A stretch of DNA of 64,000 bases from Sphingomonas parva (ex Maeng et al. 2020) (lineage in GTDB: Bacteria > Pseudomonadota > Alphaproteobacteria > Sphingomonadales > Sphingomonadaceae): assembly GCF_004564275.1 (NCBI RefSeq), contig NZ_SPDV01000003.1, forward strand, positions 62,001 through 126,000, in the 5' to 3' direction. Both the position numbers and the translations under genes were made by a program. Below, piece after piece: positions 1 to 64,000 of this stretch; position 1 is the first letter of the stretch; every line of letters starts with the position of its first letter. The notes beneath the pieces were generated by a model. It was not told the origin of the DNA. It did no database searches and saw only the letters and a list, made by a program, of their open reading frames with translations.

Positions 1-1
1 G

Positions 2-1456
2 GCTTCGGAGCTGCTCCAGATCACCAACCGGATGATCAGGACGGTCCCCGAGGTGCAGACGGTATTCGGCAAGGCGGGGCGCGCCGAGACCGCCACCGAT
101 CCCGCGCCAATCGAGATGTTCGAGACGACGATCCAGCTCAAGCCCAAGGCCGAATGGCGGGCCGGAATGACGATGGACAAGATCATCGCCGAGCTCGACC
201 AGCGGGTCAGAGTCCCCGGCCTCGCCAACGTCTTCGTCCAGCCGATCCGCAACCGGATCGACATGCTCGCTACGGGGATCAAGAGCCCGGTCGGCATCAA
301 GGTCTCGGGCGCCGATCTCGCGACGCTGGATCGGCTGGGCGCGCAGATCGCCGGCGTCGTGAAATCGGTCCCCGGGGCGAGCTCCGCGATCTCGGACCGG
401 ATCCTGGGCGGACGCTACGTCAACATCGAGATCGATCGGCTTGCGGCGGCCCGCTACGGCCTGTCAATCAAGGACGTCCAGAGCACCGCCGCGGCCGCGA
501 TCGGCGGAATGCCCATCGACGAGAAACTGGAGGGGCTGGCGCGCTTCCCGATCAACGTCCGCTTCCCGCGCGAGCGGCGGGACAGCGTCGAGACGATCCG
601 CGCGCTGCCGATCGTCACCACGACCGGCGCGATCGTCCCGCTCGGCATGGTCGCGCGGGTCGAAGTCGCGAGCGGCCCCACGATGGTGAAGAGCGAGAAT
701 GCGAGGCCCTCCGTCTGGGTCTATGTCGACGTCCGCGACCGCGATCTCGTCGGCTTCGTCCACGCGGCACGCGCGAAGGTCGCCGGCCAGGTGCAGCTGC
801 CGCCCGGATATTCGGTGTCCTGGGCCGGGCAGTTCGAATATGCCGAGCGGGCGAAGCAACGGCTCGCGTGGATCGTGCCGGCGACAATCGGCATCATCTT
901 CCTGCTGCTGTTCCTGGCGTTCGGCCGCGCGCGCGAGGCGATGATCGTGCTCCTCACCCTGCCGTTCGCGCTCGTTGGTGGCGTCTGGCTGGTCTATTTG
1001 CTCGGCCACGCTTTCTCGGTCGCGACGGCGGTCGGCTTTCTCGCGCTCGCCGGCCTAGCCGCCGAGTTCGGCGTCATCATGCTCGTCTATCTCGACCGCG
1101 CCATCGAGGAGCGGGTGAAAGACGGCCGATTGGCCGGGGCGGGGGATCTCGACGACGCCCTCGTGGACGGGGCCGTCCTGCGCGTCCGGCCGAAGGCCAT
1201 GACCGTCGCCGTCATCCTCGCCGGCCTGGTCCCGCTGCTGGTCGGCGGCGGCACCGGCTCGGAGGTGATGCAGCGCCTCGCCGCGCCGATGATCGGGGGG
1301 ATGATCACCGCACCTTTGCTGTCGCTGTTCGTGCTGCCGGCCATCTACAGGCTGCTCGGCCCCGAACGGCTTGCGAGGCCGGCGCGAAGGCAACTCCGGA
1401 GCGAGCAGGACGTTGAAGTCGAGCCGGCCCCGCCGGCCTCGGTGAAGCCGACATGA
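2..1456 (+). CDS. cusA: CusA-type heavy-metal RND efflux pump, C-terminal part
   Basis: This is the C-terminal 484 residues of an inner-membrane RND pump; the 5' part lies outside the window and the frame is open from base 2. Together with an adaptor and an outer-membrane channel such pumps export Cu(I)/Ag(I). CusA-like signs are the porter-domain motif RIDMLATGIKSPVGIKV, the motif GPTMVKSENARPSVW, and the late membrane motif AAEFGVIMLVYLD. Met residues sit in the first two motifs, where E. coli CusA (from memory) has metal-binding methionines. The motif RYGLSIKDVQ carries Leu where I recall another CusA methionine, so metal preference could differ. It is distinct from the two CzcA proteins further on. 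The stop overlaps the next start (ATGA). The family is clear, the metal less so. Confidence 0.93.
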   Translation, partial: ASELLQITNRMIRTVPEVQTVFGKAGRAETATDPAPIEMFETTIQLKPKAEWRAGMTMDKIIAELDQRVRVPGLANVFVQPIRNRIDMLATGIKSPVGIKVSGADLATLDRLGAQIAGVVKSVPGASSAISDRILGGRYVNIEIDRLAAARYGLSIKDVQSTAAAAIGGMPIDEKLEGLARFPINVRFPRERRDSVETIRALPIVTTTGAIVPLGMVARVEVASGPTMVKSENARPSVWVYVDVRDRDLVGFVHAARAKVAGQVQLPPGYSVSWAGQFEYAERAKQRLAWIVPATIGIIFLLLFLAFGRAREAMIVLLTLPFALVGGVWLVYLLGHAFSVATAVGFLALAGLAAEFGVIMLVYLDRAIEERVKDGRLAGAGDLDDALVDGAVLRVRPKAMTVAVILAGLVPLLVGGGTGSEVMQRLAAPMIGGMITAPLLSLFVLPAIYRLLGPERLARPARRQLRSEQDVEVEPAPPASVKPT

Positions 1457-1815
1457 GACGTGCCCGAACCCTTCTGATCGTGCTGGCCGCGCTGCTTGGG
1501 CTGCTGATCCAGCCGACCGGCGGCGTGGTGGCCTCCGCGCTCGGGGCCAACCCTGCGGCCGAGGCATCCATGCCGTGTCACCCGACGCGCAATGATCTGC
1601 TCGATAACTGTTGCGGGTCCTGCGCTGCCACTATGCCGATCTGCGCGGCGAGTTCCGCCTGCGCATCAGTCACCGCCTTGCCTCTGCCGATGCGCCTCCA
1701 GGATGTGGATGGCCGAGCAGCGGGGGACCGGATGCAGCATGCGGTGAGAGCGTTGCACGGGCGCTCGATCGCACCCCCGTTACATCCTCCCAGCGGTTCG
1801 GATCAGATCGTCTGA
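1453..1815 (+). CDS. Small Cys-rich exported protein following cusA
   Basis: A 120-aa protein whose ATG overlaps the cusA stop by 4 bp (ATGA), so it is probably translationally coupled to the pump. It starts with a signal peptide (MRRARTLLIVLAALLG then a hydrophobic stretch). A Cys cluster follows at about residues 42-70 (MPCHP, NCCGSC, MPIC, SAC), the kind of pattern expected for a periplasmic soft-metal binder. The C-terminal half is low-complexity and Pro/His-rich. I do not recognise a named family. A metal-binding accessory of the Cus pump is inferred from position and cysteines only. Confidence 0.6.
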   Translation: MRRARTLLIVLAALLGLLIQPTGGVVASALGANPAAEASMPCHPTRNDLLDNCCGSCAATMPICAASSACASVTALPLPMRLQDVDGRAAGDRMQHAVRALHGRSIAPPLHPPSGSDQIV

Positions 1816-1900
1816 GAGCGCTATCCACCGCGGCCGGAGGACCGACCCTCCTGTGCGGCGACCGGATGGGCATTCGAACTCCTGCTCAAGGAAATTAGTC

Positions 1901-2236
1901 ATGACTAACCTGAGAATCGCCGCGTGCATCGCGGCTACCGTCGCTGCTGTCAGCGGCGCAAACAGTGACGCCGCCTCGCCCAGGGGCGCCGCGGCTCCTG
2001 CCGCAATTCAAAATAGACACTGCGCCTGGCAAGCACCTCAACAGTTTGGCCCCCGGGCGTCGGTGACCACGCCGGCGCGGACATGTGGGAAACCGAGTCC
2101 CCACGCGGAACCCGAATCGGCAATGCCAATGCGCAGCCGCCAAGCACATTGCAGCCGCACGACTTGGTATTGGCCCCATCGGTATGCCGAGCGCGCCCTG
2201 CCACCGGTCCGGATGCGAGTCCGAGAGCGCTGCTAG
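1901..2236 (+). CDS. Possible small exported hypothetical protein
   Basis: A 111-aa reading frame beginning MTNLRIAACIAATVAAVSG, which looks like a short signal peptide ending near an Ala-rich stretch. A purine-rich AAGGAAA lies about 8 bases before the ATG. Only the first 55-60 residues look protein-like; the C-terminal part (many R, P, S, C and W) resembles out-of-frame GC-rich DNA. The true gene may be shorter, or frameshifted near 2080. No family is recognised. Confidence 0.3.
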   Translation: MTNLRIAACIAATVAAVSGANSDAASPRGAAAPAAIQNRHCAWQAPQQFGPRASVTTPARTCGKPSPHAEPESAMPMRSRQAHCSRTTWYWPHRYAERALPPVRMRVRERC

Positions 2237-2393
2237 ATCCTCAAGCAGTGGACGCCGCCCCTCCGGCGGCGTCCGCTTCAGGGTCACGGGCTCCGGATCG
2301 GCTTGCGACGGCGTGCCCGGCAAGAGCTCGCCGCCATGTTGAACCTCGACAAGCGGCTCGAGATCGAACCTGATACCGATGGATGGTCAGCGT

Positions 2394-2912
2394 TCAGGCG
2401 CCTTGGAGATGCCGCCTCGCCAGCCAGACCACCAGAGGCGGGAGGATCAACCACTGCAGGACCGGCGACAGACCGGCTCCGATCAGTGGCACCAGAGGCA
2501 TCATGCTCGAGTATCGCCAACCCCAGGACGCTGAGGTGGAGCTCGTTGCGAGATGCTCGATGACGACCGTGATCACCAGCCCGACGCCCATGAACACGAT
2601 GATGCCGCGACGATTCGGCTGCATCGGCCACGACGGTGTTCGTGCCGCGAGACACGCGGTGCAAAATGCGATGAAGGCGATGACGGCGTCGCCGACGGCC
2701 GCCCTGCTGCAGACGAGCACGCTGGTCCAGTGAGGCGCCGACGCCATTCCCTGGTACAGCGGCGCCTGAATCAGCTCCCAGGGGTAGTTGAGCAGAAACG
2801 CGAACATCATCACCGTTGCGCCCACTCGAGTGAATTGTCGCAGGGCTCGCGCGTCCGTTTTCAATTGCTCGCCCGTTTGATGGCAGTGCGGTTTCGCGCC
2901 ACAGTGATACAC
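2394..2912 (-). CDS. Small integral membrane protein
   Basis: A protein of up to 172 aa with about four hydrophobic segments (around MMFAFLLNYPWELIQAPLYQ, the AVIAFIAFCTACLAA region, IIVFMGVGLVITVVIEHLA and VLQWLILPPLVVWLA). The NYPWE..QAPLY and WGWRYSSMMP stretches look like conserved membrane-protein motifs. The start is uncertain; an internal Met near residue 35, just before the first membrane segment, is possible. It lies convergent to the upstream cus genes and next to the MerR regulator on the same strand. Function unknown. Confidence 0.6.
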   Translation of the reverse strand: MYHCGAKPHCHQTGEQLKTDARALRQFTRVGATVMMFAFLLNYPWELIQAPLYQGMASAPHWTSVLVCSRAAVGDAVIAFIAFCTACLAARTPSWPMQPNRRGIIVFMGVGLVITVVIEHLATSSTSASWGWRYSSMMPLVPLIGAGLSPVLQWLILPPLVVWLARRHLQGA

Positions 2913-3076
2913 TCCATCAGCGAGGGGAAGTTCGGCCCGGCCGTTGATATCCGCGCGAGCTGCGAAATCTGCCCTCGAGCCAGCGACGTGCCGCGCGGAG
3001 CATAGTGCCGCTGGTCGTCATCCGACGAACCGTCCGGCATTTCCGGCGTCTGCGCAATCCGAATCCTGACACGCGG

Positions 3077-3481
3077 CTATGCCCCGGCATCGGTGATCGC
3101 CTCGATGACCCGACAGTCCGCCATCCGACCCCCAGAACAGGTCGTGGCAATCTGCTGCAGTTCGTCTCGCAGAGACGTCAATCTCGAGATCCGAGCCTCG
3201 ACCTCTGCCAGATGACGCCGCGCGATCTCTTCTGCTTCGGCGCAATCGCGATCGGGCTGGTCCGACAAGGAGATCAAGGACCGCAGCTCGTCGATCGAGA
3301 AGCCGAGCTCGCGTCCGTGACGGATGAACGCCAGGCGCCGAACCTCGCCTTCCTCATAGGTCCGCCGGCCTGACTCGGTCCGCGCCGCCCGCGGCATCAA
3401 GCCGATATCCTCGTAGAAACGGATCGTGTTGACCTTCGTGCCGGTCCGGCGCGCGAGATCCCCGATCATTAGCCGCGACAT
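3077..3481 (-). CDS. MerR-family metal-responsive regulator (PbrR/CadR/ZntR-like)
   Basis: A 134-aa activator with the typical N-terminal winged helix (MIGDLARRTGTKVNTIRFYE), dimerisation helix and C-terminal metal-binding loop. Cys80, Cys115 and Cys123 are present. A cysteine near position 79 plus a C-x7-C loop is the arrangement known for divalent-metal sensors of the ZntR/CadR/PbrR branch, whereas CueR lacks the first one. The start was placed at the ATG at 3481 because the MerR domain begins there, although the frame stays open further upstream. Its operator lies directly upstream and a second copy precedes the CDF/PbrT operon, so it probably controls both and itself. The metal is inferred to be Pb, Cd or Zn. 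Confidence 0.9.
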   Translation of the reverse strand: MSRLMIGDLARRTGTKVNTIRFYEDIGLMPRAARTESGRRTYEEGEVRRLAFIRHGRELGFSIDELRSLISLSDQPDRDCAEAEEIARRHLAEVEARISRLTSLRDELQQIATTCSGGRMADCRVIEAITDAGA

Positions 3482-3486
3482 CGCTC

Positions 3487-3517
3487 TTGCTCCTCCAGTG
3501 ACTGGAGCATCTAGAAC
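3487..3517 (+). promoter_or_regulatory. MerR-type promoter/operator, methyltransferase side
   Basis: On the plus strand TTGCTC (-35), a 19-bp spacer and TAGAAC (-10) can be read. The spacer contains the perfect palindrome CTCCAGTGACTGGAG apart from its central base. Overlong 19-bp spacers with this CTCCAGT-ACTGGAG dyad are the hallmark of promoters under-twisted by MerR proteins. The orientation points to the methyltransferase at 3576; the regulator gene starts 6 bp away on the other strand, so it is probably autoregulated. Confidence 0.8.
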
Positions 3518-3575
3518 CTCGTGGGTGCGATTCATAGCACCGGCGGGATAAGGGCAGAATGTCGAGGACCGTAAT

Positions 3576-4223
3576 TTGCCGTTCACTCCGGCTCTGGGCC
3601 GGCCGGAGCTCACCGGATGGTACGATGCGGCCATTCGCGTGCTGGCACGGGAGCGCGCCTGGCGATACGCACTGCTCAAGCAGGTCGCGCCGCGCGACGG
3701 AGAAATCATTCTCGACGTCGGCTGTGGAACCGGGACGTTCGCGATCATGCTGAAGAAGGCGGCACCGGGCGCACATATCATTGGCCTCGATCCTGACCAT
3801 CATGTCCTGGCCATCGCCGCTGACAAGGCAGCGCGCGCTGGGGCCACCATCGATTGGCGCCACGGATCTGCGAGCGACGCGGCGCAGCTCGAAGGAACGG
3901 TCGACAAAGCCGTCTCCAGCCTCGTCTTCCACCAGGTCCCCGTTTCCGCGAAATGCGCCGGAATTGCCGCCATGTTCGAGGCCGTACGCTCTGGAGGTGA
4001 GGTTCATATCGCCGACTACGCGACACAGCCGACGGGCCTGATGCGGATGCTGTTTCGAATGACCGTTCAGATGCTCGATGGAATCGCCGACACGGGCGCA
4101 AATGCCAACGGAGCGCTGGAGCGAATCCTTCGCGAGCACCAAGGGGCGGATGCGCGGTCGGCTCAGGTCTTTCGCGCCGCGACGGGTGCGATCAGCCTGT
4201 TCCAAGCGGACAAGCGGCCCTAG
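3576..4223 (+). CDS. Class I SAM-dependent methyltransferase
   Basis: A 215-aa soluble protein with the Rossmann-fold methyltransferase motif I ILDVGCGTGTF (about residues 46-56), an acidic end of beta-2 (IIGLDPD) and a motif-IV region (DKAVSSLVFHQV). It is transcribed divergently from the MerR gene, from a promoter with the MerR dyad, so metal-induced expression is likely. The substrate is not evident. Ubiquinone/menaquinone-type and metalloid methyltransferases share this fold, and no cysteine triad like that of ArsM is seen. Its place in a lead-type operon is unusual; methylation of a thiol, lipid or metal species would be speculation. Confidence 0.85.
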   Translation: MPFTPALGRPELTGWYDAAIRVLARERAWRYALLKQVAPRDGEIILDVGCGTGTFAIMLKKAAPGAHIIGLDPDHHVLAIAADKAARAGATIDWRHGSASDAAQLEGTVDKAVSSLVFHQVPVSAKCAGIAAMFEAVRSGGEVHIADYATQPTGLMRMLFRMTVQMLDGIADTGANANGALERILREHQGADARSAQVFRAATGAISLFQADKRP

Positions 4224-4246
4224 TTGAGACCAGTTCGCAATACCGT

Positions 4247-4277
4247 TTGATCCTCCAGTAGGTGGAGGTTGTAAGGG
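4247..4277 (+). promoter_or_regulatory. MerR-type promoter/operator before the CDF-PbrT operon
   Basis: TTGATC (-35), a 19-bp spacer beginning CTCCAGTAGGTGGAG, and TAAGGG (-10). The dyad matches the operator at 3487-3517, so the same MerR protein should act here. The -10 hexamer ends only 7 bp before the ATG at 4285, which puts the expected transcription start at or next to the start codon. Confidence 0.82.
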
Positions 4278-4284
4278 CCGGCGA

Positions 4285-4917
4285 ATGGAGAACGAATCAG
4301 GCGGCTGCGGCTGCACCGGCGACACCAAGCGCGCCGAAACAGACCCGGCCTATCGGCGCGCGCTGTGGTGGGTAGTCATCCTCAACGTGGGCTTCGGCCT
4401 TTGCGAGATCGTGGGCGGCTTCCTCGCCAACAGTCAGGCTCTGAAGGCCGACGCGCTCGACTTTCTCGGCGACGGTTCGATCACCTTCGTCGGCCTGCTC
4501 GCGCTGGGATGGGCGGCGAGCACGCGTGCGAAGGTCGCGATGACCCAAGGCCTTTTCCTCGGAGCGCTCGGCCTGTGGGTGCTTGGCATGGCTCTCTGGC
4601 GCGCCCTCACCGCGACCCCGCCGGAGGCAGAGCTGATGGGCGGCATCGGGATCGTGGCGCTCGCCGTCAACGTCACCGCGGCGCTTATCCTTGCACGCTT
4701 TCGTCACGGCGGCGACGCCCAAGCCCGGGCCATCTGGCTTTTCTCGAGGAACGACGCCCTCGCCAACATCGCCGTCATCTCCGCGGCGGCGCTGGTGTTC
4801 GCCCTGGACAGCGCATGGCCAGACATCGTCGTCGCGGCCGGCATCGCCATCCTCTTCCTGCAGTCCGCCTGGGAGATCCTCCACGACGCCCGCAAAGAGC
4901 TCCGGGAGCAACCATGA
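4285..4917 (+). CDS. CDF-like cation transporter of the lead operon
   Basis: A 210-aa inner-membrane protein with six predicted membrane segments and the CDF signature residues: DALDFLGDGS in the second segment and NDALANIAV in the fifth. It begins with a Cys-rich tip (SGGCGCTGDT) that could bind metal. At 210 aa it lacks the usual cytosolic C-terminal domain of CDF proteins, as seen in short CDF-like proteins of pbr-type clusters. It is the first gene behind the MerR promoter and overlaps pbrT by 4 bp (ATGA). Role: efflux of a divalent cation such as Pb or Zn, probably proton-driven. Confidence 0.88.
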   Translation: MENESGGCGCTGDTKRAETDPAYRRALWWVVILNVGFGLCEIVGGFLANSQALKADALDFLGDGSITFVGLLALGWAASTRAKVAMTQGLFLGALGLWVLGMALWRALTATPPEAELMGGIGIVALAVNVTAALILARFRHGGDAQARAIWLFSRNDALANIAVISAAALVFALDSAWPDIVVAAGIAILFLQSAWEILHDARKELREQP

Positions 4918-6860
4918 TTATCATCCGTTTCGTCCGGACGCTCGTCTTGTCGCTCCTTCTCCTCGGCATGTTCGCCGCACCGGCACAGGCAGAGACCGCA
5001 CCCGCGCAGACGATCTGGCGGCTCCTCGACTATATCGCGGTCGACTATCCCGGCGCGGTCACCGGCGGCCGCGTCGTCAACGAAGCCGAGTATGTGGAGA
5101 TGGTGGAATTCTCCGCCAGCGTTCGCGAGCGCCTCGGCCAGCTGCCTCCGCATCAGGCCCGTGCTGGCCTGCTCCGGGATGCTGCCGCTCTCCAGGCCGC
5201 CATCTCGGCGAAGGCCGAGCCCGCCGCAATCGCCGCGTCTTCCCGGCGCCTCGGTCGCGCGTTGCTGTCCGCCTACCCGGTACCGCTCGCGCCCAGCAGC
5301 ATCCCCGATCTCGGCCGAGGCGCGACTCTCTACGCGCAGAATTGCGCGAGCTGCCATGGTGCGCAGGGCGACGGCAGAGGCCCGGCAGCCGTTCGCATGG
5401 ACCCGCCGCCGATCGACTTCACCGACGAAAGCCGGGCGCGAGAGCGCAGCCTGTTCGGCCTCTACCAGGTCATTGAGCAAGGTCTTGAAGGCACGGCGAT
5501 GCCATCCTTTGCACATCTCTCGCCCGAGGATCGTTGGGCGCTTGCGTTTCACGTGGGCCGCTACGCCTATCCGGAAGGTCTGGCGTCGGGAGGTAGCGAG
5601 ATATTCCTTGAGGTCGGCGTCAGCAGCAAGGTTCCCGATCTGGCGGCGCTCGTTGCAATAACCCCGGCACAGCTCGAACAGGCCGTCGGAGCGGAGAAGG
5701 CGAAGGCAGTCACGGCATATCTGCGCGGTCATCCGGAAGAACTCTCCACCGGTTCCGCCGGTTCGCTCACTCTGGCCAAGGAGCGGCTCACCCAGGCGCT
5801 TTCCGCCTATGAGGCCGGAGATCGGACCGGGGCCACGGACCTGGCGCTTTCCGCCTACCTCGACGGCTTCGAACCAGTGGAACCCCTCCTCAGCGCGCGA
5901 GACGCCTCTCTGATGGGCGAGATCGAGGGCGCCATGGCGGAGCTCCGCTCCCGGATCGACCGCGGAATGCCCGCGGAGCAGGTCCGCGCACAGGTCGGCG
6001 AGGTCCGGAGCCTCTTCACCCAGGCTGAAGCTCAGCTCGGTCCGGAGAGCGCCAGCACCAGTTCCAGCTTCGTCGGAGCCTTCACGATCCTGCTGCGCGA
6101 AGGACTCGAGGCGCTTCTCATCGTCATCGCCATGGTCGCCTTCCTCCGCAAGGCGGAGCGCACCGACGTGATGGGCTATGTCCACTGCGGCTGGATCGCA
6201 GCGCTGGTCGCCGGAGCCGCCACCTGGGCTGCCGCCACCTACGTGATAGGAGTCAGCGGCGCGAGCCGCGAGCTCACCGAAGGCTTCGGATCGATATTCG
6301 CAGCCGTGGTTCTCCTGTCCGTCGGCATCTGGATGCACGGCAAGGCGCAGGCGGGCGCGTGGCAGCGCTACATTGCCGAGCGAATGTCCCACGCGTTGAC
6401 GAAGCGGTCGGCGTGGTTCCTGTTCGGGCTGACCTTCGTCGTCGTCTACCGAGAGGTCTTCGAAACGATCCTGTTCTACGCGACACTGTGGAGCCAGGGC
6501 AACGGCGGCGCCGTGCTGGCCGGAGCCGCGGTCGCGCTCGTCGTGCTCGCCATGGTGGCTGCGGCCATGCTGAAATACAGCCGAACCCTCCCGATTGCGA
6601 AGTTCTTCTCGTACAGCTCGGCACTGATCGCGGTTCTGGCGGTCGTGCTCGCCGGCAAGGGCGTAGCTGCCCTTCAGGAAGCAGGGCTGATCGACATCAG
6701 GCCGATGGCCTGGATCCCGCGTATTGGCATCCTGGGCCTGAGCCCGACCCGCGAGGCGGTCCTTGCCCAGGTCCTGACGCTCGCGCTTGTCCTGTTCGGC
6801 TTCTGGTATAACCGACGGTCATCGGCCGGGCAGAATGACCATGCGGCAGTGAGTTCTTGA
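4914..6860 (+). CDS. pbrT: PbrT-like fusion: cytochrome c domain plus FTR1-type permease
   Basis: A 648-aa protein with a signal peptide (to about residue 24, ending PAQAE), a periplasmic region with a class I haem motif CASCHG near residues 143-148 and a possible Met ligand (GTAMPSFAH), then a seven-helix FTR1/OFeT permease from about residue 385. The permease shows the two REGxE-type motifs, LREGLEALLI and YREVFETILF, which bind iron in Ftr1. This fusion is the architecture of PbrT, described as a Pb(II) uptake protein in Cupriavidus. The start overlaps the CDF stop (ATGA); the frame is open far upstream, but the signal peptide fixes this start. It could instead transport Fe. Confidence 0.88.
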   Translation: MIIIRFVRTLVLSLLLLGMFAAPAQAETAPAQTIWRLLDYIAVDYPGAVTGGRVVNEAEYVEMVEFSASVRERLGQLPPHQARAGLLRDAAALQAAISAKAEPAAIAASSRRLGRALLSAYPVPLAPSSIPDLGRGATLYAQNCASCHGAQGDGRGPAAVRMDPPPIDFTDESRARERSLFGLYQVIEQGLEGTAMPSFAHLSPEDRWALAFHVGRYAYPEGLASGGSEIFLEVGVSSKVPDLAALVAITPAQLEQAVGAEKAKAVTAYLRGHPEELSTGSAGSLTLAKERLTQALSAYEAGDRTGATDLALSAYLDGFEPVEPLLSARDASLMGEIEGAMAELRSRIDRGMPAEQVRAQVGEVRSLFTQAEAQLGPESASTSSSFVGAFTILLREGLEALLIVIAMVAFLRKAERTDVMGYVHCGWIAALVAGAATWAAATYVIGVSGASRELTEGFGSIFAAVVLLSVGIWMHGKAQAGAWQRYIAERMSHALTKRSAWFLFGLTFVVVYREVFETILFYATLWSQGNGGAVLAGAAVALVVLAMVAAAMLKYSRTLPIAKFFSYSSALIAVLAVVLAGKGVAALQEAGLIDIRPMAWIPRIGILGLSPTREAVLAQVLTLALVLFGFWYNRRSSAGQNDHAAVSS

Positions 6861-7100
6861 TCGCACGTGTAGTCTTCCTCGGGGGGAACTAGATCCGCGG
6901 TGCTTCAGCGCCTATGTGGCCTTTCGCCAGCCTGACGGCCCGATGTCGCCGATGAGGCCTGGTCTGGCTGATAGACGGTGCTCACCGGATTTGGGCTAGA
7001 TCTCGGAGACCTTGTTCGTCACCGCGAGCCACGTCCGGAATCAGCCACAGGTCGGCAGGCGCTGCAACAGCGGCCCCCGGTACGACGTCGCGGCTTCGCC

Positions 7101-8423
7101 TCACGATATCCGATCCAAAGATGTGGGTATCGTGGAATGCACGTTGCCGAACAGCCCAGCCCAAAACATTCGCAAGCGCTTGGCATTAAGCAGCGCAATG
7201 GCAACCGACAGGGCGATGTAGCCCCAGCCCAAGGCGGTAAGCGTAGCAATCGTTCGCGCTTCGTCAGTTCGGAAGCTGAAGGCGAGAACCACTTGCAGGC
7301 TGAACAGGATGACGAGCGCCACGGCGCCACCGACGCCAAGTCTGAGGCGGAGAAGAAGTGACAGACCGAACAGCGACTGCGCAGCAGTCAGGAAGAACTC
7401 CTCGTGCTGCCGGGAGTCCAGCGGAAGCGAGGACAGTGTTCCGGCGCCGACACTAAACGCGAGCGGCAGCATGCCGACGAGCAGCGTCCACTGGTTGATC
7501 TTGTCCGATATCATGGTCGTCATGCCCGCCGCGGCTCGTGCCGAAAGCACGAACAGCACCGCGACAGTGACTGCCGGAGCCTCGCTGGCGAGGGGCGCAA
7601 GCCACTGGATGAGCAGGAACTCGTCGATTCCGATCACGCGCCCCGCCTCAACCATCGATTCGGCGAACGGCTCGGCCGAGACGAAGATGACCGCGGCGGC
7701 GACGAGGGTAAGCAAGGCCATCAACGTCCACTGCGATCGGATCGGAAGGGCTTCGATCGCCGCTGCAAGCCCGGGCTCCGCAGCTTCTCGCTCCTCATCC
7801 TCGCCCTCCACCTTGGGAAGCGTGCTTACCCGCCAGATGTAGGCCGCGAAGATGCCGATCAGAACAAAGGCATCGAAGGGACCGATCCTGTCTCGCAGGA
7901 GGATGATGAACGCGTAGACCGTGGGCAGGAGAAGGAACGCGATTTCGACGCGATTCACTGGTGCCAGAGAGATCGCCTGTTCGCGCGTCCGCCACCAGTT
8001 CAACAGCACCAGCAGTGGCCAGGCGAGACCCACGAGCAGCCGGTTCGCGCCTGTCATGTTGGCAGCGGCGTAGTGGACGTACGGGGATTGGGGATTCTGG
8101 CCGGCTCTCCACGCATAGTAGATGTCGACCGCGTATTCCGGGAGGACGGTGATAAGAGCAACAACTGCGAGAATCAGCCCCGATGATATCTGCCCCTCCG
8201 CCGATTCCGCTCCCCAGGAGAGCATGAATCCCGCCGCAAGTATGGCAGTGCCGAAAAGGGCTGCATCGAGAACGGGATCCGGGCGGCTTCCCGTGAAGCG
8301 AAGATAGAGAGCGGGAAAGGTAGCGAGAAGCGCGACCGCGATCGAGATCCAAAGCTTCCGCAGATGCACCAACTTCCTCCTCTTCAATCGCTTGGCCGAC
8401 TCCAGTTCACCAAGACCCTGCAC
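7101..8423 (-). CDS. CaCA-superfamily cation exchanger (sodium/calcium exchanger-like)
   Basis: A 440-aa inner-membrane protein with ten or more hydrophobic segments arranged as two halves. Each half carries an alpha-repeat-like motif: ITVLPEYAVDIYYAW in the first and LASEAPAVTVAV in the second, with the acidic residues that bind cations in NCX/CAX proteins. An acidic cytosolic loop (EGEDEEREAAEPG) separates the halves. The first Met gives a basic N-terminus; a start at a later codon near VHLRKLW is possible. It is a single gene with about 240 bp of empty DNA on one side and 200 bp on the other. Likely role: Ca2+ or other divalent cation extrusion coupled to H+ or Na+. Confidence 0.82.
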   Translation of the reverse strand: MQGLGELESAKRLKRRKLVHLRKLWISIAVALLATFPALYLRFTGSRPDPVLDAALFGTAILAAGFMLSWGAESAEGQISSGLILAVVALITVLPEYAVDIYYAWRAGQNPQSPYVHYAAANMTGANRLLVGLAWPLLVLLNWWRTREQAISLAPVNRVEIAFLLLPTVYAFIILLRDRIGPFDAFVLIGIFAAYIWRVSTLPKVEGEDEEREAAEPGLAAAIEALPIRSQWTLMALLTLVAAAVIFVSAEPFAESMVEAGRVIGIDEFLLIQWLAPLASEAPAVTVAVLFVLSARAAAGMTTMISDKINQWTLLVGMLPLAFSVGAGTLSSLPLDSRQHEEFFLTAAQSLFGLSLLLRLRLGVGGAVALVILFSLQVVLAFSFRTDEARTIATLTALGWGYIALSVAIALLNAKRLRMFWAGLFGNVHSTIPTSLDRIS

Positions 8424-8622
8424 AGCCTACGTGGTCAGCCGGACCAGGCTGCCAAGCCTGCCGGGAACGCCGTAACGCACGACCGCCATGAGGAGCCGCA
8501 TCGCCCGACATGAGAGGCATGGTCAGCTGCTCGCCAAGCCTTTCTCGCAAAGGCGGTGCGTGGCGACCGACTAGGGCACGGGCCAACTATCACGACGTCA
8601 AAGGCCGAGAACAGATCGCAAA

Positions 8623-9849
8623 TCAATAATAGTCCTCCAGTATCATCTCTCGAGGACGCGAGGATTCCACGCTCAAGCTTACTCGTGTTCCTGCAGGATC
8701 ATAACGCCAATGCCACAAGGATCCTCGCGTGTACGTTGCGTCTATTGCTTTTCCATTCACTCGCCTGATCCGATCGCCTACGGACCACCCGCCTCGGGCG
8801 GCAGGGCTCCCTTTCGCGAGATGCACGACCGTCAGAGCATCGCCGGACACTGCTAGCCCGAGGCCGCTGCGATCCTTCAGCATCTCCACCGCCGATCGCG
8901 ACGAGGGTGGTCGAAGCCACAACTCGTTTGCCGCCATGTCCAGCACCATCTCATATTGGGCGAGCAGGGGCAGACCGATATTCCCCACGGCGCTTACAGA
9001 TAGCCAGTTGTCGACGATGAGGGTCGGAATTGAGCCAACCGGCAGGCCACCAATCTCAGCGCGCCTCGTCATCACCGTCGCCGCTGTTTGCACGCCCTCG
9101 ATGCCGGCCAGGATCGCCGTGGACTGACGGGTTCCGACCAGCAGACGATGTTCGTCGGCATATTTCTTCGACAGCATGAGTGGTGTCGAGCTTCCGAGAT
9201 CGAGGATGAACGGCGCAGGAGGCAACCCCGCCACCGAGCCCGGAATCAGCAACTCGCGATTGGCGCCGGAGGTGACCGGTACGGACACCCACCGTTTTCC
9301 TCCGTGAAAGTTGACACCGAGACCGTTCCGGCGTCGCAAAAAGTCCATTGCGAGCACGCGTCCTGCAAGCACATCGTGCCCCAGGACCAGGTCGATTTGT
9401 CGGCCATACGCCAGCGATACGGTTCGAAGATCACTGATGACGGCTATGGGCAGACGAAGCGGTGCTCCACCCCAGAGGATGTCAACATCACGAATGATCC
9501 CGACGGCAGCGCGACCGCTATTCCCGCGAACCGTACGTTGCTCCACGCTCTTCAGGCCGGCCCTCGTCGCGAATGAGTGGTCGATGATCGAGGCTGCGCT
9601 GCCCGTATCAAGAATAGCGTTGACGGAGATTCCGATCGCCTCCGCGTCCACCACCAGCGTATCGCCCGTGACGAGCTCGAAAGGGGTCCAGCCGAAGACG
9701 TTCACAGCCCCGACCCCGTGGGGGGACGCGGCCGTTGTCAAGGCGGAAGAGCGAGTTCCAGCTCCAGTCGCGAGCATGGCGAGTTCCAGCAAAGCGCCTT
9801 TCAGAACCAGGCGGCGATCAAGTGAGGCGGCCAGGTCAAAGCTCTTCAT
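8623..9849 (-). CDS. Exported two-lobe aspartic protease-like protein with C-terminal PDZ domain
   Basis: A 408-aa protein. The N-terminus has a Tat-like signal (DRRLVLKGALLELAM). Two retropepsin-like lobes follow, each with an active-site-type triad: ILDTGSAAS near residue 80 and ILDLGSSTP near residue 215. A PDZ domain fills about residues 320-400 (GSPAARGGWSVGDRI is the ligand-binding region). The protein ends EDYY. The first lobe has a proper DTG; the second has DLG, so catalysis is plausible but not certain. A clear paralogue lies at 15360-16628 on the other strand with the same order and a similar end (QDYF). A periplasmic quality-control or processing role is inferred. Confidence 0.8.
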   Translation of the reverse strand: MKSFDLAASLDRRLVLKGALLELAMLATGAGTRSSALTTAASPHGVGAVNVFGWTPFELVTGDTLVVDAEAIGISVNAILDTGSAASIIDHSFATRAGLKSVEQRTVRGNSGRAAVGIIRDVDILWGGAPLRLPIAVISDLRTVSLAYGRQIDLVLGHDVLAGRVLAMDFLRRRNGLGVNFHGGKRWVSVPVTSGANRELLIPGSVAGLPPAPFILDLGSSTPLMLSKKYADEHRLLVGTRQSTAILAGIEGVQTAATVMTRRAEIGGLPVGSIPTLIVDNWLSVSAVGNIGLPLLAQYEMVLDMAANELWLRPPSSRSAVEMLKDRSGLGLAVSGDALTVVHLAKGSPAARGGWSVGDRIRRVNGKAIDATYTRGSLWHWRYDPAGTRVSLSVESSRPREMILEDYY

Positions 9850-10598
9850 TCCACGGAATACCTATGATGGTTCGCTGCACCGCCGCCTCGAGCTTGGCGG
9901 GCAAGCGATTGGTGTATCAACCCGTCGATCACATGCTTCGGCCTGGACGCATTCGCAAGGAACCGCGCCATAGGTGCGCCTCCGCTGCCTCCTCCTTTGC
10001 CCCCAAGGTGAACTCGGCCCGTTCGAATGCCCCGATGCATAGCAGGGCCTTGGTCGGAACGCGCGCTTGGAAACCGCGTTGGATGAGCATGAGACGGCGA
10101 GCGACTCCTGACCGAGGTGTAGAGGAAAGCGAATATCGCGACGCTGAGGCTCTACCTTCAGGTGGCTTGAGCCATGCGGATGAGCAGGAGGCAAAGGCGC
10201 CGAATACGTCGGGATCGGAGGCTGTGGGCGGTCGCCTAGGGGGGGTCGCGCCGCGCAAGATCACCTGATCACGTTAGCTGCCTGGAGGCGTTGAGGTGGT
10301 TTGCTCGATGCGCACTCGGGACGGTCGATACGTCGGATCGACAGGGACGACGCTTCCAGTGCGCGACAACTCTTCGGATCGGCGCCCGCTGCGGAAGGCG
10401 TGACTAGACCAACCCAAGGCGGCGCGCCAGAATAGCCCGCTTCCATCAAGCTGTATCAAAGGATTGAGCAGCGAGTAGCCATCGGGCCCGGAACACCCGC
10501 GCTGCGAGGCCGAGGCAGGTTCAGAAGCTTTCGTTGAATATCGGACCTACAATGCTTCCGACATGCCTGCGAAGCGCACCAGTGCGTATTGGCACGCG
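9850..10598. other. Long gap without a convincing gene
   Basis: About 750 bp with several short overlapping open frames on both strands, none with a recognisable domain, good ribosome-binding site or protein-like composition. Frames on the minus strand around 9929-10264 have the Arg/Pro/Ser-rich look of GC-rich non-coding DNA. It may hold decayed coding sequence. No tRNA, hairpin or repeat stood out. Confidence 0.5.
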
Positions 10599-10973
10599 CT
10601 ACCGCAGCATCTTCAAGATGCCCAGCCGTTCCGAGGGAGCCATGCTCTCGGCGAGCAGCCCGAGGAAATGCTCCTGGATCGATCGCTTCTGTTGCGTGAC
10701 CCGCATGAACGCAACGACGTTCAAGCCGACGAGCGCCACGACGACTGCCGTCAGAGCGGTGATCTCCGCCGTGTCGACCCGGGCCAGGGTTGTCCCGAAA
10801 CGATCAGCGGCTTCAACGTTCCAGCTCTGGAGCTTCGCGGTCCCGAACAAGAGGATGCCGAGGCCGAACAGACCCGATGTCGCGTTCGCAAACCAGAGCG
10901 TTGGAACCAAGACCGAGCGCAGGAGCGATCGAGAGGCCGTGGCGATCGCCAGCGGGGCGGGCTCCTCAATCAC
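10599..10973 (-). CDS. Small membrane protein, second gene of a pair
   Basis: A 124-aa protein starting at GTG 10973 (VIEEPAPLAIA). This start was chosen because it overlaps the end of the preceding gene by 8 bp (GTGATTGA), a common coupling arrangement; the frame is open further upstream. It has two hydrophobic segments (LWFANATSGLFGLGILLFG and ITALTAVVVALVGLNVVAFM) and a soluble tail ending APSERLGILKMLR. The tail looks cytosolic. No family recognised. Confidence 0.6.
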   Translation of the reverse strand: MIEEPAPLAIATASRSLLRSVLVPTLWFANATSGLFGLGILLFGTAKLQSWNVEAADRFGTTLARVDTAEITALTAVVVALVGLNVVAFMRVTQQKRSIQEHFLGLLAESMAPSERLGILKMLR

Positions 10974-11358
10974 GGTCGCTCTCCTCCTGAGCGAAACTGG
11001 CCTGGAGAAAAGCCACTGCCATCGAATGGGTGTTCCTCGAACGACGATGCGCCGCCGCGGATCGGACAAGGAGGAGGATCGCCAGGCCCAGCGCAATAAG
11101 ATGCGCCATTCCGAATTCGAGACGCGATGTTCCTCCGGCCGCCTGCGAGAACAGGAGAAGAAGAAGCTGAGCCGCCAACCCCGAAGCGACGATTTCGGCC
11201 ATGACGAGTTTATGCATCTGGGCGTCGAGCGCGGCCTCGGCTCCTACCCGACTGGCGTCCTCCTGCGCGCTGCAAGAGGTCCCGTCGAACGGCACAGACC
11301 TCGCCTGCTTCCCGGTCGACCCAGGCTCCGTTCCCCCGCACTGGCCTGCCGCTGTCAT
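10966..11358 (-). CDS. Small membrane protein, first gene of a pair
   Basis: A 130-aa protein. The ATG at 11358 is preferred because GGGGGAGCAAGGC stands right before it; the open frame extends further up. It has two hydrophobic segments (MAEIVASGLAAQLLLLLFS and FGMAHLIALGLAILLLVRSA) and an N-terminal region rich in Gly, Ser and Cys (QCGGTEPGST, GTSCSAQEDAS). It overlaps the next gene by 8 bp, so the two small membrane proteins are probably made together. Function unknown. Confidence 0.6.
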   Translation of the reverse strand: MTAAGQCGGTEPGSTGKQARSVPFDGTSCSAQEDASRVGAEAALDAQMHKLVMAEIVASGLAAQLLLLLFSQAAGGTSRLEFGMAHLIALGLAILLLVRSAAAHRRSRNTHSMAVAFLQASFAQEESDRD

Positions 11359-11576
11359 GCCTTGCTCCCCCGCGCGCATGAGTTCCTCGGCATTATGAGC
11401 CGCCCATGTTCCGAGGACAAGCCAAGCGCGAGCGGGCACAGTCTGCTCACGCCCGCGGGACCAAGTCCGGGCCTCCGGTGCCGTAGAGCCAGTCTCCAGC
11501 CGACGGCGGTTCGACAGGCAGGATTCCCAGAGGGTCTTCGTCGCGGTAGGGACTGCCTGTGCCAAGGAGGATCAGG

Positions 11577-11912
11577 ATGAAGGGGAAGGTCGTTTCCGCG
11601 CTCGTGCTGTCTTCCGCGCTCGCGGGATGTTCCGCAGCGAAGGACACATCGGCGCCCAGCACGGAGATCCTGTGTGCCGCCGAGGCGCTCAAGGCGTCGC
11701 GCGGCGCCTCCTCCGCGGCCGCGCAGGACCTGCTGCTCAACAAGGCGACGATCTTCGAACAGAAGCTTCCGGCCAGCCAGCACGACAGCGCGCACAGGGC
11801 TGCCGAGGCGCTCGCCGATCGAAGAGGCACCACGCCGCTCGTCGAGCCTGCCGCGTGTGACGCCCTCCTCTCTCCCGCAGACCGGCAAAGGCTACGCGAC
11901 GAACAAAGCTGA
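11577..11912 (+). CDS. Small lipoprotein
   Basis: A 111-aa protein with a lipoprotein signal (MKGKVVSALVLSSALAGC, Cys at residue 18). The ATG at 11577 has AAGGAGG nine bases upstream, so it is favoured over the upstream Met in frame. The mature part is short, helical and charged (EILCAAEALKAS, AAAQDLLLNKATIFEQ, DALLSPADRQRLRDEQ) with two further Cys residues. It stands alone, divergent from the membrane-protein pair and convergent to the outer-membrane factor gene. Function unknown. Confidence 0.65.
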   Translation: MKGKVVSALVLSSALAGCSAAKDTSAPSTEILCAAEALKASRGASSAAAQDLLLNKATIFEQKLPASQHDSAHRAAEALADRRGTTPLVEPAACDALLSPADRQRLRDEQS

Positions 11913-11952
11913 AACCGTCGGCCTCTCCCGCGGCTCGTGGCGCGCTCCCGAT

Positions 11953-13332
11953 CTAGCGCGATCCAACGACAGGCGACGGCACGATCAGGGGTGAACCGCC
12001 GATGGCGCGATACAGCGCTATCACGGCCTCGAGGCGCTCCTGCACCACCTGGGCGTGCGCATCCTCCGCCGAAAGACGGCTCCGGCGGATCACGAGCACG
12101 GTCTGAAACGATTCGTACCCCTCGGAGTAGCGCTGCGTCGCGAGGGTCGCCGCCCGCTCGGCCTCGGCCGCCGCGGTTCGCAGTGCCGCCTCTCTTCTCA
12201 TCGAGGCGTCGATCGTGGCGAGCGCATCCTCGGTCTCCTGCAGCGCGGCGAGGATCGCCTTCCTGTAGAGCTCGACGCTTTCGACCTGCGCTGCCTCTGC
12301 CTGCCGGAGATCTCCCCGGAGCCGCCCTCCGGAGAAGATCGGAGCGAGGATGCTGCTCGCCAGCGAGACGGTTGTGGTGAGGGGATCGAACAGCCCCACC
12401 CCACTGGCGAGCAGACCGGGGCTGACGGATAGCGAAGGCAAGAACGCGGCGCGTGCCGAATCGATGTCTCCGTGGGCAGCGACGATCCTTGCCTCGGCCG
12501 CGAGCAGGTCAGGGCGGCGTGCGAGGAGAGTGGAAGGCTGACCCGGTGAAAGGGCGGGAAGCCGGAATTCCGCGAGACTCGCCTCACCGAGCCGGAAGCC
12601 GGGCGCCTCGGCGCCGGTGAGGACGGCGAGCGCATCCTGGGTGAGCCTGCGGGCGAGCTTCAACGACTCCATCTCGGCATCCAGCGTGGCGACCTCCGTC
12701 CTCTGCTGGGCCTGCTCGAGCTGCGAGACCTCGCCTTCGCGAAGCTGAATGTCGATGATGCGCTGAAGGTCGAGCGCGATCGCCTTGCTGCGCTCCGCCA
12801 CCCGGATTCGATCGCTGAGCGCCGCAAATTGGAGATAGGCTCGGGCGACCTGGACGGCGACGTCGAGCGCAACGGCGCGGTGATCGAACCCGCTCGCCCG
12901 AACCCGCGCCGCCGCCGAACCGCCGGCGGCCCGAGCGCCGCCGGACAGGTCGACAGTATAGCTTGCGCTGAGCCCCGCCCGCAGGCTGCTGCTCGCCGCT
13001 CCGGTACTCGCCGCCCTGGTAGCGCCTGCCGTGGCCGAGACAGACGGCAGGGCCAAGGATCGGGCGGCGTCCAACTGGCCGGCGGCTTGCTCGATCCGGC
13101 TCGCCGCGACAGCTATGTCAGGGTTCCGCGCCAGCGCCTCCCCGATGAGACGCTCCAACTCAGGCGAGCCGAGCGCTCTCCAGAGATCCTCAACCGCAAC
13201 CTCCTCCCCCGATCCAGTAACCTCGGAGCCCCACTCGGTCGCATCGACGATCGGGAGCGGCCGGAATGCCGCCGCGGGGGCGCAGGCCGCCGCCACCGGG
13301 CAAAGAAGGATGACGGGGAGCAGGCGGTCCAT
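11953..13332 (-). CDS. NodT-family outer-membrane efflux factor (TolC-like lipoprotein)
   Basis: A 459-aa outer-membrane channel for a tripartite efflux system. The N-terminus has a short signal with a lipobox-like end (PVILLCPVAAACAP). The body has the doubled OMF coiled-coil architecture: DLWRALGSPELERLI, ALARNPDIAVAASRIEQA, PALSPGQPSTLLARRPDLL (the typical LLxRRPDL motif of NodT proteins) and LRGDLRQAEAAQVES. The start at 13332 has GGGGA seven bases upstream; 13338 is also possible. No pump or adaptor gene is adjacent, so it must work with one elsewhere or be an orphan. It is clearly different from the two CzcC proteins. Confidence 0.9.
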   Translation of the reverse strand: MDRLLPVILLCPVAAACAPAAAFRPLPIVDATEWGSEVTGSGEEVAVEDLWRALGSPELERLIGEALARNPDIAVAASRIEQAAGQLDAARSLALPSVSATAGATRAASTGAASSSLRAGLSASYTVDLSGGARAAGGSAAARVRASGFDHRAVALDVAVQVARAYLQFAALSDRIRVAERSKAIALDLQRIIDIQLREGEVSQLEQAQQRTEVATLDAEMESLKLARRLTQDALAVLTGAEAPGFRLGEASLAEFRLPALSPGQPSTLLARRPDLLAAEARIVAAHGDIDSARAAFLPSLSVSPGLLASGVGLFDPLTTTVSLASSILAPIFSGGRLRGDLRQAEAAQVESVELYRKAILAALQETEDALATIDASMRREAALRTAAAEAERAATLATQRYSEGYESFQTVLVIRRSRLSAEDAHAQVVQERLEAVIALYRAIGGSPLIVPSPVVGSR

Positions 13333-13461
13333 GCGCATTCCCCGGTCATGGCCGAATTCGGTTGAGGTCCCGTTAAGCACGCCGGCCGAGATGAGCTCGC
13401 GCGGATAGCCGCCCGGCGGATCTTCAGGCTACGCTTCCCTCGTTCTGCCGTCGTTCCCGGC

Positions 13462-15015
13462 TCAGGGCCCGACATCGGTGGGGTACGCCTTGGCGTGGCG
13501 CCGCAACTCGCCGCGGATGCCGAGGCTCTTCGCAACCTTGTCGTCCCAGCCATAGTCGTCGTGCAGGAACACCACACGCGATCCGTCGAAATAGGCGGTA
13601 TGGTAGAGGAACCGCACCGGGATCGCGCGGGAGAGCGGAACGCCGGTCTCCTCTCCAGTCGCGAGAGCCTTGTTGAACGCGTCGAGCTTGCCGTCATACT
13701 GAGCCAGAAGACGCGCGAACCCGATCGCATTCTCCACACGTGCGCAGCCGTGACTCGCATGCCGCTCCTGCCTCGCGAACAGCGCCTTGGCCGGCGTGTC
13801 GTGCAGATAGATTGCGTGCGGATTGTCCATGTCGAACTTGACGAGGCCGAGCGCCGAGTTAGGCCCGGGCGCCTGCACGATCCTGCGGTCCTTCATGGTC
13901 ATGTTCTCGCGTCGCATGTAGGCGGCGCCCTTCGGCAGCACCTCCTTCTGTGCGATCGATTCCGGCACCGTCCATGGCGGATTGGCGACGAGCCGCGTGA
14001 TCGGGGAACCGAGCTGGGGCGTCTCCCATCCCGGCTGGCCCACGACCACCTTCGCGCGATGGCCGTGCTCGCCGTCCCGCCAGTAATCGAGGACCGTCGC
14101 GGCGGTATTCACGTCGATCCGGGTCGCGGGCGGCTGCCGCTGGAGCCAGCGGCGGCGCTCAAGGTTCACGGCCAGGATTCGCGCCCGCTGCACGGGCCCG
14201 GTGTTCAGCGCTTCCAGGGCCTCGTCTCCTATCACGCCGTCGGGCTTGATCCCGTACTCCGCCTGGAGTCGCTTCACTCCCTCCGCAATCTCCCGCGTGT
14301 AGACAGCGGAGCCGCCCACGCTCGCGGGTCGGCTCCGATCTCCCTGCTCAGCGGGCTTCGCCGCGAGGTAGCCGTTGCTACGGAGGGCGTCGACGATCTG
14401 GAGCACACGAGGATCGGTGCTGCCGATTTCGATCTTCTTGCCGGACGGGATCGGCGCGCGTGCCTCCTCGCCGGCCCGCTGCTTATAGGAGACGTACGCC
14501 TCGGACAGCGCCTTGTACTCGGCATCCTGCGAGGCGAGGGCGGCAAGCCAGGCCGATACGGTTCCCTGCGCTGCGGCTTGCTGAAGTCCCTCCACCACGT
14601 CGACCCTGTTCATCGGAACGGTGTAGACCTCCCACAGGTTTCGGGGGTCGGTGGCGCCAGTGGCGAGCGCCGAGGCATATTCGATTGCAGCGAGCGTAAG
14701 CCGCGCCTCCCGCTCGGCAGGGCTGCCGGCCTGGCTCGCGGCGTATGTGAAAGAGCTCACATCGATCGCATGCCGCCCGGCGTCGCCCAGGGCGGCGGTC
14801 AGATCCTGCGCTGATTCGTCGGTCCAAGCCGGTTGCCACTGCCGAAGCTCGTAAAAGCGCCTCACCCGCTCGTCAGTCACTGCCGCCTGGAGCTCAGCCG
14901 CTGTCACCTGCTTCGGTTCGACGGCGACGCTCTGGCTGCCGTTTCCCCCCTGATTGTCGCCACAACCGCTTGCCGCCAGCGCGACAAGTGAAACACCCAT
15001 AATGAACCCGCGCAT
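13462..15015 (-). CDS. L,D-transpeptidase lipoprotein (YcbB-like)
   Basis: A 517-aa lipoprotein (signal ends ALAASGC) that would cross-link or modify peptidoglycan in the periplasm. It has an N-terminal scaffold region, a peptidoglycan-binding repeat (EGVKRLQAEYGIKPDGVIGD, about residues 255-275) and a C-terminal YkuD catalytic domain. The domain shows a His in IYLHDTPAK and the Cys motif RHASHGCARVEN, the HX(n)SHGC signature. Length and order match the large YcbB-type enzymes. The start at 15015 is set by the signal peptide. It lies upstream of and divergent from the second aspartic protease-PDZ gene. Cell-wall remodelling during metal stress is possible, but inferred from context only. Confidence 0.88.
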   Translation of the reverse strand: MRGFIMGVSLVALAASGCGDNQGGNGSQSVAVEPKQVTAAELQAAVTDERVRRFYELRQWQPAWTDESAQDLTAALGDAGRHAIDVSSFTYAASQAGSPAEREARLTLAAIEYASALATGATDPRNLWEVYTVPMNRVDVVEGLQQAAAQGTVSAWLAALASQDAEYKALSEAYVSYKQRAGEEARAPIPSGKKIEIGSTDPRVLQIVDALRSNGYLAAKPAEQGDRSRPASVGGSAVYTREIAEGVKRLQAEYGIKPDGVIGDEALEALNTGPVQRARILAVNLERRRWLQRQPPATRIDVNTAATVLDYWRDGEHGHRAKVVVGQPGWETPQLGSPITRLVANPPWTVPESIAQKEVLPKGAAYMRRENMTMKDRRIVQAPGPNSALGLVKFDMDNPHAIYLHDTPAKALFARQERHASHGCARVENAIGFARLLAQYDGKLDAFNKALATGEETGVPLSRAIPVRFLYHTAYFDGSRVVFLHDDYGWDDKVAKSLGIRGELRRHAKAYPTDVGP

Positions 15016-15359
15016 CGACGCTCCGCTTGCTGATGACCATCGGGGCAACGACCCGCCCCCGGTTTACGATCCACGTCCCCTGTACGACGCCCTCTCGTCC
15101 GGTCCTGCCTGCGCTCTCTGCGAAGAGAACGAGGCGGTCCGCCGCCCGGCACGACCTTCAGCGGGGCGCTACCCGCTCCCGCTCGGAATGGGGGTCTCCG
15201 CAACCTCGGGCCGTTGCCCCGCTGCTGCAATCAGCAGGGTCGTCCGTTTCATCGCGAGCCCCCCTGAATGGGGCTGGCACCACGCGGGAATCGACAAGGC
15301 CAGAATTACCATTAAGCTCCTCTTTGGTCGGTGCCGCGACACGGGGGCAGAGTTTGACG

Positions 15360-16628
15360 ATGCGACGAACCTTCCAGGCCGCGCGACGACAAGGGGGCTC
15401 GAAACGTTGGCGTAGAGGCCGTCTCCATCTCGGCTCCATCCTCGCGCTCTGGTGCATCATGGGATTGCATGGCATGCCACCTGCCATGGCCGCTGATCCA
15501 GAAACGCAGATACGGTTCGAAAGCGGCCAGCGCACGACCGGGTGGCAGCCCTTCACCTTCAGTCGCAGGAGCCGGGTCGTTCTGCAGGGCCAGGCCAACG
15601 GGGCGCGAGTCGAGATCCTCCTCGACAGCGGCGCCGAAAAGACGGTGATCGATCGGCGGCTGGGAGAAGCACTGAAGCTTGCCAGAGTCGGTGCCGCGTC
15701 ATTGGACGATCGTCGAGCCGTCGCCTCGGCGGAGCTCGTCAGCGGCCTCGAACTGACCATCGGCGCCCTGCACGCGAGCGGATTGACCGCAGTCGTCACC
15801 GACCTCGCGGCCGTCAGGTCGCAGACCGGGCTGGATGTCGACGTGATCCTGGGCCGGGAGATTTTCGAGCAGACGGTCATCGACATCGATTTCCCTGGGC
15901 AGCGCATATCCTTCTCTCATCCGGAAGGCTTTTCGCCGCCGCCAAGCGCGACGAGCACGGCGCTGCGGCCTTTTCCCTCCGGACACGGCCGTGTCATCGA
16001 AGTTGGCGTGGAGGACCGGACCGTCGGTCCCCTCGAGTTCGATCTCGGGTCGGGGAGCGCAGTCGTGCTTCAGCAGCCTTTCTGGACATCGGCCCGCCTC
16101 ACGGAGGGCCGCGTCGTATCCAGTTCGCTCATCGGAACCATCGGAGGCATTCGCGAGACCGGCCTGATCAGCCTTCGCTCGATCGAGCTGGCGGGCATTC
16201 GGCTGACGAACGTCGAGACCGTGCTGGCACCATCCCGAGGGACGCTGGAAAGCCGGATGGGTAGCGGCACGATCGGAATGCCGGTCCTCTCGCAGTTTCG
16301 TCTCATCACCGACTATACTCGCCAGCGGCTCTACCTCGTCCCGGATCTTGCGGCGAAGCCCGGGCAACTCCCCCGCAACAGGTCGGGACTGCGTGTCTTG
16401 CAGGAGGGCGGCAGCCTGCGCGTCCTGCTCGTCGCCCGCCACTCGCCCGCGGAGCAGGCCGGCTGGCGTGCAGGCGAAAGGATTGTGGCGATCGATGGAC
16501 GCCCCGTCGACCAGACTTACTGGTCCTCGGATCTATGGCGATGGTCGGAGGGCACCGCCGGCACGAAGGTCTCTCTCACTCTCGCCGACGGCACCCGACG
16601 CGAGATCGTTCTGCAGGATTATTTCTGA
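15360..16628 (+). CDS. Exported two-lobe aspartic protease-like protein with C-terminal PDZ domain (paralogue)
   Basis: A 422-aa paralogue of the product of 8623-9849. It has a signal peptide (hydrophobic core GSILALWCIMGLHG, end PPAMAAD), then lobe 1 with ILLDSGAEKTVID and lobe 2 with EFDLGSGSAVVL, then a PDZ domain (ARHSPAEQAGWRAGERIVAI) and the end EIVLQDYF. The first Asp motif is DSG and the second DLG. Internal conserved blocks shared with the paralogue include DVILGREI versus LVLGHDVL and GMPVLSQFRLI versus GLPLLAQYEMV. The open frame extends far upstream, but the ATG at 15360 is placed by the signal peptide. A periplasmic protease or a non-catalytic binding protein are both possible. 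Confidence 0.8.
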   Translation: MRRTFQAARRQGGSKRWRRGRLHLGSILALWCIMGLHGMPPAMAADPETQIRFESGQRTTGWQPFTFSRRSRVVLQGQANGARVEILLDSGAEKTVIDRRLGEALKLARVGAASLDDRRAVASAELVSGLELTIGALHASGLTAVVTDLAAVRSQTGLDVDVILGREIFEQTVIDIDFPGQRISFSHPEGFSPPPSATSTALRPFPSGHGRVIEVGVEDRTVGPLEFDLGSGSAVVLQQPFWTSARLTEGRVVSSSLIGTIGGIRETGLISLRSIELAGIRLTNVETVLAPSRGTLESRMGSGTIGMPVLSQFRLITDYTRQRLYLVPDLAAKPGQLPRNRSGLRVLQEGGSLRVLLVARHSPAEQAGWRAGERIVAIDGRPVDQTYWSSDLWRWSEGTAGTKVSLTLADGTRREIVLQDYF

Positions 16629-16942
16629 GACGTTTTCAAAGGCTACAATCTTCCCGCCATAGCGCCCATGCTTCAACGACGCATCTTCCAGAGGCGAGAC
16701 GAACGCCTGCTCGCGTCGGGCCGTGTCTCTCGGCGCCCCGCTCCGTTCAGGCCGAAACGCCATCTTCGCAAAACGGCTAAGTTCAGGGATCTGCCAGGCC
16801 GCGTTGTAGCGAACGAACATCCGAGGTTCGCTATGCTCTGCCAGGAAGAGGGCCTGGATCTCGCCGCTCCTTCGAGGTCGTGTGACCCTGCCTCGAGCGA
16901 GCCAGGCTAGGATCGACGAAATGCCTCGGGAAGCCTTGCCGG
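16629..16942. other. Intergenic stretch
   Basis: About 310 bp between two convergent genes. Short frames in it lack domains, ribosome-binding sites and protein-like composition. No strong hairpin with a T-run was seen. Confidence 0.5.
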
Positions 16943-17434
16943 CTAGCGCAGCTTCCTCGGCGGCGAACGCTTGCCCTTAGCGGCCGAACCCGTGCCGCGG
17001 GCGCGCGGTCTCTCCAAGCGAAGATGCCGCTGGAGCCTGTCCAGGGGGTGCACGATGTAGCCGCGATCCATCCTGCGCGCGATGGCCCCTGCAACGAACG
17101 TGAGCAGACCCGAGAAGCGGAGCCCATGGGTCACGCGCGCCCCCTCCGGCGCCGCCTCGACCGCATACCAGTTCGTAGCCTGGACCAGGCCCGGCACCCC
17201 GATGTCGAACTCCAGCCGCTTCGGCGCGTCGGAGATCAGGATCAGCGCATCGGTGACGATCGCCCGCCGTCCCGGCGCGCGGCTGAAGCTGTAGCGCACG
17301 CGCGTTCCGGCGACAGCTTGTCCCTCGACGCGGACGTAAGGGTTCCACAACCCGTAGGCAGCGAAGTCGGTGAGCGCCCGCCACACTTTCTCAGGAGAGG
17401 CAGCCATCTCGCGTGTCTCGCTTATCTCGAACAT
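16943..17434 (-). CDS. SRPBCC-fold protein closing metal module 1
   Basis: A 163-aa soluble protein of the START/SRPBCC type: MFEISETREMAASPEKVWRA at the start, the WNPYVRVEG stretch, and a long C-terminal helix preceded by THGLRFSGLL. Such folds bind lipids or other hydrophobic ligands. It is the last gene of the minus-strand metal module and has a homologue in the same position at the end of module 2 (41060-41566); both share WxPYVR, VRYxFxR and LRFSGLL. The C-terminal tail is very basic (SAAKGKRSPPRKLR). The start is fixed by the domain. Linkage to metal efflux is positional only. Confidence 0.78.
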   Translation of the reverse strand: MFEISETREMAASPEKVWRALTDFAAYGLWNPYVRVEGQAVAGTRVRYSFSRAPGRRAIVTDALILISDAPKRLEFDIGVPGLVQATNWYAVEAAPEGARVTHGLRFSGLLTFVAGAIARRMDRGYIVHPLDRLQRHLRLERPRARGTGSAAKGKRSPPRKLR

Positions 17435-17558
17435 CGATGCGCCTCCGCTCGCGGTCTGACGATGAAAGAGTGTTCGCTCCAGCTTCCGCCATCGGCACTT
17501 GCGAACCTGCTCCGCCGGGGCTCGATCCCGCGCCCGCTCAACCCGCGCGAGGGAGGTC

Positions 17559-18497
17559 TCATCTCCCCTGCCCTGCCGCCGCGGAGCCGGATTCGGCAGG
17601 AACGATCCCGGTCTCGTGCACACGCGCATCTGCGAAGCAGGCTTCGAGCGTCGCATGTTCGATGCGAAAGCGCGAAGCGAGCATCCGCCGCACATCTTCC
17701 TTGATCTCCTCGATCTCGCGGAGGGTGCCGTCACCAACCTCCAGATGCGCCTCGAGCGCGCGTCGATGCTCGTCGAGGCTCCAGACGTGGACGTGGTGAA
17801 CGCCCCGGACACCTTCTGCTGCCTGGAGCGCGGAGACGAGGGAATGGAACTCCACATCGTCGGGAACGGCGCCCATCAGCAGCCGCACCGTCCGCGGCAT
17901 GAGGGAGAGGCCCTGGTGGAGCACATAGGCTGCGATCAGCACGGTCACGGCCAGATCGGCGACGTAGAGGTCGTAGAGGATGATCAGCGTGCCGGCGACG
18001 ATCACCCCGAGGGACGCCAGCGCATCGGACACGTTGTGGAGGAACGCCGCCTTGATGTTGAGACTGTTCCTGGCGCCGCTGCGAACCAGCAGAGCCGTGA
18101 CCACGTCGATGGCCAGCGCGACACCGGCGACGATGACGACCGTCCATCCGGCGATCGGCTCCGGGCTGAGATAGCGGCTTACCGCCTCGCCGAGCAGGTA
18201 CAGTCCGACGATGATCAGGGTGGTGAGGTTGATCAGGGCAGCGACCAGCTCGGCCCGGCCGTAGCCGAAGGTCATCAGCTTGTCCGCCGGCCGCCGGGAA
18301 ATACGCCGCGCGAACAGGGCCAGCGCGAGCGACGCCGCATCGTTCAGGTTGTGCAGCGCATCGGCGATTAGCGACAATGATCCCGAGACGACACCGCCGG
18401 CGATCTGAGCCACCGTCAGGAGAACGTTGACGATGACCGCCCAGATCAGCCTCGCGTCGCTCATCCCCTCGGTGCCATGGTCATGTCCTGCCCCCAT
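17559..18497 (-). CDS. CDF-family cation efflux protein (module 1)
   Basis: A 312-aa inner-membrane transporter with six membrane segments and the metal-site signatures of cation diffusion facilitators: ADALHNLNDA in segment 2 and AAFLHNVSDALAS in segment 5 (HxxxD). A cytosolic domain with HHVHVWSLDEH follows. The N-terminus carries a short His patch (GAGHDHG). It lies 10 bp downstream of the P1B ATPase stop on the same strand, so it is part of the same operon. The ATG at 18497 is preferred; the longer frame upstream overlaps the ATPase. It is expected to export Zn2+, Co2+ or Cd2+ from the cytoplasm against H+. Confidence 0.92.
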   Translation of the reverse strand: MGAGHDHGTEGMSDARLIWAVIVNVLLTVAQIAGGVVSGSLSLIADALHNLNDAASLALALFARRISRRPADKLMTFGYGRAELVAALINLTTLIIVGLYLLGEAVSRYLSPEPIAGWTVVIVAGVALAIDVVTALLVRSGARNSLNIKAAFLHNVSDALASLGVIVAGTLIILYDLYVADLAVTVLIAAYVLHQGLSLMPRTVRLLMGAVPDDVEFHSLVSALQAAEGVRGVHHVHVWSLDEHRRALEAHLEVGDGTLREIEEIKEDVRRMLASRFRIEHATLEACFADARVHETGIVPAESGSAAAGQGR

Positions 18498-18507
18498 CGA
18501 TCCTTCC

Positions 18508-21051
18508 TCAGGCCGGGTCGGCGGCAAGACTGCGCTCACCTTGCCTCGGGTGTCGATCGCCCGCGCGTGCCGCGGACTCGTCGCGCTCGCGGAAGGCGAG
18601 CAGCCGAAGCGCGTTGAACACGACCAGCAAGGTCGATCCCTCGTGGGCGAGGACGGCAGGGCCGATCCCGAGGCCGAGGATCGTGGCCGGCACCAGCACC
18701 GCCACAACCCCGAGGCTGACGAACACGTTCTGCCGTATGATCCGACGGGTCTGCCGGCTGAGCGCCAGGGCGAGCGGGAGCTTGGACAGGTCGTCGGCCA
18801 TCAGCGCGACATCTGCGGTCTCCAGAGCGACGTCGGAACCCGCCGCGCCCATGGCGATGCCGACGGTGGCGTGGGCCAGCGCCGGAGCATCGTTGACCCC
18901 GTCGCCGACCATCGCGACCTTCTCCTGGGCCTTGAGGGTCTTGATGGCTTCGACCTTGTCGTCCGGCATCAGGTCGCCCCAGGCGTCGTCGATGCCGACC
19001 TGCGCCGCAACCGCTTTGGCCACCCGCTCGTTATCGCCCGACAGCATGATCATCCGCCGGATTCCTAGCTCCCGGAGACGCTGGGTCGCTCGTCTCGCGG
19101 CCTCGCGTGGCGTGTCCATCAGGCCGATCGTGCCGAGGTAGCGCTCGCCCCGGCGGACGATCATGATCGTCCGCCCCTCGCCTCGCAGCCGGTCCGCATC
19201 GGCCTGAACTGCCTCGGGCAGCGAGCTTCCGCCGACCTCCGCGAAGAGCTCGTCCCGGCCGATATGGACCAGCTCTCCCTCGACCACGGCCTCCACCCCG
19301 CGCCCGACGACTGCCCGTACGTCGGAGGCAGCGGGCGGCGTGACGCCCAAGCGGCGTCCTCCGTCTCGAATGATCGCGCTGGCCAGCGGATGATCGCTCA
19401 GCGCTTCGACCGCCACCGCCGTCCTGAGCAATTCCTCCTCGGTCGTTCCGGCTGCCGAAACGACATCCGTGACCCGCGGCTTGCCCTCCGTCAGCGTGCC
19501 GGTCTTGTCGAACGCGATCGCGCCGAGCACCCCGAGATCCTCGAGCGGCGCGCCACCCTTCACCAGGACGCCGCTCCTCGCGGCCCGCGCCACGCCGGAG
19601 AGGACCGCGCTTGGGGTCGCGATCGCCAGCGCACAGGGGCTCGCCGCGACCAGCACGGCCATCGCCCGGTAGAAGCTGACGCGGAACGGCTCGTCGATCA
19701 CGACCCAGGCAAAGAGCAGCAGCACGACCAGGGCGAGGACGCTGGGCACGAAGATCCGTTCGAAACGGTCGGTGAAGCGCTGGGTGGGCGATTTCTGCGT
19801 CTCCGCCTCGCCGACCAGGGCCACGACCCTGGCGAGGGTCGACTGGGAGGACAGCCTCGTGACCTGCACCTCGAGCGCCCCGGCGCCGTTGATGGTGCCA
19901 GCGAAGATGCGCGACTGTGACCCGACCTGGTCGGGCGTCTTCGCTGCGGCGGCCGGGTCTCCCACCGGCGCCTTGTCCACCGGCACGCTTTCCCCGGTCA
20001 CGGGCGCCTGGTTGACGCTGCTCGTGCCCGCGATCACGAAGCCGTCGGCCGGAAGGCGCTCGTTCGGCCTCACCACGACGACATCGCCGATCCTGAGAGC
20101 CGCTACCGCCACGTCTTCGGTCGTGCCGCCGCGCCGTACCGTGGCCGTCTCCGGCGCCAGTTCCGCCAGCGCCTCGATCGCACGTTTGGCGCGGCCCATC
20201 GCGTAATGCTCGAGCGCATGGCCGAGGCTGAAGAGGAAGAGGAGGAGCGCTCCTTCGGCGAGCTCGCCGAGCGCCGCCGCCCCCGCCGCCGCGACCAGCA
20301 TGAGCGTATCGATCTCGAAGCGTCGCAGCTTCAGCGAATCCACGGCTTCCCTGAGCGTATAGAAGCCACCGAAAAAATAGGCTGCGACGTAGAGAATGGT
20401 CGGCGCAACAGACGGGCCGCTGCTGGTCCGCGAGAGCAGGAAGCCGATCCCGAGCAGCACGCCCGACAGAAGCGCGAAGATGAGTTCGGAGTTGGCGCCA
20501 AAGGCTCCCCCATGGGCATGGCCGCCCTCATGGTCGTGCCCTTCGTGGCCGCGGCCCCCGCCCCTGTGAGCGTCGGAGACCGGCGGCGCCTCCACCGCCA
20601 TGGAGATCCTGCGGGAAACGCCCATGCTTGTGAGCACCTCCACGATCTGCCGTTCTTCGACAGCCTCGCGATCGAACTCGATCCGCACGGTTCCGCTCGC
20701 GCTCGCATTCGCCTCGAGGACGCCGTTGACGGCGCACAGCCGCTCCGCGACAGTCCTGGCGCGCCGCTGGTCGTTGATGCCCTCGACCTGCCAGACGGCG
20801 TGTCCGAATCGCGAAGTCAGCGACGCACCCGCGCGGCGGGCGGCGTCACGGATCCGCGCGACGCTGATCACCTCACGGTCGTAATGCACGCAGAGCTGCG
20901 CCGGGGACGAGGCCGACGCCGCGACGACGTGTGCCTCCGAGACGCCGTCCTGCCCGCGCAGGTCGGCCAACAGGCGCGCGACACAGCTGTCGGCGTCGTC
21001 CGGGACCTCCGGGAGCAGGAGCGGCAGGTCGAGGCGTTCTCGCTCGGTCAC
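18508..21051 (-). CDS. P1B-4-type heavy-metal P-type ATPase (module 1)
   Basis: An 847-aa inner-membrane ATPase with a GTG start at 21051. It has the phosphorylation motif DKTGTLT, the actuator motif TGES, the nucleotide-binding HP in SDHPLA, and the hinge MVGDGVNDAP. The transmembrane metal-site motifs are SPC (AASPCALAIA) and HEGST (LAHEGSTLL), the known pair for the P1B-4 group, which exports Co2+, Zn2+ or Fe2+ rather than Cu+. The first 150 residues look like two degenerate HMA domains without CxxC, followed by a His-rich linker at residues 162-180. It sits between czcA and the CDF gene. Its counterpart in module 2 starts with GTG too and shares the block RERLDLPLLLP. Confidence 0.93.
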   Translation of the reverse strand: MTERERLDLPLLLPEVPDDADSCVARLLADLRGQDGVSEAHVVAASASSPAQLCVHYDREVISVARIRDAARRAGASLTSRFGHAVWQVEGINDQRRARTVAERLCAVNGVLEANASASGTVRIEFDREAVEERQIVEVLTSMGVSRRISMAVEAPPVSDAHRGGGRGHEGHDHEGGHAHGGAFGANSELIFALLSGVLLGIGFLLSRTSSGPSVAPTILYVAAYFFGGFYTLREAVDSLKLRRFEIDTLMLVAAAGAAALGELAEGALLLFLFSLGHALEHYAMGRAKRAIEALAELAPETATVRRGGTTEDVAVAALRIGDVVVVRPNERLPADGFVIAGTSSVNQAPVTGESVPVDKAPVGDPAAAAKTPDQVGSQSRIFAGTINGAGALEVQVTRLSSQSTLARVVALVGEAETQKSPTQRFTDRFERIFVPSVLALVVLLLFAWVVIDEPFRVSFYRAMAVLVAASPCALAIATPSAVLSGVARAARSGVLVKGGAPLEDLGVLGAIAFDKTGTLTEGKPRVTDVVSAAGTTEEELLRTAVAVEALSDHPLASAIIRDGGRRLGVTPPAASDVRAVVGRGVEAVVEGELVHIGRDELFAEVGGSSLPEAVQADADRLRGEGRTIMIVRRGERYLGTIGLMDTPREAARRATQRLRELGIRRMIMLSGDNERVAKAVAAQVGIDDAWGDLMPDDKVEAIKTLKAQEKVAMVGDGVNDAPALAHATVGIAMGAAGSDVALETADVALMADDLSKLPLALALSRQTRRIIRQNVFVSLGVVAVLVPATILGLGIGPAVLAHEGSTLLVVFNALRLLAFRERDESAARAGDRHPRQGERSLAADPA

Positions 21052-21102
21052 GTCTTGGTCTCCTGAAACATCGGCGGCAGCCGCAAGGCTGCCGCCGGAT
21101 CG

Positions 21103-24100
21103 TCATTGCGCGGGCAGCGGTCCGCCGAGCGCGTTCACATCGTCATAGTCCCCCACATGATGCCGCACCCTCCGCCCTTTGAGCAGGAGGTGGCTGATCG
21201 CCGGCAGGACGTAGAGCGTCATGATCGTCGCGACGATGAGACCGCCGATGACGACGATCGCCAGCGGCTTCTGGACCTCGGCGCCGCGTCCCGTAGCGAT
21301 CGCCATCGGCACGAAGCCGATCGCCGGGACGATGCCGGTCATCAGCACCGCGCGCACCCGTTCCATCGTCCCCTCGACCACCGCGTCGTCGACAGCAGCG
21401 CCTGCGTCGATGCGCTCCCGGATGCTGGTCATGACGACCAGGCCGTTGAGCACGGTCACGCCCGAAAGGACGATGAAGCCGACCGCTGCGGAGATCGAGA
21501 AGGGCAGCCCCGCAAGCGCCAGGCCGAAGGCACCGCCGGCGATGCCGAGCGGCACGGCCGAGTAGACGGCGAGCGAGTAGCGCACCCCGCCGAGCGCAAG
21601 GAAGAGCAGCCCGAAGATCAAGGCGAAGACGATCGGCACGATCAGCGAGATACGTTGCGAGGCCGCCTGTAGGTTCTCGAACTGTCCGCCCCAGGTGATC
21701 GTCACGCCGGGCGGCAGCTTGATCGCCGCCACCCGCGTCTGGGCGTCCGCGACGTAGGAGCCGAGATCCCGGCCGCGAACGTTCGCCTGGACCACGACGC
21801 GTCGCTGGCCGTTCTCGCGACTGACCTGGTTGAGGCCTTCGGAGAAGCCGAAGCTCGCCAGTTCGCGCAACGGTATCGACGAGCGCACGCCACCCTCGCC
21901 CGGCAGCAGCACCGGCAGGGCGCCCACTGCGTCGAGGTTGTCGCGAAGGTCGTTCGGCAGGCGCACGATGATGTCGAACCGCCGATCCCCTTCGAAGACG
22001 AGCCCGGCCTCGCGCCCGCCCAGCGCCGCCGCGACGGTGTCGGTCACATCCTGCACCGAGAGCCCGTAGCGCGCGATCGCATCGCGGTCGAACTGCACCT
22101 CGAGCGTGGGAAAGCCCGCGGTCTGCTCGACCCGCAGATCGGCCGTACCCTGCACGCCGCTCATGGCCTTCGACACCTGTGCCGCCACCTGCTCGAGTTG
22201 GTCGAGATCCTCTCCGAACACCTTGACGGCAATGTCGCCGCGGACGCCGGCAATCAGCTCGTTGAAGCGCAGCTCGATCGGCTGGCTGGTCTCGTAGGCG
22301 TTGCCCGCCAGCGTCTTGAGCTTCTCCTCGATCCGCTCGACGACGTCCTCCTTGCTTTCGACGCCATCGGGCCATTGATCCGTGGGCTTCAGCATGATGA
22401 ACGCATCGGACGCATTCTGCGGCATCGGGTCGCTGGCCACCTCGGCCGTGCCGGTCCTCGAGAACACGTAGGCAACTTCGGGAAGCGACGAGACCGCCTG
22501 TTCGACCTTCAGCTGCATGTCCATCGACTGGGTGAGCGAGGTCGACGGCACGCGCAGCGACTGCATCGCAAGATCACCCTCGTCGAGCGTCGGGATGAAC
22601 TCGCGTCCAAGGCTCGTGAAGAGCAGGCCGGCGAGCGCGAAGGTCGCGACGCCGCCGCCGATCCACGGCCAGGGACGCGCCACGAGCCGGCGGAGCACCG
22701 GCTCGTAGCCCCGCTTGAACCAGGCGATGGCGCGCACGTCCTTCTCCGCCACCTTGCCCCTGATCAGGATCGCCACCATCGCCGGGACGAAGGTCAGCGA
22801 CAATATGAAGGCGCCGACCAGCGCAAGCATCACCGTGATCGCCATTGGCGAGAAGGTCTTGCCCTCGACCCCGGTGAAGGTGAGCAGCGGCGCGAAGACG
22901 AGCAGGATGATCGCCTGGCCGAAGATGGTCGGGCGGATCATCTCCTTGGTCGCGACATAGACCTCGTGCAGGCGCTCTGGGAGCGTGAGCAGCCGATCCT
23001 CGTGATGCTGGCGCTCCGCCAGCCTCCGCAGGCAGTTCTCGATGATGATGATCGAGCCGTCGACGATCAGCCCGAAGTCGAGAGCCCCAAGGCTCATCAG
23101 ATTGCCCGACACCCCGAACCGGTTCATGCCAATCGCCATCAGCAGGAACGAGAGCGGGATGATAAGCGTGGCGATGACCGCTGCGCGGATGTTGCCGAGG
23201 AGCAGGAACAGGGCCACCGCGACTAGCAGGGCGCCCTCCGTGAGATTTTTCTCGACCGTTCCGATCGTAGCCTCGACGAGCTTGGACCGGTCGTAGAGCA
23301 CCCTGACGACCACGCCCGGCGGGAGCGAGCGCGTCACTTCCTCCAGCCGTGCGCGCGCAGCCTCGGCAACGATCCGACTGTTCTCGCCGACCAGCATCAG
23401 GGCGGTGCCGATCACGGCCTCGCGGCCGTTCACGGAGGCGGCGCCGGTGCGAAGATCGCCGCCGACCTTCACCTGCGCGACGTCGGCGACGGTGATGGGC
23501 ACGCCGCCGCGGGTGCCGACCGCGGTCCGCTCGATCTCGTCGAGGTCGCGCACCCGGGCATCGGCGCGCACCAGGAACGCCTCGCCGGCCCGCTGCACGA
23601 AATTGGCGCCGACCGAGATGTTGCCCCGCTCGAGCGCCTCCGCGAGCTCGGAGAAGGACACGCCGAGCGACGCGAGCCGACCGGGATCCGGCTGCACCAC
23701 ATATTGCTTTTCGTACCCGCCGATCGAATCCACGCCGGCAAGGCCTTCCACCGAACGCAGCTGCGGCCGGATCACCCAGTCCTGGATCGTCCGCAGATAG
23801 CCGCCCTTGGCGACGTCGTCGGTGAGACGCTCGCCTTGAGGCGTCAGGAAGGATCCGTCGGGCTGAAAGCCGGGACGTCCCGGGATCTTGGGGGCGCGCG
23901 CCGTCGCCGTGCGGTCGTATTCGACGCTGTACATCAGCACCTCGCCGAGGCCGGTCGAGAGCGGGCCCATCTGCGGCTGAACGCCTTCGGGAAGGCTCTC
24001 GCCGGCCTGGTTCAGCCTCTCGGCCACCTGTTGCCGGGCGAAATAGATGTCGACGTCGTCATCGAACACGACCGTGACCTGGCTGAAGCCGTTGCGCGAG

Positions 24101-24354
24101 ATCGAGCGAGTCGAGTCCAGCCCGGGTATGCCCGCCATGGCGGTCTCGACCGGGAAGGTGACAAGCCGCTCCATGTCGAGCGGACCGAAGGCCGGCGCCT
24201 GGGTGTTGATCTGCACCTGCTTGTTGGTGATGTCGGGAACCGCGTCGATCGGCACGCGCAGCAGCTGATAGGCGCCGTACGCCGCGACCAGCAGGGTGAA
24301 CGCGACGACCGCCCAGCGAAAGCGGACGGATGCGTCGATAAGACGGTCGATCAT
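21103..24354 (-). CDS. czcA: CzcA-type heavy-metal RND efflux pump (module 1)
   Basis: A 1083-aa inner-membrane proton/metal antiporter of the HME-RND family, full length. The membrane-4 motif LDFGLIVDGSIIIIEN carries the Asp/Asp/Glu residues that relay protons in Zn/Co/Cd pumps of the CzcA class. Porter loops and the second membrane block (SAAVGFIVLSGVTVLNG) are intact. The ATG at 24354 overlaps the preceding lipoprotein stop (ATGA), so translation is coupled. Length is identical to the copy in module 2, and only 4 of the first 60 residues differ between them. It is expected to form a tripartite complex with the CzcB and CzcC encoded just upstream. Confidence 0.95.
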   Translation of the reverse strand: MIDRLIDASVRFRWAVVAFTLLVAAYGAYQLLRVPIDAVPDITNKQVQINTQAPAFGPLDMERLVTFPVETAMAGIPGLDSTRSISRNGFSQVTVVFDDDVDIYFARQQVAERLNQAGESLPEGVQPQMGPLSTGLGEVLMYSVEYDRTATARAPKIPGRPGFQPDGSFLTPQGERLTDDVAKGGYLRTIQDWVIRPQLRSVEGLAGVDSIGGYEKQYVVQPDPGRLASLGVSFSELAEALERGNISVGANFVQRAGEAFLVRADARVRDLDEIERTAVGTRGGVPITVADVAQVKVGGDLRTGAASVNGREAVIGTALMLVGENSRIVAEAARARLEEVTRSLPPGVVVRVLYDRSKLVEATIGTVEKNLTEGALLVAVALFLLLGNIRAAVIATLIIPLSFLLMAIGMNRFGVSGNLMSLGALDFGLIVDGSIIIIENCLRRLAERQHHEDRLLTLPERLHEVYVATKEMIRPTIFGQAIILLVFAPLLTFTGVEGKTFSPMAITVMLALVGAFILSLTFVPAMVAILIRGKVAEKDVRAIAWFKRGYEPVLRRLVARPWPWIGGGVATFALAGLLFTSLGREFIPTLDEGDLAMQSLRVPSTSLTQSMDMQLKVEQAVSSLPEVAYVFSRTGTAEVASDPMPQNASDAFIMLKPTDQWPDGVESKEDVVERIEEKLKTLAGNAYETSQPIELRFNELIAGVRGDIAVKVFGEDLDQLEQVAAQVSKAMSGVQGTADLRVEQTAGFPTLEVQFDRDAIARYGLSVQDVTDTVAAALGGREAGLVFEGDRRFDIIVRLPNDLRDNLDAVGALPVLLPGEGGVRSSIPLRELASFGFSEGLNQVSRENGQRRVVVQANVRGRDLGSYVADAQTRVAAIKLPPGVTITWGGQFENLQAASQRISLIVPIVFALIFGLLFLALGGVRYSLAVYSAVPLGIAGGAFGLALAGLPFSISAAVGFIVLSGVTVLNGLVVMTSIRERIDAGAAVDDAVVEGTMERVRAVLMTGIVPAIGFVPMAIATGRGAEVQKPLAIVVIGGLIVATIMTLYVLPAISHLLLKGRRVRHHVGDYDDVNALGGPLPAQ

Positions 24355-24761
24355 GCACAAATTCCTGATTGGTGTTCGCGGCGCTCGGCGGCGGGGACGT
24401 GCGAGATCCTGATCTCGTTTACGTCCTCGGGCGCGACCTCAAGCTTCGTCCTGAACCAAGAGGTCGGAAGCCGACTCTTGCGCAGCAGCGTCCAGCGCGT
24501 ATCCGCGCATTTCAGCAGACCCCGCTCGCCCCACGCCTCGACGTGGAGATGGCCCCAGACCGAGGTACGGGTCGCCGGGCGGCGCCCGACGCGGCCCGTA
24601 ACAAGGATCGAGGACGGCCGCCGCTCGGCCTGCACGTTCGTGATCTTGAGCTGGCGGCTGGGGCTCACCACGATCCGCGCGCCGGCGGGCGCCGGAGGGG
24701 TGGTTGCACAGCCGGCGAGAAGCGCGACCGCTGCGACCGCGAAAAACATCCTGTACCCCAT
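24351..24761 (-). CDS. Small lipoprotein between czcB and czcA (WGHLH-EAWG family)
   Basis: A 136-aa lipoprotein: signal and lipobox AVALLAGC, then a single beta-rich domain with the blocks QLKITNVQAER, VTGRVGRR, VWGHLHVEAWG and FRTKLEVAPEDVNEIRISH. It starts 2 bp after the czcB stop and overlaps czcA by 4 bp, so it is an integral part of the efflux operon. A homologue is at 44207-44587 with the same blocks in the same order. No named family comes to mind. A periplasmic or outer-membrane partner of the Czc complex is the simplest inference; the fold could be a transthyretin-like or immunoglobulin-like sandwich. Confidence 0.75.
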   Translation of the reverse strand: MGYRMFFAVAAVALLAGCATTPPAPAGARIVVSPSRQLKITNVQAERRPSSILVTGRVGRRPATRTSVWGHLHVEAWGERGLLKCADTRWTLLRKSRLPTSWFRTKLEVAPEDVNEIRISHVPAAERREHQSGICA

Positions 24762-24763
24762 GA

Positions 24764-25960
24764 TCAATGCTCCGCCTCGCTGGCACCAAGTTCCGATTTG
24801 AGGACGAAGGCGCCGGTGGTGACGACGACCGCGCCGGGACGCAGTCCGCTCAGGATCTCGATACGGCCGCCGGCGCGCTGTCCGACACTCACCGGCACGG
24901 CCTGGAAGCCTTTCCCCTGTCGGACGAACACCACGTCCCTGCCCTCGACCGACTGGACGGCGCCTTCCGGAAGCACGATCCGGCCGTCTGTGGCCGAACC
25001 CCGCGGCGTGATGCGGGCGCGCACGCCCTGCCCCTGAACCAGCCCCGCCGGTGTTCCCTGCGGCTGCAGCACGATCGTCGCCGTCCGGCTCTCCGGGTTA
25101 AGCGACGGCGTCGTCGAACGCACCGTCGCCGCCAGCGTGGCCCCGCCGGGAAGCTCGATGACCGCCGGATCGCCGCTGCGGATGCGCTGCGCCTCGGCGG
25201 CAGGCACCGCCGCCTCGATCTGGACGCTGCGGGGGTTCGCCACCTCGAACAGCTCCGTCCCCGCCGATACATAGGCGCCGAGCTCCGCATCGACCTTGGT
25301 GATCCGGCCACCGATGAGGCTTCTCACCGCAATGTGCCGGCCGTCCGAGGTCACGCCGGCCGCCGTCACCGCCGCCTGGGTCCGCCGAAGCTCGGCCTGC
25401 GCTTGGGCGGCCTCGGCCTGGGCCGCCTCGAGGTCCTGCCGCGCCGTGATTTTGGCGTTGAACAGGCGACGCTCGCGGTTGAGCGCCGCGCCCGTCGCGG
25501 TCGCGCGCGCCGCTGCCGACGCGCGCTCGGCCATGATCGCCGCCGCGTCGCGGCTCTCGAGAAGGGCGACGGTCTCTCCTGCCCCCACGGAATCGCCGAG
25601 GCGCTTGAAGATGCGGGTGACTGCGCCGTCCGCCCGCGCGGTCAACGACGACCGACCCTCGGGCGGAGCCGTCACCGTCGCCTGCGCGAGGATCTCGGCG
25701 CCCAGTGCGCCCGGCGAGACGGTCTCCCTCTGGATGCCGACGGCAGCGATCCGGGCGGGCGTCATCTCGACGAAACCTTCGGGTCCGTGCGCTTCCTCGG
25801 CTTCCTCGCCTTCTTCGGCAGGCGCCTCGGTGGCTTGCGTCTCGGCTGCGGGCTCTCCCGATCTGCCGACCATTAGGCCTCCCAGGGCCGCCACGATCGC
25901 TATGGCCGCTGCGCCGCCGATCAACTTGGTCCGGTCGCTGGTGATTGCTGATATGTCCAT
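24764..25960 (-). CDS. czcB: CzcB-type periplasmic adaptor (module 1)
   Basis: A 398-aa membrane-fusion protein with a single N-terminal membrane anchor (LIGGAAAIAIVAALGGLMVG), an acidic, Glu-rich spacer, a barrel-sandwich lipoyl part (ARADGAVTRIFKRLGDSVGA), a coiled-coil hairpin around residues 140-200 and beta-barrel/proximal domains with VVFVRQGKGFQAVPV. It links CzcA to the outer-membrane CzcC. It has the same length as the module 2 copy and the same ends (LGASEAEH). The stop is 12 bp from the upstream czcC stop region and 2 bp before the lipoprotein start, consistent with one transcript. Confidence 0.93.
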   Translation of the reverse strand: MDISAITSDRTKLIGGAAAIAIVAALGGLMVGRSGEPAAETQATEAPAEEGEEAEEAHGPEGFVEMTPARIAAVGIQRETVSPGALGAEILAQATVTAPPEGRSSLTARADGAVTRIFKRLGDSVGAGETVALLESRDAAAIMAERASAAARATATGAALNRERRLFNAKITARQDLEAAQAEAAQAQAELRRTQAAVTAAGVTSDGRHIAVRSLIGGRITKVDAELGAYVSAGTELFEVANPRSVQIEAAVPAAEAQRIRSGDPAVIELPGGATLAATVRSTTPSLNPESRTATIVLQPQGTPAGLVQGQGVRARITPRGSATDGRIVLPEGAVQSVEGRDVVFVRQGKGFQAVPVSVGQRAGGRIEILSGLRPGAVVVTTGAFVLKSELGASEAEH

Positions 25961-25972
25961 GTCAAATGATCC

Positions 25973-27301
25973 TTATTCGGCAACGACGCGGCCGAGCTCG
26001 GCCGTTGCCAGCGCCTGCGCGAGGCGCGCGTCGATGAGGGAGGTCTGGGCGGCGCGATAGGCGCTCTGCGCGTCGAGCAGCTCGAGCAGGGTCGCTCGCC
26101 CTTCCCGATATGAGATCTCGGCGAGACGCACGGCCTCGGCCGCTTCGGGTATGGCGGCGTTCTCGAGTGCCGCCACACGTGCTGCAGCCGCGTCGACGTT
26201 CGTGATCGCGTTCTGCGCGCGAACCCTCGCCGAGGCCGTCACGCTGGCGAGATTGGCCTCTGCCGCCCGGACTCCTGCCTGCGCCGCCGCGATATTGCCC
26301 TGGTTGCGATTGAACACTGGCAGAGGCATCGAAACGCCGCCGACGAGCGCGAAATCGCCATTCTCGCGTACGTGCCGGACGCCGAGCCCGACCGCCGGAT
26401 CGAGGCGAGCCTCGGAACGCTCCCGCCCCACTTCGGCCTCAGCGCGCAGCCGCTCGGCCTCGGCCAGCCGGACTTCCAGGCTGTTCTCGGGAGTCAGCGT
26501 CCTTGGCTGCAGGTCGAGCAAGGCCCCAACGACCTCGGCAGGCGGCTCGGTCACGCCGAACAGCGATGCTAGGGTGCTTCGGGACGCCCGCTCTTCGGCG
26601 CGCGCGGCCTCGAGATCGGCCAGCGCCTGCGCGGCTGCCGATCGAGCACGAATCGCGCGCAGCGGCGGCTCGCGCCCCTCCTGCACCAGGATCCCCGCAA
26701 CTCGGGCGAGGTCACGGGCGCGAGCCTCGCTATCCGAGGCGATGCGCAATCGCTCCCTTGCCGTCACCGCCCTTGCGAATTGCTCGCGAACCGCCTGGGC
26801 GAGGTCGGCTCTCGCGATGGAGAGGCGCAGCTGTTCGGCGGCCAGCTCGGCCTGCGCGGCAGCGACCCGCGTACGCCGCCTACCGCCGAGATCGAGCCGC
26901 TGGTTCAGTGCGACCGTGGTCTCGGTGCCGCGGAAGCCCGAGAGATCGCCGGTTCCCGCAAAATTCTCGACCTCGACGCTGAGCTCCGGGTTCGATCGAA
27001 AGCCGGCCTGCCGGATGCGCGCCTCCGCTGCTTCTACGCGGGCCCGGGCTGCGAGGATTGCCGGTGAGCGGGCTTCAGCCTCCTCCAGCGCCTGCTGAAG
27101 CGTCAGCGAAGCTGCAAGCGGCCCCTCGCGGGGGGCCAGGAGCGGGAGGTTGGCCGCGCGCGACGGAGCCGGCGGCCCTGCCAACGGGGGCGTGCTCGGT
27201 GTCCCGACGCGCGGCGTGGCAGGCGTGCCGACCTGCGCATCCGCACTGGCTCCAAAAGGGAGCATGGCCGCGACCGACGCCGCAGCGAATAGACGATACA
27301 T
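25973..27301 (-). CDS. czcC: CzcC-type outer-membrane channel (module 1)
   Basis: A 442-aa TolC-like protein with a signal peptide (end FGASADAQ) and two coiled-coil repeats (LQQALEEAEARSPAILAARA and the later YREGRATLLELLDAQSAYR). The block NPELSVEVENFAG, typical of CzcC-class metal channels, is present. It opens with a Pro/Thr-rich region (TPATPRVGTPSTPPLAGPP) that is also found in the module 2 copy. It is the second gene of the module, after the small CzcI-like gene. It completes the Czc tripartite system by providing the outer-membrane exit. Confidence 0.93.
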   Translation of the reverse strand: MYRLFAAASVAAMLPFGASADAQVGTPATPRVGTPSTPPLAGPPAPSRAANLPLLAPREGPLAASLTLQQALEEAEARSPAILAARARVEAAEARIRQAGFRSNPELSVEVENFAGTGDLSGFRGTETTVALNQRLDLGGRRRTRVAAAQAELAAEQLRLSIARADLAQAVREQFARAVTARERLRIASDSEARARDLARVAGILVQEGREPPLRAIRARSAAAQALADLEAARAEERASRSTLASLFGVTEPPAEVVGALLDLQPRTLTPENSLEVRLAEAERLRAEAEVGRERSEARLDPAVGLGVRHVRENGDFALVGGVSMPLPVFNRNQGNIAAAQAGVRAAEANLASVTASARVRAQNAITNVDAAAARVAALENAAIPEAAEAVRLAEISYREGRATLLELLDAQSAYRAAQTSLIDARLAQALATAELGRVVAE

Positions 27302-27370
27302 GAAATTGTGACTCCTGACGACGCGGATCGGCCGGCGGGAGCGAGCTCCGCCGGCGTACGAGCACGATCG

Positions 27371-27703
27371 TCAGGCGATTGGAGGTCTGAGAGCCGGGTG
27401 AGCTGCCATCTGTCCGCCAGGGGCGGACGGCGGCAGAACACGAATTGCGGCTGCCCGGTCGGATCGGACAATCATGCCCGCCTCCGAAGCAACGCCGATA
27501 CAATGGCCGTGACAGGCGCTGTGGTGGTGAGGCGCAGCCTTCCCGTCATCGCCGGGAACCTGGTCGTCATCACCCTCGAAATGCCCTGCCGAGCTGGCCG
27601 ATACTTCCGAGCAGCCCAGAATCTCTGCGGCGCGCGATGCCGTGCCCGTCCAGAGCATGATGCCGAGGAGGAGAGCGCAGAAAAGAGGGAGGAGCCGCCG
27701 CAT
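27371..27703 (-). CDS. Small His/Cys exported protein upstream of czcC (CzcI-like position)
   Basis: A 110-aa protein with a signal peptide (MRRLLPLFCALLLGIMLW, cleavage near SRAAE), an acidic stretch (FEGDDDQVPGDDGKA) and a His/Cys cluster HHHSACHGHC, which is a likely metal site. The ATG at 27703 is chosen for its signal peptide; the frame stays open upstream. In Cupriavidus the gene before czcC is czcI, encoding a small periplasmic protein, so the position fits a CzcI-like role. Sequence similarity to CzcI is not established here. The module 2 counterpart is 31007-31384. Confidence 0.65.
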   Translation of the reverse strand: MRRLLPLFCALLLGIMLWTGTASRAAEILGCSEVSASSAGHFEGDDDQVPGDDGKAAPHHHSACHGHCIGVASEAGMIVRSDRAAAIRVLPPSAPGGQMAAHPALRPPIA

Positions 27704-27860
27704 TGCAACGCGCCGTAGCAGCGACGGGTTAAAAATGGGAGAAATTGTTTTGGTGCGAGCATGCACCGTTCGCTCCTTCGGGTCGGGTCCTTTTTGCGCG
27801 GCTATTGCGCTGACGCCGTCGGGTGCATCAGATGACCTCTGTACCTCGCAGGAGATCCCA

Positions 27861-28280
27861 ATGAGCAGTGACCGACCCTGGATCGTCCTCGCCGCGATGG
27901 GACTGGTCCTGCTTGTCATGCTCGGCCTCATCGCGAGCATGGACCCCCGTTTGCGGAACAAGGCGCAGGACTTTCTCGGCTATGGCGGCCCGCATTCCGA
28001 CGAGGAGATCGGAAGCCGCGACCTCTTCCACAGTGGCGCCGATATAGGAGGCGAAAAGGAAGGCGAGAGCTACGCTGCATACGACGCCCGTCGCAATCGC
28101 ACCGCCACTGCCGGCTTCGAAGGGTTTGGATGCCCGAACACGTGCAGCGAGCACGAGGCTGGATCGCGGTGGGCCCAGGCGATGCGCATCACCAGTCCAG
28201 ACCGGTGCCGGGGGGCGACGTGGCCGCTTCTCGAGGGCTGCGTGGCATATGTCACGAAGGAGACAATCATACTTCCTTAG
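27861..28280 (+). CDS. Single-pass membrane protein with C-terminal Cys motif
   Basis: A 139-aa protein with an excellent ribosome-binding site (AGGAGATCCCA before ATG). One membrane helix (WIVLAAMGLVLLVMLGLIAS) is followed by a soluble part ending in the pattern CPNTCSEHEAG..WA ... C.G....L.EGC.AYV. This Cys/His arrangement is one I recall from small uncharacterised proteins of proteobacterial and phage genomes. It is divergent from the CzcI-like gene; the 157-bp space between them probably holds both promoters. Function unknown; disulfides or metal binding are possible. Confidence 0.6.
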   Translation: MSSDRPWIVLAAMGLVLLVMLGLIASMDPRLRNKAQDFLGYGGPHSDEEIGSRDLFHSGADIGGEKEGESYAAYDARRNRTATAGFEGFGCPNTCSEHEAGSRWAQAMRITSPDRCRGATWPLLEGCVAYVTKETIILP

Positions 28281-28398
28281 CTTCCGCCCTAGGAGCGGTA
28301 CCGCGTGGCCGCCGGACCATGCGGAATATTCGATCACACACTTTCAGAAATGCCCCGCATCGAAGCCTGTGGCGTGAATGATTGGACTTCCTCGTGGC

Positions 28399-28605
28399 TC
28401 AGCACGCCAAGCTCTCGATGATCGAACAATCGGGACGACCGTCCCGATAACAGCGGTTGGCCGAATCAAGCAGCGTCGCCTTCATCCCTCGAGCGCCCGA
28501 GCATTGCGGCCCCAGATCGTCGGCACGCGCGAGCGCCAGCGCCTTCACCTCGGCGCTCGACCTGTCACGATCCTGCCAGTGACTGAGGTTCAACCTCAAT
28601 GGCAC
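28399..28605 (-). pseudogene. C-terminal remnant of a MerR-family regulator
   Basis: The minus-strand frame encodes only the C-terminal part of a MerR protein: LNLSHWQDRDRSSAEVKAL (end of the DNA-binding half and start of the dimer helix) and the metal-binding end CYRDGRPDCSIIESLA. The whole N-terminal winged helix is missing, and the frame upstream (to 28656) does not resemble MerR. This is therefore a truncated gene. It lies next to other fragments between the two czc modules and may once have been a regulator of one of them. Confidence 0.65.
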
Positions 28606-28759
28606 CGGGCCGAGCCCCGCGGCAATCCAGAATGGCTTCGGTACCGGCCCGCTCATATATCGGCTGCAACCCGGCGATCGTAGCTTCGAGCCTTTCGAAT
28701 TTCGTCCTCATCCCACCAGCCGAAATCGACATCGACGTCAGATTGGCAACCCGCGCCCA

Positions 28760-28896
28760 AGGGTCGACGCGCGCGGCGGGATGGAGCAGGACCAGGTTAC
28801 GGCGAGCGCCGCCGGCCTGCACCGAGCGATAGCGCATGCCGTCGAGCTTGAGGCGCTGCGCAACATAATCGGCGACTACCTGGGTGGGCGGACAGC
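28760..28896 (-). pseudogene. Possible C-terminal fragment of a RES-domain toxin
   Basis: The minus-strand frame reads PPTQVVADYV, LKLDGMRYRSVQAGGARRN, LVLLHPAARV. The block DG(L/I)RYRSV followed by NLVLF-P is the typical end of RES-domain proteins (NAD-degrading toxins paired with Xre antitoxins). The frame ends abruptly where the traG remnant begins on the other strand, so only the tail is left, and no antitoxin is nearby. Identification rests on motif memory over about 45 residues. Confidence 0.4.
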
Positions 28897-28899
28897 CAA

Positions 28900-30575
28900 A
28901 TGTTCGCTATCGTGTTGCTGGGGCTGTGGGCCTCGACGCAGTGGGCGGCGGCGATGCTCGCGTACCAGCCGGAGCTCGGAGCTCCGTGGTTCATGCTCGG
29001 CGGGCTGCCGGTGTACCGGCCTTGGTCGCTGTTCCCTTAGTGGTATCACTACGAGGCCTATGCGCCAGAGGTGTTCGACAAGGCCGGCACGCTCGCCGCG
29101 GCAAGCGGGTTTTTGGGCTGCGCCGCGGCGGTGATCAGATCGCTGTGGCGCGCACGACAGACCGGACTGGTGACCACCTACGGCTCGGCGCGCTGGGCTT
29201 TGGACCGGGAGGTGCGCGCCGCCGGCCTTTTCGGCGACCGCGGCGTATTCCTGGGAAGGCTCGATCGCAACTATCTCCGCCACCAGGGACCGGAGCATGT
29301 GATGGCGTTCGCGCCCACGCGGAGCGGCAAGGGCGTCGGCCTGGTCGTGCCGACGTTGCTCAGCTGGACGGACTCTGTGGTCGTGCACGACATCAAGGGT
29401 GAGAATTGGGATCTCACCGCCGGTTGGCGCTCGAAATTCTCGCACTGCCTGCTCTTCAACCCGACCGATGCGCGCTCCGCGCGCTGGAACCCGCTGCTCG
29501 AGGTGCGACGCGGCGCGCATGAAGTGCGGGACGTCCAGAATATCGCCGACATCCTCGTGGACCCGGAAGGGGCGCTGGAGCGGCGCAACCATTGGGAGAA
29601 GACCTCGTACTCGCTGCTGGTGGGGACAATCCTCCACGTCCTCTATGCCGAGGAGGAGAAGACGCTGGCGCGGGTCGCCTCTTTCCTGTCCGACCCGAGG
29701 CAGGAGTTCGTCGAAACCCTGAAGCTGATGATGGCGACAAACCATCTCGGGACGGCCGAGGCCCCGAAGGTGCATCCGGTGGTGGTCGCGTCGGCGCGGG
29801 ATCTTCTCAACAAGTCGGCGAACGAGCGGTCAGGGGTTCTGTCGACGGCGCTGTCATTCCTAAGTCTCTACCGCGACCCCACGGTAGCCGCAGTGACCTC
29901 GGAGTGCGACTGGCGGATTGCAGACCTGCTGGAGGGGGAGCGGCCGGTGTCGCTTTACCTGGTCGTGCCGCCCTCCGATCTCTCGCGCACCAAGCCGCTG
30001 GTCCGCCTGATCCTGAACCAGGTCGGCCGTCGGCTGACCGAGCAGCTGCCGTTCGGCCCGGAGAAGGACCGGCGCCAGCTGCTGCTGATGCTCGATGAGT
30101 TTCCGGCGCTGGGGCGGCTCGACTTTTTCGAGACGGCGCTGGCGTTCCGCGCCGGCTACGGCGTCCGCGCCTTCCTCATCGCGCAGAGCCTGAACCAGAT
30201 CGTGAAGGCCTATGGCGAGAACAACTCCGTCCTCGATAACTGCCATGTCCGGGTCGCGTTCGCGACCAACGACGAGCGAACGGCGAAGCGGATCTCGGAC
30301 GCGCTCGGGACCGCGACCGAGCAGCGGGCGATGCGCAACTATGCGGGGCACCGCTCTCCCCATGGCTCGGGCATGTCATGGTCAGCCGGCAGGAGACTTC
30401 GCGGCCGCTGCTGACGCCGGGCGAGGTGATGCAGCTGCCGCCGACTGACGAGTTGGTGCTCATATCCGGCCTACCGCCGGTGCGGGCGAAGAAGCTGCGC
30501 TTCTTTGAGGACAGCAACTTTTCGTCGCGGGTGCTGCCGGCCCCAATGCTCTCTGCCAATGGCTATGTCGACTGA
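28900..30575 (+). pseudogene. traG: traG/virD4 coupling-protein pseudogene
   Basis: A type IV coupling protein of a conjugative element, nearly full length but broken twice. It begins MFAIVLLGLWASTQW (membrane anchor). An in-frame TAG at 29038-29040 interrupts it. The ATPase domain is then intact with Walker A APTRSGKGVG, Walker B LLLMLDEFPALG and the AQSLNQI motif. Near 30353-30357 one base is missing: the frame switches from NYAGHR to SPWLGHVMVSRQE. The normal C-terminus (RPLLTPGEVMQLPP ... SANGYVD) then follows in the new frame to 30575. No neighbouring tra, trb or relaxase genes remain, so this is a relic of conjugation functions. Confidence 0.9.
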
Positions 30576-30659
30576 GCATCCCACGATCAGCACTGCCGCA
30601 GACGCGGCGATCCCGGACAGGATCGTGCGTCTCGCCACAAGATCATTCTCCGTGTTCAT
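30576..30659 (-). pseudogene. Truncated start of an exported protein abutting traG
   Basis: On the minus strand an ATG at 30659 begins MNTENDLVARRTILSGIAAS followed by AAVLIVGCS, a Tat-like/lipoprotein-like export signal. The frame then runs into the 3' end of the traG remnant, where it encodes only antisense traG sequence. The rest of the gene has therefore been lost at the junction near 30576. What the full protein was cannot be told from the signal alone. Confidence 0.4.
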
Positions 30660-30728
30660 ACTCCTGTTCGCTCCTCCAGCGGATTCGCGTGAGCGCGAGA
30701 GTGGATGAAATCGCCTCCGCGGAGGCAT

Positions 30729-30762
30729 GGCACGGCACGGCACGGCACGGCACGGCACGGCA
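30729..30762. repeat. GGCAC pentanucleotide tandem repeat
   Basis: Six perfect copies of GGCAC plus GGCA, 34 bp in total. It lies in the non-coding stretch upstream of module 2, next to the truncated export-signal gene. Such pentamer arrays change copy number by slippage. Confidence 0.95.
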
Positions 30763-30946
30763 ATCCTCGGCCGTCCGCAAGGATCCGTGTGGCCCGCTGA
30801 ATCAGACGGAGGATGATCGCTCGTTGCCCGGTCTGAAGCGGCATGAACCGCGTTCCGGCCGGGACGCGCATGGTCGCGGCGCGGACTCAGGCGAAGATGG
30901 ATGGTATATCAATACGAAAGCGCCGAAAAGCCTCGTCGATAGGCGC

Positions 30947-30974
30947 TTGTAATCGACGTTGTTGGCTGTATTTA
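30947..30974 (+). promoter_or_regulatory. Possible sigma-70 promoter of metal module 2
   Basis: TTGTAA, a 16-bp spacer and TATTTA can be read about 30 bp before the CzcI-like gene, in an AT-richer patch of the 30660-31006 gap. The match is moderate and no operator dyad is obvious. The rest of that gap (apart from the GGCAC array) shows no gene. Confidence 0.35.
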
Positions 30975-31006
30975 AGGCGCACTCGGCGAGAGAGTTCTCC
31001 CTTATT

Positions 31007-31384
31007 ATGTTCGGTCTGGATCGTGTGACGAGAATGTTGGTCGGGGTGGTCGTCACCGCCCTGATGATGCTCGTCGCCGCCACGCCGGCTCTTGCCGAGC
31101 TTGGCTGTTTCGAGGCGACGGTGAACAAGGCGGCTTACGTGTCCGTCCTGGCGTCCGTCACGCCAGTCGCCGCTCCTCAGGACGAACAGGATCAGCGGAA
31201 ATCCAAGCCGGGAGGCGCTCCGGTGCATTCCGCGTTCGGCCATTGTGCGCACGGCGTGCTTGCCCCGAGCGCGGTGCCCGAGCAAGCGCAGATGGGCTAT
31301 TCGTCCACGGCTTACATCAGACGGGTCGAGCCATGTCTGATCGACGCCGACGTCGTCGGTCCCGAGCACCCTCCGAAGTTCTGA
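31007..31384 (+). CDS. Small exported protein upstream of czcC (CzcI-like position, module 2)
   Basis: A 125-aa protein with a signal peptide (hydrophobic core LVGVVVTALMMLVAA, cleavage near TPALAE), an early Cys (ELGCFE) and a His/Cys patch HSAFGHCAHG in the middle. Length, signal and the central His/Cys patch parallel the gene at 27371-27703, which stands in the same place before the other czcC. Start 31007 or 31034 cannot be settled from sequence. Role inferred as a periplasmic metal-binding or regulatory accessory of the Czc operon. Confidence 0.6.
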   Translation: MFGLDRVTRMLVGVVVTALMMLVAATPALAELGCFEATVNKAAYVSVLASVTPVAAPQDEQDQRKSKPGGAPVHSAFGHCAHGVLAPSAVPEQAQMGYSSTAYIRRVEPCLIDADVVGPEHPPKF

Positions 31385-31444
31385 AGCACTCTGTCCAGCA
31401 GCTGCCCGGCTGCGCCTTAGAGACTGCTTTAGGAAAAACATTCA

Positions 31445-32839
31445 ATGTCATCATCAAAGATGCCGACGCGCCTGGCGCGTGCGGCGGCTGCCGCAGGCGT
31501 GCTCCGGTCGGGAGGTGTCTCGCTGCTCGCGCTCGGCGCTTTTGCACTCTCGGCTCCGGCGACGGTGCAAGCACAGGTCAGCACGCCTGCGACACCGCGC
31601 GTCGGGTCGCCGACCACGCCTCAGCTGGCAGGCCCACCGGCCCCGCTTCCGTCGAATGAAGCACTTCCCGTCCTTGTGCCACGCGAAGGTCCGCTGCCCT
31701 CCAACCTGACCCTCGAGCAGGCGCTGGAGGAGGCGGAAGCACGGTCTCCCGCTATCCTGGCGGCGCGGGCCGCCGTCGACGCCGCTCGAGGTCGCCTCAG
31801 GCAGGCCGGTTTTCGCACCAACCCCGAGCTCAGCGTGGAGGTCGAGAATTTTGCGGGGACCGGGGACCTCTCCGGTGTTCGTGGCCTCGAGACCACGGTT
31901 GCGCTGAATCAGAGACTGGATCTTGGCGGTCGCCGTCAGGCTCGGCAGGCCGTCGCCCAGGCCGAGCTGACGGCCACCCAGCTGCGTCTTGACGTGGCGC
32001 GCGCCGATCTCGCCCAGTCCGTCCGCCAGCAGTTCGCGACCGCGGTCACAGCACGCGAGCGGCTCCGGCTTGCCCAGGCCAATGAGAAGCGCGCGCAGGA
32101 ACTAGCGCGCATCTCCAACACCCTTGTCGACGCCGGGCGGGAGCCGCCGCTCCGCGGATTGCGGGCGCGCTCGGCGGCCGCTCAGGCCGTCGCGGAGCTC
32201 TTGTCGGCAGAGGCCGCGGAGACCGCGTCCCGCGCGACCCTGTCCTCGCTCTTCGGCGTCAGCACGCCGCCGGAATCGGTGACCGGGCAACTTCTCGACC
32301 TGGTGCCCCGCTCGATCGACGCGGAGCAAAGTCTCGAGGTTCGACTTGCCGAGGCCGAGCGGCTGGGCGCCGAGGCCGCGCTTCGCCAGGAGATTGTCGC
32401 CCGGAAGCTCGATCCAGCCGTCGGCCTGGGCGTCCGGCATGTCCGCGAACGCGGGGATTTCGCACTCGTGGCGGGTCTTTCGCTGCCGCTCCCGGTGTTC
32501 GACAAGAACCGGGGCAACATCGAGGCGGCGCAGGCGAACGTGCGGGCCGCCGAAGCGAGGCGCGCCGCGGCCGTGGCGACGGCAACGGTGCGTGTCCGCA
32601 ACGCGATCACCAATGTCGAAGCGGCAGCAGTCCGCGTGGAAGCTCTGGAGCGAGCAGCTGTTCCGGAGGCCGCTGAGGCGCTGAGGCTGGCCCAGCTGTC
32701 CTACCAGTCCGGTAAGACATCGCTGCTCGAGCTGCTCGACGCACAGAACGCCTTTTCCTCGGCCCAGGCCGCTCTCATCGATGCGCGTCTCGCGCAGGCG
32801 CTCGCGACGGCCGAACTCGGCCGCGTGGCCGCACAGTAA
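31445..32839 (+). CDS. czcC: CzcC-type outer-membrane channel (module 2)
   Basis: A 464-aa TolC-like channel, counterpart of 25973-27301. It has an extended signal region (GVSLLALGAFALSAPATVQA), the same Pro/Thr-rich mature start (STPATPRVGSPTTPQLAGPP), NPELSVEVENFAGTGDLSG and the late block SYQSGKTSLLELLDAQNAF. The two proteins align along their whole length. It is followed 14 bp later by czcB. It forms the outer-membrane part of the second Czc pump. Confidence 0.93.
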   Translation: MSSSKMPTRLARAAAAAGVLRSGGVSLLALGAFALSAPATVQAQVSTPATPRVGSPTTPQLAGPPAPLPSNEALPVLVPREGPLPSNLTLEQALEEAEARSPAILAARAAVDAARGRLRQAGFRTNPELSVEVENFAGTGDLSGVRGLETTVALNQRLDLGGRRQARQAVAQAELTATQLRLDVARADLAQSVRQQFATAVTARERLRLAQANEKRAQELARISNTLVDAGREPPLRGLRARSAAAQAVAELLSAEAAETASRATLSSLFGVSTPPESVTGQLLDLVPRSIDAEQSLEVRLAEAERLGAEAALRQEIVARKLDPAVGLGVRHVRERGDFALVAGLSLPLPVFDKNRGNIEAAQANVRAAEARRAAAVATATVRVRNAITNVEAAAVRVEALERAAVPEAAEALRLAQLSYQSGKTSLLELLDAQNAFSSAQAALIDARLAQALATAELGRVAAQ

Positions 32840-32853
32840 CAGGACCAGAAGAC

Positions 32854-34050
32854 ATGGAAATCACACGTGACAGGAAGAAGATGCTCACCCTTGGGGGGGC
32901 TGCCCTTGCTGCGGTCCTGGTGGGCGGCGTGCTGCTCACGCACAGTCCTGATGGATCGGACGAGAAGGCAGCAGTCAGCGCCGAGGCGCCTGAAGGCGAA
33001 GAGGCCGCCGAGAAGGGAGGCGAGCAGCACGCTGAGGGGCTGGTGGAAATGACCCCCGAGCGGATCCAGACCGCCGGGATCCGCACCGAGAAGGTCACGG
33101 AAGGCACGCTCGGGGCCGAGATCCTGGCGCAGGCCACGGTGACGGCGCCTCCGGAAGGCAGGTCGTCGCTTGCCGCCCGGGCGGACGGAGCGGTCACGCG
33201 GATCTTCAAGCGCCTCGGAGACAATGTCGCGGCGGGTGAGACCATCGCCATCCTCGAAAGCCGGGAAGCCGCCGGCATCGTCGCGGAACGCAGCTCTGCG
33301 CAGGCCCGTGCCCAGGCGGCGCGATCTGCGCTTGCCCGCGAGCAGCGCTTGTTCAACGCGAAGATCACCGCCCGCCAGGATCTGGAAGCGGCACAGTCGG
33401 CGAATGCGCAGGCCCAGGCGGAATTGAGGCGTACGCAGGCGGCCGTCGCCGCCGCCGGAGTGAGCGGCGACGGCCGGAGCATTGCGGTCCGCAGCCTGAT
33501 CAGCGGTCGCATCACCAAGGTGGACGCGGAGCTCGGCGCCTTCGTTTCGGCAGGCACGGAGCTGTTCGAGGTCGCGAACCCGCGCAGCGTGCAGATCGAA
33601 GCGGCCGTGCCCGCGCCCGACGCGCAGCGCATCCGTCCCGGCGACCCGGGCGTGATCGAGCTGCCGGGCGGCGGAACCCTCGACGCGGTCGTCCGCTCGT
33701 CGACGCCCGCCGTCAACGTCGAGAGCAGAGCGGCTACCATCGTCCTCTCGCCGATCGGAACGCCTGCCGGACTGGTTCAGGGACAGAGCCTTCGTGCCCG
33801 GATCTCGCCGCGTGGCGCCGCCACCAACGGTCGCATCGTGCTCCCCGAAGAGGCGGTTCAGTCGGTGGAAGGCCGCGACGTCGTCTTCGTGCGGGTAGCG
33901 AAAGGCTTCCAAGCGACGCCCGTCACCGTCGGGTCGCGAAGCGGCGGCCGGGTCGAGATCCTTTCCGGCCTTCGCGCCGGCAGCGAGGTCGTGACCACCG
34001 GAGCCTTCGTGATGAAGTCCGAGCTCGGCGCGAGCGAGGCGGAGCATTGA
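32854..34050 (+). CDS. czcB: CzcB-type periplasmic adaptor (module 2)
   Basis: A 398-aa membrane-fusion protein of exactly the same length as its module 1 homologue. It has an N-terminal anchor (LTLGGAALAAVLVGGVLLTH), a Glu-rich spacer (EAPEGEEAAEKGGEQHAEG) with one His, the lipoyl half-motifs ARADGAVTRIFKRLGDNVAA and SLISGRITKVDAELGAFV, a coiled coil, and the end LGASEAEH. In contrast to module 1, no lipoprotein gene follows; 70 bp of apparently non-coding DNA separate it from czcA. Confidence 0.93.
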   Translation: MEITRDRKKMLTLGGAALAAVLVGGVLLTHSPDGSDEKAAVSAEAPEGEEAAEKGGEQHAEGLVEMTPERIQTAGIRTEKVTEGTLGAEILAQATVTAPPEGRSSLAARADGAVTRIFKRLGDNVAAGETIAILESREAAGIVAERSSAQARAQAARSALAREQRLFNAKITARQDLEAAQSANAQAQAELRRTQAAVAAAGVSGDGRSIAVRSLISGRITKVDAELGAFVSAGTELFEVANPRSVQIEAAVPAPDAQRIRPGDPGVIELPGGGTLDAVVRSSTPAVNVESRAATIVLSPIGTPAGLVQGQSLRARISPRGAATNGRIVLPEEAVQSVEGRDVVFVRVAKGFQATPVTVGSRSGGRVEILSGLRAGSEVVTTGAFVMKSELGASEAEH

Positions 34051-34120
34051 TCGCGTGCTCCGCTCTCACCGCCTTCCAATTCACCGCATGCCCTCGGCAT
34101 GGGTTCAGGACATCCGCTAG

Positions 34121-37100
34121 ATGATTGACCGCCTCATAGACGCCGCCGTCCGCTTTCGCTGGGCGGTGATCGCGTTCACCCTCCTGGTCGCCGCTTACGG
34201 CGCTTTCCAGCTCCTGCGCCTGCCGATCGACGCGGTGCCGGACATCACCAACAAGCAGGTGCAGATCAACACCCAGGCGCCTGCCTTCGGGCCACTCGAC
34301 ATGGAGCGGCTCGTGACCTTTCCGGTCGAGACCGCAATGGCGGGCATCCCCGGACTCGAGTCGACCCGGTCGATCTCGCGCAACGGGTTCAGCCAGGTGA
34401 CGGTCGTCTTCGACGACGCCGTCGATATCTATTTCGCGCGCCAGCAGGTCGCGGAGCGCCTGAACGCCGCAGGCGAGAGCCTGCCTGCCGGCGTGCAGCC
34501 CCAGATGGGTCCGCTGTCGACCGGCCTTGGCGAAGTGCTGATGTACAGCGTCGACTTCGACCGGACTGCCACTGCAAGGTCGCCGAAGATCCCGGGCCGG
34601 CCCGGTTTCCAACCCGACGGCTCGTTCCTCACGCCGCAGGGCGAACGCCTGACCGACGATGTCGCGAAGGCGGGCTATCTCAGGACGATTCAGGACTGGG
34701 TCATCCGGCCGCAACTGCGGAGCGTGCCGGGGCTTGCGGGCGTGGACTCGATCGGCGGCTACGAGAAGCAGTTCGTTGTCGAGCCGGATCCGAGCCGGCT
34801 GGCCGCATTCGGGGTTTCCTTCTCTGAGCTGGCCGAGGCGCTGGAGCGCGGCAACATCTCCGTTGGCGCCAACTTCGTTCAGCGCGCCGGGGAAGCGTTC
34901 CTCGTGCGGGCCGACGCCCGCGTCCGTGACATGGACGAGGTCGAACGCACGGCGATCGGAACAAGGAACGGCGTCTCCGTCCGCGTCGGCGACGTGGCGA
35001 ACGTCCGCGTCGGCGGCGACCTGCGCACCGGCGCCGCCAGCATGAACGGGCGCGAGGTCGTGATCGGCACGGCCCTGATGCTCGTGGGGGAGAACAGCCG
35101 CATCGTCGCGCAGGCCGTGGCCGAGAGGCTGGAGCAGGTGAAGAAGTCGCTTCCGCCGGGGGTGGTGGTGAATGTGGTCTACGACCGCTCCAAGCTCGTC
35201 GACGCCACCATCGGCACGGTCGAGAAGAACCTCACCGAGGGCGCGATCCTCGTTGCCGTCGCCCTGTTCCTGCTGCTCGGCAACATTCGTGCGGCGATCA
35301 TCGCCACGCTGATCATCCCTCTCTCGTTCCTGCTGATGGCGATCGGCATGAACCGGGTCGGCGTCTCCGGAAACCTCATGAGCCTCGGTGCGCTCGACTT
35401 CGGCCTGATCGTCGACGGTTCGATCATCATCATCGAGAACTGCCTGCTGCGGCTCGCCGAGCGGCAGCACAAGGAGAACAGGCTGCTCGCGCTTCCGGAG
35501 CGCCTGCACGAGGTCTACATCGCGACCAAGGAGATGATCCGGCCGACCATCTTCGGACAGGCGATCATCCTTCTGGTGTTCTCGCCACTGCTGACCTTCA
35601 CCGGGGTCGAGGGCAAGACGTTCTCGCCCATGGCGATCACGGTCATGCTCGCGCTGGTGGGAGCGTTCATCCTGTCGCTGACCTTCGTGCCGGCGATGGT
35701 GGCCGTCCTCATCCGCGGGAAGGTCGCCGAGAAGGACGTGCGCGCCATCGCGTGGTTCAAGCGCGTGTACGAACCCACTCTCAGGGGCCTCGTCGCGAGG
35801 CCTTGGAAGTGGGTTGCCGGAGGTATCGCGACCCTGGTCCTCGCCGGTCTGGTCTTCACCACCCTCGGCCGGGAGTTCATCCCGACCCTGGACGAGGGCG
35901 ATCTCGCCATGCAGTCGCTGCGCATCCCATCCACCTCGCTGGAGCAGTCCAAGGAACTCCAATTGCAGGTCGAACGGGCTGTCTCCACGCTTCCGGAGGT
36001 CGCCTTCATCTATTCGAAGACCGGCACCGCCGAAGTCGCGAGCGATCCCATGCCGCAGAACGCCTCCGACTCGTTCATCATCCTGAAGCCTAAGGAACAA
36101 TGGCCGGAGGGAGTCGAAAGCAAGGACGAGGTCGTCGAGCGGATCCAGGGCAAGCTCAAGGGCCTGATCGGCAACGCCTACGAGGTCAGCCAGCCGATCG
36201 AGATGCGTTTCAACGAGCTCATCGCCGGCGTCCGCGGCGACATCGCCGTCAAGGTCTTCGGCGACGACATGGATCAGCTCGCCCAGGTCGCCGGGCAGAT
36301 CTCCCAGGCGATGAGCGGCGTGCAAGGGACGGCCGACCTCAAGGTCGAGCAGACCGCCGGCTTCCCGACGCTGGAGGTCCAGTTCAACCGGGATGCGATC
36401 GCACGCTACGGCCTGTCGGTGCAGGACGTGACCGACACCGTCGCTGCCGCGCTCGGCGGGCGTGAGGCGGGTCTCGTGTTCGAAGGTGACCGGCGCTACG
36501 ACATCGTCGTCCGTCTGGCGAATTCCACTCGCAACGACCTCGATGCGGTCGGCGCGCTGCCGGTGCTCCTGCGTGGCGAGGGTGGCATCCGGCAGTCGGT
36601 GCCCCTGCGCGAGCTCGCCAGCTTCGGCTTCTCTGAAGGCCTGAACCAGGTCAGCCGGGAGAACGGTCAGCGCCGTGTCGTCGTCCAGGCAAACGTCCGC
36701 GGCCGGGATCTCGGCTCGTACGTCGCCGAGGCGCAGGCACGTGTGGACAAGCTGAAGCTCCCGCCAGGAGTGACCATCACCTGGGGCGGCCAGTTCGAGA
36801 ATCTGCAGGCGGCCTCCGCCCGCATCGCGATCATCGTGCCGATCGTGTTCGCATTGATCTTCGGGCTGCTCTTCCTGGCGCTTGGCGGCGTGATGCCGTC
36901 CCTTGCCGTCTACTCGGCGGTGCCGCTCGGCCTCGCCGGCGGCGCCTTCGGCCTGGCGCTTGCAGGGCTGCCCTTCTCGATCTCGGCGGCGGTGGGCTTC
37001 ATCGTCCTCTCCGGCGTGACGGTGCTCAATGGGCTGGTGGTGATGACCAGCGTCCGTCAGCGCATCGACGAAGGGCGGGCGGTCGACGACGCGGTCGTCG

Positions 37101-37372
37101 AGGGTACCATGGAGCGGGTGAGGGCGGTGCTGATGACGGGCATCGTGCCTGCCATCGGCTTCGTCCCGATGGCGCTTGCGCATGGACGTGGCGCCGAGGT
37201 CCAGAAGCCGCTCGCGATCGTCGTGATCGGCGGTCTTATCGTGGCAACCATCATGACCCTCTACGTCCTTCCGGCGATCAGCCACCTGCTGCTGAAGGGA
37301 CGCGGCAAGAGGCATGTCACCGGAGAATATGACGATGTGAACCTGCTCGGCGGACCTCTGCCCGCCGAGTGA
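34121..37372 (+). CDS. czcA: CzcA-type heavy-metal RND efflux pump (module 2)
   Basis: A 1083-aa full-length HME-RND pump with the proton-relay motif LDFGLIVDGSIIIIEN in membrane segment 4. It is nearly the same protein as that of 21103-24354, with equal length and long identical blocks such as VRFRWAV and DITNKQVQINTQAPAFGPLD. At the DNA level the start regions also align base by base with scattered third-position changes, so the copies have diverged for some time. The stop lies 57 bp before the GTG start of the ATPase. Substrate: Co/Zn/Cd class by motif. Confidence 0.95.
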   Translation: MIDRLIDAAVRFRWAVIAFTLLVAAYGAFQLLRLPIDAVPDITNKQVQINTQAPAFGPLDMERLVTFPVETAMAGIPGLESTRSISRNGFSQVTVVFDDAVDIYFARQQVAERLNAAGESLPAGVQPQMGPLSTGLGEVLMYSVDFDRTATARSPKIPGRPGFQPDGSFLTPQGERLTDDVAKAGYLRTIQDWVIRPQLRSVPGLAGVDSIGGYEKQFVVEPDPSRLAAFGVSFSELAEALERGNISVGANFVQRAGEAFLVRADARVRDMDEVERTAIGTRNGVSVRVGDVANVRVGGDLRTGAASMNGREVVIGTALMLVGENSRIVAQAVAERLEQVKKSLPPGVVVNVVYDRSKLVDATIGTVEKNLTEGAILVAVALFLLLGNIRAAIIATLIIPLSFLLMAIGMNRVGVSGNLMSLGALDFGLIVDGSIIIIENCLLRLAERQHKENRLLALPERLHEVYIATKEMIRPTIFGQAIILLVFSPLLTFTGVEGKTFSPMAITVMLALVGAFILSLTFVPAMVAVLIRGKVAEKDVRAIAWFKRVYEPTLRGLVARPWKWVAGGIATLVLAGLVFTTLGREFIPTLDEGDLAMQSLRIPSTSLEQSKELQLQVERAVSTLPEVAFIYSKTGTAEVASDPMPQNASDSFIILKPKEQWPEGVESKDEVVERIQGKLKGLIGNAYEVSQPIEMRFNELIAGVRGDIAVKVFGDDMDQLAQVAGQISQAMSGVQGTADLKVEQTAGFPTLEVQFNRDAIARYGLSVQDVTDTVAAALGGREAGLVFEGDRRYDIVVRLANSTRNDLDAVGALPVLLRGEGGIRQSVPLRELASFGFSEGLNQVSRENGQRRVVVQANVRGRDLGSYVAEAQARVDKLKLPPGVTITWGGQFENLQAASARIAIIVPIVFALIFGLLFLALGGVMPSLAVYSAVPLGLAGGAFGLALAGLPFSISAAVGFIVLSGVTVLNGLVVMTSVRQRIDEGRAVDDAVVEGTMERVRAVLMTGIVPAIGFVPMALAHGRGAEVQKPLAIVVIGGLIVATIMTLYVLPAISHLLLKGRGKRHVTGEYDDVNLLGGPLPAE

Positions 37373-37428
37373 CCAACCGGGCCGGCAGCCGCAGCGCGCT
37401 GCCGGCCCAGCTTGCTGGAGAGATACAG

Positions 37429-39996
37429 GTGACGAAGCGCGAACGGCTCGATCTCCCGCTCCTTCTCCCCGACGTTCCGAACGAAGCGGATAGCTGCGTC
37501 GTGCGGCTTCTCACGGATCTTCGCGGAACCGATGGAATCTCCGAGGCGCACGTTGTCGGTGCCTCCGGCGCGGCTCCTCCCCAGTTGTGCGTGCATTATG
37601 ATCCCGGGACGACGAGCATTACCCGTATTCGCGACGCCGCCCGGCGCGCGGGAGCTTCACTGACGTCCCGCTACGGACATCTGGTCTGGGACGTGACCGG
37701 GATCAATGATCAACGGCGGGCTCGCACGGTCGCGGAGCATCTGTGCACCCTGAACGGCATCATCGAAGCCAATGCGACCGCAAGCGGAACGGTGCGGGCC
37801 GAGTTCGACCGCGAGCGGATCGACGAGCTCGAGATCCTTGGCGCCCTGACCCTCGTCGGCGTTGGACGCAGGAGCACGATCATCGCGGCCCCGCCTCGAC
37901 GGCATCCACGGACCGCCGCAGCGAAGGCGCAAGCTGGAAGTCGACATGGAGATCACATCCATGAACAGCACGGGCGCGCGCACGAGCACGCGGGCGAGCA
38001 CAGCCACGGCGGCCCCTTCGGTGCCAACACCGAGCTGATCTTCGCATTGATCTCCGGCGGCCTCCTGGCGGCAGGCTTCATCCTCTCCCGGACCGGTGCG
38101 GTAGCTGAGATCGTGCCGACCGGCCTGTATCTCGGCGCCTACCTGTTCGGTGGCTTCTACACGCTTCGCGAAGCGATCGATTCGCTGAAGCTCCGGCGCT
38201 TCGAGATCGATACGCTGATGCTGGTTGCGGCAGCGGGCGCTGCCGCCCTCGGGGCGTTTGCGGAGGGCGCACTGCTTCTCTTCCTGTTCAGCCTTGGCCA
38301 TGCTCTCGAGCATTATGCCATGGGCCGGGCGAAGCGTGCGATCGAGGCCTTGGCAAAACTCGCGCCGCAGACCGCCGTGGTCCGGCGCGGCCACTCCACG
38401 GAAGAGGTTCCTGTGGAAGCTCTGGCCGTCGGGGACATCGTTCTGGTCAAGCCCAATGAACGCCTTCCCGCCGACGGCTTCGTGGTAGAGGGGGCGAGCA
38501 GCGTGAACCAGGCGCCGGTCACCGGCGAGAGCGTTCCGGTCGAGAAGCGGCCCGTGGACGATGCTGCGGCAGCCGCTGCGGCTCCGGACCAGGTGGGCTC
38601 GGAATCGCGGGTGTTCGCCGGCACGATCAACGGGGCGGGGGCGCTCGCGCTTCGGGTCACCAGGCTCTCCTCCGAGTCGACACTGGCCAAGGTGGTCCAG
38701 ATGGTCAGCGAGGCGGAGACGCAGAAATCGCCCACCCAGCGCCTCACCGACCGGTTCGAGCGGATCTTCGTGCCGGCCGTTCTGGGCCTCGTAGTCCTGC
38801 TGCTTTTCGCCTGGGTGGTTGTGGATGAGCCGTTCCGCGACAGCTTCTACCGCGCGATGGCCGTGCTCGTCGCCGCGAGCCCCTGCGCCCTCGCCATTGC
38901 CACCCCGAGCGCGGTGCTCTCGGGCGTGGCGCGTGCTGCACGAGGCGGAGTCCTGATCAAGGGCGGCGCTGCGCTGGAGGATCTCGGCGCCCTGGGCGCG
39001 ATCGCCTTCGACAAGACCGGCACCCTCACTGAAGGCCGGCCTCGAGTCACGGATGTCGTCCCTGCCGAAGGAAGCACGGAAGAGGAGCTCCTCAGGATGG
39101 CGGTCGCCGTGGAGGCCCGGAGCGACCATCCGCTGGCAAGTGCGATCGTTCGAGATGGAGGGCAGCGCCTTCGGTCGCCGACGGCGGTCGCTTCTTCCGT
39201 TCGGTCGGTCATCGGGCGCGGCGTGGAGGCATCGGTAGAAGGGGAGACCGTGCACATCGGACGCGACGAGTTGTTCTCGGAGGTTGCAGGTCCCGGCTTG
39301 CCGCCCGCGGTCAAGGCCGCTGCGGATCGTCTTCGGGCCAGGGGTCGAACGATCATGATCGTCCGGCGCGGATCACACTATCTGGGGACGATCGGTCTGA
39401 TGGACACGCCGCGGGCGAACGCCCGCCTTACGACGCTTCAGCTTCGGGGGCTCGGCATCGATCGAATGATCATGTTGTCGGGTGACAATCAGCGAGTGGC
39501 GCAAGCCGTCGCCGGCACCGTGGGGATCCAGGAAGCCTGGGGCGACCTCATGCCGGAGGACAAGGTCGACGCGATCAAGAAGCTCAAGGCTCAGGCAAAG
39601 GTCGCAATGGTCGGTGACGGCGTCAACGACGCTCCAGCGATGGCGAACGCGACTGTTGGAATTTCGATGGGGGCCGCAGGATCGGATGTCGCGCTGGAGA
39701 CCGCCGACGTGGCGCTGATGGCGGACGACCTCGCCAAGCTCCCGTTCGCGGTAGGGCTCAGCCGGCAGGCACGCGGCATCATCCGCCAGAACGTGTTCGT
39801 CAGCCTGGGCGTGGTCGCCGTCCTGCTGCCTGCGACGATCCTCGGGCTCGGGATTGGGCCGGCCGTGTTGGCCCACGAGGGCTCCACCCTCGTCGTCGTG
39901 TTCAACGCACTGCGTCTGCTCGCCTTCCGCGAGCCTTATGGAGAAGCGAAGCATGCTATCGAGAACCCGCCAGCACGGCCGGTCCGGGCAAGTTGA
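37429..39996 (+). CDS. P1B-4-type heavy-metal P-type ATPase (module 2)
   Basis: An 855-aa ATPase. The GTG at 37429 is preferred over the one at 37369, because the first conserved block (TKRERLDLPLLLP) starts here as in module 1 and GGAGAG lies upstream. It has DKTGTLT, TGES, SDHPLA and MVGDGVNDAP, with the P1B-4 pair SPC and HEGST in the membrane. The N-terminal 150 residues are HMA-like without CxxC. The linker is richer in His than in module 1 (HGDHIHEQHGRAHEHAGEHS). Probable export of Co2+, Zn2+ or Fe2+ to the periplasm, where CzcCBA could pass it out. Confidence 0.93.
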   Translation: MTKRERLDLPLLLPDVPNEADSCVVRLLTDLRGTDGISEAHVVGASGAAPPQLCVHYDPGTTSITRIRDAARRAGASLTSRYGHLVWDVTGINDQRRARTVAEHLCTLNGIIEANATASGTVRAEFDRERIDELEILGALTLVGVGRRSTIIAAPPRRHPRTAAAKAQAGSRHGDHIHEQHGRAHEHAGEHSHGGPFGANTELIFALISGGLLAAGFILSRTGAVAEIVPTGLYLGAYLFGGFYTLREAIDSLKLRRFEIDTLMLVAAAGAAALGAFAEGALLLFLFSLGHALEHYAMGRAKRAIEALAKLAPQTAVVRRGHSTEEVPVEALAVGDIVLVKPNERLPADGFVVEGASSVNQAPVTGESVPVEKRPVDDAAAAAAAPDQVGSESRVFAGTINGAGALALRVTRLSSESTLAKVVQMVSEAETQKSPTQRLTDRFERIFVPAVLGLVVLLLFAWVVVDEPFRDSFYRAMAVLVAASPCALAIATPSAVLSGVARAARGGVLIKGGAALEDLGALGAIAFDKTGTLTEGRPRVTDVVPAEGSTEEELLRMAVAVEARSDHPLASAIVRDGGQRLRSPTAVASSVRSVIGRGVEASVEGETVHIGRDELFSEVAGPGLPPAVKAAADRLRARGRTIMIVRRGSHYLGTIGLMDTPRANARLTTLQLRGLGIDRMIMLSGDNQRVAQAVAGTVGIQEAWGDLMPEDKVDAIKKLKAQAKVAMVGDGVNDAPAMANATVGISMGAAGSDVALETADVALMADDLAKLPFAVGLSRQARGIIRQNVFVSLGVVAVLLPATILGLGIGPAVLAHEGSTLVVVFNALRLLAFREPYGEAKHAIENPPARPVRAS

Positions 39997-40132
39997 GGCG
40001 GCGGGCACGCGAGCGTCGGGGAGCTGGTTGCTTGCCTGTATCGGCGGAGACCGATGGCTGCCGCGCGGCTCGCGAGCACTGATGTGGTCGGCCAGGCGCC
40101 CTGCGAGGCCATGTTCATGAGGAGGGACACGC

Positions 40133-41026
40133 ATGGAAAAGGCTAGTCACGGCCACTCCGCCAGCGGGAGCGCGCGTCAGCTGACGATCGCCCTGTGCCT
40201 GACCGGTGGGTTTCTCCTTGCCGAGGTCGCGGGCGCGATCATCTTCAAGAGCCTGGCGTTGCTCTCCGATGCGGCGCACATGTTCACGGACGCCTCGGCC
40301 TTGGCGGTGGCGCTGGCCGCCATCCGCATCGGACAGCGACCTGCGGACGACGTGAGGACCTACGGCTATCGCCGCTTCGAGATCCTTGCGGCCGCCTTCA
40401 ACGCGCTGCTGCTCTTTGCCGTTGCCGGGTACATTCTTTTCGAAGGCGTTCAGCGGCTCCGTAACCCTGAGCCGGTCCAGTCGACCGGCATGCTGGTGGT
40501 CGCCGGCATCGGCCTGATCGTGAACCTCGTCGCGATGCGGATCCTGGCCTCCGGCAAGGATGCCAGCCTCAACATCAAGGGTGCCTATCTCGAGGTCTGG
40601 GCCGATCTCCTCGGTTCCGCCGGGGTCATTGTCGGCGCGGTCGTCATCATGCTGACAGGTTGGCTGTGGGTCGATCCGGTCATTGCGATCATCATTGGCC
40701 TCTGGGTGTTGCCGCGGACGTGGACCCTGCTCAAGGACACCACCAGAATCCTCCTCGAAGGCGTGCCCGAAGGCATCACGCTGGCCGAGATCCGCTCCGC
40801 GATCGAGCAGATTCCCGGCGCCAGCGCAGTTCACGATCTGCACGTCTGGTCTGTCACGAGCGATGAAGTCAGTGCCTCGGCGCACATCGTGATCGCCGGG
40901 GAGAAGGAGCCTGAGGAGGTGCGGCTGGCCGCTGCAGCCGTGCTCAAGGAGCGATTCAATATCGGCCACGTCACCCTCCAGGCGGAGCGAGTCAGTTGCA
41001 GGCCGGAAGACGGCGCTCACGCTTGA
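40133..41026 (+). CDS. CDF-family cation efflux protein, CzcD-like (module 2)
   Basis: A 297-aa transporter with six membrane segments, a His-containing N-terminus (SHGHSASG), the segment-2 motif SDAAHMFTDAS and the segment-5 motif YLEVWADLLGS, the form seen in CzcD. The cytosolic domain has AVHDLHVWSVTSDE. It differs more from the module 1 CDF than the other module members differ from each other (VWADL here, LHNVSD there), so this slot may have been replaced in one module. A GAGG-type site precedes the ATG. It lies 136 bp after the ATPase stop. Confidence 0.92.
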   Translation: MEKASHGHSASGSARQLTIALCLTGGFLLAEVAGAIIFKSLALLSDAAHMFTDASALAVALAAIRIGQRPADDVRTYGYRRFEILAAAFNALLLFAVAGYILFEGVQRLRNPEPVQSTGMLVVAGIGLIVNLVAMRILASGKDASLNIKGAYLEVWADLLGSAGVIVGAVVIMLTGWLWVDPVIAIIIGLWVLPRTWTLLKDTTRILLEGVPEGITLAEIRSAIEQIPGASAVHDLHVWSVTSDEVSASAHIVIAGEKEPEEVRLAAAAVLKERFNIGHVTLQAERVSCRPEDGAHA

Positions 41027-41059
41027 GGTGACTGTGGACCGTGAGATGCGGGATTATCG

Positions 41060-41566
41060 ATGATGATTGACGTTGTGGAGGAGATCGACATTCCGGCGAG
41101 CCAGCATAAGGTCTGGACCGCGCTCACTGACTTCTCATCTTACAAAAAATGGCACCCGTACGTGAGGATTGATGGTTCCTCGCTGACTGGTGAGAAGGTC
41201 CGCTACACCTTCGTCAGGAACAGCCGTGGGAAGCTTGCGACAACGGAGGCTACGCTGTCCGTCTGTAGTGCCCCACGGGAAATCGACATTGAAATCGGAT
41301 GGGAAAGGGTGCTGCTTGTAACAGAGTGGTATCTGCTCGAGCCTGTTAGGAATGGCGTTCGCCTGAAGCACGGGCTGCGCTTCTCAGGTTTGCTCGCCTC
41401 CCTCGCAGGTCCGATATTGCGCCGTTGTCATCCCGATTGGTTCTATCTCAGACGGCCGATCGTTTCTCTGAGGAAGTATCTGGCGCGATCCAGGGGCGAT
41501 GGCGACGCTCGTCGGAGACGACAATCCGCCGCACGAACCTCATCCTCACAAAGGCCCTTGCCGTGA
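41060..41566 (+). CDS. SRPBCC-fold protein closing metal module 2
   Basis: A 168-aa protein with the same fold signs as 16943-17434: IDIPASQHKVWTALTDF, KWHPYVRIDG, KVRYTFVRN and LKHGLRFSGLL, then a basic C-terminal tail. It begins with two consecutive ATG codons (41060 and 41063). The stop overlaps the GTG start of the next gene (GTGA). SRPBCC proteins bind hydrophobic ligands; why one should end each Czc/ATPase/CDF module is not known to me. Confidence 0.78.
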   Translation: MMIDVVEEIDIPASQHKVWTALTDFSSYKKWHPYVRIDGSSLTGEKVRYTFVRNSRGKLATTEATLSVCSAPREIDIEIGWERVLLVTEWYLLEPVRNGVRLKHGLRFSGLLASLAGPILRRCHPDWFYLRRPIVSLRKYLARSRGDGDARRRRQSAARTSSSQRPLP

Positions 41567-42015
41567 CCAGCTTCGAAGACATTTTGCTCCGCCTGGGCTG
41601 TGCGACGGTCGTTGGGCTCTTGCTCGGGCTCGATCGCGAGATCAGGGGTGTTTCAGCGGGTCTTCGCACGCACGCTCTGGTTGGCCTCAGCGCCGCGGCG
41701 ATAACCCTCTCGGCGCTCGTTCTCCATGATACGCTCGATGCCGATGGGCAGACCCGGACGGACCCCTTGCGGGTCGTACAGGGGCTGGCGCAGGCGATCG
41801 GTTTCATCGCTGCCGGGCTTATCTTCGTCTCCAGAGACCAGGTCCGCAACGTCACGTCGGCGGCGAACATCTGGCTGACCACTGCGGTCGGCATCGCTGC
41901 CGGAGCCGGTCAGTTCGCCATCGTCCTGGCCACGACCGTCTTCGGCATCGTGATCGTGACCGTCGTCCGGCTGGGGGAGCGCTATTTGCCGAGGGTGGAC
42001 GCCGATGCCGATTGA
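41563..42015 (+). CDS. MgtC/SapB-family membrane protein
   Basis: A 150-aa membrane protein, GTG start at 41563 overlapping the SRPBCC stop (GTGA). The MgtC domain motif is clear: CATVVGLLLGLDREIRG and GLRTHALVGLSAAAI, followed by three more hydrophobic segments (GLAQAIGFIAAGLIF, NIWLTTAVGIAAGAG, ATTVFGIVIVTVV). The soluble C-terminal domain of some MgtC proteins is absent. MgtC proteins act in adaptation to low Mg2+ and can modulate ATP synthase or transporters. Here coupling to the metal module suggests a role in divalent-cation homeostasis. Confidence 0.85.
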   Translation: MTSFEDILLRLGCATVVGLLLGLDREIRGVSAGLRTHALVGLSAAAITLSALVLHDTLDADGQTRTDPLRVVQGLAQAIGFIAAGLIFVSRDQVRNVTSAANIWLTTAVGIAAGAGQFAIVLATTVFGIVIVTVVRLGERYLPRVDADAD

Positions 42016-42226
42016 TCCAGACGCCCCGAAGGACCAGGCCGGCGGCGCTTCGCCCGAGGACGAGATCGAGTATTTCCAGGCCCGTGCCGAACAGGAGCTG
42101 GAACTTGCTCAGAAGGCGAATGCGCCTGAAGTGGTTGCCGCTCACTTCGAGATGGCCAGCGAATACCTGGAGCGCGTCGCGGCCCTGCAGCGTGCGATCG
42201 ACGACGACCATAGCCAGCACTCGTAG
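42005..42226 (+). CDS. Small acidic hypothetical protein
   Basis: A 73-aa protein starting 11 bp inside the end of the MgtC-like gene. It is highly charged and probably helical (EDEIEYFQARAEQELELAQ, VAAHFEMASEYLERVAALQ). The end HSQHS has two His. No signal peptide. The overlap suggests co-translation with the MgtC-like protein. Function unknown. Confidence 0.65.
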   Translation: MPIDPDAPKDQAGGASPEDEIEYFQARAEQELELAQKANAPEVVAAHFEMASEYLERVAALQRAIDDDHSQHS

Positions 42227-42357
42227 GAGAAGCGCCAGAGCTGCCGTCCGCCGTTTGTCCTGCTCCCCGGGGTCCGGTCGATCGTCCAGAGTTTGCGGTT
42301 GCTGAGGCCCGTCTGGAAGCGCAATGCTGTCGACTTGGCAGGCGCCAGGAGGATGGA

Positions 42358-42831
42358 ATGATCGGGAAGACGACAGTCGGGGCCGTGTTGACGGCTATTC
42401 CGCTCGCTGCACTGGGCGGTTGCGCGACCTACCCGCAAGAACCGCCCCCCATGGTCTATTACGAAGTGCCGTGCGACGCTCCAGGGGCATTCCGGGCAGA
42501 CCTATACCCGGCGGGGCCAACGCCCCCGTCGGCGGCCAAGGATGCCGCATCCGAGCCACTCCCGAGTTCAACTCCCGAGGCCGACCGGATCCCGGCAGAT
42601 CAGGGAGCTCAGGCACCGCTTTGCCTGGCCAGGGTGGAAAGCCTGCCGCGGGGTTACTCTCGGCGAGCCTATGCTTACTACGGCAACGGTTGGCGGCCCT
42701 ATCGAAGCCACGTCTATTTCGGGTTCGGCTTGGGAGGGGGTCACTTCGGAGGCGGTCACTTCGGAGGCCGCGGCGGACATCATGGCGGCGGGCACCATGG
42801 CGGCGGGCACCATGGCGGAAGCCATCACTGA
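42358..42831 (+). CDS. Lipoprotein with Gly/His-rich tail
   Basis: A 157-aa lipoprotein (lipobox LAALGGC; signal MIGKTTVGAVLTAIP). The middle is Pro/Ala-rich and low in complexity. The last 45 residues are repeats of GGGHFGGGHFGG and HHGGGHHGG type, a strong candidate for Zn, Ni or Cu binding in the periplasm or at the outer membrane. Two Cys residues lie in the middle (EVPCDA, PLCLAR). It is separated from the upstream small gene by 130 bp, so it may have its own promoter. Confidence 0.75.
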   Translation: MIGKTTVGAVLTAIPLAALGGCATYPQEPPPMVYYEVPCDAPGAFRADLYPAGPTPPSAAKDAASEPLPSSTPEADRIPADQGAQAPLCLARVESLPRGYSRRAYAYYGNGWRPYRSHVYFGFGLGGGHFGGGHFGGRGGHHGGGHHGGGHHGGSHH

Positions 42832-42944
42832 CCCGACAGGGCTACTGCCATAGGGCATCGGCAAGCCGGGTGCGGGATGGCTCCCACAGCAGATCCACTC
42901 GCTACACCTCCTGATGTAGGTGGCCCGCGCCTGGGTCGCCTGAG

Positions 42945-43421
42945 CTATCGTACAAACCACGAAACCATCGCGATGAGCAGCACTCCTGCCACGCCCCCGG
43001 TCAGCGCAAGGCGGAAGATCATTCGTTCCGATCGCTTGTCGGCGACGTTGCGCACCCTGTGAGCCACGTCTCGCGCGGTTCGCGATCGGACGGTGCGTTT
43101 CAGACCGAAGATCCGCGCCGCATCCATTTCGGACAGCTCGAAGAACGCAATTGCGTCTTGAACCCGTTCGCTCCGCAAGCCCCAGATCCGCAGGATGGAA
43201 TCCGCGTGCGCGATGCTCAACGGCGAATTCTCCACCATCATCGTGGCGCGTTCGACCGCGCTGGCGCCCATCAAGGGAACGAGGGCGCAGATCCGGTCCG
43301 GATCGCAGTCCAGCACCTCCGCCCAGCGGAGAAGGCGCTCTTGCCTCGTAGTGCTTACTGGTGGTGGCTCCACGGTGGCCGCCGCCCGCCGGCGGTGGAA
43401 GGGGTTCATCGTCGTCGGCAT
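42945..43421 (-). CDS. Tail-anchored hypothetical protein
   Basis: A 158-aa protein with a basic N-terminus (MNPFHRRRAA), a helical soluble region (RWAEVLDCDPDRICALVPLM, FELSEMDAARIFGLKR) and one C-terminal membrane helix (LALTGGVAGVLLIAMVSW). Tail anchoring in the inner membrane is likely. The start may be a few codons further in (MNPF). It is the only minus-strand gene between two secreted His-rich protein genes. No family recognised. Confidence 0.65.
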   Translation of the reverse strand: MPTTMNPFHRRRAAATVEPPPVSTTRQERLLRWAEVLDCDPDRICALVPLMGASAVERATMMVENSPLSIAHADSILRIWGLRSERVQDAIAFFELSEMDAARIFGLKRTVRSRTARDVAHRVRNVADKRSERMIFRLALTGGVAGVLLIAMVSWFVR

Positions 43422-43611
43422 CGGGACGACAATATCAGCTGCAGTCCAGCGGTTCCATCAGCAGCCGGGGCTTCGTGATGGGCTAGGCGGTCCTTTCGTT
43501 TGCATCTCTTCACGTGTCGAAATTCCAGTCCGGTTCAGCGCAAATTCACACCTGCAGCGACAATTATCCTTTATTCTCCGAGCTGTAGGCATGCGTGACG
43601 GGAGAGGATAC

Positions 43612-43938
43612 ATGAACAGGAAATTTGTTCTCGGCTTGGTGGCTGCGGCAGTGGCCGCTCTTACGGCGAGCCCGGCGCTCGCACGAGGCGGGCATGGCGG
43701 CGGGCACCATCGTGGCGGGCACGGCGGCATCAGCATCCACCTTGGCGGCGGCTATGGCGGCCCGCTCTATCGCAGCCGCAGCTATGCGCGCCCGGCCTAT
43801 TACGATCCCTATTACGGCGATCCTTATGGCTACTACGATCGCCGTTCTTATTACGGGTCCCGCTCATACTACGGAAATGATCGCCACCACCGCAGGGGGC
43901 ACTCGCGGCACGGTCGCCACCATCGTCGCTGGCACTGA
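43612..43938 (+). CDS. Secreted Gly/His/Tyr-rich protein
   Basis: A 108-aa protein with a strong ribosome-binding site (GGGAGAGGATAC before ATG), a clean signal peptide (VLGLVAAAVAALTASPALA) and a mature part made of GGHGGGHHRGGHGG, many Tyr residues (YYDPYYGDPYGYYD) and a His/Arg-rich end. The composition suggests metal binding or an unstructured envelope protein. It resembles in style, but not in sequence, the lipoprotein at 42358-42831. The open frame continues upstream to 43195, but that part is antisense to another gene and is not coding. Confidence 0.75.
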   Translation: MNRKFVLGLVAAAVAALTASPALARGGHGGGHHRGGHGGISIHLGGGYGGPLYRSRSYARPAYYDPYYGDPYGYYDRRSYYGSRSYYGNDRHHRRGHSRHGRHHRRWH

Positions 43939-44206
43939 AATAGGTCGATGCGGGCGGTGATCGGCACCGTCCGGACGTACTCGGATGCGCGACCCGCCGT
44001 ATGATCCAGATCGGCAAGGGGTTCCGCGCAGTCAGACTGTCACGACCACGGCGTGCTTATTGGAGCAGATCTCTTCATCGCGTTCGTCGATCGGTGACGC
44101 GAGGCGAGTCCAAGGTCGCCGGTCGGTTGGCGCCTGCTCTTCAACCCTTCCTGAGGGTTCGATCGCGCTGGGCTGAGTTCTTCAGCCGCTGCGTTGCACC
44201 CGGGGA

Positions 44207-44587
44207 TCAGTCCCTGCCGGGCGCGTGCGTGACCCGGATCTCGTCGACCATCTCGGGGGGAACGTCGAGTTTCGCGCGGAATGTCGATCCGGGCAAACGG
44301 TACCTGCCCATCACCGACCAATGGCTGTCTTTCACGCCGCGCAGCTTCCCACCTCCCCATGCTTCAAGATGGAGGTGCCCCCAGACGGGGCGCTGCTGCT
44401 GCGAGCGGCGTTCAACACGGCCTCGCACCAGGATTGCGTTCCCACGGCTTTCGATGTGGGCTTCGGTGATCTTGAGCAGACGGCTGGACGTGGTCGAGAC
44501 GGTCGCGCCGACTTGTGGCGCCGTCGCGGCGGCGCAGCCGGGCAGGGCAAGACCAAGCAACAGAATGCGAACTGGCCATTTACGCAT
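44207..44587 (-). CDS. Small lipoprotein of the WGHLH-EAWG family (second copy)
   Basis: A 126-aa lipoprotein (signal MRKWPVRILLLGLALPGC). The mature part repeats the block order of the module 1 protein at 24351-24761: LLKITEAHIES, VRGRVERR, VWGHLHLEAWGGG, FRAKLDVPPEMVDEIRVTH. Here the gene stands alone downstream of module 2 and on the opposite strand to it, whereas in module 1 it lies between czcB and czcA. It may still serve the module 2 pump, or it may have been moved. Confidence 0.75.
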   Translation of the reverse strand: MRKWPVRILLLGLALPGCAAATAPQVGATVSTTSSRLLKITEAHIESRGNAILVRGRVERRSQQQRPVWGHLHLEAWGGGKLRGVKDSHWSVMGRYRLPGSTFRAKLDVPPEMVDEIRVTHAPGRD

Positions 44588-45244
44588 TGGTACATCCTTC
44601 TCGGCTGGAGGTGCGGTCAGAATTGGCTGAGCCGCCGCTCGTCTTGTCGGCGTCCGCCACTGCGGTCTTCAAGCGGCTCGACCGCGGCCCGCCGCAGGCT
44701 GGAACGCAGGAGGATGAGCGTCGCCATGACGGCCTCCGCCATCGCTGTCGCAGTCCCGGATCGATGTCCCGCTGGTCTCCTGAAGCAGTCATGAGCATTG
44801 TCCTATCATAGCATCTGCGGCGCAGCTTGCTCGCCAATCGCTTGCCAGAATGGTGAAATTGTTCTGAACCCCCTTTTCGATGCTAGCCCATGGCTGCGCG
44901 TTGGGCCGCCATGCCGGAGCTGGTCGTTGCTCCTGACCTCAACTCCCGGATGTGCCGGGCGCCGGCATTCCCGCATTGCCCGCAGAACACCGCGTCGTTC
45001 TCTTGCCTTTCGTAAGGCGTCCTGGACCGTCATCCGAGCAGCCGTGCCGAAGCTCCACGCGGTGGACTCTGGATAGGTCCCCGCCGCCTGCCAAGCGGCG
45101 GGGACCGATCACCTCGGCGAGGGGGGTGCCAAGGCGATCTCCTGCAGAACGCATGAGGCCGGCGCTTCAAACGGCTGCTAGCTGCGCGGGGAGCGCGTCT
45201 ATGCACCTACGCAGGGCCGCCTGTCATCCCTCACATTAACTGAT
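44588..45244. other. Long gap without a convincing gene
   Basis: About 660 bp. Short frames on both strands are Arg/Ser/Pro-rich and have no recognisable domain. Apart from the perfect inverted repeat at 45076-45106 nothing stands out. It may include decayed mobile DNA, because a truncated arsI begins right after it. Confidence 0.5.
45076..45106. repeat. Perfect 12-bp inverted repeat (strong hairpin)
   Basis: GGTCCCCGCCGC and its exact complement GCGGCGGGGACC are separated by the 7-base loop CTGCCAA. In RNA this would be a very stable stem. No T-run follows on either side, so it is not a textbook rho-independent terminator. It could be a terminator variant, an mRNA-stabilising stem or the end of an old insertion. 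Confidence 0.85.
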
Positions 45245-45559
45245 TTGGCAATCGGATCGCGCAGGCGGACTCAAGCCGCTGGCTCCAGCTCCGAGCTTTG
45301 GGATCACCGGATCGTCAGCGCCTTCGACGGGCAGCTGAAGGCCGCCGACCGCCCGGTCCTCGAAGAGGGCGCCACCACCTGCTGCTACGCTAAGTCGGAG
45401 AAGAGCTGGATCGCCGATCCCGACGGCATTGTCTGGGAGGCCTTCTTCACGAGCGGCGAGGCCACGGTGTACGGCGACAGCCCCGCGCCGACCAGGATCA
45501 ACCCGAACGCCGCCACAGAGACTTGCTGTGCGCCGGCCGGCGCGGCAGCGCCCGCCTGA
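45245..45559 (+). pseudogene. arsI: N-terminally truncated ArsI/CadI-type dioxygenase
   Basis: The open frame carries, from about base 45325, the C-terminal half of an ArsI/CadI glyoxalase-fold protein: LKAADRPVLEEGATTCCYAK, then EKSWIADPDGIVWEAFF and TVYG. The vicinal Cys pair and the Glu in WEAF match the substrate-thiol site and one metal ligand of ArsI, the C-As lyase that degrades trivalent organoarsenicals. The N-terminal half with the other metal ligands is missing and is replaced by unrelated sequence. No good start codon or ribosome-binding site is seen (TTG at 45245), so it is probably inactive. It sits just before arsR. Confidence 0.75.
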
Positions 45560-45618
45560 AGCACGGGCTGCGGCGCCTGAACCCCACGCAAGCACCGGAT
45601 CGAGGCCATTGTCACTGC

Positions 45619-45646
45619 TTGCAGAACTGAAAGTATCTGCTATTCT
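45619..45646 (+). promoter_or_regulatory. Probable arsR promoter
   Basis: TTGCAG, a 16-bp spacer and TATTCT precede arsR. The -10 ends 6 bp before the ATG, so the transcript would start at or beside the start codon. An AT-rich patch covering the -10 and start (GATAAATGGATATTG) is a plausible ArsR-binding region. Confidence 0.5.
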
Positions 45647-45652
45647 CGATAA

Positions 45653-45985
45653 ATGGATATTGATTCGGCGCTCGCCGGCCTTGCGGCTCTGTCCCAAAGA
45701 ACACGGCTCGAGACGTACCGGCTGTTGGTCAAGCACCAGCCGGACGGCCTCCCGGCCGGCGAGATCGCGCGGCTCATGGACGTGCCGCAAAACACGATGT
45801 CCACCCACCTCGCGACCCTCGCGCGGGCCGGGCTGGTCGCGTCCGAACGGCAGAGCCGTTCGATCATCTACCGGGCCGATCTCCGTCGCCTCCGTGCGCT
45901 CACCCTGTTCCTGGTGAAGGACTGCTGCGGCGGTGAGGCCGAGCTTTGCGAGAATCTGATCTCCGAACTCGTCCCCTGCTGCTGA
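45653..45985 (+). CDS. arsR: ArsR-family arsenic-responsive repressor
   Basis: A 110-aa winged-helix repressor: LSQRTRLETYRLLVKH, AGEIARLMDVPQNTMSTHLA (recognition helix) and a beta-wing SERQSRSIIYRAD. The C-terminus carries Cys91, Cys92 and Cys99 (DCCGGEAELC) plus Cys109-Cys110 at the end. A CC-xn-C triad in the C-terminal helix is the As(III) site of the AfArsR type, unlike the E. coli type with cysteines in the DNA-binding helix. It is the first intact gene of the ars operon and should repress it until As(III) or Sb(III) binds. Confidence 0.93.
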   Translation: MDIDSALAGLAALSQRTRLETYRLLVKHQPDGLPAGEIARLMDVPQNTMSTHLATLARAGLVASERQSRSIIYRADLRRLRALTLFLVKDCCGGEAELCENLISELVPCC

Positions 45986-45998
45986 CGGAGGCAACTCA

Positions 45999-46535
45999 AT
46001 GCCTGAAGAGAATGCCGCGCAAGTCTACAACGTGCTGTTCCTGTGCACAGGGAACACCTCACGCTCGATCATCGCCGAGGCGCTTCTGAACAAGCTCGGA
46101 AACGGCCGCTTCCACGCTTATTCGGCCGGCAGCAGCCCCAAGGGCCACGTTCACCCGATGGCGCTCGAGGTTCTCGGCTCGCTGGGGTTCCCGACGGACG
46201 GCGTGCGCTCGAAGAGCTGGGACGAGTTCGCGCCGCGCACCGCCCCGGCGATGGATTTCGTCTTCACCGTCTGTGACAACGCGGCGGGAGAGGTCTGCCC
46301 GATTTGGCCGGGCCACCCGTTCACCGCCAACTGGGGCATAGAGGATCCGGCCGCTGTCGAGGGAGAGGGCCAGCGCGACGCGTTCGTCCAGGCCCTGCAC
46401 CATCTCAGGAGTCGCATCGCGCTTTTCATGGCGCTCCCGATTGAAAGTCTCGATGCCCTGGCGCTTCGAGCGAAGATCCGGGAGATCGGGGAGCTCGAGG
46501 GCGCAACCGACACCACGAAGGAGTGGGCGCAGTGA
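45999..46535 (+). CDS. arsC: Arsenate reductase, low-molecular-weight phosphatase type
   Basis: A 178-aa enzyme of the thioredoxin-coupled ArsC family. The P-loop CTGNTSRS gives catalytic Cys16 and Arg22 (C-x5-R). The second and third redox cysteines are in VCDNAAGEVCP, like Cys82/Cys89 of plasmid pI258 ArsC. A DPAAVEG loop supplies the general acid Asp. It reduces As(V) to As(III) in the cytoplasm for export by Acr3. At 178 aa it is longer than the usual 130-140 aa because of a C-terminal helical extension (LRAKIREIGELEGATDT). Its stop overlaps the next GTG (GTGA). Confidence 0.92.
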   Translation: MPEENAAQVYNVLFLCTGNTSRSIIAEALLNKLGNGRFHAYSAGSSPKGHVHPMALEVLGSLGFPTDGVRSKSWDEFAPRTAPAMDFVFTVCDNAAGEVCPIWPGHPFTANWGIEDPAAVEGEGQRDAFVQALHHLRSRIALFMALPIESLDALALRAKIREIGELEGATDTTKEWAQ

Positions 46536-46963
46536 GTTCCGTCGACGTCGTCATCTATCACAACCCGGAGTGCGGCACGTCCCGCAACACGCTGGCGATG
46601 ATCCGCAATGCCGGCATCGAGCCCCGCGTGGTCGAATATCTGAAGACGCCGCCCACCCGCGCCATGCTCGAGCAGCTGATCGCGCGCGCCCGCATCTCGC
46701 CCCGTGATCTGCTACGGCAGAAGAACACGCCCTTCGCGGAGCTCGGCCTCGGCGACGAGAGCCTGACCGACGGCCAACTCGTCGACGCGATGATGGCGCA
46801 CCCGATCCTGATCAACCGGCCGCTGGTCGTTTCGCCGCTCGGCGTGAAGCTCTGCCGGCCGTCGGAGGCGGTGCTCGACATCCTGCCGGCGGCGCAGCAG
46901 GGCGCGTTCGCCAAGGAAGATGGCGAGCTGGTCGTCGGCGCCGACGGCCAGCGGCTCGCCTGA
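46532..46963 (+). CDS. arsC: Arsenate reductase, glutaredoxin type
   Basis: A 143-aa ArsC of the thioredoxin-fold family unrelated to the preceding one. The active-site Cys is in [13 protein letters not shown], and the substrate-binding arginines are in LINRPLV and LCRPSE. It uses glutathione and glutaredoxin. The GTG at 46532 overlaps the upstream stop (GTGA). Having both types side by side lets the cell reduce arsenate with either thiol pool. Confidence 0.92.
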
Positions 46964-46972
46964 GGAATGCAC

Positions 46973-48046
46973 ATGAGCACAGCAGCCACGGCAGCCGGCC
47001 CGAGCAAGCCGGCGATCACCTTCTTCGAACGCTATCTCACTTTGTGGGTGGCGCTCTGCATCGCAGTCGGCATCGGCCTCGGCCACGCCTTCCCGGATCT
47101 GTTCGCCCTGATCGCCTCGGCCGAGGTGGCCCGCGTCAATCTACCGGTGGCAGTCCTCATCTGGCTGATGATCATCCCGATGCTGCTGAAGATCGATTTC
47201 GGTGCGCTCGGCTCGGTTCGCCAGCATTGGAAAGGCGTCGGCGTCACCCTCTTCATCAACTGGGCGGTGAAGCCCTTCTCGATGGCGGCGCTCGGCACCC
47301 TGTTCGTCGGCTGGCTATTCGCGCCTTCGCTCCCTCAGGCCGAGATTCCCTCCTACATCGCCGGCCTGATCATCCTCGCCGCGGCCCCATGCACCGCGAT
47401 GGTGTTCGTCTGGTCGAATCTCTGCGACGGGGAGCCCAATTACACGTTGAGCCAGGTCGCGCTGAACGACATCATCATGGTGTTCGCGTTCGCGCCGATC
47501 GTCGGCCTGCTGCTCGGCGTGGCGGCGATCACCGTCCCCTGGGACACTTTGCTCCTGTCGGTCGTGCTCTACATCGTCATCCCGGTGGTCATCGCCCAGC
47601 TTCTGCGGCGCATGGTGATTGGCAGTGGTGGCCAGCCCGCCCTCGACCGCCTGCTGGCGGCGCTCAGCCCGGTGTCCCTCGTCTCGCTGCTCACCACGCT
47701 GGTCCTCCTGTTCGGTTTCCAGGGCGAACAGATCCTGGAGCAGCCGCTGGTGATCGCACTGCTGGCGGTGCCGATCCTCATCCAGGTCTACTTCAATGCC
47801 GCGCTTGCCTATTGGCTCAGCCGCCGTTTCGGGGTCGCCTGGTGCGTGGCTGCTCCAGCCGCCCTCATCGGCGCATCAAACTTCTTCGAACTCGCCGTGG
47901 CCGCCGCGATCTCACTGTTCGGCATCAACTCGGGCGCGGCGCTCGCCACCGTGGTTGGCGTGCTCGTCGAGGTGCCGGTGATGCTCTCGGTAGTCAGCAT
48001 CGTGAAGAGGAGCCGGGGCTGGTACGAGCGGGGCGCGCCGGCATGA
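46973..48046 (+). CDS. acr3: Acr3-family arsenite efflux permease
   Basis: A 357-aa inner-membrane carrier with ten hydrophobic segments. The conserved Cys motif [14 protein letters not shown] in segment 4 is typical of Acr3 and needed for As(III) transport; the late motif [14 protein letters not shown] is also typical. The ATG at 46973 has GAGGA seven bases upstream, whereas the ATG at 46967 directly follows that site and is less likely. Exports As(III), driven by the proton-motive force. Its stop overlaps the arsH start (ATGA). Confidence 0.93.
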
Positions 48047-48786
48047 GGCTCCGTACGCTGACCGAACCGGACCATCTGCCAGCGCTCGACCCCGCCTACG
48101 TCATTCGCCGCCCGGCCCTCGGACTTGGCGACGTCGAGAGTCCGCCGCGCTTTCTTCTCCTCTACGGCTCTCTCCGTGAGCGGTCCTACTCACGTCTCTG
48201 CGTCGAGGAGGCCGCCAGGTTGCTGCAGCTCTTCGGCGCTGAAACGCGGATCTTCGATCCTTCCGACTTGCCGCTACCGGACCAGGTCAACGGCGATGAT
48301 CACCCGGCCGTCCACGAGCTGCGCGAGCTCTCGACCTGGTCCGAGGGCCACGTCTGGTGCAGCCCCGAGCGGCACGGGCAGATCACCGGCATCATGAAGG
48401 CCCAGATTGACCATCTGCCGCTGAGCTACGGTGGCGTTCGGCCGACGCAGGGGCGCACGCTGGCGGTGATGCAGGTCTCGGCCGGATCCCAGTCGTTCAA
48501 CAGCGTCAACACCCTGCGCACCCTTGGGCGATGGATGCGCATGTTCACCATTCCGAATCAGTCCAGCGTGGCCAAAGCGTTCAACGAGTTCGACGCGGAG
48601 GGTCGTATGAAGCCGTCGAGCTACTACGACCGAATCGTTGACGTGATGGAGGAACTCGTCCGCTTCACCGTCTTGATACGTCCCCACGCTCAGCAGCTCG
48701 TTGATCGCTACTCTGAGCGAAAGGAGGCGGGGCCGCCGGCGGATCCCGGAAGGGATCTCTCAAGAATCGTTATCTCAGAGTCCTAG
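48043..48786 (+). CDS. arsH: ArsH NADPH-dependent FMN oxidoreductase
   Basis: A 247-aa flavodoxin-like protein: phosphate-binding loop [13 protein letters not shown], the [19 protein letters not shown] stretch, and the family block [20 protein letters not shown]. ArsH oxidises trivalent methylated arsenicals to less toxic pentavalent forms. It is the last gene of the operon, coupled to acr3 by a 4-bp overlap. With ArsI truncated, ArsH would be the only remaining activity in this operon that deals with organoarsenicals. Confidence 0.92.
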
Positions 48787-48855
48787 AACACGACGTCGAT
48801 CTGGTGCTCCCGAGGACAAGGTCGGCTCGTCGACCAAGACCGTCGCCTCGCGCGC

Positions 48856-49848
48856 TCAAGGCAGAGCTTCGAATGTCCTCTGATGCCCGTGCACCATTTC
48901 CCGCAACCGCGCCGGCTGCAGCACCTCGACGGACCTGCCCCAAGCGTAGAGGTGCCAGCACATCTCGAGGTGGCCCGACGCCTTGAAGCGCACCAGAAGC
49001 GAACCGTCCGCCTCCTCCTCGATGGTCTGCGTCGGATGGAATACGAAGCGGCGTGCGTGCGGAGCTGCTTCAGGGGAGAAGCGCCAGACGACGTCACCCT
49101 GCTCCCTAGAGTTCTCGAAGGAGCCGAAACCCTTCTCCGCATGGCGACGGATGTCAAAGTCCGCATCGAGTTCGAAGCTCTGCGGGAGGACTTCCGCTTC
49201 GGCGATCTCCTCGACCCGGTAGTGTTGGAGAGGCGCCGAAGCTGGCTTGGCGGCGTCCCGTGCAATCAGGTACCGCCGGACGCCGAGGAGCAGTCCATGG
49301 GGAGCGACAATCCGGTCGGTCGGCCTCGGACGCGTCCGCGTCCTGTATGGAAAGCGCAGCAGGAACGGTCCCTTTAGCGCCTCGTAGATGGCCATGTCGA
49401 CCGCGCTGTTCACCGCAGGCCTGGGGCCCGGGCGCGCGGCGTGCCCGAGGGCCTCCAGCAGCGCCTCCTCGTCGACGGCCAGCCTCGTTCCGGCCTCCGG
49501 CGGTACCAGCGCACGGACCTTCTGCTTCAACTGCCGTATCGTGGAGGCCTCGGAGATCAGCCCTGCGGCCTCCAGTTCGTTGATCGCGGTCGTCAGCGCT
49601 GCGAGTTCCTCGGCCGACGGTGTGAGCAGGGGAGCCACTGCCCGTGCCGGGATGCGCCATCGCCGCTTCCGATCGTCGCCATCCTCGGCTTGGGTCTGAG
49701 GGAACGCCGATTCCAGGGCGTCGGTCATCCGCTGCGCGGAGCGGTGCACGCAGCCGAACTCCTCGATGATCTCCTCGAGCGACACCCCGCTGCGCCGGGT
49801 GGCCATCATTGCGAGCTTCAGGAGCTCCTGCGCCTTCGCGAACGACAT
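48856..49848 (-). CDS. WYL-domain transcriptional regulator
   Basis: A 330-aa regulator with an N-terminal winged helix (KAQELLKLAMMATRRSGVSL, VHRSAQRMTDALESAFP), a WYL domain from about residue 170 (AIYEALKGPFLLRFPY, VAPHGLLLGVRRYLIARD) and a C-terminal WCX-like end (HLYAWGRSVEVLQPARLREM). In the WYL motif the Trp is replaced by Arg (RYL). The ATG at 49848 has GGAGGTCCG before it. It is divergent from the nuclease-helicase gene with 61 bp between, the usual layout for WYL regulators such as CapW/BrxR that control defence genes by sensing a nucleic-acid ligand. Confidence 0.85.
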   Translation of the reverse strand: MSFAKAQELLKLAMMATRRSGVSLEEIIEEFGCVHRSAQRMTDALESAFPQTQAEDGDDRKRRWRIPARAVAPLLTPSAEELAALTTAINELEAAGLISEASTIRQLKQKVRALVPPEAGTRLAVDEEALLEALGHAARPGPRPAVNSAVDMAIYEALKGPFLLRFPYRTRTRPRPTDRIVAPHGLLLGVRRYLIARDAAKPASAPLQHYRVEEIAEAEVLPQSFELDADFDIRRHAEKGFGSFENSREQGDVVWRFSPEAAPHARRFVFHPTQTIEEEADGSLLVRFKASGHLEMCWHLYAWGRSVEVLQPARLREMVHGHQRTFEALP

Positions 49849-49909
49849 CGGACCTCCATGACAGCTTTTGTCGTCCTGATCTGCTATAGCGAACGAAAGG
49901 GGATTGTGC

Positions 49910-52900
49910 ATGCGCTTGATTGGCGACGCGTGGCGGCTGAGTGCGTCGGATCTGATGCGGTTCAAGGGGTGTCGGCATGCGACGACCTTGGACCTGAGGC
50001 TGATCGAAGTCGGGGACGTTCAGCCCCGCGCGGACGCTGCGGAGACCGAGCTGCTTCAGCGACAGGGTGACGAGCATGAGCTCGCGTTCCTCGAGGGGCT
50101 GAAGGCGGAAGGCCGCACGGTCGTCGAGATCGCGAAGGAGGGCATCGCGCTTGAGGAGTCGGTGCGCCTGACGCGGGAAGCCATGGCATTGGGACCTGAC
50201 GTGATCTTCCAGGGCGCGCTGCTCGATGGCGCCTGGGGCGGCTACTCGGATTTCCTCGAGCGGGTGGAGCGCCCCTCCAACCTCGGGGGGTGGTCGTACG
50301 AGGTCGTCGACACGAAGCTGAAGCGCAAGCCGGACCCCAAGCACGTCCTCCAGCTCTGTCTCTACAGCGACCTGCTCGCCAAGGTTCAGGGCGTCGCGCC
50401 GGAAGCGGCCCATCTGCAACTGGGTGACGGCAGCCGCTTCACCGTGCGGCTGTCCGAGGTGTCCTCCTACGCGCGGCACGCGCGGCGCATGCTGGAGGCC
50501 TTCCTGATCGAACGTCCCGGCACGCGGCCGGAGCCGGTGTCCGGCTGCGGGCTGTGCCGCTGGTCGGCCAGCTGCGCGGAGCAATGGGAGCGAGAGGACA
50601 GCCTTGCGCTGGTGGCTGGCATCAGTAGGTCCCAGCGGCAGAAGCTCGAGGCGGCCGGCGTCACGACGATGGCTGGACTGGCCGCCCGGAGCGAGCGCGT
50701 TCCCAGGATGGCTTCGGAGACGCAGCGGCGACTGGTGGCGCAGGCGCGCTTGCAATCGGCCCGCCGTGCGGGCGCTCCCCCGTCGTTCGAGCTGCGCGAC
50801 GAGGAGGCCGGCAAGGGCTTCGGCCTGCTTCCTGCGCCCGACGAGGGCGATATCTTCTACGACATCGAAGGCGATCCCTACTTCCCCGGTGGCCTCGAAT
50901 ACCTCCACGGCCTGTGGTATCGTGACGCCGGCGAATGGACCTTCCGGGCTTTCTGGGCCCACACCCGCGAGGATGAAGGTCGCGCCACCTCGGAACTGCT
51001 CGACTTCCTCGTCGATCGCATGCGACGCTATCCGGCCGCGCGCATCTACCACTATGCCAACTACGAGATCGCCGCGCTGCGCCGCCTGACCGCGCAGCAT
51101 CGAACAGGCGAGGCCGCGATGGACCAGCTCCAGCGCGAGCGCCGCTTCGTGGATCTTTTCAAGGTCGTCTCCGGTGGATTGATCGCGTCGGAGAAGGGGT
51201 ACTCGATCAAGGACCTCGAAGCCTTCTACATGGAGAAGCGTGCCGCCGACGTGGCGACCGCGGGAGCGAGCGTCGTGTTCTACGAGGACTGGCGTCATAC
51301 GGGAGAGCAGCGCCTCCTCGACGAGATCCAGGACTACAACCGCACGGACTGCATCTCGACGCAGCTGCTTCGCGACTGGCTCGTTCAGGAGGTCCGCCCC
51401 GTGGAAATGCCGTGGCCCGTTATTGGTGAGGTACCGGAAGGCGGATCACTCTCGAACGTCGAAGCCGAGGACGAAGAGATCGCCAGGCTGCGCGCCAGGC
51501 TCGAGCCGGTGCGCGAGCGGCTGGGCGACGGCGTGGCTGACCTGCTCCTCGATCTCAGCGAGTTCCACAGGCGAGAGGACAAGCCCGCCTACTGGGCCAT
51601 CTTCGACCGCCTCGCCCAGGACAGCGAGGAGCTGCTTGATGACCTGGAGTGCATCCAGGGGCTCGAGGCCGTGGCTCCTCCCGTGCAGGTAACCAGGCAG
51701 TCCTTCGAACGCACCTACCGCTTCCCGCCGCAGGAGACGAAGCTCCGCGCAGGCAAGACCCCTTGCGTGAAGCCGGCGGCGATGCCGGAGGACGTCAATC
51801 TCCGCTCCATCGATCAGGACTCGAGCACGCTCGTGCTGCGCCGCTCGACGGCGAAGGGCCCCCTGCCGGACCGGCTCGATCTTCTTCCGCCAAGGCCCCT
51901 TCGAAACGACATTCTGCGAAACGCGGTGGTCGCTGTTACCGACGAGATCATCGCCGACACCGGTCGGATGGCCGCGGTCGAGCACCTGCTTACGAGATCT
52001 CCGCCTGTCTTCACTGACGGGGTGCGGCCCGACGGCATCATTCCCGTGGATGGCGATCTACCAGCCGACACGAGCCGCGCCATCTCGGCCATGACCGGGA
52101 CGACGCTGGCGATCCAGGGGCCACCGGGGACGGGCAAGACCTACGTCAGCGCGCTTTCGATCGTCGATCTGGTGCGCGCCGGAAAACGCATCGGGGTCTC
52201 GTCCAACAGTCACAAGGCGATTGGGAACCTGCTGGAGGCGGTCGCAGAGCGCGCTCGCTTCGAACGCGTGAACTGCCGCGTAGTCCAGAAGGCGTCCGAC
52301 GACGGTGATGACGAGCCGCATCCGGGTATCGTCTTCGTCAGCGACAACGAAGCCCCGGAGATCGCCGCCGCTCACGTCGTCGGTGCCACGGCCTGGCACT
52401 TTGCAAGATACGATGCCCCCGCCTTCGACTATCTGGTTGTGGACGAGGCCGGACAGGTGTCGATCGCCAACATTCTCGCGATGTCGCGCTGTGCGCTCAA
52501 CATCGTGCTGGTTGGCGATCCGATGCAGCTTCCTCAGCCTCTGCAGGGCAGTCATCCCGGCGAGAGCGGGCGATCATGCCTGGAGTACCTTATCGACGGC
52601 CACCGCGTCGTTCCCGCCGATCGCGGCATCTTCATTCCCGTAAGCCGTCGCATGCATCCGCGCGTCTGCGGCTACATCTCGACGGCCGTCTACGAAGGGC
52701 GCCTCGGAAGCGACGAGGCTTCGGGACGTCAGACGCTCGTCTCACGCGGTGGCGCTGATCTTGCCGGAGCGGGGTTGCGGTCGATCGTCCACTTCGGACG
52801 ATCGCAGGTGAGCCCGGAGGAGATCGAGGCCATCTCGTTTCGCATCTCCGAGATCGTGGGCGCCAGGTACTGCTGCCGGGAGGGGCGGGAACGCGAGGTC

Positions 52901-53245
52901 GCCCACTCTGACATCCTGGTCGTCGCCCCCTACAACGCCCAGGTGAATGCGCTTCGGGCCGCGCTCCCAAGGGATGTGCGCGTCGGGACCGTCGATCGCT
53001 TCCAGGGCCAGGAGGCGCCGGTCTGCCTGGTCTCCATGACGACCTCGAGCGGCGAGGAGCTCCCGCGCGACATCGCATTCCTCTTCTCGCTGAACCGGAT
53101 CAACGTGGCCGTCTCCCGCGCCCAGGTTGCGGCCATTGTCTTTGCTAGCCCCCTTCTGCTCGAGACGCCGTGCCGTACGGTCGAGGAGATGTCACTGGTC
53201 AACGCGCTGTGCATGCTGCACGAATACGGGGGTGACAGCTTCTGA
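49910..53245 (+). CDS. TM0106-type RecB-like nuclease, RNase H-like domain and SF1 helicase fusion
   Basis: A 1111-aa protein with three enzyme modules. (1) A RecB-like nuclease: early Cys in DLMRFKGCRHATTL, catalytic EVVDTKLKRKP and HVLQLCLYSDLL near residue 130-150, and three further Cys in SGCGLCRWSASC (about 213-222), an arrangement that suggests a 4Fe-4S cluster. (2) A DEDD-type RNase H-fold: YDIEGDPYFPG near residue 318, YHYANYEIAAL and DYNRTDCISTQ. (3) An SF1 Upf1/Dna2-like helicase: Walker A GPPGTGKT near 736, DEAGQ, VGDPMQLPQP, TVDRFQGQEAP and NVAVSRAQ. It probably degrades or remodels nucleic acid. First gene of the nuclease/peptidase block; ATG 49910 has AAAGGGG upstream. Confidence 0.9.
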   Translation: MRLIGDAWRLSASDLMRFKGCRHATTLDLRLIEVGDVQPRADAAETELLQRQGDEHELAFLEGLKAEGRTVVEIAKEGIALEESVRLTREAMALGPDVIFQGALLDGAWGGYSDFLERVERPSNLGGWSYEVVDTKLKRKPDPKHVLQLCLYSDLLAKVQGVAPEAAHLQLGDGSRFTVRLSEVSSYARHARRMLEAFLIERPGTRPEPVSGCGLCRWSASCAEQWEREDSLALVAGISRSQRQKLEAAGVTTMAGLAARSERVPRMASETQRRLVAQARLQSARRAGAPPSFELRDEEAGKGFGLLPAPDEGDIFYDIEGDPYFPGGLEYLHGLWYRDAGEWTFRAFWAHTREDEGRATSELLDFLVDRMRRYPAARIYHYANYEIAALRRLTAQHRTGEAAMDQLQRERRFVDLFKVVSGGLIASEKGYSIKDLEAFYMEKRAADVATAGASVVFYEDWRHTGEQRLLDEIQDYNRTDCISTQLLRDWLVQEVRPVEMPWPVIGEVPEGGSLSNVEAEDEEIARLRARLEPVRERLGDGVADLLLDLSEFHRREDKPAYWAIFDRLAQDSEELLDDLECIQGLEAVAPPVQVTRQSFERTYRFPPQETKLRAGKTPCVKPAAMPEDVNLRSIDQDSSTLVLRRSTAKGPLPDRLDLLPPRPLRNDILRNAVVAVTDEIIADTGRMAAVEHLLTRSPPVFTDGVRPDGIIPVDGDLPADTSRAISAMTGTTLAIQGPPGTGKTYVSALSIVDLVRAGKRIGVSSNSHKAIGNLLEAVAERARFERVNCRVVQKASDDGDDEPHPGIVFVSDNEAPEIAAAHVVGATAWHFARYDAPAFDYLVVDEAGQVSIANILAMSRCALNIVLVGDPMQLPQPLQGSHPGESGRSCLEYLIDGHRVVPADRGIFIPVSRRMHPRVCGYISTAVYEGRLGSDEASGRQTLVSRGGADLAGAGLRSIVHFGRSQVSPEEIEAISFRISEIVGARYCCREGREREVAHSDILVVAPYNAQVNALRAALPRDVRVGTVDRFQGQEAPVCLVSMTTSSGEELPRDIAFLFSLNRINVAVSRAQVAAIVFASPLLLETPCRTVEEMSLVNALCMLHEYGGDSF

Positions 53246-53295
53246 CGCCCCCGCGTGCGAATCCTGCTGGACCGAACCAATGGAGATTCGCTGAG

Positions 53296-53556
53296 ATGGC
53301 TTACTGGGATATCGGCCTGCGCCACATCGTTGACGTCGACGGACAACTGCTGGCCATCGATGCCGAGGTTATCGACACCACGTCGCTACTCACCAAGGCC
53401 GATCGCCCAGCCCACCTGCATCTGTGGCAGGTGCGCGCCGGCGAGCGGTTCAGGCTTCAGCCAAGGCAGCTCGTGCGCCTCTCTTGCGACGAGGTGCTCT
53501 TCTTCGAGACTTCCGCCGCGATCGCTCCGTCGATGTTGCAGGGGCTAGCGGCCTGA
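53296..53556 (+). CDS. Small hypothetical protein (86 aa)
   Basis: An 86-aa soluble protein, 50 bp after the helicase gene. It is probably all-beta (WDIGLRHIVDVDGQLLAIDA, HLHLWQVRAGERFRLQPRQ, VRLSCDEVLFFETS). One Cys and an HLHLW cluster could form a small metal site. No family recognised. Its composition looks like a real protein, and its place in the operon suggests a partner or regulator of the nuclease-helicase. Confidence 0.6.
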   Translation: MAYWDIGLRHIVDVDGQLLAIDAEVIDTTSLLTKADRPAHLHLWQVRAGERFRLQPRQLVRLSCDEVLFFETSAAIAPSMLQGLAA

Positions 53557-53699
53557 GCGGCCCAGGAGCGGCATGAGTGGGGGCCCTCTTCGGCCAGACA
53601 GCTTCTGTCACCCTCGTGCCGCATCCTCGATCCTGCGGTCCTCCTGGGACCGGTATTCGATCCGAAGCCGCCCGGCGGCAGAGCGAAGGAGAAGTGGGC

Positions 53700-53905
53700 A
53701 TGGCAAAGCCTGGCAGCTTCAGGAGTGCAAGCACCGGGCGGTACGTGAGCCCGAACCATGGACGCTCGCACCCCGCACGACGGTACAGGAGGCGCCAGGA
53801 AGGAGTGGCAGTTCGGGTGCCCACTACCGAAGCGCCATCAGCGGGCGGTATGTAACTACGAAGCACGGCAAGGCCAGCCCGCATACCACCGTACGCGAGG
53901 ACTGA
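53700..53905 (+). pseudogene. Small GRYV-repeat protein, frameshifted
   Basis: The start has a good ribosome-binding site (GAAGGAGAAGTGGGC before ATG 53700). The frame begins MAKPGSFRSASTGRYVSPNH and then GRSHPA; at about 53777 the continuation lies in another frame: TTVQEAPGRSGSSGAH, YRSAISGRYVTTKHGK, ASPHTTVRED and stop at 53905. The two halves are a tandem repeat of the pattern (F/Y)RSAxxGRYVxxxHG(R/K)xxPxTTVxE, which shows that they belong together. One missing base explains the break. Single-repeat proteins of this kind are common small proteins of unknown function. Confidence 0.6.
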
Positions 53906-53946
53906 CCTTACGGGGCCGTCGCTCCGTTTCCGGAGAGGAGTTGCAA

Positions 53947-55596
53947 ATGGAAATCGCAGTCTACGCAGCGCTGGCGCTGGCGCTCGTCGCGGTGGTAATC
54001 GGGGTGCTGATCCTTCGGAAGATGGGGCGTCCGGCCGCAGTCCCCGCCGATCTGTCCCTGCGCATCGGCGTGATCGAGCAGATCGCCAGTTCGCTGCCCG
54101 GCACGTTCCGGGAGGAGGCGCGTACCGGCCGCGAGGAGCTGCGGGCGATGTTCGCGTCGCAGATCGAGGCGCTCGAGGGGCGCTTCTCCGCCGTTGAATC
54201 GCGGCTGGGCGAGTTCGGAAAGGTTCAGAACGAGCAGCTTTCCTCGATGCGCTCCGAGGCAGCCGACGGGCGCGCGAAGCTCGAGGAGTCCATGCGGCGC
54301 AACGCGGACGGGTTCGCGGCATCGCAGAGCGAGCGCTTGAAGGAGACCAACGACGCGGTCCGCAGCCTGTCCGAGCGGCTACTCGAGGCTCAGCGTGAGG
54401 CGCGGCAGGAGCAGCGCACGACGCTTGAGGCGGTTTCGAGTTCGCAGTCGGAGCGGCTCAAGGAGACCAACGAGGCGGTTGGCAGTCTCTCCGAGCGGCT
54501 GCTCGCTGGGCAGAGGGAGGCGCGCGACGAGCAGCGTGCAGCTCTGGATGGCGTCACGGCGAAGATCGCCCAGCTCACGGAGAGCAACGAGACGCGGCAG
54601 GAGGCGCTGCGCCAGACCGTGGCCGGCGGCCTGGAGACCCTTCGCACCGACAATGCCGACAAGCTCGAGAAGATGCGCGCGACGGTCGAGGAGAAGCTGC
54701 AGGGCACCCTCGAGAAGCGGCTCGGCGAATCATTCCAGCTGGTGAGCGACCGGCTGGAGCAGGTGCACAAGGGGCTTGGCGAGATGCAGAACCTCGCCAC
54801 CGGCGTGGGAGACCTCAAGCGGGTGCTCGGCAACGTTAAATCACGCGGCGGCTGGGGCGAAGTCCAGCTCGGCATGCTGCTCGACGACATGCTCACTCGT
54901 GACCAGTTCGCCACCAACGTCAGGATCCGTCCAGAATCCGGAGAGGTCGTCGAATATGCGGTGCGCCTCCCCGGGCGCTCCGGCGACGACATCCCCCTGT
55001 GGCTCCCCATAGACGCGAAGTTTCCGCACGAGGACTACGAGCGTCTGCTCGTCGCCCAGGACGCCGGCGTCGCCGAGGAGGTCGAGAAGGCCGCGGTGGC
55101 CCTCGAGCGCGCCATCCGCCTCCAGGCGAAGACGATTTGCGAGAAGTATGTGCATCCTCCGCTCTCGACGGACTTCGCGATCATGTACCTCCCCACCGAA
55201 GGGCTCTTCGCGGAGGTGATCCGTCGCCCCGGCCTTGCCAGCGAGCTGCAGACCAAGCACCGCGTCATGGTGCAGGGGCCCACGACGCTGGCAGCCCTGC
55301 TGACCAGCCTCCAGATGGGCTTCCGCACCCTGGCGATCGAGAAGCGCTCGAGCGAGGTGTGGCAGGTGCTCGGCGCAGCGAAGGCGGAGTTCCTGAAGTA
55401 CGGTCAGGTGTGGGAGAGACTCGGCAAGCAGCTCGACACCGCCAAGCGCACCGTCGACGAAGCCGGCCGCCGCACCCGAGCCGTAACGCGGCAGCTGCGG
55501 GAGGTTGAGACGCTGGATGCATCCGAGGGACCCGCCCTTCTGGGCCTCGTGGCTGGCGAGATCGAAGAGGAGGCGGATGCGGAGGCCGCGGAGTGA
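53947..55596 (+). CDS. rmuC: RmuC-family protein
   Basis: A 549-aa protein with an N-terminal membrane helix (YAALALALVAVVIGVLIL), a very long coiled coil with two near-identical segments (SQSERLKETNDAVRSLSERL and SQSERLKETNEAVGSLSERL), and the RmuC core: GGWGEVQLGMLLDDML, IDAKFPHEDYERL, FAIMYLPTEGLFAEVI and VMVQGPTTLAALLTSLQMGF. RmuC has a restriction-endonuclease-like fold and limits certain DNA rearrangements. The ATG at 53947 follows GGAG; the frame is open far upstream but unrelated. It lies in the nuclease/peptidase block. Confidence 0.93.
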   Translation: MEIAVYAALALALVAVVIGVLILRKMGRPAAVPADLSLRIGVIEQIASSLPGTFREEARTGREELRAMFASQIEALEGRFSAVESRLGEFGKVQNEQLSSMRSEAADGRAKLEESMRRNADGFAASQSERLKETNDAVRSLSERLLEAQREARQEQRTTLEAVSSSQSERLKETNEAVGSLSERLLAGQREARDEQRAALDGVTAKIAQLTESNETRQEALRQTVAGGLETLRTDNADKLEKMRATVEEKLQGTLEKRLGESFQLVSDRLEQVHKGLGEMQNLATGVGDLKRVLGNVKSRGGWGEVQLGMLLDDMLTRDQFATNVRIRPESGEVVEYAVRLPGRSGDDIPLWLPIDAKFPHEDYERLLVAQDAGVAEEVEKAAVALERAIRLQAKTICEKYVHPPLSTDFAIMYLPTEGLFAEVIRRPGLASELQTKHRVMVQGPTTLAALLTSLQMGFRTLAIEKRSSEVWQVLGAAKAEFLKYGQVWERLGKQLDTAKRTVDEAGRRTRAVTRQLREVETLDASEGPALLGLVAGEIEEEADAEAAE

Positions 55597-55691
55597 TCGA
55601 TCGGACGGGATCTCGTCTCAGGCGAAGGGCGCGCGGGGGCGAACCTCTTCGTCGCGGAACGCGAGCTTGGTGACTCGAACATGTCCCAGCG

Positions 55692-56594
55692 ATGGGATTG
55701 CTGCCAAAACCGCTGTTTAAGGCCGGGACGCGCGCGCCGAACTCTGCGAAGTCACTCGTTGCACCGTCCAAGAGGAGATCCGCGATTCTTACCATTGATG
55801 AGATCAGGCGTGCGATCGAAGAGCGCGCGCCGGGGACATGGCAGCCTGCTGAGACGGCTGCCTATCGGCGCGGCGCCCAGGCAGGATCGATCGACGCCAA
55901 TCTGTTCGGTCTCCGCCTCGACGACGCGATCCGTCTCAAGGCGGCTGATCTTGACGTGATGGGGGAACTCGCGGCGACGCCGCCGCCCAGCGTCGACTGG
56001 CGCGACGATGCGAGCGGCTGCGTGTCTCCGGCGAAGGATCAGGGTCAATGTGGCGCATGCGTCGCGTTCGCCACCTGCGCGGCGATGGAGAGCGTCCACT
56101 GCATTGCGACCGGCAGGAAGGTCGTTCTTTCGGAGGCACACCTGTTCCACTGCAATGGCGGCTCGTGCGCTACCGGCTGGGGGTTGACCAGCGGCCTGTC
56201 GGCTGCCCGCAACGGCGTGGGTCTGGAGGCGGACTTTGCCTGGACGTCGACCGAGGAATGCATCGACATCGCTCCTGCCGTGCTCATCCGCTCGTACCGG
56301 CAGAGAGCGTCCATGAAAGACCGCAAGTGGGCTGTGTCCCACGGACCCGTGCTCGCAGGCATGAAGGTGTTCGAGGATTTCCTCGCGTATTCGGGCGGCG
56401 TCTACCGACACGTTCTCGGAGATCACGTCGGCAACCATGCCGTTTGCGTCGTCGGCTACGATGAGGAGGGCTGGATCGTAAAGAACAGCTGGGGACCGGA
56501 TTTCGGGGAGATGGGCTTCTTCAGGATCGCCTATGGCGAGTGTGGACTGGACGATGAATTCCTGTTCTTCTCCATCGAGACGGGATCACCGTAG
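55692..56594 (+). CDS. Papain-like (C1A) cysteine peptidase
   Basis: A 300-aa protein with all papain catalytic elements: Gln118 and Cys123 in DQGQCGACVAFA, His249 in GNHAVCVVGYD and Asn265 in WIVKNSWGPDFGEMGFF. The disulfide-region motif is SEAHLFHCNGGSC. The Trp after the catalytic Cys in papain is Val here. About 95 residues precede the mature domain and could be a propeptide (TIDEIRRAIEERAPGTW). No clear signal peptide, so it may act in the cytoplasm. It is followed 9 bp later by a chagasin-like gene, which would be its inhibitor. Confidence 0.88.
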   Translation: MGLLPKPLFKAGTRAPNSAKSLVAPSKRRSAILTIDEIRRAIEERAPGTWQPAETAAYRRGAQAGSIDANLFGLRLDDAIRLKAADLDVMGELAATPPPSVDWRDDASGCVSPAKDQGQCGACVAFATCAAMESVHCIATGRKVVLSEAHLFHCNGGSCATGWGLTSGLSAARNGVGLEADFAWTSTEECIDIAPAVLIRSYRQRASMKDRKWAVSHGPVLAGMKVFEDFLAYSGGVYRHVLGDHVGNHAVCVVGYDEEGWIVKNSWGPDFGEMGFFRIAYGECGLDDEFLFFSIETGSP

Positions 56595-56603
56595 GAGGCG
56601 GTC

Positions 56604-56897
56604 TTGAAGACGACGACCCCGGATGGAGCGCTTGAGGTGACGGTCGGAGAGGTCTTCGGCGTCACCCGGCCGGGCCGCGAGACCTCGGGCTTTGCCGTCA
56701 GCATCGAGGTGCCCGCCGGCGTGCGGCGGATCGGTGTGATGCGCGACCCCTCCACGAACTTCGGAGGCGCACCTCAGGTGACCGAGCAGTTCAGGTGCGA
56801 ATGCCCCGGAACGTATCAGATCATCTTCGAGGAAGGTCGCCGCTGGGAGCCTCGCAAGGCGCGCTCCGCCACGGTCATACGTTGCATGGATCGCTGA
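56604..56897 (+). CDS. Chagasin-like (I42) cysteine peptidase inhibitor candidate
   Basis: A 97-aa protein starting at TTG 56604 behind an excellent ribosome-binding site (GTAGGAGGCGGTC). The composition is all-beta (LEVTVGEVFGVTRPGRETSG, FAVSIEVPAGVRRIGVMR). The end GTYQIIFEEGRRWEP resembles the RPW-containing strand of chagasin-type inhibitors, which block papain-like peptidases. The usual NPTTGY loop is not evident, so the assignment relies on the end motif and on the neighbouring C1A gene. Its TGA directly abuts the stop of the convergent subtilase gene. Confidence 0.55.
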   Translation: MKTTTPDGALEVTVGEVFGVTRPGRETSGFAVSIEVPAGVRRIGVMRDPSTNFGGAPQVTEQFRCECPGTYQIIFEEGRRWEPRKARSATVIRCMDR

Positions 56898-59294
56898 TCA
56901 GACCTCGATGCCCGCCTCGATCTCTGCGGCGATCTGAGTGTAGATCTCCTCCTCCGGAGTACGGATCGTCACGACCAGGGAGTACCTGGCCTGCTGGTCT
57001 ATGCGTTCGACGTCGTCGCCCCACCAGCCCTTGCGCGGAAAGACGATGATCCCACCCATCCGGGCCAGATCGGCCGCGGTGGTCCGGAGGCGATCGTGTT
57101 TGAGCCCACCCCGTCCGCGATAACGCGGCCCGAACATCCAGGGCAGTGCCGCAGCGCTCGAGGGCCGACGCGCCGGACGCAGGTCGTTGAGGCGCGCGAT
57201 CGCCTGCTCCTCCGACTCGTCGGGCCGCTTCACGTCGAAGTCGAAGCCGTGTGAGGCGTACTCCTCGGCATCGCCCCGCACGACGGCTGCGGGATTCGGC
57301 TCGATGAAGTAGGAGAGCGTGATCCGCAGTTCCGCTTCCGTTTGACCGAGATCCTCGAGCACCTCCTCGGGCCACGGGAGACGGTGAGCCCTCATCTGGC
57401 CGAGCACTGCCGCTTTGCCGTCGTCGTTCAGGCGCAGCGGCCGGAGCCATCCCTGCATGATCATCGTGAGCGCGTCCTCTGCGTTCTCGAGGACCGCAGC
57501 CCGGTCCGGCCGTCCGAAGCCGAAGCGCTCGAGCAGAGCCTGCTGCTGGCTCCCGCGGCGCGCGGCCGCGGCATTGGCTCGGGCGATCATCGCGGGCGTA
57601 TGATCGCTCCCGTGCACCACCAGCGCACGAACCGTCTCCGGCCAGAGACGGGGGTATTCCGCCTGGATGCGCGCGCACAGGCCGGCCATGGCGGCGGTGG
57701 CGCCGCTCGTCTGTCCGGTAAGCGTCACCGGGGCGTTGAGATCGGGCGCGGTAGTCAGGAGGCACAGGTCGGGGTGATGGCCGACATCGGAGCTGGCCCG
57801 ATCAACCATCTGATTGCCGCCTTCGAAGACGACGTCCGGCTTCACCGGCGGACGGTGCCTCCGTTCCCAGTTCACGGCGGTACGTGACCACGGCGACAAG
57901 TCGCCCTCGGGCGCCAGCGGACGATGCGTCGCCGGGACGCCGACGAGGTCCGTGCACGCCCCCACTGAGAGCACGTTCCAGGCCTGGGACGGGGTCAGCA
58001 TCCCGGTCACTTCGTTGAGAGACTGATAGTCCGAGTGCGCGAGCGCGCCGTCGAGATTTCCGGCCGCGACGCAGAAGAGGCGCTGGCCGCTCACATCCGA
58101 GGCGAGGGTATCGATCTCGCACGAGAGGCTTGAAGGGCCGCCGTCATCCGTCTCCTCCGGTGCATTCATCGCCAGGCAGTAGGTCCGGAGCCGATCGCCA
58201 TTCTCCTCCTCGACCAGGTTGACGCCTTGGCGGAGGCGCTCCGCCGGCAGCGTCGCGACGCCGACTGCTCCCGGAGCCGGATCGATCGTCACCGATTCGA
58301 TGCCGATCGGCAGAGTGATGCGCCCTCTTCTGACCTGGAGGGCCCCGGCCAGATCGTCGAACAGCGCCAGTCCGGCCATCTTCGTGCCGTGGCCATGCCA
58401 ATCGTCGGCGTCGCCGCCGGGCACGCTGTCCGCGAAGCGGATGGAGTCTGCGAGCAGCGGATGGTTCTGCATGACGCCGGTATCGAGGATGCAGACCGCC
58501 GGGGCATCGTCATCGGCAGCATCGATGCGGCGCGCGGCTGCCATCACGGCCGCCGCCTGGATTCCGGAGGGTACGGCCATCAGGTCTGAATTCAGGGACG
58601 AGGCCGGACGCAGCTGTGCGATCGCCGCGCTCTTGGCCACGCGCTCCAGTTCACGCCTGGGCGCCTCCAGCGCCAGCACCCTCATCCGTTCGAACGCGAC
58701 GGAGCGACGCGCCCGCAGTCCCAGCGTCTCGAGGACTTCCCTCAGCCGCGGTTCAGCGGCTGGCGGGAGCCAGACCTCCCAAGCCGCCTCGTCGTCCATG
58801 TCGGGGATCGGCAGCTTGGAGGCCCAGAGATCCGAGACGGTGGTGAACTCGACCGTAGGCTGAGCCTCGAAGAAGTCGAAATGGTGGGGGCGCCGCCTGC
58901 CCTTGCCGGGTGCGAAGTCGCGGTATCTCTGCGCCGCGGCCTCGAACTGCTCCAGGCTGCTCGGATCCAGAGCGACGTTCACGCGAGCCGTGCGATCGAA
59001 CCCGACGACCGACAGGACCTCGTTCCTCCTGGGGCCGGGGACGGAGGCGCTGATGCCCCACTCCGTGCCGGCTCGTGCGGTCATCGGGATCCGATCCGGA
59101 TCGATGAGAGGATCGTCGCCTCTGCGTGCCGCGGTGACGAGCCCGCTCACGCTGCGGACGACGCGACTTGCGTTCGCCGTACGGTTGGCGACGACGGGAG
59201 GATGGCTCGGCGTCCCGCCTCCTCCGCCGCGAAGGGAGAAGTCATAGCGCGGACCGACGGATTCGACGATGAGGTGTGGGCGTTCGACAGGCAT
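56898..59294 (-). CDS. Subtilisin-like (S8) serine peptidase paired with an AAA+ ATPase
   Basis: A 798-aa protein with the catalytic triad of subtilases: Asp271 in CILDTGVMQNHPL, His302 in WHGHGTKMAG and Ser530 in GQTSGATAAMAGL. Asn413 in AAGN forms the oxyanion hole. About 260 residues precede the catalytic domain, and 230 residues follow it with a beta-rich look (ELRITLSYFIEPNP, LVVTIRTPEEEI). There is no signal peptide, so it is presumably cytoplasmic. It lies 41 bp downstream of the AAA+ gene on the same strand. Subtilase-AAA pairs of this kind recur in bacterial genomes; a conflict or quality-control role is inferred. Confidence 0.9.
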   Translation of the reverse strand: MPVERPHLIVESVGPRYDFSLRGGGGGTPSHPPVVANRTANASRVVRSVSGLVTAARRGDDPLIDPDRIPMTARAGTEWGISASVPGPRRNEVLSVVGFDRTARVNVALDPSSLEQFEAAAQRYRDFAPGKGRRRPHHFDFFEAQPTVEFTTVSDLWASKLPIPDMDDEAAWEVWLPPAAEPRLREVLETLGLRARRSVAFERMRVLALEAPRRELERVAKSAAIAQLRPASSLNSDLMAVPSGIQAAAVMAAARRIDAADDDAPAVCILDTGVMQNHPLLADSIRFADSVPGGDADDWHGHGTKMAGLALFDDLAGALQVRRGRITLPIGIESVTIDPAPGAVGVATLPAERLRQGVNLVEEENGDRLRTYCLAMNAPEETDDGGPSSLSCEIDTLASDVSGQRLFCVAAGNLDGALAHSDYQSLNEVTGMLTPSQAWNVLSVGACTDLVGVPATHRPLAPEGDLSPWSRTAVNWERRHRPPVKPDVVFEGGNQMVDRASSDVGHHPDLCLLTTAPDLNAPVTLTGQTSGATAAMAGLCARIQAEYPRLWPETVRALVVHGSDHTPAMIARANAAAARRGSQQQALLERFGFGRPDRAAVLENAEDALTMIMQGWLRPLRLNDDGKAAVLGQMRAHRLPWPEEVLEDLGQTEAELRITLSYFIEPNPAAVVRGDAEEYASHGFDFDVKRPDESEEQAIARLNDLRPARRPSSAAALPWMFGPRYRGRGGLKHDRLRTTAADLARMGGIIVFPRKGWWGDDVERIDQQARYSLVVTIRTPEEEIYTQIAAEIEAGIEV

Positions 59295-59335
59295 GCTAAG
59301 GGCGTAGCGTAGGCGTTGCGATTTCGCTCGCTAAA

Positions 59336-60331
59336 TCACTCTCGAGTCCGATGCGATTCTGATCGCCGTGCCTGAACGGCGGAGAGCAGGATGCTGGTGG
59401 TCACGATGGCGTCGTTGCCGAGCACGGCCGTTCTGGCGGCATCTTCCGCGGCCCGGATCATCTCGGCCTGGCTCATGCCCGCAGCGGCTTCCTCCACGGC
59501 ATCCCAGGATACCGAGGCGAGCTCGAACGGGACGAGGGCCTTCAGGAACACTTCGCGGATGCGGTCGCGGGGCAGCAGGTCGTACTCGATGTAGCTGTCG
59601 AACCGGCGGAACACGGCGGGATCGAGCAGCTCGGCGTGGTTCGTTGCGGCTATGATCAGGGAGTCACCGTCGTCCTCGTCCAGCATCTGCAGGATCGAAT
59701 TCAACGTGCGGCGAGCCTCGCCGACATCGTTCCCGATCATCCTCCTGCTCGCCAGCGCATCCACCTCATCGAAGAAGTACACGCCGCGAGTGCTTCGCAT
59801 CGCATCGAAGACGAGGCGGATCTTCGACGACGTCTCACCCATGAACTTCGTGATGATGCCGTCGAGGAGGATCGTGAAGAGCGGGAGCGATAGTTCTCCG
59901 GCAAGGGCTGACGCGGTGAGCGTCTTCCCGGTTCCCGGAGGTCCGACCAGGAGGAACTTTCGCCGCGGCTTGAGACCGTGGGCGGCCAGCTTCTGGCGAT
60001 GCCTGTGCTCCTCTACGATCCCGCGCAGCTTCCCCAGGGTGTCCTCCTTCAGGACCATGTTCTGGAGGCGAGTGTGGGGATAGCTCGCTGCGACGAGACC
60101 TGCGAGCTCCCCCTTCGGACGCACGACTGGAATGGGACCGCCACGAACCTGCGCAGCCTGGTCAGCGCGCTCGCGCGCGTCCTGGATCAGCAGTCGGATC
60201 TCGTCCGCGAGTTTGCGCTGCCCGCGCTGCGCGGCTTCGGACGCAAGCTGCAGGGCAACGCTCTGAAAGCGGGCATCGTCGCGCTCGCTGAACGAGCGCA
60301 CGAGCGCCAGAACCTGCGCCTGCGTTGTCAA
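59336..60331 (-). CDS. AAA+ ATPase partner of the subtilase
   Basis: A 331-aa ATPase of the classical AAA clade: Walker A GPPGTGKT at residues 130-137, pore-like loop KFMGET, Walker B VYFFDEVDAL at about 184-193, sensor-1 Asn231 (AATNH) and arginine fingers FRRFD at 241-245. A helical N-terminal region of about 90 residues (VRSFSERDDARFQSVALQLA) probably contacts the partner. It is the first gene of the minus-strand pair. It could unfold or deliver substrates to the subtilase, or control its activation. Confidence 0.9.
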   Translation of the reverse strand: MTTQAQVLALVRSFSERDDARFQSVALQLASEAAQRGQRKLADEIRLLIQDARERADQAAQVRGGPIPVVRPKGELAGLVAASYPHTRLQNMVLKEDTLGKLRGIVEEHRHRQKLAAHGLKPRRKFLLVGPPGTGKTLTASALAGELSLPLFTILLDGIITKFMGETSSKIRLVFDAMRSTRGVYFFDEVDALASRRMIGNDVGEARRTLNSILQMLDEDDGDSLIIAATNHAELLDPAVFRRFDSYIEYDLLPRDRIREVFLKALVPFELASVSWDAVEEAAAGMSQAEMIRAAEDAARTAVLGNDAIVTTSILLSAVQARRSESHRTRE

Positions 60332-60436
60332 ACTTCCGACTCCTTCATGTGCGCAGCCTTAGAGCGGATAACGTCGCACCGGAAGCGGCTGCGAGCCCTA
60401 GCAAGCTGCCACCGAACCGGTTACCAAGTCGGAATG

Positions 60437-60473
60437 TCTCATATATGAGATTTTTGCAACAAATTTGGTACAA
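60437..60473. promoter_or_regulatory. Double palindrome upstream of the DUF6471-like gene
   Basis: TCTCATATATGAGA (60437-60450) is a perfect 14-bp palindrome. Three bases on, TTGCAACAAATTTGGTACAA (60454-60473) is an interrupted palindrome of the form TTG-N3-CAAATTTG-N3-CAA. Both lie in a conspicuously AT-rich patch of an otherwise GC-rich region, 8 bp before the ATG at 60482 and about 105 bp upstream of the AAA+ gene. They are strong candidates for an operator pair serving the divergent genes. Confidence 0.7.
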
Positions 60474-60481
60474 CGTGGCTG

Positions 60482-60739
60482 ATGTCGGAGATGCGCAAAT
60501 GGGAGAAGCAGGCTGCTCGCATGCTCCGCATCGAGATGGCGCGGCGTGGTGTTCGCGTCTGCGACCTGGCGAGGTCACTCTCCCAGGAGGGTGAGGACGT
60601 GACCGCGGCGAGCCTGCGCAACAAGCTCAGCAGAGGCACGTTCGGCGCAGGCTTCCTCCTGCGATCCCTCCTGGCACTTGGATGCGACGGAGCCGAAGTG
60701 GGCCGTCTCTTCGACATGATCAGGTCACCCGGCGAGTGA
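60482..60739 (+). CDS. DUF6471-like small helical protein
   Basis: An 85-aa protein: MRKWEKQAARMLRIEMARRG, VRVCDLARSLS, SLRNKLSRGTFGAGFLLRSL, LALGCDGAEVGRLF. The block LRNKLSRGxFxAxFLL after LARRGV is what I remember as the DUF6471 pattern, which looks like a lambda-repressor-type helix-turn-helix. It stands alone, divergent from the AAA-subtilase pair and directly behind two palindromes, so it may be the local repressor. The start could be 60482 or 60491. Confidence 0.7.
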   Translation: MSEMRKWEKQAARMLRIEMARRGVRVCDLARSLSQEGEDVTAASLRNKLSRGTFGAGFLLRSLLALGCDGAEVGRLFDMIRSPGE

Positions 60740-60797
60740 TCGCCACGGGCGTGCCGCAGCTGTCTCCTGAGGCGGGCTCAGGAGGAGGGGCTTGGCG

Positions 60798-61181
60798 TTA
60801 TGATCCGTGGGCGGCCGGGCAAGCCAGCAGCTTGGCCATGGCCGCCCTGCCTGAATCGGTGAGGGAAAGGTAGCTGCGCCGCCGGTCGCTGGCGTCTGGC
60901 TTACGCTCCACCAGCCCGACGTCAACCAGCAGGTTCACGTATCGCATTGCGGTCGAGTACGATGCCAGTGAGCCGATGCATGCCGCCGAGACACTCAGCT
61001 CCCTTCCCTGGCCTGCTGATATGAAGAGGTCGAGAAGCATGTTCCAGGCTGGGTCCACACACAGTTCGGCGCCCAGGATTTCCATGCGGCGCGCGTTGAG
61101 GGCGTATATCCAACGGGCCTGAGCGAGAGCCTCATCGCTCGCGGGCAGTGGATGGACGGCGCGGTGCGGGGCGGCCGACAT
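60798..61181 (-). CDS. MarR-like winged-helix regulator
   Basis: A 127-aa regulator: RWIYALNARRMEILGAEL, SVSAACIGSLASYSTAMRYV (recognition helix) and a wing LVERKPDASDRRRSYLSLTD. The DRRRxxLxLT motif is typical of MarR-type wings. The ATG at 61181 has CGGAGAGCA in front of it; an upstream ATG at 61247 is possible but has no visible site. It lies near the island end with small membrane-protein genes on the same strand. Ligand and targets unknown. Confidence 0.75.
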   Translation of the reverse strand: MSAAPHRAVHPLPASDEALAQARWIYALNARRMEILGAELCVDPAWNMLLDLFISAGQGRELSVSAACIGSLASYSTAMRYVNLLVDVGLVERKPDASDRRRSYLSLTDSGRAAMAKLLACPAAHGS

Positions 61182-61250
61182 TGCTCTCCGACTGGGGGAG
61201 GCCGCCCCTCGTCGCCTCCCGCCCTTTTGCGGCGGATCTTCGGACATGGG

Positions 61251-61712
61251 TCAGTGCAGCGACGCGCAGGGTCGTCGAGGGCTCCAATCGGGATCGGCGC
61301 CGGCGCGAGCTCGCCTGACGTGCCGCCAGGTGCCGACGGCGAGGATCAGGATCATCGGATAGCTCCAACCCGCCATCAGGATGGCGTATGCAACCCGCTC
61401 CACGTGTGCGTCGAGGGCTCGAACCAGGTGTGCGCCGGTCCCGAAAAGCTGGAAGGCGGCCAGCCATAGGGGCCAGAACCGATCGGCGTTGAGCGCCACG
61501 GCCAGAAGCACGGTGAGCAGGATTACGTCGACGACGAGAACGCCGACTTCGACGCCGATGAAGCGCGAGGTGAAGTCCTGCTGCAGGAGCCTCGTGCTTC
61601 CGGGGGCGATGAGGAGCGATAGACCGACGATCCTCTCCGGAGCTCCGCCTCTGACCATGGCGTATGACGACACGGCCAGTTGGAGCACATTGAAGAGGAT
61701 CACCCGTTCCAT
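61251..61712 (-). CDS. Four-helix membrane protein
   Basis: A 153-aa protein with about four hydrophobic segments (VILFNVLQLAVSSYAMV, VGVLVVDVILLTVLLAVAL, FWPLWLAAFQLFGTGAHLV, YAILMAGWSYPMILILAVG). Charged ends (ADPDWSPRRP) suggest a cytosolic C-terminus. It lies between the MarR-like gene and a small helical protein, all on the minus strand with short gaps, so it is probably one transcript. No family recognised. Confidence 0.65.
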   Translation of the reverse strand: MERVILFNVLQLAVSSYAMVRGGAPERIVGLSLLIAPGSTRLLQQDFTSRFIGVEVGVLVVDVILLTVLLAVALNADRFWPLWLAAFQLFGTGAHLVRALDAHVERVAYAILMAGWSYPMILILAVGTWRHVRRARAGADPDWSPRRPCASLH

Positions 61713-61734
61713 GCCGCTCTTCGGCTCCGCGCGC

Positions 61735-62079
61735 TCAGGCGACGACGGCGAGGCGCGTCGGATTCATGGCTGAGCCGGCCATGTCGGGGCATTCTGACTC
61801 ATCGCGATATGCGCGAAGGCCGATGCCGCTCCTGACGCTGACCAGCGCGCCATGAGCCTCCACGATGCGCTGCCGGGCCTTGACGAGGTCCTGGGCGGCG
61901 TCAGCTATCAGTTGCAGCGCCTCGACGCCGGTGGCGACCGGCAGGTTCGCCTCGGCGCGTTGCTGGAGCATGGTCGTCATGCACGTGGCAGCAAGGGTCG
62001 CAGCCTCGTCGGCGGCATTCTCGAGTTTGAGGAAGTCCTGTGCGACGAGTTCAGCCGCGCGAAGCCTGTTCTTGAGCAT
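61735..62079 (-). CDS. Small helical hypothetical protein
   Basis: A 114-aa protein, ATG 62079 (MLKNRLRAAELVAQDFLKLE). It is almost entirely helical (ALQLIADAAQDLVKARQRI and others) with Ala-rich heptads, and could form a coiled coil or a small bundle. The start further upstream (62115) overlaps the preceding HTH gene. No signal peptide. Function unknown. Confidence 0.6.
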   Translation of the reverse strand: MLKNRLRAAELVAQDFLKLENAADEAATLAATCMTTMLQQRAEANLPVATGVEALQLIADAAQDLVKARQRIVEAHGALVSVRSGIGLRAYRDESECPDMAGSAMNPTRLAVVA

Positions 62080-62111
62080 TATGATCCGTTCCCTCGCGGC
62101 GACGCCGCTTC

Positions 62112-62610
62112 TCACCGGCGGGAGGACTGAGCATCATGAGCCAGGAAGCCGGGGATCGTCTGACCCATGTTCAGCAGCGCCATGGACGACACGGCGATGA
62201 TGAAGACAAGTCCTATGATGACCCCGATCCGCTCCAGCTTCGTGAGTTCGTTGCGAGCCCTGCCGCCATCCCAGGCGACCGGGGGGAAGACCCAGCAGTC
62301 GCCGGACCAGCCACCGCGGCTCGTCCTGTGCTCGAGTGGAGGCGGTCTCCTGCTCGTTGGGAACGTCGATTGGTTCGGATGGCAGCCGTTCGGACGCGGC
62401 ACCCCCGCCCTCATGCTCAGCGAGCGCGCGAGCGGCTGCGAAGCGGGAGGGTGCGCGGAGGATCTGGACCGCTCTTTCGATCCGCTTGTCGACGGCGGAG
62501 GGTGACACTCCAAGCTTTGCGGCAATCTCCTTCGAGTTGTGGTGGCTGAGGACAAGCCGGAGACATTCGCGCTGTGCTTCGGTGAGTTGATCCAGTGGCA
62601 TCTGTGACAT
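62112..62610 (-). pseudogene. LuxR-type HTH protein with C-terminal membrane anchor, frameshifted in a C6 run
   Basis: The N-terminal frame from ATG 62610 encodes a helix-turn-helix: LTEAQRECLRLVLSHHNSKE and AAKLGVSPSAVDKRIERAVQ. A linker follows, up to DEPRWLVRRLLGLPP. The rest lies in another frame: VAWDGGRARNELTKLERIG, then the membrane helix VIIGLVFIIAVSSMALLNMG and the stop at 62112. The switch falls in a run of six G on the plus strand (62281-62286); five would restore one frame. The rejoined product is about 165 aa. Such HTH-TM proteins often accompany integrases in sphingomonads as I remember. It may be a real mutation, a phase-variable tract or a sequencing error. Confidence 0.7.
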
Positions 62611-62732
62611 GAGGTCAGCTTATCGCCGGCTCGAGGGGGAGCCAACACGTGCCGCGTCGGGTTCGCAACATTGGCGCGCTTTCTTCGTGACGGAGGGACT
62701 CCTCCTCGAAGACGAACAAGCTATACGAAGCC

Positions 62733-63428
62733 ATGACCGCGCCGGTGCCTTGGGAGATCTATCGACGCTCGGAGCGGCCTGCGTCAGGCGGCCGGCTGCT
62801 GCTGGCGGACGCTCTCGAATACGTGGCGACGGACCTGTTCGGGCTCGATGGTCAGGACATCGTTTCGGCATTCGAACGGCCCGGCGATGCGGATGACCGG
62901 CTCGCGATAGCCTCGCTCGTGCGGTGGCTCGGCGCGCTGCTCGTCGACGGGGTGCTCGAGGGCTGGATCCGGCCGTTCGGAGGCGGCGAGCCCGAGCGCA
63001 TGCCGGCGTCCTCCTGGGAACTCGACGACTATGTGGCGCGGTTCGCCACCAGTGCCGTGTGCCCGGAGCGGTGGAGCGATCCGGGGGCGCGCCCCACCCA
63101 CTGGATCTTCTTGGACGAACGCGTGTTCTCCGCCTGGTGGGAGGAGTGGGCCGCCGGTCGGGAGCCGGTGGACGGCTATCCGATCGCCGGTGGTTCCGCC
63201 GAGCCGGAGATACCGCCGGCGCAGGCGCCGGCTTCGGTCCTTGCAACTGCTCCCGGGCGACTCCTGAAGAGGACGCAGGTTCTTGAGATGACGGGATGGT
63301 CCAAGAACACGCTATATCGACGGATCGCCGCGGCAGGCTTTCCTCGACCCGTTGCGATGGGCGAATCGATGTCGAGGTGGCGCCTCGAAGAGATCGAGGC
63401 ATGGCTGACGGACCGCCGCCGGCACTGA
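62733..63428 (+). CDS. AlpA-like regulator with N-terminal extension
   Basis: A 231-aa protein. The last 55 residues form an AlpA/excisionase-type winged HTH: LLKRTQVLEMTGWSKNTLYR, FPRPVAMGESMSRWRLEEIE, AWLTDRR. AlpA-like proteins are usually only about 70 aa; here some 170 residues precede it, including several Trp-containing conserved-looking blocks (WIRPFGGGEPERMP, HWIFLDERVFSAWWEEW) of unknown function. It is next to the integrase and probably controls integration or excision of the island. The Trp-rich part resembles nothing I can name. Confidence 0.8.
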   Translation: MTAPVPWEIYRRSERPASGGRLLLADALEYVATDLFGLDGQDIVSAFERPGDADDRLAIASLVRWLGALLVDGVLEGWIRPFGGGEPERMPASSWELDDYVARFATSAVCPERWSDPGARPTHWIFLDERVFSAWWEEWAAGREPVDGYPIAGGSAEPEIPPAQAPASVLATAPGRLLKRTQVLEMTGWSKNTLYRRIAAAGFPRPVAMGESMSRWRLEEIEAWLTDRRRH

Positions 63429-63595
63429 ACACCGCCCGATGCTTGCTGCAGGTACTCGGCCGGACAGCCTCGATCGCCATCGGCCTGTCTCCTCTGCGGG
63501 ACGTCGGCTGCCGGCCGCTCCGACGAGCATTCTCCCCGATCGCCAGGTGTCCGGCTGCAGTCCCGTTCGAACGGTCCTGCAGTCCGCCAGCCGGT

Positions 63596-64000
63596 TCAGG
63601 CCCGACGCCTGCGCCTGCCTTCGAGGAGCCGCGAAGCGGGCGCAGCCCCCTCGAGCAGAAGCGCAGCCCAGTCGCAGGCGATCTCGCGGCGGCGGGGCAT
63701 GTAGGCTGAGCGGTTGTAGCGGAACTCGGCCGAGGACATGCCGGACGGCCGGTGCGCAAGCATGAGGTCGATGATCAGGCGGTCGATGATCAGGCGGTCC
63801 TCGCCAGGGTGCCGCCGCTCGACACGCTCGTTCATGATCGTCGAGAAGCTGGAGCGCCAGCCATGAGGCACGTGGCGACCCTTGTAGCCTTCGCGATTGT
63901 ACAGGTAGCCGATGGCGTTCTCGCTGATCGGCGAGGCCGCGTCGGTGGTCGAGGGGAAGATGAGCGGGCCCCCGCCGGTCAGTGCGCGGACCGTGCGCAG
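63596..64000 (-). CDS. P4-type tyrosine integrase, C-terminal part
   Basis: The C-terminal 134 residues of a phage P4-like integrase; the rest lies beyond the right edge. The motifs are LIFPSTTDAASPISENAIG, GRHVPHGWRSSFSTIMNE (the HxxR box) and RYNRSAYMPRRREIACDWA (region of the catalytic Tyr). It carries a short duplication DRLIIDRLIID from a 15-bp tandem repeat, just before the LMLAH motif where family members usually have one copy. Such integrases place islands into tRNA or tmRNA genes; the att site should be to the right of the window. Confidence 0.92.
   Translation of the reverse strand: MRTVRALTGGGPLIFPSTTDAASPISENAIGYLYNREGYKGRHVPHGWRSSFSTIMNERVERRHPGEDRLIIDRLIIDLMLAHRPSGMSSAEFRYNRSAYMPRRREIACDWAALLLEGAAPASRLLEGRRRRRA
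63767..63796. repeat. 15-bp tandem duplication inside the integrase gene
   Basis: GTCGATGATCAGGCG is present twice in direct succession and keeps the reading frame, adding five residues (DRLII). It lies close to the active-site region, so it might reduce or abolish integrase function. Confidence 0.9.

Follow-up and report, generated by a model that had tools for sequence, protein, structure and literature searches.

A predicted DriD-like regulon with a nuclease-helicase, a candidate ubiquitin-like protein and RmuC in Sphingomonas parva

Which of the genes lined up between positions 48,856 and 56,897 of the window, that is, the whole stretch of 64,000 nucleotides of Sphingomonas parva DNA analysed here, form one unit, and to what would that unit respond? 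A sequence-only reading had joined seven of them, from a divergent WYL regulator to a papain-like peptidase and a chagasin-like inhibitor, into a single candidate defence system. We suggest instead that the unit is probably a regulon at 48856-55596, next to which the C1-I42 peptidase pair and an IetAS-like pair are separate neighbours. This gene combination was not described in the literature searched, whose coverage was mostly without subscription papers, and an Rfam scan of 48000-61000 gave no match.

The gene at the head of the locus (48856..49851, minus strand, start codon at 49851) encodes 331 aa from its ATG, and its WCX and WYL domains (PF25583, 55.6 bits, and PF13280, 24.3 bits) both score above cut-off, in agreement with the divergent WYL regulator that had been proposed; the promoter shared with the nuclease-helicase, previously given as 61 bp, is actually 58 bp long, from the WYL start at 49851 to the helicase ATG at 49910. 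The nearest PDB entries (9pfq, E 2.7e-52; 8tp8, E 3.8e-52) align over residues 3-321 of 331, and the similarity to DriD spans the wHTH, the three-helix bundle, WYL and WCX. DriD of Caulobacter is an ssDNA-activated transcription activator, and CCNA_03891 is the gene divergent from driD. In published work, DriD acts through a site, ATACGAC(X)7GTCGTAT, that overlaps the -35 element, and so switches on the operon lying divergent to driD (PMC12340889); it also induces DidA, a division inhibitor (PMC4211646). By analogy, we infer that the WYL protein of the window would sense ssDNA and activate transcription, although DriD similarity by itself does not establish ssDNA binding.

The promoters strengthen this proposed control and make it more specific than the general WYL regulation suggested earlier, since the regulator is DriD-like and three operators can be predicted in its locus. 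The 58-bp divergent promoter contains GACAGCTTTTGTC, spaced as GAC-N7-GTC like the published DriD site; here predicted operator 1, TGACAGCTTTTGTCGTCC (49859..49876, plus strand, core at 49860-49872), has 0 mismatches and is followed, 9 bp past the core, by a -10-like TGCTAT (49882..49887, plus strand) that faces the helicase. Predicted operator 2 (53233..53250, plus strand, 1 mismatch, PWM 25.3) overlaps the helicase stop upstream of the gene for an 86-aa protein that we call U86, and predicted operator 3 (53596..53613, plus strand, 1 mismatch) lies upstream of a small repeat gene and RmuC and has an equivalent site in the related locus L107. With at most one mismatch, the whole 4.49 Mb genome holds only these 3 sites, every one in this locus, and the same scan found none upstream of the C1 gene, the I42-like gene or IetAS. 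The three operators had gone unmentioned in the sequence-only reading.

The same arrangement was found in related loci. A relaxed operator is present in 21/21 WYL upstream regions (22 were supplied and L105, whose WYL gene matches in two pieces, was dropped when no WYL start could be located in it), shuffles giving 7 at most, and a -10-like hexamer stands at the identical 9-bp spacing in 10 of the 21. Upstream of the helicase, an operator scoring at least 15 occurs in 17 of the 18 loci with a divergent WYL gene vs 2 of the 24 without one, each locus being left out of its own matrix, with the limit that many of these loci had themselves supplied WYL upstream regions for training the matrix and that leave-one-out keeps close relatives. 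Likewise, 14/15 family members carry an operator 50-65 bp 5' of U86, L112 having no site there; the weakest scores are those of L108 (14.1), L060 (15.3) and L107 (16.9), L104 and L110 contributed their U86 sites to the matrix training set, and the same 257 kb, shuffled once, gave 0 matches. The locus thus shares with the DriD regulon of Caulobacter crescentus the near-full-length regulator, the GAC-N7-GTC site at a set distance from the -10 and the divergent operon as target, and differs from it in that the targets are a nuclease-helicase, U86 and RmuC, that three sites stand in one locus, and that relatives sit on islands and plasmids.

The first of these targets (49910..53245, plus strand, 1111 aa) is indeed the RecB-like nuclease/RNase H/SF1 helicase that had been described: it matches RNase_H_2, AAA_11/AAA_12 and the TM0106-type nuclease family TIGR03491 (288.4 bits, cut-off 97.45), and carries the motifs GPPGTGKT, DEAGQ, GYSDF, EVVDTK, QLCLYSD and YDIEGDP. 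We know of no established function for the TM0106 family. Matches occur in 143 plasmid records at E<=1e-5, 60 of them covering at least 80% of the query. In L024 the genes behind the helicase encode an AAA protein and a member of the McrBC family, and the loci L065-L082 are mostly without a DriD-like operator. Recurrence in other genomes, the test set by the sequence-only reading, is seen for the front of the locus: 18/42 helicase loci, the window included, have a WYL gene in divergent orientation to the nuclease-helicase (gene calls in the comparison loci are heuristic, and L017, identical in sequence to L106, was counted once). What follows 3' of the helicase differs among relatives: on related plasmids, multi-ubiquitin/E1 or CBASS genes follow a front end of the same WYL-operator-helicase-operator make-up, and SbcD/SbcC-like and RmuC genes also occur among the neighbours.

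Could the regulator instead be a repressor? BrxR and CapW, WYL regulators of defence loci, are repressors, and in a locus of that type a WYL dimer on the operators would silence the helicase, U86 and RmuC until infection released it. WYL genes beside exchangeable defence operons are documented (PMC9122601, PMC9122588, PMC9122589), a setting shared by this locus, and CBASS, McrBC, IetAS and TIR genes adjoin relatives. Nevertheless, a PDB sequence search with the WYL protein returned DriD-type chains (5 distinct sequences, judged by deposited names), with BrxR and CapW entries absent at E<=0.01; its nearest solved relative is an activator, the operator spacing and the fixed-distance -10 agree with DriD-activated promoters, and chromosomal WYL-U86 pairs (L108, L109, L111) lie among genes read as ordinary, so that we regard a repressed anti-phage operon as unlikely.

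The second target, U86 (53296..53556, plus strand), is the 86-aa open reading frame noted before, confirmed as a gene, and founds a family of 15 members. A DriD-like WYL gene lies near U86 in 13/15, the helicase being missing in 6 of these, the WYL-helicase-U86 order occurs in 7/15 loci with the window counted, and L116 has U86 without an adjacent WYL gene; the counts across the family are not independent because its members are mutually related. A search of 215 genomes of the same class found U86 only in its own genome, 3 weak matches being discarded; weak matches in 7 of 18 genomes (E 8e-4 to 6e-3) were also dropped, three of them (L113-L115) having no HMM match; viral contigs gave none, and where the class has further DriD-like WYL genes, no convincing U86-like gene adjoins them.

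Two features of U86 deserve attention, its fold and its tail. The window protein has no Pfam or NCBIfam match, and none to Multi_ubiq (PF14452) at E<=10; among the 14 members in the Multi_ubiq scan (L109 was scanned separately) 3 match, namely L111 at 26.2 bits, over the cut-off of 24.5, and L112 and L116 weakly and below it (E 0.097 and 0.12). Aligned by hhalign with 21 multi-ubiquitin domains, the family reaches a probability of 0.4%. A single-sequence structure model of low confidence (pLDDT 54.9) has multi-ubiquitin chains of 9cd2 and 8u38 as its first four Foldseek rows (top E 7.8e-3) and VIA Z scores of up to 7.9 against ubiquitin-fold chains, and this model suggests a ubiquitin fold for the window's U86. 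As for the tail, the protein ends in LAA, and a C-terminal AA is found in 14/15 members vs 42/686 called genes, the remaining member ending in LVA; the host tmRNA tag is ANDNEALAIAA, and the resemblance of the U86 tails to its end points to a putative ssrA-like ClpXP degron, though such a tail may have a use unconnected with ClpXP.

In L016 and L062 the slot of U86 behind the helicase is filled by multi-ubiquitin genes, with an operator preceding them, and together with the L111 match and the Foldseek rows this is the likeness of U86 to the bacterial multi-ubiquitin (BubA)/E1-type operons; the difference is that U86 is a single domain with an LAA end, no E1, E2 or DUF6527 being found among the 9 proteins scanned at 48856-60331. 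The genome has a separate set of multi-ubiquitin, E1-like and DUF6527-like genes elsewhere (L124). One reading, which we hold to be rather improbable, is that U86 is a ubiquitin-like protein whose conjugation tail was swapped for the bacterium's own destruction signal and which, as a ubiquitin-fold adaptor, would bind chosen proteins at ssDNA-marked sites and take them to ClpXP without an E1 or E2 of its own; on that reading, the proteins bound would be replication machinery, of phage or stalled, or else the WYL activator. A role for U86 as a labile antitoxin with a degron tail, or as an inhibitor, acting on the nuclease-helicase is very unlikely: the protein is small and labile-looking and adjoins the helicase in 7/15 loci, but 6 loci have U86 and WYL without the helicase, L014-L016 have WYL and helicase without U86, and the antitoxin role was rejected on finding U86 without the helicase.

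Behind operator 3 lie a two-repeat small protein gene (53700..53905, plus strand) and RmuC (53947..55596, plus strand, 549 aa, PF02646 245 bits), the latter confirming an earlier assignment. The small repeat protein, also named before, is less firm: the window copy is split over two frames, as opposed to a single frame in L107 and L061. Relatives of this RmuC are found in L016 (49%) and in L107, after U86 (68%). An RmuC domain is used for defence in Shield, an anti-phage system of Pseudomonas, which differs in that its ShdA is described as sufficient by itself (PMC10270631). The WYL-helicase-U86-RmuC set occurs in 1 other genome, that of L107.

These genes lie in an island whose end carries the integrase noted before and a tRNA-Ser 1.1 kb beyond the window end; AlpA is at 62733-63428. 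The integrase frame, 434 aa in all, extends from 63596 across the window end and 900 bp further, and its outside part matches Phage_int_M and Arm-DNA-bind_3. An integrase at a tRNA-Ser, as well as the variable genes 3' of the helicase, would suit a chance assembly with no joint function wider than WYL-helicase; three operators unique in the genome at one mismatch or fewer, and the WYL-helicase-U86-repeat-RmuC order repeated with its operators in L107, make that hardly probable.

Downstream stand a C1A papain-like peptidase (55692..56594, plus strand, PF00112 143.7 bits), again a confirmed gene, with intact active-site Cys/His/Asn motifs (QGQCGAC, GNHAV, KNSWG), in which the Cys123 pointed out earlier is the second Cys of QGQCGAC, and its chagasin-like I42 partner (56604..56897, plus strand). 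The proposed inhibitor is backed by I42 genes near C1 elsewhere, but its PF09394 match of 23.0 bits is under the cut-off of 27.2, and neither a PDB sequence search nor Foldseek with its model (pLDDT 64) gave a convincing match. Plasmids of Deinococcus and Streptomyces, and an alphaproteobacterium (L083), have C1 and I42 together but not the helicase, I42 being adjacent to C1 in L022, one gene off in L021 and nearby in L083, and a C1 search of genome contigs found one locus, without I42. The expected co-occurrence failed for this pair: tblastn and then small profiles of both families found neither gene in the 40 other helicase loci or L107, with less than 1 kb of sequence past the helicase covered in 2 of the 40. 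The tblastn test for I42 is weak because the same query overlooked I42 genes that are annotated in L021 and L022; a three-sequence I42 profile over the ORFs of the same loci found the window's own only. Absent from other helicase loci and paired without the helicase, C1-I42 is therefore, on its genomic distribution, a separate pair, and we see two adjoining units. That nuclease-helicase sensing of nucleic acid frees a C1 effector from its I42 inhibitor is the least credible explanation: these absences, the missing C1 operator and the sub-threshold I42 match speak against a seven-gene system, even if C1 has intact motifs and the genes are co-directional with a 95-bp RmuC-C1 gap that would allow read-through from operator 3; C1-I42 was accordingly rejected as the system's effector. 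Next to it lies an IetAS-like pair, absent from the sequence-only reading (56898..60331, minus strand; S8 peptidase at 56898-59294, AAA ATPase at 59336-60331), called by PADLOC (IetS, 4.7e-25; IetA, 4.2e-70), with both below the NCBIfam equivalog cut-offs.

The four genes for the DriD-like regulator, nuclease-helicase, U86 and RmuC look like a damage-triggered set, and the explanation that we consider likely is an ssDNA-triggered regulon with a nuclease-helicase, a short-lived ubiquitin-like U86 and RmuC. In this regulon, ssDNA from damage or phage replication would bind the DriD-like WYL activator, which would then occupy the three GAC-N7-GTC operators, replacing the -35 element, and turn on the nuclease-helicase, U86, and the repeat gene with RmuC; the nuclease-helicase and RmuC would process damaged or invading DNA, while U86 would act as a damage-induced partner or checkpoint protein. 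ClpXP would rapidly remove U86, and the response would thus be a pulse, over once ssDNA is gone. The phage defence first proposed is plausible from the CBASS, McrBC, IetAS and TIR neighbours of relatives, but DNA repair fits equally well, with SbcD/SbcC-like and RmuC neighbours and the chromosomal WYL-U86 pairs among ordinary genes.

What the locus offers is a sequence-defined regulon that is directly testable, made up of a DriD-like sensor, the operator that it would bind and the genes so marked, and in a defence island this operator separates members from neighbours, which gene adjacency cannot do. U86 stands in place of the multi-ubiquitin operons or CBASS genes of close relatives, and thus the cargo of a single ssDNA switch, for repair or immunity, appears to be exchangeable. 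In this cargo, U86 may be ubiquitin-like and bring its own degradation tag and, if the adaptor reading were true, it would be a one-protein counterpart to ubiquitin-proteasome targeting, turned on by an ssDNA-sensing activator.

What marks the border of this locus, as gene order cannot, is the operator, a GAC-N7-GTC site resembling that of the Caulobacter ssDNA-activated regulator DriD: inside it stand the WYL regulator, the nuclease-helicase, the 86-aa protein (U86), the repeat gene and RmuC, and outside it the papain-like peptidase (C1), the chagasin-like protein (I42) and the IetAS-like pair. Gene calls and domain and family profile scans established that the genes listed in the sequence-only reading are real, although the small repeat protein is split over two reading frames in the window, while being a single frame in two other loci (L107 and L061), and the supposed chagasin-like inhibitor has a Pfam match below the cut-off. 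The WYL gene (48856-49851, minus strand) starts at 49851, leaving 58 bp before the start of the nuclease-helicase at 49910 (49910-53245, plus strand), a member of the TM0106 RecB-like family, scoring 288 bits with TIGR03491 (cut-off 97), that also contains RNase_H_2 and SF1 helicase domains. Past the range of that reading lie the IetAS-like pair, an AlpA gene, an integrase and a tRNA-Ser; just upstream of the locus, at 45999-48786, there is an arsenic resistance-like set (arsenate reductases, an ACR3-like transporter and an ArsH-like gene, labelled from ORF reading).

The divergent promoter of the window carries GACAGCTTTTGTC, with TGCTAT 9 bp downstream. The strict GAC-N7-GTC form is present in 12 of 21 WYL upstream regions and a relaxed form in all 21, whereas 2000 shuffles averaged 0.3 (at most 4) for the strict and 1.3 (at most 7) for the relaxed form. 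With at most one mismatch, the window's own genome contains three operators, all in this locus and on the plus strand (49859, 53233 and 53596); two further sites have two mismatches, and the reversed control pattern gave two matches. Up to three mismatches, the window has 5 matches where 1.08 are expected, a number reached in 0 of 100 shuffles.

Some of the loci used to test the operator matrix had also served to train it; with the tested locus removed from it, an operator (score at least 15) precedes the helicase in 17 of the 18 loci where a WYL gene is divergent from it and in 2 of the 24 others. The exception among the former is L073, where the WYL protein is distant (34%), and the latter two are L026, with a WYL gene nearby in the other orientation, and L069. 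A second operator lies within 60 bp of the helicase end in 9 of the 18 loci and in none of the 24, followed by U86, a multi-ubiquitin gene (L016), TRIP13 (L015) or a 65-aa gene (L014), and in L062 it stands slightly further downstream, ahead of a multi-ubiquitin gene. Operators were also found ahead of SbcD-like genes (L018, L059 and L104) and, in the window and L107, ahead of the gene preceding RmuC; at score 18, there was none in 30 of 59 loci of at least 9 kb. The top-scoring operator (30.3) belongs to L029 (1417-5905), ahead of a 495-aa protein (DUF2779, weak Cas4 match) and a 959-aa gene, and a search of that locus for a DriD-like WYL gene found none. In L026 and L071 (both at 13787), operators precede an 89-aa gene that resembles L018's DUF4258 gene; a WYL gene is nearby.

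In the PDB, the WYL protein matches 9pfq and 8tp8 best (E about 3e-52, residues 3-321), whose aligned sequences are identical, and 9PFQ is DriD (PMC12340889). In that paper, the WYL domain of DriD binds ssDNA, and DriD recognizes ATACGAC(X)7GTCGTAT at sites overlapping the -35 element and activates a two-gene operon divergent from driD but not its own gene (PMC12340889). DriD-like WYL genes (E<=1e-25) occur in 21 of 215 genomes of the class, own genome counted.

A profile search of the collected loci gave 16 U86 ORFs (window, 53296-53556, plus strand), 15 of them distinct, with pairwise identity as low as 23%; the members are related, so these counts overstate independence. An operator (score at least 13) lies 50-65 bp upstream of U86 in 14 of 15 members, the exception being L112, with weak scores in L108 (14.1), L060 (15.3) and L107 (16.9), and the sites of L104 and L110 being part of the training set. 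A few matches fall elsewhere in the real loci, some of them unassigned (L017, L060, L109 and L110); shuffling these 257 kb once yielded none. A WYL gene is near U86 in 13 of 15 members, with the helicase between them in 7 and lacking in 6, among which L108 has an extra gene between. Strong U86 matches occur in 11 of 397 genomes of the family, own genome counted, and among 215 class genomes in the own one only. In a Sphingobium plasmid (L116:7001-9660), a U86 relative whose tail is ALAA is directly 5' of a CBASS cyclase and 4TM effector; its operator lies 64 bp upstream, and no WYL gene adjoins it. C-terminal ends of the ssrA-tag type are ClpX signals; U86 proteins end in AA in 14 cases and LVA in one, behind linkers of 10-32 residues, the host tmRNA tag is ANDNEALAIAA, and of 686 called genes in the collected loci 42 end in AA and 13 in [LIMV]AA.

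U86 likely has a ubiquitin-like fold. With its single-sequence model (pLDDT 54.9), the first four Foldseek rows were bacterial multi-ubiquitin chains (best E 7.8e-3, none below 0.001), and nearly all 50 VIA-align rows were ubiquitin or ubiquitin-like, with Z up to 7.9, where values below 8 may reflect a common arrangement. U86 also occupies the slot of multi-ubiquitin genes in other loci, and Multi_ubiq is the Pfam family most often matched, by 3 of 14 members scanned: L111 above the cut-off (26.2 against 24.5 bits) and two others weakly. The window U86 had no Pfam match at E<=10, and hhalign against 21 multi-ubiquitin domains gave a probability of 0.4%. Away from the U86 locus, the own genome encodes a three-repeat multi-ubiquitin protein (L124, G000:C7:3074-3700) beside an E1-like gene (33% to that of L016) and a DUF6527-like gene (43%), and because of this set, a distant E1 may act on U86.

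The proposal of a single seven-gene defence system, from the WYL regulator through to the peptidase and inhibitor, very probably does not hold, given that the operator border leaves C1 and I42 outside and that this pair occurs without the helicase. Co-occurrence was borne out for only part of the row: L107, located via U86, repeats the gene order of the window from WYL through helicase, U86 and repeat protein to RmuC, but neither C1 nor I42 appeared in any of 40 other helicase loci with flanks (median 9.6 kb examined 3' of the helicase, below 1 kb in L079 and L080), and RmuC in one (L016). Within the class, C1 relatives are rare, being present in 3 of 385 genomes (E<=1e-10, own counted); 5 plasmid records also carry one. 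An I42 gene is near C1 in 3 of 5 relatives retrieved, separated by one gene and with caspase-family genes behind it in Deinococcus, adjoining in Streptomyces and about 1.2 kb away in L083, so the pair travels without the helicase; none was found in L013 or in L084, whose contig is only 3 kb. The Deinococcus plasmid set (L021:6848-14696: C1, a small gene, I42, caspase-family proteins) is possibly a protease cascade unrelated to the helicase.

At E<=1e-5, the helicase itself has matches in 143 plasmid records, which in 60 cases cover at least 80% of the query; it also has relatives in 11 of 118 genomes (E<=1e-20) and, within the order, in 31 of 396 (E<=1e-100), own counted in both. Directly 3' of it, L016 and L062 carry a multi-ubiquitin, E1 and DUF6527 set, genes of these types being close by in L067 and L078 and, by annotation, in L014. 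Elsewhere it is followed by SbcD-SbcC-like genes (L019 and L064) or IetA-IetS (L028), L024 has an AAA and a McrBC-family protein, with several further loci similar by inspection, and a TIR protein stands behind U86 in L060. In L015, a Shinella plasmid (6950-13265), TRIP13 and a CBASS cyclase come after WYL, operator, helicase and operator, the same switch in front of a different immune cargo.

The locus may serve either defence or repair: the neighbours of relatives point to both, and the WYL-U86 pairs of L108, L109 and L111 sit among genes read as ordinary chromosomal ones. The best-supported mechanism that we infer, as we do every function here, is an ssDNA-triggered pulse, in which ssDNA would bring about a burst of DNA-processing proteins together with a short-lived ubiquitin-like protein.
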